Origin: Thraustochytrium sp. TN22
Lineage: Eukaryota; Sar; Bigyra; Thraustochytrida; Thraustochytriidae
Direction of reading: 5' to 3'
NCBI GenBank assembly: GCA_013306675.1
Contig: JABLUY010000288.1
Location: 1 to 42,178, forward strand
DNA: 42,178 bases
Under the pieces are notes generated by a model. That model was not told where the DNA came from and did no database searches. It saw only the letters and a program-made list of their open reading frames with translations. A program made the position numbers and the translations under genes. Each line of letters starts with the position of its first letter. The first letter of the stretch is position 1. This document shows positions 1-42,178 of this stretch, piece after piece.

Positions 1-299
1 CCCTGCCGCGGGCCGCTCGCCCCTCGGCCGCCGCGCCGCGCCGCGCCGCGCCGCGGGCGCGGAGAGTGCGGCGTGACGGCGGAGCTCCGCACGCCGCCGC
101 CGGACGGACGAGCCCTGGCGGCGGCCGCGCGAGGGCCGCGAGGGGCCGGCGCGCGGCGGCGCCTTGCGCCGGCCGTGCCAAGGGCGCGCTCTTGCCGCCC
201 GCCCGCCAGTGCGGAGCGCGCATGCGCATGCGTCACTCCTGCTGCATCTTATCTTACACGCGGATCTCTCTGTACTTGTACATGCTCACTTCACATCAA
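1..299. other. Gene-free left edge, downstream of the Myb-like gene
   Basis: No gene is visible. A run of CCGCG-type pentamers lies at about 31-56 and the rest is GC-rich. The segment would hold the 3' UTR of the minus-strand gene that stops at 300. Overlapping open frames here have no recognisable content and are GC-driven. Confidence 0.6.
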
Positions 300-1556
300 T
301 CAGACGCCGCCGGGCGCGCGCTGGGCGCAGCGCGAGAGCGACATGGTCTTGTAGCAGCGGTTGCGCTCCTTCCAGCGGCCCTCCAGCGTCTCCGGCCGCA
401 CCACGGCGCGATAGATCGGAAACTCCGCGGACCCAGCCTCGCCCACCGCCTGCAGGACCGCCATCCAGAACAGCCAGCGCGCGTGTGCCTGCTGCCAGTT
501 CACCTTCTTGCCGACGTTGCCCCGCGGCGTCAGCCTCGTGAGCGTCTTTTCGCATTCGCAGAGGTGCCACAGCAGCTGCATCTCTTCTCGGTTCGCCATG
601 AAGCGCTCCCTCTGCGTCATCTTGCTCACCGCGTCCTCCAGCGAGTGCAGCTGCCTCTTGAACTCGGCCAAGACTGGCTTGACTGCCGGCACCTCGAAGC
701 CGCACGACCCGCTGCATGAGTCTCTGCTCTCCTCGATCATGCGAAGCAGCTTCTCCTCCTCTTGCTTATCTTCATGTTCTCGGTCACGTGAGGATGGTGC
801 CGAGGGGGCGGGCGGGGCAGGCGGTGCCGCAGCAGGTGCGGATGGCGCGGCTACCGGCAGGTGACGGTGATAGGCCCACGGACGATGCGCGTGCTGATGA
901 TCCCCGGACGCAGCAGCGTCGGCAGCGTCAGGCCACTGGTCCTGTTCCTTTTGCTGACAGTGAGTCAACCACAGGTGCGTGCCTCCAAGATGAGGGGCGT
1001 CCTCGTGCTCGCTCGAGAAACTGCTGGGAGTGTTGTGCTGGTGATTGTGATGGTAATGCCGGTGCTGGTGCTGGTCATTGTCATGGGCATGATGATCAGT
1101 TGCACTCAGATGTTGCAGACCCCCCGCCGGCCCAAGAAGCAGAGCATCGTCCTCCCCGGCATGAGGGTCACCACCACCACGGCCCGGCGCAGCCCCATCG
1201 GTCCTCTCTGCCCGCCGCCCAGCCGGCCCAGCGCTAATGCCTAGGCTGGCGTCCGCACCTGGCGCCATCGAGCTCGCCGTCGAGCTCGCCGCGCTCACGC
1301 TCGGACCTGCACCCGCGCTCGCGCTCGCGCTCGCGTCGCTCAGGAGAGATATATGGCGGGCCAAACGCGCCTTTTTACGGGAGCGCTCATTCGAGTACCG
1401 CGTGCGATAGTACTTGAACCTGCCCTCCGGCACGCCCGCCTCGAGCCAGCGCTCCTTGACGCGCTCCCACGAGACCCTGCCCTGCCCTGCGCCGTCCTCC
1501 CCGCGCACTCGGTCCACCAGCGCGAGCACGTCCTCGTCCTCAGGCGCCCGCGCCAT
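300..1556 (-). CDS. Double Myb/SANT-like, His-rich hypothetical protein
   Basis: A single-exon frame of 418 residues starting at a true ATG. Residues about 8-60 are rich in spaced aromatics (VSWERVKERW, then GRFKYYRTRY) and end in a basic run, as in Myb/SANT-like DNA-binding helices. A second aromatic and basic module of the same style lies at about 350-412 (VNWQQAHARWLFWM, then EGRWKERNR). Between them are a Ser/Ala linker, a His/Asn/Gln-rich stretch, a Pro/Ala run and a short charged helix. The layout suggests a nuclear DNA-binding or chromatin protein, which is inference. No exact family was recognised. It diverges from the BAR-like gene across 428 bases. The long frame on the opposite strand is a GC shadow. 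Confidence 0.62.
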   Translation of the reverse strand: MARAPEDEDVLALVDRVRGEDGAGQGRVSWERVKERWLEAGVPEGRFKYYRTRYSNERSRKKARLARHISLLSDASASASAGAGPSVSAASSTASSMAPGADASLGISAGPAGRRAERTDGAAPGRGGGDPHAGEDDALLLGPAGGLQHLSATDHHAHDNDQHQHRHYHHNHQHNTPSSFSSEHEDAPHLGGTHLWLTHCQQKEQDQWPDAADAAASGDHQHAHRPWAYHRHLPVAAPSAPAAAPPAPPAPSAPSSRDREHEDKQEEEKLLRMIEESRDSCSGSCGFEVPAVKPVLAEFKRQLHSLEDAVSKMTQRERFMANREEMQLLWHLCECEKTLTRLTPRGNVGKKVNWQQAHARWLFWMAVLQAVGEAGSAEFPIYRAVVRPETLEGRWKERNRCYKTMSLSRCAQRAPGGV

Positions 1557-1984
1557 GCTCCCGTCTCCGCCGTCGCCGTCGCCGTCGCCGTCGCCCTCGT
1601 CGTCCTCGCCGTCCTCCTGGTCCTCGTACCCGCCCTCGTGCGAGCTGCCGCCTCCGCCGCCGCCGCCGCCGCCGCCGCCGCGCGCTCAGGAGCGCGTCGC
1701 GGGCATGGCGCGGCCGCCGCCCGCGCCGCGCCGCCGCGCCGCGGCCGCGCGGGCCCGCGCCGCGCGAAACGGGCTTGGGGCGGTCCGAGGCCTGGCATGG
1801 CGCAGGCCGGCTCCGACTCCAGCCTCGGCTCCGGCTCTGGCGGCGGCGGCGGCGAGCGGCGCGGCGCGCCCGCCCCGGCCGGCGGGGCGCGGCGCGGCGC
1901 GGCGCGGCGGCGCGGCGGCGGCGGCTCCGGCGGCAGCGGGTCTGGCGGGTCGGGCGGCGGGTCTGGCGGGTTCGGGGCGGCGCG
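1557..1984. promoter_or_regulatory. Divergent intergenic region, Myb-like / BAR-like genes
   Basis: This 428-base spacer must hold the promoters of both outward-facing genes. It is almost entirely simple sequence: CGTCGC/CCGTCG hexamers at about 1570-1605, a CCG run at about 1650-1683, and GGC/GGT-rich sequence at about 1840-1980. No TATA-like element was seen. Confidence 0.5.
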
Positions 1985-3565
1985 ATGCGGCGCGGGTCGG
2001 CGTCCGGGTCGCTGAGCCCGTCGTGGCTGCGCGGCGCCCGGTCGGGCCTGAGCAAGGCGTTCTCGCTGGCCAAGAGCGAGGAGAAGCAGCAGCAGGAGGC
2101 CGAGTCGCTGGGCATCTACCCGGCGTGGTTCTGCGAGAACCGCGGCAAGACGCTGGTGGTGCTGGACGAACTCTTCAAGTGCAAGAAGCTGCTGGACGCG
2201 TGGGTAGCAGCCGTGGAGGCGCTGCGGAGGTCGGCGGGTCTCATGTCTGGCGACGCCATGCCGACCGCGATGCAGGAGCTGGGCGCAGCGGTGGACGAGA
2301 ACGTGTGCTCGCTGGACGCGCTGGACGTCTTCCAGCGCACCGTCAAGCTGATTGACGAGAAGACCGACATGGTGACCCAGCTCATGCGCGATTTCGTCGA
2401 GCTCGACAAGCGCCTGCTGGCGCGCGAGAAGCTGCGCCGCAAAGTTGAGCAGAGCGCGCGCAAGCTGCGCCAAAAGAACAAGACCTTCGCGGCCGACGAG
2501 GTCCCGTTCGCAGGCGAGTACGAGATGGCCAAACGCATCTACGACACGCAGTACCGCGGCGTCTGCGACTACCTCGAGTTCATCATGGTCGAGTCACGGC
2601 GCGGCTTCGCGTACCGCGAATATGTCTTTGTGCGCCAATACTGCGACTCCTCTTTTAAGCTGCAGAGCACCGCCTCGCCTGCCCGCGACGGCGTCGCCGC
2701 CAGTGAGGCGCTTCGCCGCATGCGCCAGTACATTGAGGACTTTTGGACGCGCCAGAAAGACTTCCGGGCCGAGCGCGAGCGCGAGCGCGAGCGCGAGCGC
2801 CAGCGCGACACGGATCAAGGCAGCGCCTCAGCCCGCACGCTGGTCTCTGCGCCGTCTGCCTATTCTACAGGCTCCTCCAACGCCTCGCTCGTGGGCCCGG
2901 CGGCGGCGCCACCACCACCACCTCCTCCTCCTCCCGCTCCTGTTGTTCATGCCCCTGCTCCCGCTCCTGCTCCCTACGCTCCTGCTAGTTTTGCTCCGGG
3001 TCCTGCCGCTGATATGGCCTATGCCAACGAGGCACCGGCTCACCGCATTGCTCTGTCCGCGCCATCGACGACGATGAACTCGATAGGCTCGCAAGAAAGT
3101 CAGCAGGGGTCGCCGGGTGAGGCCTCCCCGTATGCCTCAGCCCGCAGCTCATCCTACGCATCGCCGCAGCCCGACGAAAGCGCGCACATGGCGGAGTCGG
3201 GCATCATCGAAGTGGCTCAGGTCCATACCCCGAGCAGCACCACGAGCAGTCGCCGCAGCAGTATAAGCGAGACCGCAGGCATCCCTCCCCGGAGCTCCTC
3301 GTCTGTCTCCTCAGCTACCTCGGAAGCAACCCGCGAGGTGGTGGATTCATGGAACCAGAGCGGGTCCGCGTGGATGGGCGGTGTCACCATGAGGCTCGGC
3401 TTCCCAGTCAACGAGAAGGACGGCTGGCGCGAGTACATTGACCGCAAGTCGGGCGAAAGCTTTTGGGTCCGCCTCGAGGACGGCCTCCGCTCCAGCGAGA
3501 GTCCGTGGGGGGATGGCGCCGAGGGCGGAGCCGACGATGGGTCGGACGCCGGCGCCGCCACTTGA
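1985..3565 (+). CDS. BAR-like coiled-coil protein with C-terminal WW-like motif
   Basis: A frame of 526 residues from the ATG at 1985. The open frame extends upstream to 1775 but is only Arg/Gly-rich translated repeat, so the internal ATG is preferred. Residues about 48-226 form a long heptad-like helical domain resembling BAR/AH membrane-curvature modules (for example KTLVVLDELFKCKKLLDAW and EYEMAKRIYDTQYRGVCDYL). A charged RE repeat follows at about 262-273, then a polyproline tract near 310 and a Ser-rich linker. A half-WW-like motif starts near 479 (GWREYIDRKSGESFW). The likely role is membrane or cytoskeleton remodelling, with proline-rich and WW contacts; this is inference from fold. 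The stop at 3565 may not be the only one: a spliced form ending at 3708 is possible (see the intron entry). Confidence 0.75.
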   Translation: MRRGSASGSLSPSWLRGARSGLSKAFSLAKSEEKQQQEAESLGIYPAWFCENRGKTLVVLDELFKCKKLLDAWVAAVEALRRSAGLMSGDAMPTAMQELGAAVDENVCSLDALDVFQRTVKLIDEKTDMVTQLMRDFVELDKRLLAREKLRRKVEQSARKLRQKNKTFAADEVPFAGEYEMAKRIYDTQYRGVCDYLEFIMVESRRGFAYREYVFVRQYCDSSFKLQSTASPARDGVAASEALRRMRQYIEDFWTRQKDFRAERERERERERQRDTDQGSASARTLVSAPSAYSTGSSNASLVGPAAAPPPPPPPPPAPVVHAPAPAPAPYAPASFAPGPAADMAYANEAPAHRIALSAPSTTMNSIGSQESQQGSPGEASPYASARSSSYASPQPDESAHMAESGIIEVAQVHTPSSTTSSRRSSISETAGIPPRSSSSVSSATSEATREVVDSWNQSGSAWMGGVTMRLGFPVNEKDGWREYIDRKSGESFWVRLEDGLRSSESPWGDGAEGGADDGSDAGAAT

Positions 3566-3602
3566 CCAACAAGACAAGGAACTTTTTCTCTCTCTACAAC
3601 AG
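3505..3602 (+). other. Candidate intron giving the BAR-like gene an alternative C-terminus
   Basis: The sequence before 3602 is a strong acceptor: a T/C-rich tract at about 3591-3600 followed by AACAG. GT donors at 3505 (GTGGGG, intron 98 bases) or 3541 (GTCGGA, 62 bases) both leave two exon bases and join in frame to an open frame ending with TAA at 3708. The added residues begin LSFGFLEGGADLEADADATL and use GC-ended codons like the gene body. The spliced stop would lie only 9 bases from the stop of the convergent EPL1-like gene. The alternative is no splicing, with the downstream copy being a duplicated 3' end. Confidence 0.4.
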
Positions 3603-3717
3603 CCTGAGCTTCGGCTTCCTGGAGGGCGGAGCCGATCTCGAGGCGGACGCGGACGCCACGCTCGTGGCAACGCGAACCGAGGCGCCAACCCTTGACCAAC
3701 AACAATAAGTTACTTGT
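3521..3717 (+). repeat. Imperfect tandem duplication of the BAR-like gene 3' end
   Basis: GAGGGCGGAGCCGA occurs at 3521 and again at 3622. CTTGACCAACAA occurs at 3571 and at 3691. Both copies keep the same order with similar filler rich in GAC/GCC, and copy two is longer by about 20 bases. Copy one carries the stop used by the unspliced reading; in copy two the same words are read in another frame. Confidence 0.7.
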
Positions 3718-5742
3718 TCACTCTGCAGCAGCTTCAGCTTGGGTGTTTTCCAGCAGCAGGTGCAGCTTGAGCCGCTCGCGGCGCGCGACGCGCGACGTGA
3801 GCCCCTGGAGCTGCACAAAGTCGTCGTACATGGCGCGCAGCGTGAAGAGCATGGCGAGCGTGCCGCGGCGGCCAATCGCATCGGGGCCCGTGATGTCTGC
3901 CTCGTCGCGGTACGGGTCTGTCGTCGACCAATTGACGAGCAGGTCCGACTTTTGAAAGCGCCGCAGGAGCGGCCCGCGCTTACGATGCTTGGCGCACCAG
4001 TACGCAAAGAAGCGACCCACCACCTCGGGTGCACTGGCCTCCGTTGGCACGCGCCCCGCGCAGTCGAACGGATAGAGCGCGCCCACGCGCTCTGTTAGCC
4101 GCGGCCTGCTCGCCGCTTCTGCGCCGGACGCGCACAGGAGAAAGCGTGACCGCAGCTTGGCCTCGCTCGTGAGCACCGCGGTCTCCGCCGAGGAGGCCAC
4201 TGGGCCTTGCTGCGGCGAGCTGGTAGCCGACGCGGCAGGCGCGTGCCCACCTTGCAAGTCGCGCAGCTCCGCCTCCAGGCGCGCGCGGCGCACAGCCTCT
4301 TGTGGCGTCCACTCGAAGAGGCGCGCCATGAACTCCTCCTGCTCGGCAATTTCCACCATGGCCTCGAAAGCATCGAGGGTGATGGACGCCTTTCCCAAGG
4401 ACGACACGAAATCCTCGTCCTCACTGTCAGCATCGTACTCGAGATCGATGTGCGCCGCACGCTGCGTCTGCAGCCGAAGTGCCTCCTCGTCCTCCATGTC
4501 CGCGTCGCGACTCGTCTCGGATGCGCTCGCCTCGCTCGCGCGTTGTCGCTTTTCCGTAGGCCCGTCGGCGCGCGGCGGCCGCTGCTCGGTCGCCGCAGCG
4601 GCCTCGGCGCGCTCGGCCGCGCTCACCGCCTCGGAGTCCAGGTCGATGCGGTGCAGGATGCGCTTCAGGTCGGGCTTGACGCTACTCGACGGTAGAAGCA
4701 CACTCAGCGGCTCCTCCGCATCCACGTAGTCGACCACCACGTTGGCGTGCCGCGTTGGCCTCGAGGTGGACGCCGCCAGCATGGCGCGGGTCGTCACCTC
4801 GTGAAGCCGCCCGCGCGGCGGCAGTCGCCGCCGGCTCCGCTCTCTGCTCCTGTCCCTGCTCCTGTCCCTGCTCCTGTCCCTGCTTCGGTCGCGCACCGGC
4901 CTGCTGCGCTTCGCTTGCCGCCGTGGCAGGGGTCGCCGCCGCTTCGCGTCCCGGCGCCGCTCAGGGCTCTGCTCGCCGTCGTCGTCGTCATCATCATCAA
5001 CATCGTCGTCGTCTTCGTCATCGTCGCCGCCGCGGCCGCGGCCATCGTCATCAACGTCCTCATCTTCGTCTGCACCCTCGCTGCTCGCCTCTTCGTCTTC
5101 GTCATCGTCTTCACCGTCCTCGCCCTCGCTCTCAGGCGTCCAGGGCTCCTCCTCGTCACCGTCGCCGTCCTCAGGGTCCTGATCGCCATTCCCCTTATCC
5201 TCGTGCGAATCACCACCGCCGCCGTTGTTGTCATCGTGCGAGTTGTCGTCATCGTCGATGTCAAGCGCGTCCAGCTCGCCGCGCAGCCGCGCAGCCGCCT
5301 GGCGGCCAGCCGCTCGGGAGGTCGCGCGGCGCTTCGCCGGTGCCGGTGCCGGTGCCGCGGCGCCACGCCGCGTCCTCTGCCGCTGTCCTGCGCCGCGCGT
5401 GCCGAGGCCCTCGTCCTCCTCGCGGTCGGCGTTGTCGGCGTCCCTGGCGCCGTTGTGCGCCGTCGCCGCGGGCTGCTCGCCGCTGTGTGCGCGGGCTCGG
5501 CGGCGCGCGGCGGCGGCGCGCGGCGGCGCGCTGGCCGCCTCGGGCTCCTCGCTGGCCGCCCCCGCGCGCGCGCGGGTGCGCGTGCGCGCGCGGGCGCGGT
5601 CTTCGCGCGAAGCCATGGCGGCGGCGCCCGCGGCGCCCGCCGCGCCCGCCGCGCCCTCCACGGCGCCGCGCTCCGGCGCGCCGCGCAAGAGGTCGTCCAG
5701 CTGGCGCGACACGAACGAGAACGCCCGCGCCAGCCCGCTCAT
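3718..5742 (-). CDS. EPL1: Enhancer of polycomb-like protein (EPL1, NuA4-type complex)
   Basis: A 674-residue protein from the ATG at 5742. Upstream codons continue to 6252 but are promoter-like GC repeat. The EPL1 signature is at about 431-475: EYDADSEDEDFV, then ITLDAFEAMVEIAEQEEF, the acidic SEDE motif and following helix of EPL1 and BRPF-type proteins. A second hallmark, FFAYWCAKHRKRGPLLRRF, lies near 575-600 and matches the YWKxKRxxxGxPLLRR block of enhancer of polycomb. The N-terminal half is low complexity: Ala/Arg-rich, then a very acidic Asp/Glu region at about 160-270, then four RDRS repeats at about 284-305 and basic sequence. In known systems EPL1 scaffolds the Esa1/Tip60 acetyltransferase module for histones H4 and H2A. 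It diverges from the DHHC gene and converges tightly on the BAR-like gene. Confidence 0.8.
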   Translation of the reverse strand: MSGLARAFSFVSRQLDDLLRGAPERGAVEGAAGAAGAAGAAAMASREDRARARTRTRARAGAASEEPEAASAPPRAAAARRRARAHSGEQPAATAHNGARDADNADREEDEGLGTRGAGQRQRTRRGAAAPAPAPAKRRATSRAAGRQAAARLRGELDALDIDDDDNSHDDNNGGGGDSHEDKGNGDQDPEDGDGDEEEPWTPESEGEDGEDDDEDEEASSEGADEDEDVDDDGRGRGGDDDEDDDDVDDDDDDDGEQSPERRRDAKRRRPLPRRQAKRSRPVRDRSRDRSRDRSRDRSRERSRRRLPPRGRLHEVTTRAMLAASTSRPTRHANVVVDYVDAEEPLSVLLPSSSVKPDLKRILHRIDLDSEAVSAAERAEAAAATEQRPPRADGPTEKRQRASEASASETSRDADMEDEEALRLQTQRAAHIDLEYDADSEDEDFVSSLGKASITLDAFEAMVEIAEQEEFMARLFEWTPQEAVRRARLEAELRDLQGGHAPAASATSSPQQGPVASSAETAVLTSEAKLRSRFLLCASGAEAASRPRLTERVGALYPFDCAGRVPTEASAPEVVGRFFAYWCAKHRKRGPLLRRFQKSDLLVNWSTTDPYRDEADITGPDAIGRRGTLAMLFTLRAMYDDFVQLQGLTSRVARRERLKLHLLLENTQAEAAAE

Positions 5743-6052
5743 CCCGCGCGGCGCGGCGCAGCGCGGCGCGGCGCGGCGCGAGCGCGGCGCGGTTGGGCCT
5801 CTGCTGACATGAGTCTGCTCCGCCTGCTCTGCTTCGCTCTCCGAGTCGAGATCAGCCTTCGCCGGCAGACAGGCAACCAAGCTTCCGCCCCCGCGCCCCG
5901 GCTCACGGCGCGCGCGCGCGAGGCCGGCGGCGGCGGCGGCGGCCGCGCGTCCGCTCCCCGCGCTCCTCGGCTCCCCTCGCCCGCGCTCGTGCTCCTCTTC
6001 TCCGCGCCACGCGGGCGGCGGCGGCGGCGACGGCGGCCGCGGCAGCGCCAGC
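5743..6052. promoter_or_regulatory. Divergent intergenic region, EPL1-like / DHHC genes
   Basis: These 310 bases separate two outward-facing start codons. Near 5750-5790 there are GCGCGGCG repeats, and near 5930-6045 GGC-rich repeats. A less GC-rich stretch at about 5808-5880 (around CTGACATGAGTC) is the best candidate for shared promoter core, but no named motif is recognised. Confidence 0.45.
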
Positions 6053-7336
6053 ATGGCGAGCCTCGTGGTGCTGACGCTGGCGTACTTTGGCACGCTGCTG
6101 CTGGCCGTGCTGGTGTGCTTCGTCGGCGACCCGTCGTCCGACAGCCTGCTGGGCCGCGCGACCTGGGGCTGCACGGTGTGGCTGCCCGTGCAGGTGGAGC
6201 GCGGGCTCAATGCGGTGCCAGGCGGGCACGGCTTCCTGCAGCTTTGGCACAAGATGGTCGACTACGTGTGCAACAAGCCGAACCCACTCCTGCAGATCCT
6301 GTACCTGGCGCTCGTGTTTGGCGGCTTTATGATCTTCGTATTTGAGGGCATGCCGCACATTCCGAACCGCTACCTGGGTGAGGTGCACCGGTACACGAGC
6401 CACGCTGCCGTGCTCTTCACAGTCATGACCTTCGTGCGGGCCAGCATGAGCGACCCAGGCCGTATCACCGAACAGACGCACATCGTATACGACCACTGGC
6501 CATACGACGGCTTCGTGTACGTCAAGAACGATTGCCCCACGTGCAAGCTGCGCAAGATTGCGCGCTCCAAGCATTGCAGCGTGTGCGGCGTCTGTGTGAG
6601 CCGATTCGACCACCACTGCCCGTGGATCAACACCTGCGTCGGCGAGGCCAATTACTACAAGTTCCTCACCTTCCTCGTCAGCACCACGGCGCTGCTCTTC
6701 TACTCGGCGTACGGCGTCCTCGCCGTGCTCCTCGGCATCGTTGAGGAGCAACATCTCTGGGACCGCACCTTTGTCAGCCGCGAGACCGGTGAGCGCATGG
6801 GGGCGAGCTTTTCCATGATCCTAACCTTTCTCTTCCTGCGCAAGGCCACACTCGTCATCCTGCTCATCCTCTCAGTGGTCATGGGCATTGTTGTCTTTGC
6901 CTTTTACCTCTACCACGTCTCGCTCATCGCGCGCGGTACGACTACCAACGAGACGTCCAAGTGGGGCGGCATCAGTCACTTTTACCACACGCAGCGCGAG
7001 GAGCGTGAGCACCACCCGGAGCGCTTCACCTACGATGATGAGGCTGAGCGCGAGAAGGTCAACCCGGATACTGCGCCCGCGCTGCAGGATCGTCGCGTGC
7101 GCGACTTCCCGCTCGACCAGCCCAAGAATATCTACAACAATGGCGTTTTGGCCAATATCAGGGAGGTGCTCTACCCGCCTTTTCGGCGTGTGGAGAACTT
7201 CGCGAGGCTGCAGGCCCTTGCCTCGGGCCGTAGCCCAGCCAGCGACGTCAAGGACAAATCCGACGCCAAGGTCAACGACGCCAAGAGCAACGCCGACGCC
7301 GGGGGAAAGAAGAAGAAGAAGATGAAGTCGACTTGA
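6053..7336 (+). CDS. DHHC-type protein S-palmitoyltransferase (ZDHHC4-like)
   Basis: A 427-residue polytopic membrane enzyme starting at an ATG in good context (CCAGCATGG). The Cys-rich domain at about 160-210 shows CPTCKLRKIARSKHCSVCG, then DHHC at 186-189 followed by PWINTCVG. The DHHC cysteine accepts the acyl group from acyl-CoA and passes it to protein cysteines. Hydrophobic segments lie at about 2-22, 80-100, 115-132, 204-230 and 255-290, giving an extra N-terminal segment as in ZDHHC4/24-type enzymes. The TTxE motif is present as TTNE at 297-300. The aPaT-like block is NIYNNGVLANIREVLYPP at about 359-376. The tail is lysine-rich (KKKKKMKST), suggesting ER or Golgi residence without being an exact KKXX signal. 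All catalytic features are intact. Confidence 0.93.
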   Translation: MASLVVLTLAYFGTLLLAVLVCFVGDPSSDSLLGRATWGCTVWLPVQVERGLNAVPGGHGFLQLWHKMVDYVCNKPNPLLQILYLALVFGGFMIFVFEGMPHIPNRYLGEVHRYTSHAAVLFTVMTFVRASMSDPGRITEQTHIVYDHWPYDGFVYVKNDCPTCKLRKIARSKHCSVCGVCVSRFDHHCPWINTCVGEANYYKFLTFLVSTTALLFYSAYGVLAVLLGIVEEQHLWDRTFVSRETGERMGASFSMILTFLFLRKATLVILLILSVVMGIVVFAFYLYHVSLIARGTTTNETSKWGGISHFYHTQREEREHHPERFTYDDEAEREKVNPDTAPALQDRRVRDFPLDQPKNIYNNGVLANIREVLYPPFRRVENFARLQALASGRSPASDVKDKSDAKVNDAKSNADAGGKKKKKMKST

Positions 7337-7787
7337 TTGGCAGCAGCCTCCGAGCTCCATGAGTTCCAAGCGGAAAAGGGTCTATCCGCCGGGGTCGGGG
7401 CGCAAGCTGTCTGTCCGTCTGTCCATCTGTCTGTCTGTCTCTTTGTTGTTTGATTGTCCTTCTTCAGGTAAACACCACGCGAGCTTCCTCAAGCTGCAAG
7501 GCAGCTTACTTTTGGCTACAGTAGCTGCGTAGCAGTTATCTTGGAGGACTTTGGGGGAAAAAGCGAACCACCGCGGCGCGCACACCTGACTGTGTCACTC
7601 AGCCACGCCGGGAACTGCGAGCGAGAACGCGACGAGGTTTGCCTGCTGGCGCCTGCTGCTCGCGCCTGCTCGCGCCTGCTCGCGCCTGCTCGCGCCTACG
7701 CATGCTTCTTGCGGCTTGCAACTCGCGCGGCAGCTTGCACGCGGTCTCGCTTGCGTAGGACGCGCGCTGCCTTGCGCCGACTGCGCC
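7337..7787. other. Intergenic spacer between DHHC and LRR genes
   Basis: A 451-base tandem spacer. It holds a TCTG/TGTC-type repeat at about 7409-7440, then unique sequence, then three exact copies of the 10-mer CGCGCCTGCT at 7661-7690 with decayed copies on either side. The last 100 bases are the likely 5' UTR of the LRR gene. Confidence 0.55.
7661..7690. repeat. 10-bp tandem repeat upstream of the LRR gene
   Basis: CGCGCCTGCT is repeated three times exactly, flanked by degenerate copies from about 7649 and to about 7698. It lies about 100 bases before the ATG at 7788. It is a simple minisatellite; no function is claimed. Confidence 0.85.
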
Positions 7788-10391
7788 ATGGCGGCCGAGG
7801 GAGGCGCGCAAGCAGACCTGCAGGCGCTCTCGGTGCTGCAGCGGCGCGTGGAGCTGGCAAGACGATGCGTGGCGGCGCAGGAGGCGTGCATACGCGCGGA
7901 GAATGAGGCACGCCGACGCGGGTACGCGAGTGTTGCGGCGGAGGAGCGCCAACGGCGCATTGAGGTGAAGCGCGCGCTTGCGGAGCGTAAACTGCTCAAC
8001 TGGAACCGACCGCAGCCCTTTGGCGACGAGGGCCACCTGGCCTATGAGCGGGATCGCGTCAAGGTGCTGCACGAGACGCGCGAGGAGCAAATCCCGCGGG
8101 TCTACGCACCTGCTGACCTGCTGCGGGCGAGAGAGCCAAAGCAGGTCGAGGAGGCATGCGTCGCGCGCATCCGGACTGGCGTGGAGACCTCCCTCACGGC
8201 GCAGCGCACCGCCCATGTAAGCGAGCTCGCGGGGCGGCTCGCAGACGCGGAGGGTCGTCTGCGAGAGCGCGTCGATATGCGCGTGGAGGACTACGTGTGC
8301 CGCATCGCCGACCTGGCGGAGCAGAACCCCGAGATCCTCGAGGAGAGCTCAGGTGAGGGCCGCTACTACCTGCGTGCACTACAGGAGGATCTAGATCGCG
8401 CCCAGGAGGAGCTCGACCCGCGCGTCGCAGAGGCACGCCAGGCCTTGGACGAGGCCGCCACAGCGCACGAGGCGCAGGTCGACGCGCTCGCGAGCGTCGA
8501 ATGGCGGCGGCAGCGCGCGGTGCACGCTTACTGCACCGCGAGCCTTGACCAGCGCGTTGTGCCAAGTCGCGCAGTGCTTGAGACGCTCTCTCGACTGCCG
8601 GTCTTTGTCGTGGAGAATTTGCTGCTGAATGAGGCGCAGGTCAAGGCGTGCGCAGCAGCGCTTGGCGAGGTGGATTGTGTGCTGGAGCTGCGCCTGGCGG
8701 AGAACAGCCTGGGTGCGTGCGGCGGAGCCCCGATGATTGCACCCCTGCTCGAAGCCAAGTCGTTTGGTGGACTCCGCGTATTGGCCGTGGAGCGGAACGA
8801 GCTGGGCGCCGCTGGCGCTGCGGCGCTCCTCGCCGCGTTGCCAAACGCTGGCTTCGCCAGCAGCTTGGAGCGACTTTCCCTCCGGGCGAATCGCATCGGC
8901 ATGGACGACGCAAGGCATCACCCGGCATTGGCACGCGCGCTGCGCGATGGCCTCGACGGGCGGCTCGCCGGCCTGCGCGAGGTCGACCTCGGCGACAACA
9001 AGCTCGCGTCCTCGCTGGGTCGTACGCTAGCAAGCTCGCTCCAGAACACCGCCTGCCCGCTGCGTGTGCTGCGGCTCAAATTTACAGACCTAGGACCGGC
9101 GGCGCTGCAGCGCCTCCTGTCAAGCATCGCAGTGAGCTCGCGGCTCGAGCAGATCGACCTTGGCTTTGCCGGGCTCTCGGACGGCCACGCGCAGCAGCTG
9201 GCGCGGGCGTTCTCCAGTCCTTCCAGCTCGCTCGCTGAGGTCCTCCTGGACGGCAATGCGCGCATCTCGGATCGCGGATGTGGCGCCCTGGCTCGGGCCT
9301 TGCGCGACAACAAGCGCATGGCCACGCTCAGCCTCGCGGACTGCGGCTATTCTGTGGAGGGCTGCAAGACGCTCATCAATCTGCTGCACGAAAACGCGCA
9401 CCTCGAGGAGCTTCGCTTTGACCTGTCCAAGTGCCTGTACAATCCGGTCGCCCGAGATGACGCGCTCGCGCACTTATTGTACGCGGGCATGCCACTGGAC
9501 GCTGAGTTCCCGCTCGAGGTGGTGCAACTCACGAGCTTCGCGTCCTTGCAAGCGCGGCTATGGGGCGAGGGGCAGGCGTTCGGGCTTTGCGAGTTGCCCC
9601 GAGTGCTGGGGGATGCGCCGGACACAGCACAGGGCGTGAGCCTGGAGGAGTGCGCGATCGGGATGCGGTGTCTTGCGCCTTTGGAGGGGACTGTCGCGCT
9701 GGAGGCAGACACGGAGGTCCCGCGCTACTTTAATGTCGAGGTGATTGAGGTTCACGCCAATGAGCACTTACAGCGCGCGACGCCCCAGGTGCGCGTGAAG
9801 CTCTTGGACCTAGCGCGAGTTGTGGACGGCGGCTTTGAAGTATACGATCCGGTCGCGGTGAGCGAGGCCAAGGGCGTCGCGCTGCAGTCGGCCTACCCTC
9901 TGGTCGATGTGGAGAAGCTGCGTTGCGTCCCGGCGGACGTCGCGGTCCTCCGTCTGGACGAGGCCCCGGACGCCACGGTGCTCTTTCCGGCCAGCATGCT
10001 GCCGCACTGGCTGCATACGGCCGGAGCGAGAGGCTACACCAGGGCCGCGCTGGTTCGCAACGTCGCTCAACGTGGCGCCGTCTTCACCTTTGCAAGCGCG
10101 TCGCCGCGTGAGGCATCGCCCGCAAGCTTGTGTCTCGAGTGCGGACATGTGAGGTCGCACTGGCCCGAGCAGATCGCGTTTGAGGTACTCTGGCCTGCGT
10201 GCGCTCTTCAACCACGCTGCCTGCCGCTCTACAGGCCGATCGCCGGAGGTAGCGTGGAGCTGCCGCCCGTGCGCCTGTCCAAGCGGCCGGGAAATGACCG
10301 ATTCGAGGCTCCTGGCGTCGCGCTCGAGTTCCATCGCCACCCTGGCTCGGACACGGCCGGTCTCCGTTTGCTCAAGAAGCAAGCAGCGTGA
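7788..10391 (+). CDS. Large leucine-rich-repeat protein with N-terminal coiled coil
   Basis: An 867-residue protein from the ATG at 7788 (GCGCCATGG). The frame is open to 7716, but those codons overlap minisatellite and are left out. Residues about 10-95 and 140-250 are Glu/Arg/Ala-rich helices with coiled-coil character. About eight ribonuclease-inhibitor-type LRRs follow at about 285-560, for example LRLAENSLGACGG, LERLSLRANRIGMDDA, LREVDLGDNKLA and LEEVLLDGN-like repeats. A C-terminal 300 residues have alternating beta-type patterns and match no family I know. There is no signal peptide or membrane segment. RI-type LRRs usually form protein-binding horseshoes; the partner is unknown. It converges on the Cys-rich membrane-protein gene with 133 bases between stops. 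Confidence 0.8.
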   Translation: MAAEGGAQADLQALSVLQRRVELARRCVAAQEACIRAENEARRRGYASVAAEERQRRIEVKRALAERKLLNWNRPQPFGDEGHLAYERDRVKVLHETREEQIPRVYAPADLLRAREPKQVEEACVARIRTGVETSLTAQRTAHVSELAGRLADAEGRLRERVDMRVEDYVCRIADLAEQNPEILEESSGEGRYYLRALQEDLDRAQEELDPRVAEARQALDEAATAHEAQVDALASVEWRRQRAVHAYCTASLDQRVVPSRAVLETLSRLPVFVVENLLLNEAQVKACAAALGEVDCVLELRLAENSLGACGGAPMIAPLLEAKSFGGLRVLAVERNELGAAGAAALLAALPNAGFASSLERLSLRANRIGMDDARHHPALARALRDGLDGRLAGLREVDLGDNKLASSLGRTLASSLQNTACPLRVLRLKFTDLGPAALQRLLSSIAVSSRLEQIDLGFAGLSDGHAQQLARAFSSPSSSLAEVLLDGNARISDRGCGALARALRDNKRMATLSLADCGYSVEGCKTLINLLHENAHLEELRFDLSKCLYNPVARDDALAHLLYAGMPLDAEFPLEVVQLTSFASLQARLWGEGQAFGLCELPRVLGDAPDTAQGVSLEECAIGMRCLAPLEGTVALEADTEVPRYFNVEVIEVHANEHLQRATPQVRVKLLDLARVVDGGFEVYDPVAVSEAKGVALQSAYPLVDVEKLRCVPADVAVLRLDEAPDATVLFPASMLPHWLHTAGARGYTRAALVRNVAQRGAVFTFASASPREASPASLCLECGHVRSHWPEQIAFEVLWPACALQPRCLPLYRPIAGGSVELPPVRLSKRPGNDRFEAPGVALEFHRHPGSDTAGLRLLKKQAA

Positions 10392-10524
10392 TGGAGTCAT
10401 GCATAGTCTAGCTTGCCCAACTCATCTCCTCAAGTAAGTTTGCACTGGCATGCGCCGGCGGCGTGGGTCCAGGCGGCCCGAGAAAATTCATCGAATTCCA
10501 GCTGTTGGGTGGTACCAGCACTTT

Positions 10525-11244
10525 TCATAGTGACTTGTGTGACTCGTCCGTTGACCTCGGCAGCGCCCCGAGCGTGGGCGGCGATCTTTGTGGACTGTCG
10601 AGACCTAGTACAGCGAAGCCGGCGCAGAGGAAGAGGACCAGCGCTGATATTGCGACGAGCGCGCTGGAGCGCGGCGGGAGGTCTTCCTGGCCATCGTGAT
10701 CTTTTATGCTCACACCCGAACATAGATTGAACGCCCCACCGCACAGCGAGTCTCTGCAGATGGCGCATGTGCGCTCCCAGGCGCGGAGTCGCTTGTCCAG
10801 CTCGGAATCGGCCTCGACTCCATCCTCTTCCTCTTCTACTTTCGCCTCATTGTCTCGGCGGGTTGACCAAGAGTCCAGGATGCATTCGTAGCTACACGAG
10901 TAAGCTGCGCACTCGACGAACTCCAAAATACAATTGTCGCACGCTGGCGTCAACCTCGGAGGCTTTGCTCGAAGGCACCCTTGCAGCTCCGAAAGTTCGC
11001 CGGCCTCCTCTGCGCACAGGGCGAGCTTTTTGCGCACCGCTCTCACGTTTTCGGGCCAGCTGACGCCCTGCTCCATCTGGCACGCGCCCTGCGAGAGCTT
11101 GGCGTCCTCGTCCAAGCCCACGAGCGGGACGCCCTTGACAAGCTCCTCCCTCTCCACGCGGAGCGCGCCGCCCGTCTCGGCCAGCACGGCCGTCAGCAGA
11201 CCCAGCATCAGCATCAGCAGCAGCACGCCCAACAGCCTGAGCAT
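10525..11244 (-). CDS. Small type I membrane protein with 12-Cys ectodomain
   Basis: The chosen start at 11244 gives 239 residues opening with a clear signal peptide (MLRLLGVLLLMLMLGLLTAV, cleavage near LA-ET at 22-24). The frame is open upstream to 11370, but that would bury the signal. Twelve ectodomain cysteines lie at 55, 77, 90, 102, 105, 112, 117, 121, 160, 163, 168 and 175. They make two motifs: CxxCx6Cx4Cx3C and CxxCx4Cx6C. An acidic helix lies between them at about 134-150. One transmembrane helix (about 194-214) leads to a 25-residue cytoplasmic tail. The protein probably acts at the surface or in the endomembrane system. No named family is recognised. Confidence 0.7.
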   Translation of the reverse strand: MLRLLGVLLLMLMLGLLTAVLAETGGALRVEREELVKGVPLVGLDEDAKLSQGACQMEQGVSWPENVRAVRKKLALCAEEAGELSELQGCLRAKPPRLTPACDNCILEFVECAAYSCSYECILDSWSTRRDNEAKVEEEEDGVEADSELDKRLRAWERTCAICRDSLCGGAFNLCSGVSIKDHDGQEDLPPRSSALVAISALVLFLCAGFAVLGLDSPQRSPPTLGALPRSTDESHKSL

Positions 11245-12102
11245 CCACGCGAATCGGAAAGGTCTTGCCGCCGTGCACCGCGAGCTCGAGCACATGCACG
11301 TGCTCAAGTGGTTGCTGCAGGCGCTGGGCGACATCCTGCCACTTCGCTTCGCTTCTTGTGCGGGAACCAAGCGGGGCCCGCTGCGAGCGCGGCGCCCGAG
11401 CGGCGCCCTGCGCGGCGGCGGCGCGCCGCGGCCCGTCTCGCGAGGAAGCCCGCCACGCGGCCAGACTTTGTCTCCCGCCCGCGCGCAGTCCTGTAGCTAG
11501 CTCTCTCTCGGCAGGGTGACGAAGTCACGATGGTGATGACGCGTTAGTAAAAGTCGACCACGGCACGATGCGTCACTTGAAGTGGGCGGTCCGGCATGCA
11601 GTGCCATACGCACCTAGATTTCACCGTGACGAAGAACCGGGCGCGGAGGACTTCTGTCCGAGCCATCACATAGCCGTCGTCTTCGCGAGAAGGAAACGGC
11701 GACGTCGAGACCACCAGGCACAGCTTCTTGAGCACGTCGTGTTCTTCAAGAAGGCCTTGCGATACCGAGCAAAGCCGGCCACATCACGGCAGGCCGACCT
11801 TTTACTCGTTGCGTTGCGCTGCGCTGCGCTGCGCTGCGTTGCGCTGCGCTGCGCTGCGCTGCGCTGCGTTGCGCCCGACGGGCCTCTGCGCAATGGCGCA
11901 GTCTGCGCAGACGCCCTTCGCCAGGAAGTGGCCGACAGTCGGGCCCTCGCCGTGCTCACCGTCACGGTCGGCGGCGTCCACGACGGCCTGAGCGGCGGAG
12001 CGCGGCGCCGACGTGGAGAGAGAGAGAGAGAGCTGCAGACCTGCTCGGCGGAGCGGAGCGAGAGGGCGGCGCGGCGGCGCGGGCGCGAGCGGAGCGGAGC
12101 GG
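11245..12102. promoter_or_regulatory. Divergent intergenic region, Cys-rich protein / VMA21
   Basis: These 858 bases lie between two outward-facing starts. They hold an AGCTAGCT box (11496-11503), a lower-GC stretch at about 11510-11760, the GCGCT/GCGTT pentamer array and a GA run (12016-12030). Frames crossing the array encode only repetitive Cys/Ala/Leu/Arg and are not supported as genes. Confidence 0.5.
11811..11875. repeat. GCGYT pentanucleotide array, 13 units
   Basis: Thirteen consecutive 5-base units are almost all GCGCT, with GCGTT variants at units 1, 6 and 12 and the last unit ending GCGCC. It sits about 230 bases before the VMA21 ATG. Confidence 0.9.
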
Positions 12103-12210
12103 ATGGCGGGCACGGAGGCGGCGGCGCGGCGCAAGTCGTCAGAGGCCAAGGGCGACGAGGAGAAGCGCGCGCCGGAGGCCGCCGGCGATGAGCTGGACGC
12201 GGCGAAGCGC

Positions 12211-12241
<31 letters not shown>

Positions 12242-12679
12242 GCGTGAGCGCTGCTACCGTGGCGGCGGTCGCCGCGGGCGGCCAGCCGTGGGGCGAGCTC
12301 AAGGAGGGCCAGGTGCGCACGAACCTGTTCACGGCCATGGGCAACCCGGATAATGCGGGCGTGCTGCGCAAGCTGGCCTTCTTCAGCGTGCTCATGCTCG
12401 TGGTTCCGCTATGTAGGTTGACTGTTTGGGCGAAAGGACTGGCTGGAATGACTGACGAGACGCAAGAGCGCAGGGACCTTTTACTACTTGCGCGACCAGT
12501 ACCTCCCGAGCATCGGTGTCATGGAGCGGCGGGACTCGATCGCCGGAGTGGCTGCGTGCCTGAGCGTGCAGATGGTCATGGCGCTGTACGTGGTGATGGC
12601 GTTCACGGAGAAGGACGACGAGGAAGACCGGGGCCCGGACGGCGCTGCGCCTGAAGAGGAGCCCAAGAAGGAGAGGTGA
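12103..12679 (+). CDS. VMA21: VMA21-like V-ATPase assembly factor, two exons
   Basis: Exons 12103-12412 and 12474-12679 join in phase 1 to give 171 residues. The intron is 61 bases, with a GTAGGT donor, a CTGAC branch-like site at 12452-12456 and a GCGCAG acceptor. Exon one ends in the first membrane helix (LRKLAFFSVLMLVVPL) and exon two resumes TFYYLRDQYLPS. The second helix (GVAACLSVQMVMALYVVMAF) lies at about 128-147. The C-terminus is KKER, a KKXX ER-retrieval signal like the KKED of yeast Vma21p. Vma21 assembles the V0 proton-pore sector in the ER and recycles from the Golgi. The N-terminal 80 residues are Gly/Ala/Lys-rich and not conserved. Without splicing the frame runs to 12654 and loses helix two and the retrieval signal, so splicing is strongly favoured. 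Confidence 0.88.
12413..12473 (+). other. Intron of the VMA21-like gene
   Basis: A GT-AG intron of 61 bases, phase 1. Its removal makes codon 104 (T|GG, Trp) and restores the family pattern of two helices and a dilysine tail. The branch-like adenine at 12455 is 18 bases before the acceptor. Confidence 0.85.
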
Positions 12680-12857
12680 TGTGGGAGGCGTCCATGACGA
12701 GCTGGACGAGGGCCTGGATGGGGCTGCCTGGCTCGCTGGCTCGCTTGCTCGGCCATTCCGCTATTCTATTTTTGTTGTGGTATGCATGGGTTGCAGGCTG
12801 GCAGGCAGCACAAACAGGGCAAGTAGGGCAAATAGGCAGCCGACCAGTGCGATATGG

Positions 12858-12926
<69 letters not shown>

Positions 12927-13227
12927 AACAACGGCTGGTGCGAGTGCTGCACATGCTAGGATAAACAGGATAAACAGGAAAAAAAAAGACTGACCGTGAG
13001 TGGGTTATGTATGGGATAGTGGTATCCTGATCGGCCCCGATCCACAAAGTTTATAAAGTAGGGTGGGGAAGGAAGAGCACGAGGACACGCCCATAAAGTC
13101 ACACAAACACACACACACGCACGCGCGCGCGCAAACACACGCCGGCCGCACGCAGAGGGGAAGGAGAGGAAGTGACCGAGCTACATCGCGTCGGCAGAAG
13201 AAAAAAGGGGTGTGAGCGAGCTCCCGT
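12680..13227. other. Convergent intergenic region with CTG and CA repeats
   Basis: These 548 bases lie between the VMA21 and mitoferrin stops and hold both 3' UTRs. Features are a 22- to 23-unit GCT array and a CA/CG-rich alternating purine-pyrimidine tract at about 13103-13141. No gene is seen. Confidence 0.6.
12859..12926. repeat. Uninterrupted GCT (CTG/CAG) array of 22-23 units
   Basis: Sixty-eight bases of pure GCT repeat in the convergent 3' region. It reads as polyAla, polyLeu or polyCys in one direction and polyGln, polySer or polyAla in the other. It is not inside a supported CDS. Confidence 0.95.
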
Positions 13228-14610
13228 CTATGAGCTCCACTCCGAGAAGATGCTCTTGAAGGTCTCGTAGGAGGTCCAGGAGATGGCAACAGAGGGGGCG
13301 TGGACCATGAGGCGCGGGCGCAGGCCACGCGCGAAGCCCTTGAGGCCCTCCTCCTGGTAGACGCGCTTGGCAGTGTCGACGAGGCCATTGTAGCGAAGGG
13401 GCGCGTCGTTCTCCGCCGCAGCGCTGGAGAGGAGCGCGCGGCGGTCCGACGGGCTCTCCAAGAGCCGCCGAGCGTCGCTGGCGCGCAGCGAGGCGCCACG
13501 CGCGCCGGCGCGCGAGGACGTGAAGAGCTTGCGCTGCGAGGCGTCCAAGGTCGGGTTGACGGAGCGCGTCGCCGTGGTGGTGCCCTTGACGTAGGGGCCA
13601 AAGGGCGATGCGTTGCGCGCGTTGAAGTTGGAGAACTTGGTGGCGCGCGAGTAGTAGGGCGAGACGGTGACGCCGATGGAGGGCTGGCCGACGTGGCGCG
13701 CGCCGCGCTCAAGCGAGAGCGGCGTGGCGTAGCTGGTGAGCCCGGGCATGGCCGCGCCGGCGCGCATCTGGGACCAGACACCGGCGAAGAAGCGCATGCT
13801 GGAGCCGGAGGGCCCCATGCGCGCGGGGGCGCTGGCGGGGCCGGCGCCGGGGCCGCCGCTGCGCGAGGCGGCCTTGGCGGCCTTGGCGGCAGCCTGGGCC
13901 TGGAACTCGCGGAAGACGGACTGCGTCTGCAGGCGCGTCTTGACGACGTCGAGCGGGTTGGTGAAGGCGGCCGCGACGGCGCCGGAGAGAGCGCCGCTGA
14001 CGAAAAAGGCCGGCAGGTTGTACTCGTTGCCGGGGTTGAGCACCTTCTTGAGACTCTCGTTGGCCGACACCATGACGGCGGCGTAGGGCATGTTCATGAT
14101 GAGCGTGGTGGGGAAACTCAAAAACAGCGCACCGATGCCCTCGGTGCGCAGCACTGTCCGCGCGCAGTCCACCATGCCCTCGTGCAGGCCCAGCTGCAGG
14201 CGCTGCTTGATGACGTCCATGGGCGTCATGATCGAGTCGTGCGCCACGGTGGCGAGTACGCCGGCGGCGCCGGCGGCCACGGGCGTGTGCTCCTCGCCGT
14301 CCGCGCCGAAGCGCAGCTTGGCCTGCTCAAAGATGGAGAAGTAGGCGGCGTGTGCCGGCACGCAGGCCGTGAACATGGTCGACACGCCGCGCCACAGCCT
14401 GAAGAAGCCCTCCTGCTGCACGAGGCGCGCCACCGCGCCGCGCGAGGTGCCCTCTGTCTGCATGTGCGTCTTGATGGTGTCGAACGGGAAGATGGCGCAG
14501 TGCTCCGCGGCGCCCGCCATGCTGCCCGCCGCCGCGTGCACCACAAAGCTCGTCCCTGACTCTGGCGACCATTCCTCCCAGTCCTCCAGGTGGTCCCACG
14601 TCTCCGCCAT
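13228..14610 (-). CDS. Mitoferrin-like mitochondrial iron carrier with long insertion
   Basis: A 460-residue SLC25 carrier. The three signature motifs are FPFDTIKTHMQT (P42, D44, K47), TPMDVIKQRLQL (P130, D132, K135) and NPLDVVKTRLQTQ (P219, D221, K224). Mitoferrin-type blocks are PAHAAYFSIFEQAK at 85-98, TTLIMNMPYAAVMVSANE at 168-185 and GLRPRLMVHAPSVAISW at 429-445. These match the Mrs3/4 and SLC25A28/37 family, which import ferrous iron into the matrix for haem and Fe-S cluster synthesis. Usual length is near 300-350; here about 170 Ala/Ser/Arg-rich residues (about 232-404) sit between helix 5 and the matrix helix before helix 6, so they should face the matrix. All six helices and the PX[DE]XX[KR] residues are kept. 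The start is the ATG at 14610. Confidence 0.92.
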   Translation of the reverse strand: MAETWDHLEDWEEWSPESGTSFVVHAAAGSMAGAAEHCAIFPFDTIKTHMQTEGTSRGAVARLVQQEGFFRLWRGVSTMFTACVPAHAAYFSIFEQAKLRFGADGEEHTPVAAGAAGVLATVAHDSIMTPMDVIKQRLQLGLHEGMVDCARTVLRTEGIGALFLSFPTTLIMNMPYAAVMVSANESLKKVLNPGNEYNLPAFFVSGALSGAVAAAFTNPLDVVKTRLQTQSVFREFQAQAAAKAAKAASRSGGPGAGPASAPARMGPSGSSMRFFAGVWSQMRAGAAMPGLTSYATPLSLERGARHVGQPSIGVTVSPYYSRATKFSNFNARNASPFGPYVKGTTTATRSVNPTLDASQRKLFTSSRAGARGASLRASDARRLLESPSDRRALLSSAAAENDAPLRYNGLVDTAKRVYQEEGLKGFARGLRPRLMVHAPSVAISWTSYETFKSIFSEWSS

Positions 14611-15053
14611 CCTGCCGCTCGCTCGCTACCCCGCCCGGCCGCTCGCGCCGCCGCCCTGCCCGCGCCGCCCGCGCCGCCCGCGCTGCCCGCGCTGCGCCTC
14701 GGTCCGCCCGACGCCGGCGCCTGCGCCCCGCGCAGCGCCCCGCCGCGGCCCGCAGCGGCGCCCGCCCGCCGCGCGCCCGCCCGCCTCCCTCGCCGCGCGC
14801 GCGCCGCGCCCGCGCGCAGGCCGCCGCCGCGCCGCCGCCGCCGCTCGCTCGACGCAGCCTCGCTCCAGCTCTGCCGCTCCTCTCCTCTCCTCTCATCTCG
14901 TCTCGCTGCGCAGCGCTGCTCGCAGCCACGCCTGCCAGGCGAGTCTTTTCAAATTACCCGCGCCGCCGCGCCGCGCCGCGCGCCGCTGCCGCCCGGCCCG
15001 CGCTGCCTCTGCTGCCGCCCGCCGCCGCGCGCCGCCGCCGCCGCGCTGCCTGT

Positions 15054-15088
<35 letters not shown>

Positions 15089-15090
15089 CC
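15054..15090. repeat. CTGC tetranucleotide array
   Basis: About nine uninterrupted CTGC units, preceded by a degenerate copy with TGTC. It lies about 440 bases upstream of the mitoferrin ATG. Confidence 0.9.
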
Positions 15091-15167
15091 CGCGCGCCTG
15101 CGCGCGCGCCCGCCCGCGCGCGCTGCGGCGGCGCGGCCAGGCCAGGCGCCTCGGAGCCGCGGCGCCT

Positions 15168-15186
15168 GCTAGCTAGCTAGCTAGCT
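15168..15186. repeat. AGCT array upstream of mitoferrin
   Basis: Four tandem AGCT units (15171-15186) preceded by GCT. The unit is self-complementary. It is one of several intergenic AGCT/TAGC boxes in this window. Confidence 0.9.
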
Positions 15187-16174
15187 GCACGGCAAGTGGT
15201 CGCGCGGATGGGCCGCTTCTTGGGGCGCTTTCCGCGCGTTCCGCCAGGCGCGCAAGCAGCGCGCGAGCACCGCGCTCGCGCCTGCTTGCGCGCGCGGCGC
15301 GGAACGCGTCCGCGCGCCTGCCTGCCGCGCCTCGCCGCGATCCGCGCGCCTGAGGTCGGGCTGGAGAAAAGGCGGCGCCGCGCGCCTCGTCGCCGCTCGC
15401 AGCCGGGTCGGGTCTGTCAGAGTCTAGAATCGATGATCGATCCAAGGCAGGCTCGCGGCGGCGCGAGGGCGCGCAGAGGGAGCCCGCGCCGAGCTCAGCT
15501 CCGAGGCGATCACGGTGCTGGCGGCCGTGCTCGGCTCGCGGGCTTCTTTGATTTACGTTTTCGCGCTGGCAGCGAGCGAGCTGAGCGGCAAGCTCAAGGC
15601 GACTCGGAGGAGCAGCAAGCAAGCCCAAATCAATTTCTTTCTCAGCAGGCTCTGCCTGGCAGCACGCACGCACGCTGTTCTTCCTGGCGGCGTGGCGGCG
15701 CGGCGCGGCGCGGTGCGGTGCGGCGGCGCGCAGGCTCGTCAAGTTCGCGGTGGCAGCACAGCACCGGCAGGCAGGCTGGTGCTGGTGGCCGCACGCAAGG
15801 CAAACTTGCACGCGACGCAAGACGCAGCGCGGCGCAGCGCGACGCGAGGCGACGCGACGGCGGCCGTCGTGGCCGGCGGCGTGGCTGCGCGAGCTCCGCC
15901 CGCGCCCACTCGCGCTCGTAGGCTCAAACTCGCGCTTGCGCCGCGAGGCGACGGCGAGGCTCCGCAGCAAAGGCGCGTGCGTGCTCGTGCGTCTGCGCCG
16001 GCTGTGGAGAGGACGACACAGGCTCACTCACTGAGCCGTCAGCGTGGCTGGTGATGGCCGGCGGGCGCCGGGTTGCGGGCGCGCTGGGCTCCTTGGCAGC
16101 CGTCAGCCGCCGCGCCGCGAGGCCCGAGCTTCAAGTTCAAGGCGCTTCACCGCGTCGCGCTGGCTGCTGCGCTT

Positions 16175-16341
16175 CTGCCACTGGCAGGCTGCTCGTCGGC
16201 CTCCGAGCAAGACCCGGAAGCAGCGGCTGCCAGTGGCAGCTGAGTGGTGCCAGTGATGCAGTGGGTGTCGGTGCAGTGGTCGTCGCGGGGCGCCACCACC
16301 ACTGTGTGATGTGTGTGGTGATGGCCATCACCATGGTGATG
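16175..16341. repeat. Cluster of short perfect palindromes
   Basis: CTGCCA-N-TGGCAG occurs twice, at 16175-16187 (centre C) and 16227-16239 (centre G, with arms extended to 16226-16240). A 14-base palindrome GTGATGGCCATCAC (16318-16331) overlaps the 16-base palindrome CATCACCATGGTGATG (16326-16341). Confidence 0.85.
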
Positions 16342-16547
16342 GTTGCGCAGGGTGTGTACGGTGGGATGACGCGTGTCCGCGAGCACCTCGGTGTGCGAGA
16401 TTTCCCCGGATTTCCCGGCTTGCTTGAGTCATCGTCAGCTTGCTTGCGTTCAGGTGAAGGACGATCAGGACGATCAGGACGATGCGCCGGGACTTGTTCT
16501 CAATGTCAACAGCTTTCAATTTCGCGAACTACACCCATCCGGCGTCG

Positions 16548-16579
<32 letters not shown>

Positions 16580-16591
16580 TCGAGATCATCG

Positions 16592-17585
16592 TCAAGAGAG
16601 ATGATTGTCGCGGTCGAGGAGAGCGTCGTAATCAACGGGGCTAAACCAGGGCACCTCGGGCGAGGGCTTCAGCGCGTAGTCCCAGAAGAGCTCTTCGCCG
16701 CGCTGGACGGGGCGCGTGGTGAAGAAGATGACGGCAGGCAGCGGGTGGTCCGACGGGATGTCCACGGTGCGGCCCAAGGCGTCGTCCACGTACCAAGGGC
16801 CACATGCGACACGGTTCGGAAGCCACGGTGGTGTGGCCTCGGCACGCTGCTCTGCCGCGGAGTCTGTCGCGCCTCCGTTCTGCGCGCTGCCCTCGCTCAG
16901 GAGGAGATCCGCCCAGCGCAGCTCGAGGATCTCCACGGAAGGCAGCAGGCCCTTGGGCGGGTGGTTGATCATGTGGCCTGCGAAGACAGACGGCGCCTCG
17001 GGCTCGGCTGCGGCGTCCACGAGGCCGCCGCGCTGTACGAGGTAGAGCACGTACGGGTTGGAGGAGGCCGCTTCTCCGGCGACCACCTGTGGCTTGAAGG
17101 ATCCCTGTGCAGCGCAGTGCAAAGCGAGCGAGCGTTGTCAGCATCAACCCCCCTCTCCCTCTCCTCCTCCTCCCTCCCTCGCTCCTTTCCGTGCCTGCCT
17201 CAGCGCTGTGCCGCCGCTAGTTTGCAGGCAGCCCGTCCACTGGCAAGCTGATGCTCAACTCGTCACCCACATCGACGTCCACCAGGAGCGCGGGCGGGAC
17301 CGCTGGTCTGTACACGCCCGGGTAGAAACAGAGCGCCGCGTGCTTGGGCAGGTCCTCGCTCGCAAAGAGCCCGTTGCCGGCGTCCGCCATGGAGCTCGGC
17401 GCCACGTGCACGCGGGCCTCCGCGTCGCGAAGAGGGCCGCCGCGCGACGCCATGCGCGATGCCAGCGAGCGCGCCTCCGCTGTCACGGCCGCCCGCGGCC
17501 CGGCGCCCAGCTCTTCGCGCGCAGCGCCCAGCTGTAGGTGTCGCACCAGCTGCGCAGCGCGCCTTCGAAGCGCGCGCAGCGCCAT
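16592..17585 (-). CDS. SET-domain protein, two exons
   Basis: Exon one starts at the ATG at 17585. Exon two is 17104-16592, after a GCACAG acceptor. Two phase-0 donors work: GTGGGT at 17270 (intron 166 bases, 275 residues) or GTGGAC at 17240 (136 bases, 285 residues). SET features are split across the intron: NGLFASEDLPKHAALCFYPG in exon one; then NPYVLYLVQRGGLVDAA, the NH motif in FAGHMINHPP, and VIFFTTRPVQRGEELFWDY with the ELxxDY motif in exon two. SET proteins methylate lysines using S-adenosylmethionine. The substrate is unknown, and the short length with no pre-SET or post-SET domain suggests a non-histone target. The N-terminal 30 residues are Arg/Ala/Leu-rich and could be a mitochondrial leader. 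Without splicing, exon one stops at 17217 and the motif order is lost. Confidence 0.72.
17105..17240 (-). other. Intron of the SET-domain gene (donor uncertain)
   Basis: On the minus strand the intron ends GCACAG at 17105 and carries TGCTGAC as a branch-like site. The donor is either GTGGAC at 17240 or the better-looking GTGGGT at 17270; both are phase 0. Confidence 0.6.
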
Positions 17586-18201
17586 CGTCCAGCGCCGCGC
17601 CGCGCCACGCCGGCCTTGATTCGCGATTTGGTTGGAATCTACTTCGCTTCGACAGTGGACGGACAAGTGACTCTCAGAGCTGCTGGCGTTGCGGCGACGG
17701 GACCGCGGCCCGAGGCCGCGCCGCCGGAAATCAACATCGATGCTCGTTCTCAGAAGAGGCAGCTTCGAAACTCGCCTCATGCCCATGCAGTGGACGTTGC
17801 CGATGCAGGCAGGAAGACGAGCAGAATGCCTTTAGTGCGGGAGGTTGCAGGTTCACTTGAATGCTGCATGGCGCGACCTTTCTGGCAGTTTCTGCTCGAC
17901 CTCTGGTGCCGCCAGGCTCTTGTGTCCGCTTGAATGCATGGGCTCAGCTTTCTGCACGACCCATGCCGTGTTGTCACGCTTTTGCGTTCTCCTGCACGGC
18001 TTGATGATCTCGCTGCTCGATAGGTGCGCTGCAGTCACGTTCAACTTTGTGTGTTCACTTGAGCGCAAGGCCTAACCTTTGTGATCCCTTTGTGATCGAG
18101 CCGTGCGTGCTGACAGGCATCCGCGTCTGCTCGAGCGCGCGGTTGGACCTCGCATTTTCTTCCACACGCGCACCTGCCGCGCAGACGGCTACTTGCTCGT
18201 C

Positions 18202-18440
18202 GCGTTTGCAACTCTTGCACTCTGTCCTGCGACGTTCTTACGCTCGCGCTGCCCTCCCTGTCAAGGCACGCTTTGCTCGCTCTCGTGCATCTCTGCTACG
18301 CTGCCCTCTCACCCGCCCCGCAATGCCCACTGTCGCTGGACATTGCTCGCCGCGAAATCTGTCGCATGCTGGCAACCCTTGCGCTCAGTCCTGCGCCATT
18401 CTTGCACTCACGTTGCCCTCACTGTCATGTCACGGTTTGC
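18202..18440. repeat. Diverged tandem duplication, about 75 bp, 164-bp offset
   Basis: The segment at about 18202-18276 aligns with 18364-18440 at roughly 80 per cent by eye. Shared words include GCAAC, CTTGC, GTCCTGCG, TTCTT, TGCCCTC and CTGTCA in the same order. It may be a decayed repeat family or an old local duplication. Confidence 0.6.
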
Positions 18441-19362
18441 AAGCGGTCTCTGGCTCACACATTTTGTTTGATGCACTTGCCTTGCACCCACGTTTTGCCT
18501 GCCAGTGTTGATCTCTGGGACCCTTTTTGCCAGAAAGATGCCTCTCTGGTCCTCTGCCAGCTACGGTGCTTTTGCAACTGCGGCCGGGGACAAAAGGCGG
18601 TATGGCCCGCCTGCTAGCGCTTGTCCCGAAGGCATGCGCCCCACGGGACAAGATCTGGGTCCCAACGCAGCTGCATGCGCCGTACGGGACCTGACGCGGC
18701 GCGGAGCACGTGTCGTTCGGGACACAGAGCGGCAAGGCCCCGGAAGCTCAACTGCAGGTGAGCTACAAGTATGCGGGTACAAAGTGGGCTCGATGGTCCT
18801 CAAGGCCGCGCCAGGAAGCTAGCTGGTCACGCTCGCATGTGCGGCCCGGTGCTCGCTGTTCATGGTCAACTTGGACCACAAGGAAAAGCTGGGCTCTCAT
18901 CAAGCAAAACAAAACGTCCGAGTCGTCCTCTGGCACTTGAAGAGACCTAGATCCGAGTCACGTCGGAGTGGCCAATGATGCAGGGCGGCCGCCTCAAACA
19001 GCCTGAGCAGCTCCGTTCGAGGCGTTCAGCCCATGCTCCGCCTGGTGTCTGCACAGAACTTTATTGCTCCATTTCTCTCACTCGACAAGCCACCCTCCTG
19101 CTGAGACGGTCTCTTCAACCTCACGAGCCGTCCGAACACATTCAGCTAGCGAGATAGCTTGCTCAAGACCTTGCTTGCTTGCTCCTTCGCTAGCGAGCAA
19201 GTAAATGGTGGTCGCGGTCGCTTGCGGTCGGAAGAGGGCGTGGAAACGGTGGCTCCCACCGTGACGATTCCTGCTCGTCCGAGGCCTCGGACGGCGCGCG
19301 CCGCCTCTCCTACTTCCTGCTCCAAGTCACTCCACGTCACACCCTTTCCCCCCACCCCCACT

Positions 19363-19396
19363 CCCTCTTCAAGATGCTGCCCTCTTCAAGATGCTG
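19363..19396. repeat. Exact 17-bp tandem duplication
   Basis: CCCTCTTCAAGATGCTG occurs twice back to back (19363-19379 and 19380-19396). Exact identity points to a recent event. It lies in non-coding sequence. Confidence 0.95.
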
Positions 19397-19939
19397 CGGT
19401 CGGCGCCCCGCCCGCAGGCCGGGCGTCTCGCTTCCGCGGTCGCGATTGCTCGAAGCGCCCCAGCGCTCTGCATCGATCAACCGCCTGGCGGTCTCGCTTC
19501 GCTTGCACCTCCTCTTCCTCCTGGCCGAGTTGTCGGCCTGGCGGCGCCCGTTTTTTTGAAGAGCCGAGCCTGCCTGCCATGGCATCCGCGCGACCACGGC
19601 GCTCGCCGGCGCGGCTCGTGCTCTTCGCTCATCAGGACGTGGCGTGAGAGTCATTTTCTATCGCTCTCAGCTCTTTCATCAGCCAGGTTCTTCTTCAGAG
19701 TTCGGTTCGCAGGCTTCCTTGCTTTCTTTCGTTCTTTCTTTCGTTCCTTCTTGGCGAAGTGAGAGCTTGCAGCGCATGGCGGGCGGTGTTGCGGTGGCAA
19801 GCAACGGAGGGCCTGTCGCGCGTGGCGTCCGTCGTTGTGGTTGCGCACCGCCAGGCAGTCGCTGCGAGACGGTAACCAGCCCCAAGGCGGGACGCCATGA
19901 CGTGCGCCACCTCGGCGAGAACAGTGTGGTCTGGCCCTC

Positions 19940-20772
19940 CCTGTGGCCACGTGCTTGGCCCTCGGCGCGCCATGCCAGGCAGGACGGTGCTGCGGATCGT
20001 GTACGGTGTAGGCGCTCCGATTCGCTCGCTCTTGCTTGGAAGCGTGCGAGCACTTAGGACCGAGCTGGCTACATGCGTAGGGCGGAGGCAACGCTCGAGC
20101 ATTGGCACGGCTATTTTCAGCCCGTTGGCCTTGCTGAGCAACCTCTCGAGGAGGGCATGAATTTTCAACACACACGCACGCACTCTTCTCGTCTTGTGTT
20201 TTCCCACCGTCGTCGGTTCCAAGACCGTGGAACGGATTCGAGCGTCGTGCACTGGACAAGCTTTACTCTCTAGACTGAACACCGTGCATCAACGCCTGCA
20301 GAGTAGTGGTTGGAAGAGCGTTGGCTTCCACCGGCCTGTACGAAACTGGCTTGGCTCGAAGGCGGCCCAATCCCCGCGACGGGATTGTGAACATACTTCA
20401 CTAAGCAATCAAAGCAACCGAGGACGGTTGAGACCGACCAACTTGCTGGCGGTGGCCGAGGCGTACCAGCTGGCTGGAAGTCATCAGCGCCGAACCTCGC
20501 TTTTCACGCAGCAGGCTGCACTGCTGCAGCCAGCACGTTGGCCAGACTGCCTAGGCAAATGGAAGCAGGCAGAAAGGACGGCAACGCGAGCGCGGCCGCA
20601 CTCGGTCACCTGTTCGTTGTGCTTGGAAGCCCACACATTCAGGCTTACGCCAGTCTTCGCGCACCGGCGCAGGGCGGACAGGAGGCCGCCATGCTTCCTC
20701 CTCGCAGGAGTGCGGAGTTGCAGCAAAAGACCCCCCCCCCCTTGGCCACGTGCTCGGCCCTCGGCGAGCCAT
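19940..20772. repeat. Pair of about 30-bp dispersed direct repeats
   Basis: GGCCACGTGCTTGGCCCTCG near 19942 and GGCCACGTGCTCGGCCCTCG near 20743 differ at one of 20 positions, and similarity continues for about 10 bases through the following CAT. Both contain the CACGTG E-box palindrome. The copies are about 800 bases apart. Confidence 0.7.
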
Positions 20773-22157
20773 CATGGATGCCCGCCTCGAGTGTGGAGGA
20801 AGGAGCTGGGCCCGCCCATCCTGCGCCGCGCCGCTTGCCTGCGCCGCGCCGCTTGCCTGCGCGCGCTGCCCGCGCGCTGCGTTCGACGCGCGGCCGGGTA
20901 GCACGCCGGCGCGGCGGCGCGAGAGAGAAAGGTCTTCACAGGCCGGAGGCTGGGCTCCGGCGCGGCCCCTGTCAGCAGCCCTGCGTTACGGCTTCGCGTG
21001 GGAGCCACGGCCGGGACTGCTCTCAGCAAAAGGCAGAGCAAGACACTGCGCAGCCCGCGCCGCACGTGCATGGCGCGGGACTCGACCGGTCGCTCTTCGA
21101 TCGCCCGTGCCGCGCCGCCGCTCTGAATTACTCGCTCACGATCATTGCCTTGCCATTCATTGCCACTCCTACGTCGCGGTCCCTCTCTCGTGGCTTCGGC
21201 GCTTCGGGCTCGGGCTCCTGGTCGGAGGTGCGCCGCGTCGCCACTGCGCTGCGCCGCGCCGCGCCGCTCTTCTCCGGACGGTGCTCACTGCGCTCTCCGC
21301 CGCGGGGCGATCCGTTGCCCCCCACAGTGAGGCCAGGACGGCCGGCGGGCAGCCAGGCGCTGCAGTGCAGGCGCGAAGCTGCTCGAGCACCGCATTGAGC
21401 AAGAGAGCTTCCTTTGCGCGCGGGCCTCGTCTCCCGGCCTGCCCGCCCCCACCCCCTTCTCGCCGCGCGAGTTCGAGTTCGATGGCCAGGAGGCGCGGCG
21501 CGGCGCGCGGAGGCGGCGGTGGGTTGGTCGCGGAGGCCGCGCCGCGAGATCGTCCGACGCGGCCTGCGGCGGGAGTGCGCATGCTAGCGGACCTGGCAAA
21601 ACGAACCAGGGAAAATAGAGGCGGTCTATGAAGTCCGGTGAGAGCGCACATGGGAGGGCCTGAGGGAAGGCAGATAATTATGGCGCGCGGGAGGGTGGAT
21701 GAGGCCGCCACGATGGAGAGCCGAGCAAACCAAACCAACAACAAGCCTTGGAAAAAGGAGAAGGCGAAACAATCCGAGGCGGACGAGCTCGAGCGATTGA
21801 CTGCCAAGCGGTGCGCCGGAGCAAAACCGCACAGCGCAAGCAACCCAACCAGCCACCCGCGACGAGCTCTTCGCGACCGGCCCTCGTGGCGCGCGCGCGC
21901 GCGGCGGCAGCGCCGCCCCGGCTCGTGCAGACCCAAAACAAAGCTCGAGCTCCCTGAACACGCTCTCGAAAAACAGCTCGACATCGAAACAATACCTACC
22001 AGACACACTGACAGACGGAGGAGTCAGACGGCGAAGTAAGCACGCTCTAGTCAGTCTCTGCTTCATCAAGAGCTCTCTGCTTTCGTTCTCCCAGGACAAC
22101 ACACAGGGGGGCTCAAGCCTGCCCTCATTTACTGGCCAGACGTAACACACTGCAACC

Positions 22158-24521
22158 ATGGCGCGCCTCTCTCTCATCAAGGCGCTCTGTGTGGCCGCCC
22201 TGGCATGCGCCCTCCCCAGTGGTTCGAGCGCTATGCGCATGGATGACGACGACATCTACAACGACGCGCGGCGGTCGCTCATCAAGAGCCGCCGCGGCCT
22301 TCAAGACGCCAGCAAGTGGATTGCGCAGGTGAACATCACCGGCTCCAATGCCACCAAGCTAGAGGAGGACCTCCGTGCCGCCATTACCGCGTACAAGCTC
22401 GATCACCCGGACGCCTACGGCGAAGATGATGCCGACAGCTTCGGCATCTCGGAGGCGACGGATTCATCCGAGACGGTCACTGTGCGCAGCGCCCAGATCA
22501 AGGATGATGGCTTCGTCTTTTTCGAGGGCGGCGACAACCTGGTCGAGTTTGTGCGCAGCCAGCCCCGCGTCATCAATGTTGAGCCCGATCAGGTTGTCAT
22601 TTTTGAGGGCGCCCCGGCGTCCTGGGGCCTGGACCGCGTCGACCAGGCCGACCTCCCGCTCAGCCAGGACACCTTCAAGCACTCGCACGACGGCGAGGGC
22701 GTACAGATCTACGTGATCGACACCGGCATCTATGTTGACCACACGGACTTCGGCGGCCGGGCCCAGCTCGGCAAGGAGTTCGTCTCGGAGTCCTCCCGCA
22801 TGGACCTGCACGGCCACGGCACCCACTGCTCCGGCACGGCAGGCGGCACCACCTACGGCATTGCCACGCAGGCCACCATTATCGGCGTCAAGGTTCTCAG
22901 CTCCAGCGGCTCTGGCTCCACCTCGGGCGTGATTTCCGGCATCGAGTGGGCCGTCTCGAACCAGGAGGCGAACTACGGCGGCAAGGCCGCCGTCATCTCC
23001 ATGTCCCTTGGTGGCGGCAAGAACACCGCCATGAACGCTGCCGTGCAGGCCGCCTCGGATGCCGGCCACATTGTCGTCGTCGCCGCCGGTAACGAGTACC
23101 AGGATGCCTGCAACGTTTCGCCCGCTTCGGCCGGTGGCTCGGCACGCAGCAGCTACGGCGTCATCTCCGTCGCTGCCACCGACAGCTCCGACAACCAGGC
23201 CTCGTACTCGAACTACGGATCTTGCGTCGACATCTTTGCCCCGGGCACCTCCATCACCTCCACTTGGTACAACGGCGGCACCCGCACCATCAGCGGCACC
23301 TCCATGGCCACCCCTCACGTCGCCGGCGTTTCCGCAATCCTCCTCGACAAGCACGACCACGACAAGCAGGCCGCCATCGACGAGCTCTTCGCGCTCGGCG
23401 TCTCAAACCGTGTGGGGAACTCCGCCTCTGATGAGACCCCGAACCTACTGCTCCAGGTCCCGCTCTACACCGGCCCGCCCACGCCCGCCACCAAGTCGCC
23501 CACGCCGTACCCGACCAACGCGCCAGAGGAGTTCAACGTGGAAGGCACCGTGTATACCCTGTACAAGTCGGAGTTCGGCGGCAACTGGCCCGAGGACACT
23601 GTGCTCACCGGCGAGATCCTTACGCTCGGCGATGAGGAGTACCTGTGTGAGGAGGACGGCCAGGACTTCACCGGCAAGATCGTCATCGTACCGCGTGGTG
23701 AGTGCAAGTTCTTCGACAAGGTCAAGACCGGTGAGACCCAGGGCGCCGTGGCCGTGATCATTCGCATCATGGTCCCCACTGACGCCGCCTTTTCGCCTGC
23801 CTACTACGGCGACGAGTCCACTGAGCTCTTCTCTGGCATGGTCAGCTACAACACCGGCATCTGGCTCTCCGAGTCGCAGGGCAAGTCGGCTTACCTGGGC
23901 TCGCCTTCGCTCCTTGGCCTCACGAACGCGCCCACGCTCGCGCCCGTGCCCACGCCGGAGCCCACCCCGTACCCGACGTCTTTCCCGACCTCGCGTCCCA
24001 CCGTCGCCTGCCAGTACATGACCAAGGCCGACTGCAAGGCGACCACGGACCGCTGCTTCTACAACAGGAACACGCGCGATTGCCTCGATGCCGACAGCGA
24101 CCTCATTACCAAGTGCACCGGTGCTACCTCCAGCTCCTGCGCGAAGGACTCCGACTGCGAGTTCGTCCAGCTCCCCTACGTCAGCAACCGTAAGGACTGC
24201 TACCTCATCGTCGAGCAAAACGTCACGACGCCCACCGACTGCACCAAGGGTGAGAAGAACACGCACGCTGAGTCTGAGGTGCTCTGCGAGAGCCAGGGCA
24301 GGCGCCACTGCACCGTTGAGGATATTATGCTCAGCGACACCGACAATGACTGTGGTTTTGACAACCGCTGGGTCTGGACGCGCCACTTCTGCGGCTCCGC
24401 TAACGACGAGAAGTACTACGCCGTGCGCAAGCTCTCCAACAACGGCGCCCCCTACATGAAGGCGCGCTGCCTTAGCACCACCAAGAAGCTCTGGACACGC
24501 TGCTGCGACTTGGACGACTAA
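22158..24521 (+). CDS. Secreted subtilisin-like serine protease (S8, proteinase K type)
   Basis: A 787-residue protein from an ATG in strong context (CAACCATGG). A signal peptide spans about 1-25 and an I9-like propeptide about 52-150. The catalytic domain at about 155-435 has Asp188 (VIDTG), His220 (HGHGTHCSGT), oxyanion Asn312 (AAGNE) and Ser382 (SGTSMATPHVAG). The active site is complete and of proteinase K type. A Thr/Pro linker (SPTPYPTNAP) leads to a protease-associated-like domain at about 457-590 (GKIVIVPRGECKFFDKVKTG). A second PT linker (about 591-618) leads to a Cys-rich C-terminal domain at about 619-787. PT/PTPYPT linkers are common in secreted stramenopile proteins. The likely role is extracellular protein digestion by an osmotroph. 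It is single-exon and well expressed by codon use. Confidence 0.95.
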   Translation: MARLSLIKALCVAALACALPSGSSAMRMDDDDIYNDARRSLIKSRRGLQDASKWIAQVNITGSNATKLEEDLRAAITAYKLDHPDAYGEDDADSFGISEATDSSETVTVRSAQIKDDGFVFFEGGDNLVEFVRSQPRVINVEPDQVVIFEGAPASWGLDRVDQADLPLSQDTFKHSHDGEGVQIYVIDTGIYVDHTDFGGRAQLGKEFVSESSRMDLHGHGTHCSGTAGGTTYGIATQATIIGVKVLSSSGSGSTSGVISGIEWAVSNQEANYGGKAAVISMSLGGGKNTAMNAAVQAASDAGHIVVVAAGNEYQDACNVSPASAGGSARSSYGVISVAATDSSDNQASYSNYGSCVDIFAPGTSITSTWYNGGTRTISGTSMATPHVAGVSAILLDKHDHDKQAAIDELFALGVSNRVGNSASDETPNLLLQVPLYTGPPTPATKSPTPYPTNAPEEFNVEGTVYTLYKSEFGGNWPEDTVLTGEILTLGDEEYLCEEDGQDFTGKIVIVPRGECKFFDKVKTGETQGAVAVIIRIMVPTDAAFSPAYYGDESTELFSGMVSYNTGIWLSESQGKSAYLGSPSLLGLTNAPTLAPVPTPEPTPYPTSFPTSRPTVACQYMTKADCKATTDRCFYNRNTRDCLDADSDLITKCTGATSSSCAKDSDCEFVQLPYVSNRKDCYLIVEQNVTTPTDCTKGEKNTHAESEVLCESQGRRHCTVEDIMLSDTDNDCGFDNRWVWTRHFCGSANDEKYYAVRKLSNNGAPYMKARCLSTTKKLWTRCCDLDD

Positions 24522-24730
24522 ACAGTCGCCCACTGTCTCCACTCCACCCGCTAGAACTTTGACTTCGTGGGCGTCCTCCACCTGGGAATAACCTTCGACG
24601 ACGTCCCAAACCCTCTGTGTATGAACAACCCCACGTCCATAGGACTGAATCTGATAGATACCAAACGCGCAAGCAGAACTTTACATGTAATGAATGAGAA
24701 GCAACGCACGCAATCAGCAATGTCAAAATC

Positions 24731-24796
24731 AGCAAGCATGTAGCATTGTCAAGCAAGGAAACCAGCGAGCAAATAGCATCGTCAAGCGAAGAACGC
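24731..24796. repeat. 33-bp imperfect tandem repeat
   Basis: Two units starting at 24731 and 24764 share the words TAGCAT, GTCAAGC and GAA in fixed spacing. They lie in the 3' flank of the subtilisin gene. Confidence 0.65.
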
Positions 24797-25380
24797 AAAC
24801 AGAGCAAGCATCGCGAACACATCAAACAAAGCAAGCAAGCTACACGCAAGCCCACATCGTTGCCTCCACGCAGCATCCTTTTCTCCATTCCCGCAGTTCT
24901 ACGCCGTCCCCTTCCAGTGCTCCATCACTCCCAATCCTGAGCTCCACTAGCGTCGGGCACCATTCATTGCTTTGGTCGTGCCGGGGCGTGCCGAGTCCAG
25001 ACGCTGGCGGCTCTAGCCTAGCTGGCTAGCTAGCTCTAGAGCGTCCGAGTCAGCCTCTCACTTGATCTTAATCTTAACTCCAGCCCCTCTCGAAGTTCCC
25101 TCGCCTCGGCCCTCCGAGCGAAGCGCTTCGAAGCGCCAGGGAAGTGGCCCATCGGGATAGGCCAGCCGCCGGGCAGGCAGGCGCCTTGGACGGGCTCAGG
25201 CTGATTGATCGAGACCCCAAAGGCGAAAGCTCTCGCGCGCGCGGCGGCGACGGCGGCGTGGCAGCGGAAGCGCGGCGACAGAGCGCTCGGCGCGCCCTCG
25301 CTCCCCGCCCGCGGCGGCGCGCTCGCGCCGCGACCCGCGGCGGCGGCCGGCCGGGCGGCAGGCGGCCAGCGGCGGACCCG

Positions 25381-25416
25381 CATCCATCCATCCATTCGGC
25401 CATCCATCCATCCATC
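25381..25416. repeat. CATC tetranucleotide arrays
   Basis: Two short CATC/CCAT runs (about 25381-25394 and 25401-25416) are separated by TTCGGC. Confidence 0.85.
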
Positions 25417-26375
25417 CGCAAGCGAGCGAGCGAGCGGCGCGCGAAGGCGGGCGCGCGCGGCGAGCGGCGAGGCGAGGCGAGGCGGGAGAGGGGCGAGGCG
25501 GCCGGTAGCGTGCGTAGCCAGCGAGCCGGCTAGCTTACCCGCTTTCGGCCCGACGCGGCGCGGCCCGGCGGCGGACGCTTGGGTGCGTCAAAAGGGCGCG
25601 CACGAGCAGGCTAGCTAGCTCACTCTCGCTCGCTCGGACAAGCGGAGCGGCTGCGACCGCAAGCGTGGCTTGGACCACTCATTGCCAGGCATTGGGCACG
25701 AGCAGTAGGCTTTTCTTGGTTTCCTTTTGCAGGACGCCCCGGCCGCACTTTCGTGCGACGGCCGTCTCTCGGACGAGAACGGTGACTGGGGTGAACACGC
25801 TCAACTAGACTCGTGGGATCTCTCCTTCAAGTCCTACGCGCGGCCGGTACAGCGCAGCCCGCTTGCCGGTACACGAGCAGGCAGGCTCCCTCGCTTCTGC
25901 TTGTCTGTACCAGCGAAGGAGACCGCCGGACAGACTGCGAGTGTGGGTTGCGTTTCTCTCTGTCGCCGTGCACCAGCTGCAAAGCCATCTTCTGGAGATT
26001 GTGCAGTGTGCGACGGTTGCTCAATCGTGGGACGGACATCAATTGTGAGATTGCGGTGCCCGTGGTCAATAAGCCAAGCTCTACTGGGTTCGTGGGATCT
26101 CCGTCAACGTTTGCGCGCAACCAGCACAGCAGCAGTCAGCTCGCCAGTTTGCCAACGAGCTGGCGAGCTTGCTAGCTGGCTTGCGGCGCAGCGCGGGCGG
26201 CGGAAGCTAGCGCACGTCGACGGGCACGCACGTGGAGGCGCACTTACGCTTACTTTTTCCATACGAGTGGAGCGCATTGGATACTCTCTGTGAAACGCCG
26301 AGCGAAGCGCCGAGCACAAGCAGCGGCCTTTTTGTTGTTGGTCTCGGGATACTTTTATTCGAGTCTGCGCTTAGT

Positions 26376-26414
<39 letters not shown>
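26376..26414 (+). repeat. 13-unit CAG array in the 5' flank of the Rrp6-like gene
   Basis: Thirteen pure CAG triplets end 38 bases before the ATG at 26453, so they are probably in the 5' UTR. The gene itself also carries CAG-rich polyGln tracts. Confidence 0.9.
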
Positions 26415-26415
<1 letters not shown>

Positions 26416-26452
26416 TGGGCGTGCACTCGGCTCGACGAGGTCGACGCCGGCT

Positions 26453-27568
26453 ATGAACCGGGGCGCCAACACGGCGGGAGGCAAGAAAGTGGGGGGTTCC
26501 AGCACGAGTGCCGGGAAGACCTCGAGTAATGGGCGTTCCTCGGGCATGCCGCCCGGCATGGTGAGCCTAAACGGGACCGGTGACCGGCAGCAGGATGATG
26601 ATGCAAATGCGCAGCCGCACAAGTCGCCATGGGCGCCCATCGACACGAGCCACTTGCAAAAATCGAACCGCATTGTCTCGAGCGACGGCAGCATCATGCC
26701 GCGGCCAGGGGAGGTGCCCAACCTGAGCCTGCGCAAGGGGATCGGGGGTTACGGTCTAGGCAGTCTCTCCTCGAGCCAGAGCGGGACCTCGGGCAGCCTG
26801 GGCGGCTTTGGTGGGCTCCACACCACGGTAGGCGGCTCGCGTGGGCTCGGCGCCACGGCCACTCAGGCCGCCGCGGCGGCGCCACCGCTCGCCCCGGCCT
26901 CCTCCACGGCCTCGCTAACTGGACCCGCACAAGGTGAGAGCGCCTTCGCTTCGGTGGGCGGCGGCGGCAAGCCGCCGCGTGGCAGTCGTCGGGACTTCAG
27001 CAGTAACAAGGGTGTCACCTGGGACTCGCGCGAGCGGTCCACCGGGAAGAAGCCCGCGCGCCACCAGGGCAGCTACCCGGGCAGCGGTGGCGGGCCCTTT
27101 GGAGGCGATCGCAGCGCTGCCGGCGGTGCTGTTCCTGCCTCTTCCATTTCCGCGGCGGCGGCCGCGGCGGCGCTCGCCGCCAAATCCGCGCCATTGCCGC
27201 CGTCGATGGACTCGTCCAAAGCGGCGCAACATCGAGCCTCGCTGGCCGCCGCTGCCGCGGCCGTGGCGCCCAAGGCGGATTCTTCCTCGCTCACTCGGCG
27301 CGACAGCGGCGCCAGGAGCGGCCTGCCGGACTTGAAGTCCGAGCGGCTCTTCGGAAGCCCTTCGCAGCAGCCGGAGCAAGACGCGAAGCCGGCGTCGCCA
27401 CCGTCGGTCGACGAGGCTGCGCCTTCAACCACAACGCGGGCGGAGACGCGCGCTGGCGCGCTCACGGCCGCCAAGGCAGCGGCCGCTGCGGAGCGCGCCA
27501 AGCGCGAGCAGGAGCGCCTTCAGCAACAGGAGCAGGAGCACTTTAGTCAGCGCTTGGCGCGCAAGGCC

Positions 27569-27606
<38 letters not shown>

Positions 27607-30307
27607 GCAGCAAGCGGCGACGGCGACGGCGACGGCAGCGGCAGCGGAGGCCACGGGTGAGCCGGTCGGCACCAGGGCCATCTCACCACAAGTGTCGGCC
27701 GCTAAGCCAGCATCAACGGTGCCTCCGGCAGCTGCGGCAGCGGCACCTGTGCCGCCCCCCGTGGCGAACAAGACGAGCGCCAAGAACGAGAGCGCACCTG
27801 GCGCAAGTGGCAAGTCGGCCTCTCGAGCGAGCGCCGCCAAAGAGATGAACTGGCGCAGTGGTGGCGGCGCGCCGCCAGCGGCACGGTCGGGGACCTCGGC
27901 CTTTGGGGGGACAACAAGCGCCGCGGCGGGAGCGGGTGCTACCCCGTCTACTGCAGGCGGTGATGCCAAGGGCCTCTCCATGCGAACGTCCATCTTTGGT
28001 CGCGGCGCGGCAGCTTCGGCTGCGGCGGGCGGCCCGGCCGGCGGCAGCGGCAGCGTCGGAGCAGCCGGCGAGACCCAGGCGACGGGCGGCCCGGCCGGTG
28101 GCGCCGCGGGCGGTGTGTCCCGAGAAACACACAACAGCGCGGTGCGCGACCAGCTGCAGCGCGCGCGCGCAGACCTGGACAAGGAGCGGCGCGCCGGCGA
28201 GGCGAGCAAGCGCGAGCTCGCGTCACTGCGAAAGGCGAATCAGACTTTGCAGGACCGCGTGGACCGCGGGTCCCATGAGAGCCGCGAGCTGCGCAAGGAG
28301 CTCGACTCGGTGCGACAGGAGCGCGACGCACTGAAGCGGCGCATCTCGCACCTCGAGTACGAGGCCGCCTCACACGAGATGAAGCTGCACGAGGTCAAGG
28401 CCTCGCTGGAGCGGGCCAAGCAGGTGCAGCAGCAGCAAGCGACACAGCTGCAGCAACTTCAGCAGCAGCAACAGTACCAGAAGCACAAGCAGCAGGAGGA
28501 TGACACGGTCCAGCAGCAGAAGCGTCAGCAACAGCCGCCAAAGCAGCAGCAGCAGCAGCAGCAACAACAACAACAACAGGCACAACAACATCAACAGCAA
28601 CAAAGGGATTCGCAGGCGCAGCGGCAGGCAGCGGCGGGGGCGCCGTTCGGGACCCATGATGCGCACCAGCGGCATGCAACGACGGCGTCCGTGGAGGGCC
28701 TCGTGAACGAGCTGGTCAAGTCGGTGGTGGAGAACTTCTCGGTTGCTGCGGTGTGGGGCGAGGCGTACGACCTGGATGAGGCGAGCGTCAAGTCATTGCC
28801 CGTCAAGGACACGGTGCGACCGCAGGCGCGCTTCGAGGATCCCGTGGACAACACGCAGGGACCCTTCGTGCCGAAGCTGCGGTACAAGCCGCACAACATC
28901 ACGCCGCTCAACCACGAGGTCCTGGTGAGCCAGCCTTGGGAGAACCCGTACGCGGACGAGATCAACAACATGCTGTACAACGGCGCGCTAACCGTCATGC
29001 AGCGGCCCAACAGCGTGCGCGGCTCGCACAGCCTGCTGCAGTACCCATTCAAGTTCATCGACCAGGAGTACCAGCTCGAAGAGCTGGCACGCATGCTGGA
29101 GACCTCAGACCTTAGCGAGGCCGGCATCGCCATGCAGAACCACTCCTTCCGTTCGTACCAGGGCTTTTTGTGCCTGCTGCAGATCTCGACGCGAGACAAG
29201 GACTTTGTCATTGACACGCTCGGGCTGCGCTCCCACATGTCGCTGCTGGCGCCCTTTTTTGCGAACCCGGACATTGTCAAGGTCTTTCGCGACGCGGAGC
29301 TGCCGGTGCAGTGGCTGCAGCGTGACTTTGGCATCTACATCGTCAACATGGTGGACCTGGCCGTGGCTGCGCGCATGCTCGAGCTGCCCAGCACCTCGTA
29401 CGCCTTTTTGCTCAGCAACTACCTGGGCGCCGAGCTCAGCCTGGACGAGGCTGGCACGGACTGGCGCCAGCGCAGCCTGACCTTCGAGCAGCTCAAGTAT
29501 GCGCAGCAATTCTCGCACTACGTCCTGGACGTCTACGATCACATCCGCTTCCACGCGTCAGAGGAGACGATGCGCAAGGTGGTCTCGCGCAGCGCTTCCA
29601 TTGCCCTGCACACGTATCAGAAGCGACCCGTCACGCAGGAGACCATCGCCGCCAAGCTTGCCGAGCTCCATGCCTCGCGCAAGGGCGAGGCACCTCTCTC
29701 GCACCTGCAGCGCAGCCTTTTCGCGGCGCTCGCGCACTGGCGCGACCTCGTCGCTCGCATCCGCGACGAGTCCGTGGACTACGTCATGAATGACGACGTG
29801 CTCTACAGCCTGGCCAAGCTCGGCCCCACCACCTCGCAGCAGCTGCAGCGGGCCATTTCGGCCGCGCGTCGCCCGGTCGCGCCGCTCCTCATGGACCTGC
29901 GCGGCTCCGTCTTCTTTGCTATTGCCCGCGTCCTGGATCAGCCGCCGCGCCCCGCGCATCGCTCCGCGTCGCCCCCGGCTTTTGCGCCCTCTCGCCAAGT
30001 CGGTGCCGGCTCGCTTGACGAGGCCGACGCCCACCAGGCTACGCCGCCGCAGCGTCCCAGCTCCGCGCACGCCCTGGGTCACCACGCTCACGCTCGGCAG
30101 CACCACGGTGTCCCGCACCATCATCCACACAAGCACCATCATCATCACCAGCAGCACCAGCAGCACCAGCAGCAGCAGATGCAGCAGCAGCAGCAACAAC
30201 AACAGCATGCGCAGAATCACCAGCACGCCGGCATGCCCAAGCGCCCGGCGCGTCCGCCGGGTCTCGAGCGCCAAACCATCGGCTTCGGCTGGTTCTCGCC
30301 CAGCTGA
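26453..30307 (+). CDS. RRP6: Rrp6/EXOSC10 homologue lacking all four active-site acids
   Basis: A 1,284-residue single exon. The N-terminal half is Ala/Gly/Ser/Gln-rich with 15 Gln at 373-387, then a coiled coil at about 563-660 and a Gln-rich block at about 658-720. The Rrp6 core follows: DNTQGPFVPKLRYKPHNITP, then NPYADEINN, an exonuclease fold at about 850-1040 (FRSYQGFLCLLQISTRDKDF, QWLQRDFGIYIVNMVDLAVA) and an HRDC-like domain at about 1083-1150 (HWRDLVARIRDESVDYVM). In EXOSC10 the first motif is DLEHHSYRS; here it is AMQNHSFRS, so Asp-x-Glu reads Ala893 and Gln895. The motif II Asp is Pro951 and the motif III Asp is Phe1020, while the motif III Tyr (Y1016) remains. Rrp6 trims RNA 3' ends with the nuclear exosome; this copy should be unable to bind its metals. 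It may be a scaffold or RNA-binding subunit. The tail is His/Gln-rich. Confidence 0.9.
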
Positions 30308-30564
30308 AGCGCGCGCGGGGGCGTGTGCTCGCGCCCGCCTCGCCACGCATGAGCACAGGCACAGGCACAGGCACGCACAAAAGTGAGATGCACAGTGAGA
30401 TCTCCCTATTTTCATTCATTCATTTTCCCATGGTTGGTGAACGTTACCACCACCGGTCCACCACCATTCCCAGAGCTGCTCGCCGCTGCAAGCATTCGCC
30501 ACAGAAGGCCGTCGCTGCGCTGCGCAGAGTCGCAGACGCCTGGACTTCCCACTGCAAGCAAGGC

Positions 30565-30578
30565 CCCTAGGCCTAGGG
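30565..30578. repeat. 14-bp perfect palindrome CCCTAGGCCTAGGG
   Basis: Fully self-complementary, with flanks AGGC and CCT extending it imperfectly. It lies about 260 bases after the Rrp6-like stop. Confidence 0.85.
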
Positions 30579-30649
30579 CCTCTGCATCGCCACTGATCGC
30601 GAGAGAGGTGCGCAAGGGCAGGCACGCGCAGGCTCACAGCCAGTATGGA

Positions 30650-30666
30650 GTACTACGGAGTAGTAC
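30650..30666. repeat. Hairpin GTACTAC-GGA-GTAGTAC
   Basis: Perfect 7-base arms with a 3-base loop. It could fold in RNA or bind a dimeric protein. It lies about 340 bases before the next ATG. Confidence 0.85.
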
Positions 30667-30999
30667 GGACTGCGATCCCGCTCCTTCGCACGCACGCGTC
30701 CCTGCCCGCCTTGCTCTGGCAGCTCGCACTTGTCCGTCCACGGGGAGACGACGACATATTGCTGATCCTGTGAGAAGAACCCCCGAAATGCGAGCTGAGC
30801 TCCCAAGCTGAGCTCCAAAAGATAGCAGGCGACCGCCCAGCCTCGGCCTCGGCCTCACGGCGCCAGAACCGATCGGCGGCGGCGGCGGCAGCGGCGGCGG
30901 CGGCGGCAGCGGCGGCGGCGGCGGCGGCGGCGACTGCGGCGGCGCGGCCTGCTGCGCTCGCAGCGCTCGCGGCGTGCCCTGTGCACCGGCGCGGCCGGC

Positions 31000-32871
31000 A
31001 TGAGCGCGATGGCGATGGTGGCGCGGCGGCCAGTGCTGGGGCGGCGCGTCGCGGCAGCGTCCCTGGCGCGCGGCGGCGTGCTGCGCGGGCTGAGCAGCGC
31101 GGCGGGGCCGAGCAGCACCCCGGGCACGGATGACGGGCGCGGCAAGTCGAAGACGAAGTTCTGGGGCTGGGAGCGCAAGATCGGGTCGCCGTCCGGAGGC
31201 CTGCCCGACTTCGTGGAGCACTGGAACAGGGACCTCTTCAAGAAGGTGGGCGTCGGCATGGTGGTCGGGTCCGGCATGCTAGGCCTCGCGTGGGGCCCCT
31301 CGCTGGGCGCCCTCGCGGCCGTGGGCGTGACGGCCGGATACTGGGTCGTTGGCCTGCGCGACATGGAGCAGACGCACCACACGATTCGCCGCAACTTCCC
31401 CGTGCTGGGCCACGCACGGTACCTCTTGGAGTCGGTGCGGCCCGAGATCCGGCAGTACTTTGTGGAGGACGACAACGAGGGCAAGCCGTTCAGCCGCGAG
31501 CAGCGCAGCATCGTGTACCAGCGCGCCAAGGGCATGTCGGACACTCAGCCCTTTGGCACACGGCGCGACGTGTACACAGAGGGCTACGAGTGGGTGAACC
31601 AGTCCATTTGGCCTTGCGAGGTGGACGAGGACAAGAAGCGCGTCAAAATCGGCAACCACGACTGCAAGAAGCCCTATTCGGCCTCGCGCTTCAACATCTC
31701 CGCCATGAGCTATGGCGCGCTCAGCGACAATGCTGTGCTGGCGCTCAACGAGGCCGCCAAGATGGGCAACTTTTACCACAACACGGGTGAGGGCGGCGTG
31801 AGCCGCTTTCACCTCCAGCCCGGTGGCGACATTGTGTGGAACATCGGCACGGGCTACTTTGGCTGCCGCGCCAAGGACGGCACCTTCGACAAGGAGCAAT
31901 TCAAGGATCGCGTCGCGCACCCGAACATCAAGATGGTGGAGATTAAGATCTCGCAGGGCGCCAAGCCTGGCCACGGCGGCATGCTACCCGGTGTCAAGGT
32001 GACCGAGAACATCGCCGAGGCGCGCGGCATCCAGGTTGGCGAGACCTGCAACTCGCCGCCCGCGCACAGCGCCTTTTCGGACGCGCGTGGCCTTGTGCGC
32101 TTCATCAGCCATCTCCGCGAGCTGTCGGAGGGCAAGCCCATCGGCTTCAAGCTCTGCATGGGCAAGCCCACCGAGATTGCCGCCATCATTGGCGCCATGC
32201 GCGAGATGGACGTCTACCCTGACTTTATCACCGTCGACGGCGCGGAGGGCGGCACCGGTGCCGCGCCCTCTGAGTTCTCCAACCACATTGGCTTTCCGCT
32301 CATGGACGCCCTGCAGATTGTCAACAACATGCTCGTTGGCGCCGATGTGCGCGACAACGTCAAGGTCATCGCCTCCGGCAAGGTTATCTCCGGCTTCTCG
32401 CTCGTGCGGGCGCACGCGCTCGGCGCTGATGTGTGCAACTCCGCGCGTGGCATGATGTTTGCGCTTGGCTGCATTCAGGCGCTCAAGTGCAACACAAACA
32501 AGTGCCCCACCGGCATCACCACGCTTGACCCGGACCTCATGGCCGGCCTCAATGTGCCTACCAAGGCCGAGCGCGTTCGCCGCTACCATGAGAAGACCCT
32601 CGTCAACTTTTACGAGATCGTCGGCGCCATGGGCCTCTCCGACCCGCGCATGCTCACCCCGACCCACGTCATGCGCCGCACCGCCGGCGGCACCTACATC
32701 CTCAGCTATGGCGGCATCTTCCCAATGCTCCAGCCCGGCGCGCTCCTCTCGGGCGCCGCCGCCGACCACCCCTCCAACCTCCAGGCCTTTTGGGACCAAG
32801 GTCAGCAGCTTCTGCGCGGCAAGCGCATCAAGAGCTTCCCGCTCACCTTCAAGAACGCCTCTGCGCAATAG
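31000..32871 (+). CDS. FMN glutamate-synthase-like oxidoreductase with mitochondrial-type leader
   Basis: 623 residues from the ATG at 31000. The first 35 are Arg/Ala/Ser-rich with no acids, as in mitochondrial leaders, and a hydrophobic hairpin at about 80-120 suggests membrane attachment. The GltS FMN-binding barrel runs from about 205 to 600: SASRFNISAMSYGALS, NTGEGG near 261-266, QGAKPGHGGMLPG near 318-330 and VDGAEGGTGAAP at about 411-422. Cys491, Cys497 and Cys502 make Cx5Cx4C followed by PTG, the 3Fe-4S pattern of glutamate synthase (compare CPVG). The glutaminase and GXGXG domains of full GltB are absent. It most resembles bacterial stand-alone 'FMN-binding glutamate synthase family' (YerD-type) proteins, whose reaction is not settled. 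Bacterial descent is possible but codon use is native. Confidence 0.88.
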   Translation: MSAMAMVARRPVLGRRVAAASLARGGVLRGLSSAAGPSSTPGTDDGRGKSKTKFWGWERKIGSPSGGLPDFVEHWNRDLFKKVGVGMVVGSGMLGLAWGPSLGALAAVGVTAGYWVVGLRDMEQTHHTIRRNFPVLGHARYLLESVRPEIRQYFVEDDNEGKPFSREQRSIVYQRAKGMSDTQPFGTRRDVYTEGYEWVNQSIWPCEVDEDKKRVKIGNHDCKKPYSASRFNISAMSYGALSDNAVLALNEAAKMGNFYHNTGEGGVSRFHLQPGGDIVWNIGTGYFGCRAKDGTFDKEQFKDRVAHPNIKMVEIKISQGAKPGHGGMLPGVKVTENIAEARGIQVGETCNSPPAHSAFSDARGLVRFISHLRELSEGKPIGFKLCMGKPTEIAAIIGAMREMDVYPDFITVDGAEGGTGAAPSEFSNHIGFPLMDALQIVNNMLVGADVRDNVKVIASGKVISGFSLVRAHALGADVCNSARGMMFALGCIQALKCNTNKCPTGITTLDPDLMAGLNVPTKAERVRRYHEKTLVNFYEIVGAMGLSDPRMLTPTHVMRRTAGGTYILSYGGIFPMLQPGALLSGAAADHPSNLQAFWDQGQQLLRGKRIKSFPLTFKNASAQ

Positions 32872-33556
32872 AGAGCAAGCAAGGTCTGTCAGACACAGGT
32901 CCAGCCGCTAACTTACAGCTAGGCCTCTCAGACTCTAGATTTAGAGAGTCAGAGAGAGAGAGAGAGAGAGACGCGATGCAAGCCGACTGTTGAGCACGAG
33001 TCCACAATTCTGGGCGCATTGGCGGTTTCCACCTCCCCTTCCCCCCCAAAAGCAAGTCATGTTTCCCTTCAGCTTATCGATCTTGCTCGAGCTGGCTGGA
33101 GCCAAGAGCGCGGGGATGCGTCGATTTGTCACACGAGACAGCAGACTTTGCGGACTTCGGAAGCAGAATACCGCGGCAAGTGAGCCGTGCAAGCTAGCGA
33201 AATGCCCTGGCCTGACTACCGCAACTTCGCCTTTTATTAATTACTCCTCCTCAGGCTGGACCTGAGAGGAATATCTCCATTTTGCTCGCAGGCAAAAAGG
33301 AAGGCTGGACGGAGACTCTGGTAAGCGCGCCCCTCTCCGATGCCGTTCACTGTCAATGCGATCAGCCAGGCTGCGTCTTGTCTTGGTGGTGGCTCCCAAT
33401 GGTCGCGTCTTGCCGACGCATGACCGACGCCTTGCCTTGTTTTTGCCTCCTTCGTCGACCCCTCGTCAATCGACGAGGTCCAAACTCGAAACCACAAAGG
33501 CATAGCCTACTACTAGTAGGCCGTCGAGGTTGAGTCAGGAGCCTCGGCGCGCGGAG
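32872..33556. other. Intergenic spacer with GA run and 17-bp hairpin
   Basis: 685 bases between plus-strand genes. An AG dinucleotide run spans 32951-32971. The middle is lower in GC and includes TTTTATTAATTA near 33232. A perfect inverted repeat lies 36 bases before the next ATG. No gene is seen. Confidence 0.55.
33505..33521. promoter_or_regulatory. Perfect inverted repeat just upstream of the cyclophilin gene
   Basis: GCCTACTA-C-TAGTAGGC has 8-base arms with one central base. It ends 35 bases before the ATG at 33557, so it may act as an operator-like site or a 5' UTR hairpin. The arms resemble those of the hairpin at 30650-30666 (TACTA/TAGTA). Function is inference only. Confidence 0.55.
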
Positions 33557-34432
33557 ATGACGGGCAGCACGGCGGCGGTGGCGGCGGCCGCTAGCGGCGA
33601 GGCGGGCGTGGCGGAGGATCAGCCGCCCCGCGCGCTGGATGCGCAGCCGGACCTGTCCAAGGCGGTGGGCGTCACGATGCAGGTCAAGCTCAAGGAGACG
33701 GGCGCGACGGAGACGGTGCGAATCGAGGTGTACCCGAACATGGCGCCGCGGGGCGCGGAGCGCTTTCTAGAGCTGGTGGACGCCAAGTTCTACGACGACG
33801 CGTGCTTCTTCCGCGTCATGAGGGAGTTCGTGGCGCAAATGGGGCTCCCGGCGGATCCGAAGCAGCTGGTGGGCTGGAACGACATCAAGGACGACCCTGT
33901 GCTTGGGACGAACCACCGCGGCTGGATCACCTTCGCGGCCACGAGCATGCCGAACTCGCGTTCGACGCAGATCTTCGTAAATTACAAGGACAACCACGGA
34001 CTCAACGCGCACGGCTTCGCGCCCTTCGCCAAGGTGGTGGACAACATGGAGGCGCTCGACCACCTGACGGAGATGCGCGACGGGCGCAACGCCCCGTCAC
34101 AGGTGCGCCTCCGCGCGCAGGGCAACAAGTACCTACTGAAGCAGTTCCCGGACGTCTCGTGCGTGGTGACGATGCGCCGTGACGACCTTAGCTTGACGAG
34201 CGACACGGACGCGCTCGCCGCGGCCGTCGAGGACGCGACTCTGCCGGGTCTCCATGCGGACTCCTCCGAGTCCGTGCTCTCCACGAGCGATAGCAACTTG
34301 GGCGGCGCGCCGTCGGCCGACGCCGGCACGGGCAGCATCTTCATGGCCGGCTTTTTGCTGCTGGTCTTCCTCATGGTCTTGGGTGGCTGCCGCCGCGGCG
34401 GCTTCTCGCGCGCGCGCGACCTCAGCGCCTGA
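33557..34432 (+). CDS. Tail-anchored cyclophilin-type peptidyl-prolyl isomerase
   Basis: 291 residues from the ATG at 33557; the frame is open to 33530, but only a TTG lies there. The cyclophilin fold spans about 35-200: VYPNMAPRGAERFLELVDA, FFRVMREFVAQMG (equivalents of CypA Arg55, Phe60 and Gln63 kept), GTNHRGWITFAATSMPNSRS, TQIFVNYKDN and LNAHGFAPFAKVVDNM. The Trp121-equivalent region has no Trp, as in bacterial-type cyclophilins that bind cyclosporin poorly. A Ser/Asp linker leads to a membrane helix at about 260-277 and a short basic tail (CRRGGFSRAR). No signal peptide is seen, so tail anchoring with the catalytic domain in the cytosol is likely. It is expected to catalyse proline isomerisation of clients near the ER or another membrane. 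Confidence 0.9.
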   Translation: MTGSTAAVAAAASGEAGVAEDQPPRALDAQPDLSKAVGVTMQVKLKETGATETVRIEVYPNMAPRGAERFLELVDAKFYDDACFFRVMREFVAQMGLPADPKQLVGWNDIKDDPVLGTNHRGWITFAATSMPNSRSTQIFVNYKDNHGLNAHGFAPFAKVVDNMEALDHLTEMRDGRNAPSQVRLRAQGNKYLLKQFPDVSCVVTMRRDDLSLTSDTDALAAAVEDATLPGLHADSSESVLSTSDSNLGGAPSADAGTGSIFMAGFLLLVFLMVLGGCRRGGFSRARDLSA

Positions 34433-34868
34433 TGACGTTTTGTATGTCAACGTCCGTCGAATGCAACTTTGGTGTGATCGTGATGGGGGCTGGGTCAGCT
34501 GTTTGGATCGGCGACGGTCATCGTACGAACGCCAGTCAGCGCGGCCGTCCTGCAGCCAGAAGAGAAGCCAGGGTTGGAGCGCCGACGTGCGACCTCCGTG
34601 CCTGAAGACATACAGAAGGAATGCGATTCTAAAGAGATGTTGGCTTTTCGTAAGTTAGGGAAAGTAAAAGAGAGACTTGGGGTGAGGCAGCAGAGCGCGT
34701 CCTTCCCTTATCGGCAGCCGCGCGAAGTGCTGCGGCCGTGTAGATCAATGGTCAGACGTAGGACACGAGAACGCCAGCCAAACAAGCCAGGCAACCCGGC
34801 CAGTCGGCGCGCCCCGCAACAACGACGCAAGGACAGCGGCGCTGGCGCTCACTCGCTCGCTCGCTTCC
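34433..34868. other. Convergent intergenic region, nothing notable
   Basis: 436 bases between the cyclophilin stop and the RNase-kappa-like stop. It must hold both 3' UTRs. No repeat, palindrome or supported gene was seen; short frames here lack recognisable content. Confidence 0.6.
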
Positions 34869-35324
34869 TTAGCTTACGGACACCTGGGCGTTGTTGAGCG
34901 CGCGGCTGCCGCCGTTGGTCCCGGCCAGCGAGTCGCCGGCCAGGAGGCCAAAGTCGAGGCCGCCATTGCCGTTCTGCACGGACTCGAGCTCGATGTTGTT
35001 GTCGGACGAGGCGTGCTTGGACTTCATCTCAGCGCGCTCCTGGTTGTTGTGCCAGATGATGGCGCCGATGCAGATAATGAAAATAACCGCGTAGATGCCA
35101 GCCGCGATGAAGGCGTTGGTCCTGGCGTGCTCCGCGTCCGAGTGCGTGTGGATGCCGTGCACGTACTCCCACTGCAGCGACAGGAGCATGCCCAGCACCG
35201 CCAGGAAGATCGCGCCGACGAAGCTGAACAGCGCGCAGCAGATGCTCCCGTTCTTGGTGGTGCAGCACGTCAGGCACCGCAGGCACCCCAGCATGCACGA
35301 GCCGGTGCTCGCGAGGCACCCCAT
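34869..35324 (-). CDS. RNase kappa / V-ATPase subunit f-like two-helix membrane protein
   Basis: 151 residues. Two hydrophobic helices lie at about 28-50 (ICCALFSFVGAIFLAVLGML) and 71-91 (AFIAAGIYAVIFIICIGAII). The second closely resembles the CFIAAGLYLL segment of human RNASEK, and the first its VIMLIMLG segment, with a short polar loop between. RNASEK is now known as subunit f of the V-ATPase V0 sector. The N-terminus MGCLASTGSCMLGCLRCLTC has Gly2 and many Cys, suggesting lipidation. The Asn/Ser-rich tail of about 55 residues is longer than in animals, where the whole protein is about 98 residues. The family match rests on two helices, so it could be another small tetraspan-like fragment. 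It diverges from the kinase gene. Confidence 0.6.
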   Translation of the reverse strand: MGCLASTGSCMLGCLRCLTCCTTKNGSICCALFSFVGAIFLAVLGMLLSLQWEYVHGIHTHSDAEHARTNAFIAAGIYAVIFIICIGAIIWHNNQERAEMKSKHASSDNNIELESVQNGNGGLDFGLLAGDSLAGTNGGSRALNNAQVSVS

Positions 35325-35382
35325 CCTGCCTGCGCGCGCGCGCGCCCGAGCGAGTCCGTGCGCCGCCGCGCCGCCGCCTCCC

Positions 35383-35406
35383 AGCTAGCTAGCTAGCTAG
35401 CTAGCT
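35383..35406. repeat. AGCT array, six units
   Basis: Six exact AGCT units, self-complementary over 24 bases. It lies 59 bases upstream of the RNase-kappa-like ATG, so it is in its promoter or 5' UTR. Confidence 0.95.
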
Positions 35407-35467
35407 CGCAAGCCGAGCCGCGCCGCGCCTCGCCTCTCGGCCAGCCGGATTCGCCCCGCCCGAACGC

Positions 35468-35507
<40 letters not shown>

Positions 35508-35635
35508 GCCGCCGCTCCGGCCCGCCGCTAGCCGTCTGCCGCGCGCGCGAGCGGAGGCGCCGCGCGGGCGGGCGGGCGGGCGGGCGGGAGGCGGCGCGGC
35601 GCGGCGTGGGCGCGGGCGCGCGCAAGAAGCCAAGG

Positions 35636-35735
35636 CGGGACAAAGAAACAAGCAAACAAACAAGAAGGAAAGAAACAAAGAAACGAGGAAAGAAACAAAG
35701 AAAGAAAAAAAGAAAGAAAAAAAGGAAGAAAAAAG
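35636..35735. repeat. A-rich purine tract (AAAG/AAAC repeats)
   Basis: About 100 bases, nearly all A and G, with AAAGAAAC and AAAGAAAAA repeats and few pyrimidines. It is a strong base-composition break in otherwise GC-rich DNA. Confidence 0.85.
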
Positions 35736-36592
35736 CGCAGCCTCACGCAGCGACAGGCAGAGCCGAGCGAGGCCAACACTGCACTGGCATTGCACTGCAC
35801 TGGCATCCGCCGGCCGGATAGGCCGCGGCTTGGGCCGCTTCGCCGCCTCTGCGCGCGGCGGCGGCGGCGCTCGCGCGCCACCCCCCGTATCCGGGACCTG
35901 CCGCTTACATCCGCGGCGCGCGCCTTGTCGCCGCGCGGGCGGCCGCCGCGGGGGGCTAGCCTGGGAGTAGTAGCCGCTGCGGGGGCGCGCGCGGCGCTGG
36001 GCGGGGAGCGCAGAACTCCCGCAGCGATGAGGGAGAGGGGTACACATGACAGACGGCCAGAAGGCGGGTGCGGGAGGGAGGGCGCCAGCGGGGAGAGGCG
36101 CGGGTGCGGGGCGCCGCGCGCGGGGGAGGGGACGGGCGGCCTGCGGGCCGCCGCCACCACAGACAGCGCGCGCGTGCAGCCGGGTGTGCGAGGGTGTGCG
36201 GCGGGGACCCGGGGCGCGGCCATGGCGGTGCGAGCAGATCCGGTGAACGGATCGAAGCGACCCGAAGCCAACTTGAAGGAGGTCGAGCTCGAAACGCGAG
36301 CAAAGTCCTCGGCGCAGGCGCGACCGCGCGAGTCCTGCCGGCCGGCAGGCGCGACCGCGCGCGGCTCGGCGCGGCGCTGCGAGGCGCGGCGCGGCGCGGC
36401 TCGGCGCGGCGCGCGCGGCAGAGCGGCGCGCGGCGGGCGCGGCGGGCGCGGCGGGCGCGGGGGCGGCGGCTGGCTCCCGCGCCGCCTGCTCGGTGGCATC
36501 GCGCATTGCGCGGCGGCGGGCGGGCGCGCGCGCGCTGCGCGGCGAGCGCGGCGGCGGCGCAGGAGGGAGGAGGCAAGGGGGAGCGAGGCGGC

Positions 36593-39133
36593 ATGAGGCT
36601 GCTGCAGAGGCCCGGCGTGCCCAGGCCGCCGCAAAAGGCCCGGGACGCGGAGCAGAGCGCGCACGCCAAGGGGAGCAGGTCGCTGGAGCAGTCGGCGCCG
36701 GCGCAGCTCAAGCAGGCCATTATGGACGTGAAGCAGTACTTGGTGCCCGCGGCGCAGCAGAACGGCGCCGGCGTGGCCAAGGATGCGGGCACCGCGAGGG
36801 CGGCAGAGCGCGCGGGGGCCGCCAGGGCCGCGGGCGGGAGCGCGCTGCCGGCGCCCGAGGCGCGCAAGGCCAGGCGCAACAGCGCCGGTCTCGTGCCCAT
36901 CAGGGTGCCGCGCCGCTCCGGTGCGAGAGCCGCGGCCGCGGCCGCGCCTCAGGATGCCCGCAAGGGCGCCGGGGTTCCGGCAGCGAGCAGCAGCAGCCAC
37001 TGCAGCAGCCAATGCAGCAGCAGCAGCAGCAGCACCACCACCACCACCACCACCACTACGACCAAGGGGGGCGCCGCCGCCGCTGCCGCCGCCGCTGCCG
37101 CCCGCACGCCCAAGGCAGAGGAGGCAGACAGCACATGCCCGGGCCGAGGAAGCGGCTCCATCCAAGCTAGGCTGGCGAGCGCCACCGGTCCTTTGGGCTC
37201 CGCGCGCGTCGAACCGGTGCCCGCGGGCGTCGCTAGACCGCCCGTGGTCGTGGACAAGAAAGAGTCCATCGAGAACCTTCCTGCAGCGGGAATCCCTCTA
37301 CAGCAGGCACCATCCCAACAGCCGAGTCAGCCGCACGAAGCGACACCGCACGGGGCGCAACCTGCGAAAACAGAGCACACGGTGGAGGCAGCGTCACAGC
37401 CGCGGCGGCGAAACAGCAGCCGAGCTGTAGGCAATTACGTGATCGGCGAAACGCTGGGCGAGGGCACCTTCGGCAAGGTGCGCCGAGGCATGCACACGCT
37501 AACGGGCGAGACCGTGGCTGTCAAGGTCCTGGAGAAGAGCCGAATCCGGACCGAGGGGGACCTGACGCGCGTGACGCGCGAGATCAAGATCCTCAAGCGC
37601 GTCCGGCACGGCAACTGCCTCCGCCTGCTGGAAGTGATCGATACGCCGCGACAGATCTTCCTCATGATGGAATATCTAGACGGCGGCGAGCTCTTCGACT
37701 ATATCGTGCAGAAGCACCGCCTCACCGAGCAGGAGTCGTGCGAGATCTTCTCCCAGATCATCGACGGCGTGCAGTATCTGCATGAGAACAACGTTATTCA
37801 CCGCGACCTCAAGCCGGAGAACCTGCTCATGCAGCGGCACAACGACGGCAGCTTCCTCGTCAAGGTGGCGGACTATGGCCTGAGCAACACGAACGAGGGC
37901 AACGTGCTGCTGGCCACCGCGTGCGGGTCGCCTTGCTACGCGGCGCCGGAGATGATCGCCGGGAAGAAGTACGACGGGACCAAGTCGGACGTCTGGAGCC
38001 TAGGCGTCGTTCTCTTCGCGCTCGTCGCAGGCTACCTGCCGTTCGAGGACAACGACACGCCCAAGCTGTACCGCAAGATCCTGCACGCCGACTACAAGTG
38101 CCCTTCACACCTGAGCAAGGGCATCAAGGACCTTCTCGCGCGGGTCCTCGAGGTCAACCCGCGCAAGCGTCTCGATATTGCCGCCATCCGCAAGCATCCG
38201 TGGATGCGGCGCCACCTTGGCATGTCCAATATGCGCGAGAACAACTCCTACCGCTCGTTCATGAGCCTGCAATCCTTGGAGGAGGAGCAGGACCCGAGCG
38301 GCGGCCACGTCGAGGTGGACGAGCGCATCCTCAAGGATGTGGTCGCATCCGGTCTCGACCGCGCCTACGTTTGCCAGAGCATCCTGGACCGCAAGCATAA
38401 CTCCGCCACGGCCGCCTATTTCCTCGTCGCCGAACGCTTCCGCCGCCTCGAGCAGCGCGGCCTGCCGCTCAAGCCGCGCAAGCTCGTCACCTACCCGGCG
38501 CCCGAACCCGACCTTCAGGCCAACGAGGACAGCTCCTCGTCCCTGCCCGGTGCCGAGGGCGCTTCCCTGGCCGCGGAGGAGACCGAGAGCAAGCCGGAGG
38601 ATGCACTCCCGAGTGAAAATTCTTCGTTTGGGTCTGACGCAGACTCCAGCGCCACCCAGGCTCTACTTAAGCTCCATCGGGACAACGGCGCTCACCTCCC
38701 TCTGCAACAGGCACAGAAGAAGCCCGACGGCGAAGTTAAGCCCCGCGCGGGTCGGCGCGCGACCATTGCCGCGCCCCGCGCGAGTGTATCTATTCCCATC
38801 AACCCGTCGCAGCAGCAGCCGCAGCAGCGCCGCGCCTCCATCGCGCTGCCGCCCGCGCAAACGCGCCCGCTCGACCTTTCACCTGTCGGCGCCCACCTCG
38901 CGCCGGGGCTCGCCGCCCGTGAGGCCCTGAACCACGCACGCGAGGCAGTCGTGCCTCAGGCGCAGGCCGGGCCGGTCGACAAGGTGGAGCATGTGCAGCG
39001 CGCAGCCGCGCCGCCCTCTTCCGAGATCGACGGCGGCCGTGCCTTTGGCTCGACCACCATGAAGGAGGTCTCCAAGGAAAAACTCGATGCCCTCCTCCGC
39101 GCCACGCACCTGCGCCCCGAACCGCCCAAATGA
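36593..39133 (+). CDS. SNF1/MARK-like Ser/Thr kinase with DYG motif and UBA-like domain
   Basis: 846 residues from the ATG at 36593. The first 280 are low complexity (Ala, Ser, a run of Thr near 148-157). The kinase domain spans about 282-545: glycine loop LGEGTFGKVRRG, Lys311 (VAVKVLEK), HRDLKPEN at 403-410, DYG at 427-429 in place of DFG, and activation loop ATACGSPCYAAPEM with Thr442 as the likely upstream-kinase site. GSPxYxAPE and the LARVLEVNPRKRLD block place it in the CAMK/SNF1-AMPK-MARK group. A UBA/AID-like helix set follows at about 575-625 (VDERILKDVVASGLDRAYVC). The C-terminal 200 residues are disordered with basic Ser patches (GRRATIAAPR, QRRASIALP). It probably acts in energy or polarity signalling. 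Tyr in DFG is tolerated in some active kinases, so activity is likely. Confidence 0.92.
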   Translation: MRLLQRPGVPRPPQKARDAEQSAHAKGSRSLEQSAPAQLKQAIMDVKQYLVPAAQQNGAGVAKDAGTARAAERAGAARAAGGSALPAPEARKARRNSAGLVPIRVPRRSGARAAAAAAPQDARKGAGVPAASSSSHCSSQCSSSSSSTTTTTTTTTTKGGAAAAAAAAAARTPKAEEADSTCPGRGSGSIQARLASATGPLGSARVEPVPAGVARPPVVVDKKESIENLPAAGIPLQQAPSQQPSQPHEATPHGAQPAKTEHTVEAASQPRRRNSSRAVGNYVIGETLGEGTFGKVRRGMHTLTGETVAVKVLEKSRIRTEGDLTRVTREIKILKRVRHGNCLRLLEVIDTPRQIFLMMEYLDGGELFDYIVQKHRLTEQESCEIFSQIIDGVQYLHENNVIHRDLKPENLLMQRHNDGSFLVKVADYGLSNTNEGNVLLATACGSPCYAAPEMIAGKKYDGTKSDVWSLGVVLFALVAGYLPFEDNDTPKLYRKILHADYKCPSHLSKGIKDLLARVLEVNPRKRLDIAAIRKHPWMRRHLGMSNMRENNSYRSFMSLQSLEEEQDPSGGHVEVDERILKDVVASGLDRAYVCQSILDRKHNSATAAYFLVAERFRRLEQRGLPLKPRKLVTYPAPEPDLQANEDSSSSLPGAEGASLAAEETESKPEDALPSENSSFGSDADSSATQALLKLHRDNGAHLPLQQAQKKPDGEVKPRAGRRATIAAPRASVSIPINPSQQQPQQRRASIALPPAQTRPLDLSPVGAHLAPGLAAREALNHAREAVVPQAQAGPVDKVEHVQRAAAPPSSEIDGGRAFGSTTMKEVSKEKLDALLRATHLRPEPPK

Positions 39134-39448
39134 GCCTTTGCACACCGGCACAGAGCCAGCCTAGCTTTCTCTGCTCCAGCTAGCCAGCTAGCAACTCGCT
39201 CGACGAGAGGACCTGCTCGCACTAGCTTAGCTCTCTAGCAAGAGCGGTAGCTTTAGAAGTAGCTAGAGCTCTAGAGCTCTCTCAAGCTAGCTCAAAAGCA
39301 AGAGAGAGTGAGAGAGACAGAGAGTGGCGGGGCTAGCGATGCTCGGGCCGCCCTGTCCTGACCCGTGCTAGCTTGGCTTGGCGGGCAAGGATGCCAATGC
39401 TACGCTCGGCGTGCCCCTTCGCTTCCGGCGACGAAGTCCACCCTGTGC
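39134..39448. other. Convergent intergenic region rich in AGCT/TAGC
   Basis: 315 bases between kinase and SMG7-like stops. From about 39160 to 39295 the words AGCT, TAGC and CTAG recur many times in degenerate form, followed by a GA-rich run (about 39300-39325). No gene is seen. Confidence 0.6.
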
Positions 39449-42097
39449 TCACGTGCGCTGTCCGCCACCCATGAAGCCTCCCGGGACGTTGTAGTTGAAT
39501 CCACCAAAACTGATGTCATTTCCCCCGCTGCTGCCCATGCCCGAGCCGCCCATGCCGCCAGAGCCCACAATGACGCTCGCGTGCGATGAATGGTAATGGT
39601 GCTGCTGCTGATGCTGCTGATGTTGTGGACGTTGCACGGGCTGCCCATGCTGTGCGTGACCCGGGGCGCTGGAAAAGCCGGGCGGCGCGCGCCGAGGCCG
39701 CGAGCTCTCAGACGCCGCGCCCGGACTCAAGTCTGCGCTGGCTGGACTCGAGGTGGCGGGCGGCAATGCCGGGAGCAGGTCCGCGGGCGAGAGCAAGGTG
39801 CCCGAGGACGCCGTCGAGGGCAGCGTGGAGGTCAGCATGGGGGTTGGCGCATGCACGTGCGCAAAGTGCATTCCGGGCGCGTGTTGCCAGCCATCGCGCT
39901 CGCTCGGCGGCGTACCTGATGTGCTGCCGTTTGCGCCGTTGCTGGTCGTGCTGGTGGTGCTACGGTTGCTGGTGCTACTGCTGCTGCGCCCGAAAGAGTC
40001 TGGCCCAGCCAGCGCGCCCGGAAAAACGCCCGCAGAATTGCCGCTGAGGCTCGCGTTCCGGCCGGACGACGAATATGGGGACGGCGCAAAGACGGTGTCC
40101 AGGTTCAGCCTCGGCGCCGCGTAGGCGCTCATGCCGTCGCTGGACTCGGTGTACGACCGCCGATGGTGCGTAAACACGAGCGAGTCCGTGTCCAGGCCGC
40201 CCAGCGCGCGCGACCGCTCCGAGGCGGACACCTCATCGTCTCGCGTCCCAGTCGAGGCGGGCGCGTGCGATAGCGGTGCTAGCGCTGGCGCCGCTTGGGC
40301 CGCGGCCCCTGTTTCCTCGCCGGGCCTGCGCGGCTGCGGCTGCGGCTGGGAGTGCGGTCGCGGCGGCGGCTGCAAGGCCGTGGGCACGAGCAGAATGATC
40401 TCGTCCTCGGGGCCGGCGTCCTCCGGCGCTAAGCCAGCATCCTGGGGCGGCGTCTGCCGTTCTGGGCCCGCTGGGTTCGGCATGCTCGTGGTGCGAGGCG
40501 AGCCATCCAGCAATACCTTGGCCGATGCTTCGGCCACGGCCGCGCTGCCTTCGTCCGGGCAGCCGTAGGTGGCGTCAAAGGGAAGCACGCGCGCGCACGC
40601 GTCGTCCTGCGAGAGCCGATCGCAGACCACGCACACGCGGAGCGCGCGCTCGGAGGCAGCCCTAGCGCGATCCTCGGGCGAGGTCGTTTGCAATGCCGTC
40701 AAGGTGCCTTGGTCCTCGCGCTGCGCCACGGCGGCGTGGCCGCGGCTTCCGCGCAGCGGCACAAAGTCCTGAAGCTCGAGGTCCTCCCACAGCACAGGGC
40801 TCGACACCGCGCACGAAGTGGCCGGCGCGTCTCCCGCAGCTGCCACAAGCCCGGGCCACAGCGTTTCAATGGCCTTCCACAGGGCCGCGCCCTTGCTGAG
40901 GTCGAGCGAGGCGTGCGCCGTTGGGCCGCTCGCCTCCATGTCGCAGCGCGTCCACTCCAAAAAGACCGAGACGGCCGCAAGAGCCTCGCCTGGCGCGGAT
41001 GCGCGCGATGCCGCGTCCGCAAGGTGAGCGGCGAAGGTCGTCACGACCGCAAAGGCGAGGTCCTCCGCAGCCGACACTGTGGCGGCGCCGCCCCCCTTGG
41101 CGCGTGCCGCGAGCACCGCCGTGATGGCCGCCACGATCAGCGCCAGGCGCACCTCCTTGTTCAGCGCTGACTTGCGCACGAGCAGCGAGAGGTCGGCCAG
41201 CACGCGGCGCTGCAGGTCGGCACGCGACACGCGGTCATCATCTCGCAGCGAAATGCGCCCCAGCACAAGCCCGTGCAGTATCACAAAGCGGGCGGAGAAG
41301 TCCCGCAACAGCTCGCTCCGCTGCGCGCCAGAGATGGGCGCGTTGGCTGGGAGCTGCGGCTGCGACAGGAGCGCGCGCTTGCGCGCGCTCTTGAGCACCA
41401 TTTCATAGAGCATGCCGACATTGGTCTGCGCCGTTGCAAAGGGCTCCGAGACGTGCAACGCCATGAGGTAGCGAAAGAGCGCCACCACCATCTCATTGCG
41501 GTACTGCGCCAAGACGGCAAGCTGGTTGTGCGGGTTGCCCTTGCGCGGGTACGCGCGCAACGCCTCGCGATAATGCCCCGCAGCCACGTCGAAGGACTTC
41601 TCCTCGCGGGAGACGTCGTTCAGCTCGCGGTAGCGCGCCAGATCGCCGGAGAAAAGGTGGCAGCGGTGAATGGAGGCCGCCAGCAGCTCGCGGCGCGCAG
41701 CGTCCTCGCGTGGCGTCTCGTTGAGCTTGCGTGCGAGCCGCGTCAGCAGCGCCTCATACTGGCTAAGTGCCACGTCCAGGAAATGCAGAAAGGCGCCGCA
41801 CAGCTCGCGCTGTCGCTGTGCTGCCTCCCGCGCCTCGGCCGCTTGCGCCGGGCGCCCGTTGCTCGCGAGCTGCTTGCGGAAGCCCTCGATGCGCTTGTAG
41901 TAGCAGTAGCGCCACAGCTGGTCCTCGACGTCTTTGCGCGCCGCCAGCTCCGGGTCGCCCAGAATCACCTCCTCCAGCCGCGCGCGCGCCTGCTGGGCCA
42001 CGCGCTCCACCGTCTCCTCTCCATCATCCTGCCGCGACCGGTACAGCTTGCGCAGCTTCTCCACGTGCTGCCCGCCCAGCGCCAGGGACCGCTCCAT
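39449..42097 (-). CDS. EST1/SMG7-like protein with 14-3-3-like TPR domain
   Basis: 882 residues from the ATG at 42097. The N-terminal helical region leads to the EST1/SMG 14-3-3-like TPR fold at about 140-250: HLFSGDLARYRELND near 145-160, then AAGHYREALRAYPRKGNPHN and LAVLAQYRNEMVVALFRYLM. This DLxRY...A..YY.A...P..G.P.NQLA pattern is diagnostic for SMG5/6/7 and EST1. Further helices follow to about 440, ending in the LWEDLELQDFVPLRG block typical of SMG7/EST1. The rest is Ser/Pro/Gln/His-rich and disordered, with no PIN nuclease domain, so it is SMG7-like rather than SMG6-like. SMG7 binds phosphorylated UPF1 and promotes decay of nonsense-containing mRNA; EST1 relatives also bind telomerase. 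The gene is whole, with its start 81 bases from the window end. Confidence 0.85.
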   Translation of the reverse strand: MERSLALGGQHVEKLRKLYRSRQDDGEETVERVAQQARARLEEVILGDPELAARKDVEDQLWRYCYYKRIEGFRKQLASNGRPAQAAEAREAAQRQRELCGAFLHFLDVALSQYEALLTRLARKLNETPREDAARRELLAASIHRCHLFSGDLARYRELNDVSREEKSFDVAAGHYREALRAYPRKGNPHNQLAVLAQYRNEMVVALFRYLMALHVSEPFATAQTNVGMLYEMVLKSARKRALLSQPQLPANAPISGAQRSELLRDFSARFVILHGLVLGRISLRDDDRVSRADLQRRVLADLSLLVRKSALNKEVRLALIVAAITAVLAARAKGGGAATVSAAEDLAFAVVTTFAAHLADAASRASAPGEALAAVSVFLEWTRCDMEASGPTAHASLDLSKGAALWKAIETLWPGLVAAAGDAPATSCAVSSPVLWEDLELQDFVPLRGSRGHAAVAQREDQGTLTALQTTSPEDRARAASERALRVCVVCDRLSQDDACARVLPFDATYGCPDEGSAAVAEASAKVLLDGSPRTTSMPNPAGPERQTPPQDAGLAPEDAGPEDEIILLVPTALQPPPRPHSQPQPQPRRPGEETGAAAQAAPALAPLSHAPASTGTRDDEVSASERSRALGGLDTDSLVFTHHRRSYTESSDGMSAYAAPRLNLDTVFAPSPYSSSGRNASLSGNSAGVFPGALAGPDSFGRSSSSTSNRSTTSTTSNGANGSTSGTPPSERDGWQHAPGMHFAHVHAPTPMLTSTLPSTASSGTLLSPADLLPALPPATSSPASADLSPGAASESSRPRRAPPGFSSAPGHAQHGQPVQRPQHQQHQQQHHYHSSHASVIVGSGGMGGSGMGSSGGNDISFGGFNYNVPGGFMGGGQRT

Positions 42098-42178
42098 CGC
42101 GGCCGCCCCGCCGCCGCCGCCGCCGCCAGCGCCGCCGCCAGCGCCGCTGCCGCCGCCGCCCGGGCCGGCGCGAATAGT
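42098..42178. promoter_or_regulatory. 5' flank of the SMG7-like gene
   Basis: The last 81 bases are CCG/CGC-rich repeats directly upstream of the minus-strand ATG, probably 5' UTR. Too short to judge further. Confidence 0.5.

Follow-up and report, generated by a model that had tools for sequence, protein, structure and literature searches.

A long open reading frame in a contig of Thraustochytrium sp. TN22 encodes a protein that resembles Rrp6/EXOSC10, the DEDDy-type exonuclease of the RNA exosome, at positions 26453–30307 of the 42,178-nucleotide stretch of DNA that we analysed as a whole (hereafter the window). A preliminary description, made from the sequence alone, read the protein as an Rrp6/EXOSC10 homologue that has become a pseudonuclease. 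The locus thus raises the question of whether the protein is indeed a dead Rrp6 and, if so, what role such a protein could play beside an active enzyme.

Domain content and the best sequence and structure matches agree with the assignment to Rrp6/EXOSC10. The protein contains PF01612 and HRDC domains, and a phmmer search against all solved chains gave 23 matching sequences, the best 13 of which were Rrp6 or EXOSC10, with T. brucei RRP6 at the top (E 1.9e-52). A predicted model of middling confidence matched human and trypanosome RRP6; its alignment held 13 of the best 80 (of 517) relatives from a second genome-contig scan, the organism names of these best 80 being enterobacterial. A first model built from two sequences was poor (pLDDT 40) and was set aside. 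No relatives of the protein were found in viral contigs or in a first prokaryotic genome-contig scan, an absence that says little because these collections hold viruses and prokaryotes, and a scan of the viral contigs with RNase D found none. The pre-exonuclease and HRDC regions named in the preliminary description are both present, the former with the pattern RPQ..F..PVDN...PF typical of Rrp6 and the latter as a partial Pfam match (Table 1).

Outside this core, the protein departs from the family. PMC2NT is the N-terminal domain by which Rrp6/EXOSC10 binds C1D/Rrp47; Pfam gave no match to it in the window protein at E up to 0.1, although a very diverged copy could escape both this search and that of the genome. 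The coiled-coil-like stretch of the N-terminal arm was called with a simple heptad scan of our own and not with a trained predictor, the best 56-residue segments beginning at residues 611–615, and Pfam coiled-coil families match there below the cut-off only. No significant similarity links the 130-residue tail to the active paralogue described below, and its comparison with solved structures is weak evidence because a 49-residue segment of that paralogue's tail was likewise without a meaningful match. CAG/GCA trinucleotide and related repeats lie inside the frame at 27569–27612, 28426–28563 and 30115–30207 (+), and the protein has polyQ and His/Gln runs; a pure CAG run occupies 26376–26415, just upstream of the ATG.

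Table 1. Features of the window, with positions counted from its first nucleotide
Feature	Position	Strand	Basis or remark
Whole ORF, probable Rrp6-like pseudonuclease	26453..30307	+	1284 aa, ATG to TGA, no intron needed
N-terminal arm, ~residues 1-780	26453..28792	+	Of low complexity, with runs of polyA and polyQ; PMC2NT not matched
Coiled-coil-like stretch, ~residues 556-670	28118..28462	+	Simple heptad scan
Pre-exonuclease segment, residues 788-828, RPQARFEDPVDNTQGPFVPKLRYKP...	28814..28936	+	Alignments
DEDDy-type exonuclease (EXO) domain PF01612, residues 868-1032	29054..29548	+	Pfam 100.1 bits; structure matches
Motif I, A893 and Q895 replacing D and E	29129..29137	+	Codons (GCC at 29129, CAG at 29135); five-sequence alignment
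Motif II, P951 replacing D	29303..29305	+	Codon (CCG at 29303); five-sequence alignment
Motif III, Y1016 kept and F1020 replacing D	29498..29512	+	Codons (TAT at 29498, TTC at 29510); five-sequence alignment
HRDC domain, residues 1086-1133	29708..29851	+	Pfam 39.4 bits; partial, as it covers only profile positions 1-48 of 68
C-terminal tail, 130 residues	29915..30304	+	Includes 22 His and 24 Gln; solved structures gave no match at E 0.1
DHHC palmitoyltransferase	6053-7336	+	Pfam
Mitochondrial carrier	13228-14610	-	Pfam
tRNA-Ser (CGA)	17524-17600	-	
Subtilase with PA domain	22158-24521	+	Pfam
Cyclophilin	33530-34432	+	Pfam
Protein kinase	36068-39133	+	Pfam

The frame is open without interruption over its 1284 codons, as the preliminary description stated, and an in-frame stop lies 26 codons upstream of it. 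The probability that a random sequence with this composition remains open over such a length is ~7e-13, and over 410 codons, roughly the core, it is ~1.3e-4. The earlier claim of native codon use likewise stands: GC3 is 0.87 in the EXO part, and codon choice over residues 771–1180 shows a correlation of 0.94 with the active Rrp6 gene of the same genome. Open frame and codon use are signs of a working gene, short of proving expression or selection. The GC content of the window's 2-kb bins ranges from 61.5 to 74.4%. Among the neighbours, the protein encoded at 39449–42097 (−), ~9 kb from the pseudonuclease, is of the EST1/SMG5-7 type (EST1_DNA_bind 93.2 bits, EST1 45.1 bits). A 623-residue ORF at 31000–32871 (+) matches a single Pfam family, the glutamate synthase conserved region (282.7 bits); at a guess, this ORF is of bacterial-type origin.

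DEDD enzymes need the four metal-binding acids. We aligned the window protein using phmmer to T. brucei RRP6 and human EXOSC10, and using MAFFT to the active Rrp6 of the same genome; further alignments comprised a five-sequence MAFFT with the human, yeast and T. brucei proteins, in which the motif II position of the yeast chain, mutated in the crystallised protein, was counted as D, and a three-sequence alignment with E. coli RNase D. In every alignment made, A893, Q895, P951 and F1020 occupy the columns of the metal-binding acids, and Y1016 lines up with the tyrosine of motif III. The preliminary description was thus correct both in the four replacements and in naming Y1016 as the only survivor, and the comparison with yeast Rrp6 and human EXOSC10 that it had proposed places no acid of the window protein at any of the four metal positions.

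The acids invariant in the four canonical Rrp6 proteins (C70, human, yeast and T. brucei) number 12, and the window protein has lost 4/4 of the metal-binding ones and 0/8 of the others (one-sided Fisher p = 0.002). It keeps 50 of the 74 residues invariant among the same four proteins, and half of the losses (12/24) are mild by BLOSUM62. Within the EXO domain, 11 of the 17 such residues that lie no more than four positions from a catalytic one, a distance of our choosing, were lost, versus 11 of 42 in the rest of the domain (p = 0.007). Next to motif II, H and G have given way to R946 and D947, and in the loop preceding DWR the K, Y and Q have become L997, E999 and A1000; the loss is therefore wider than the four acids. 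Sequencing error or a frameshift was rejected: the flanks of every motif align, and the four codons are at least 1, 1, 3 and 2 base changes away from D, E, D and D, at least seven in all, which makes error implausible. Judged from its sequence, the window protein has very probably lost the ability to bind the two catalytic metals and, as a result, to hydrolyse RNA, and we are highly confident in calling it a pseudonuclease.

The 37.9-Mb genome (453 contigs) contains six PF01612 matches, namely the window protein and proteins on contigs C70, C63, C143, C155 and C222. The one on C70 is a canonical Rrp6 with PMC2NT, EXO, HRDC and all catalytic residues, and it holds the sole PMC2NT match in the genome; the second, active Rrp6 that the preliminary description suggested looking for is thus present, and loss of the genome's only Rrp6 is ruled out. 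The other four are different DEDD-type proteins with their catalytic acids kept, as judged by eye and not by alignment. A search of the genome with the domain protein of the window at E 0.001 returned two places only, itself and C70 (36%), which speaks against a recent copy. The genome also has two matches to the Sas10/Utp3 family, to which C1D belongs.

The window protein shares 31–35% identity with every one of the four Rrp6 proteins (33.2% with C70), compared with 40–45% among those four, and its branch is 1.2–1.6 substitutions per site long versus ~0.6–1.0 for theirs. In trees with five or six sequences, it did not join C70 and support was low (22–69), so that a simple origin from the C70 gene is neither supported nor excluded; an old duplication and a fast-evolving copy would both fit. 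More than one Rrp6 homologue in a genome is in itself nothing unusual, since several protists have two or three, whose activity the source does not mention (excerpt of PMC3282835). On these comparisons, the window protein is very probably a diverged, dead Rrp6 paralogue beside an active one, and not the only Rrp6.

The best reading of such a protein, for which we see about an even chance, is an RNA-binding adaptor built on a dead Rrp6 core. The EXO–HRDC core would hold RNA, the long N-terminal arm with its coiled-coil-like stretch and polyQ would serve self-assembly or partner binding, and the protein would protect, sequester or deliver RNA. For the most part it would act away from the exosome position to which C1D normally tethers Rrp6, since neither PMC2NT nor a canonical tail was found. 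Among the basic residues given for the surroundings of the TbRRP6 site (excerpt of PMC3928423), that of WLQ[K/R]D survives as Arg, but the invariant lysine has been lost, together with the YQ of the K-x-YQ loop. The net charge of EXO–HRDC is −5, close to the −6 of the active paralogue. The canonical RNA path may therefore be changed. The fast evolution of the protein counts against the adaptor.

The preliminary description had proposed an exosome scaffold as one possible role. The dead EXO–HRDC would dock on the S1/KH cap and open the channel to help Dis3, much as inert yeast Rrp6 does in part. In favour of this role both domains are kept, RNase PH-domain genes are present in the genome (11 matches to PF01138, exosome-ring and PNPase types unsorted) and an inert yeast Rrp6 partly rescues decay; Dis3 activation, however, needs the C-terminal lasso in addition to the Exo/HRDC module (excerpt of PMC5322736). 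The idea is weakened because PMC2NT was not detected and the tail lacks significant similarity to the active paralogue or, a weaker point, to solved structures, and we consider it unlikely. The same features bear on the further suggestion of a regulator of the active Rrp6, competing with it for RNAs or partners or forming a controlling mixed dimer. The genome does provide one active paralogue with canonical residues to be regulated, but the window protein has no detected PMC2NT with which to compete for C1D, the tail is not shared and there is no sign of contact between the two proteins, leaving this role improbable.

Two explanations would deny the protein either a function or its loss of activity. 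A decaying pseudogene caught early would fit the long branch, yet 1284 codons have stayed free of stops and frameshifts despite 33% identity to the paralogue, and the eight non-metal acids, two thirds of the invariant residues and native codon use are all kept, so that we give decay very little weight. Still smaller is the chance that the protein remains an active nuclease by means of a rearranged metal site: the acids D947 and E949 adjoin P951 and might take part in one, but motif I has only Ala and Gln and motif III only Phe to contribute, and with Pro in motif II ligands are missing from all three.

The adaptor on a dead core can be set against known proteins. With the four Rrp6/EXOSC10 proteins, the window protein shares the pre-EXO segment, EXO, HRDC and the motif III tyrosine, and it differs from them in the loss of all four metal acids, the undetected PMC2NT and another arm and tail. 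EXD1 (5fiq, 5fis) is 16% identical in structural alignment, a similarity of fold only, and Rrp6 proteins match far better. EXD1 is an inactive protein of the piRNA pathway with TDRD12 as its partner and, to our knowledge, lacks HRDC. The exonuclease homology domain (ExoHD) of Egalitarian is 15% identical in structural alignment; that protein also carries an XAD module and domains of LOTUS-like type and keeps "putative catalytic residues", which lie ~15 angstrom from RNA and are dispensable (excerpt of PMC13186709). As expected of a pseudonuclease of the Ssd1-like kind, the window protein combines loss of the active site with a kept fold and signs of coding constraint. Ssd1 is an RNA-binding protein of the Ssd1/Dis3L2 lineage of Dis3/RNase II-type 3'–5' exonucleases, in which fungi have lost the active site on at least four occasions; it differs in having the RNase II fold and not the DEDDy one, and its conserved part is the cold-shock domains (excerpt of PMC8097288). 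In kind, the proposed adaptor would resemble Ssd1 and Egalitarian. More generally, catalytic residues are missing from some RNase H-like proteins (excerpt of PMC3985635). Titles and abstract openings of the open-licence literature on inactive Rrp6 or plant RRP6L name no dead Rrp6 paralogue, which does not imply absence from print, and the excerpts of PMC4161302, PMC5735172 and PMC3610620 mention no dead plant RRP6L.

A bolder version of the adaptor reading, which we put forward tentatively and with more doubt than belief, is that dead Rrp6 paralogues form a stable lineage in some eukaryotic group that has not been studied, their EXO–HRDC core serving as an exosome-independent RNA adaptor or condensate former through the coiled-coil and polyQ arm. 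Exosome-type nucleases would then have given rise to RNA-binding regulators by a second route, independent of that of Dis3L2/Ssd1. Inert yeast Rrp6 mutants indicate that Rrp6 has duties beyond RNA cutting (excerpt of PMC5322736). If a natural dead Rrp6 is kept beside an active one, these non-cutting duties would be open to study where evolution has split them, and the DEDDy arm of the exosome would prove able, like the RNase II arm with Ssd1, to yield RNA-binding pseudonucleases.
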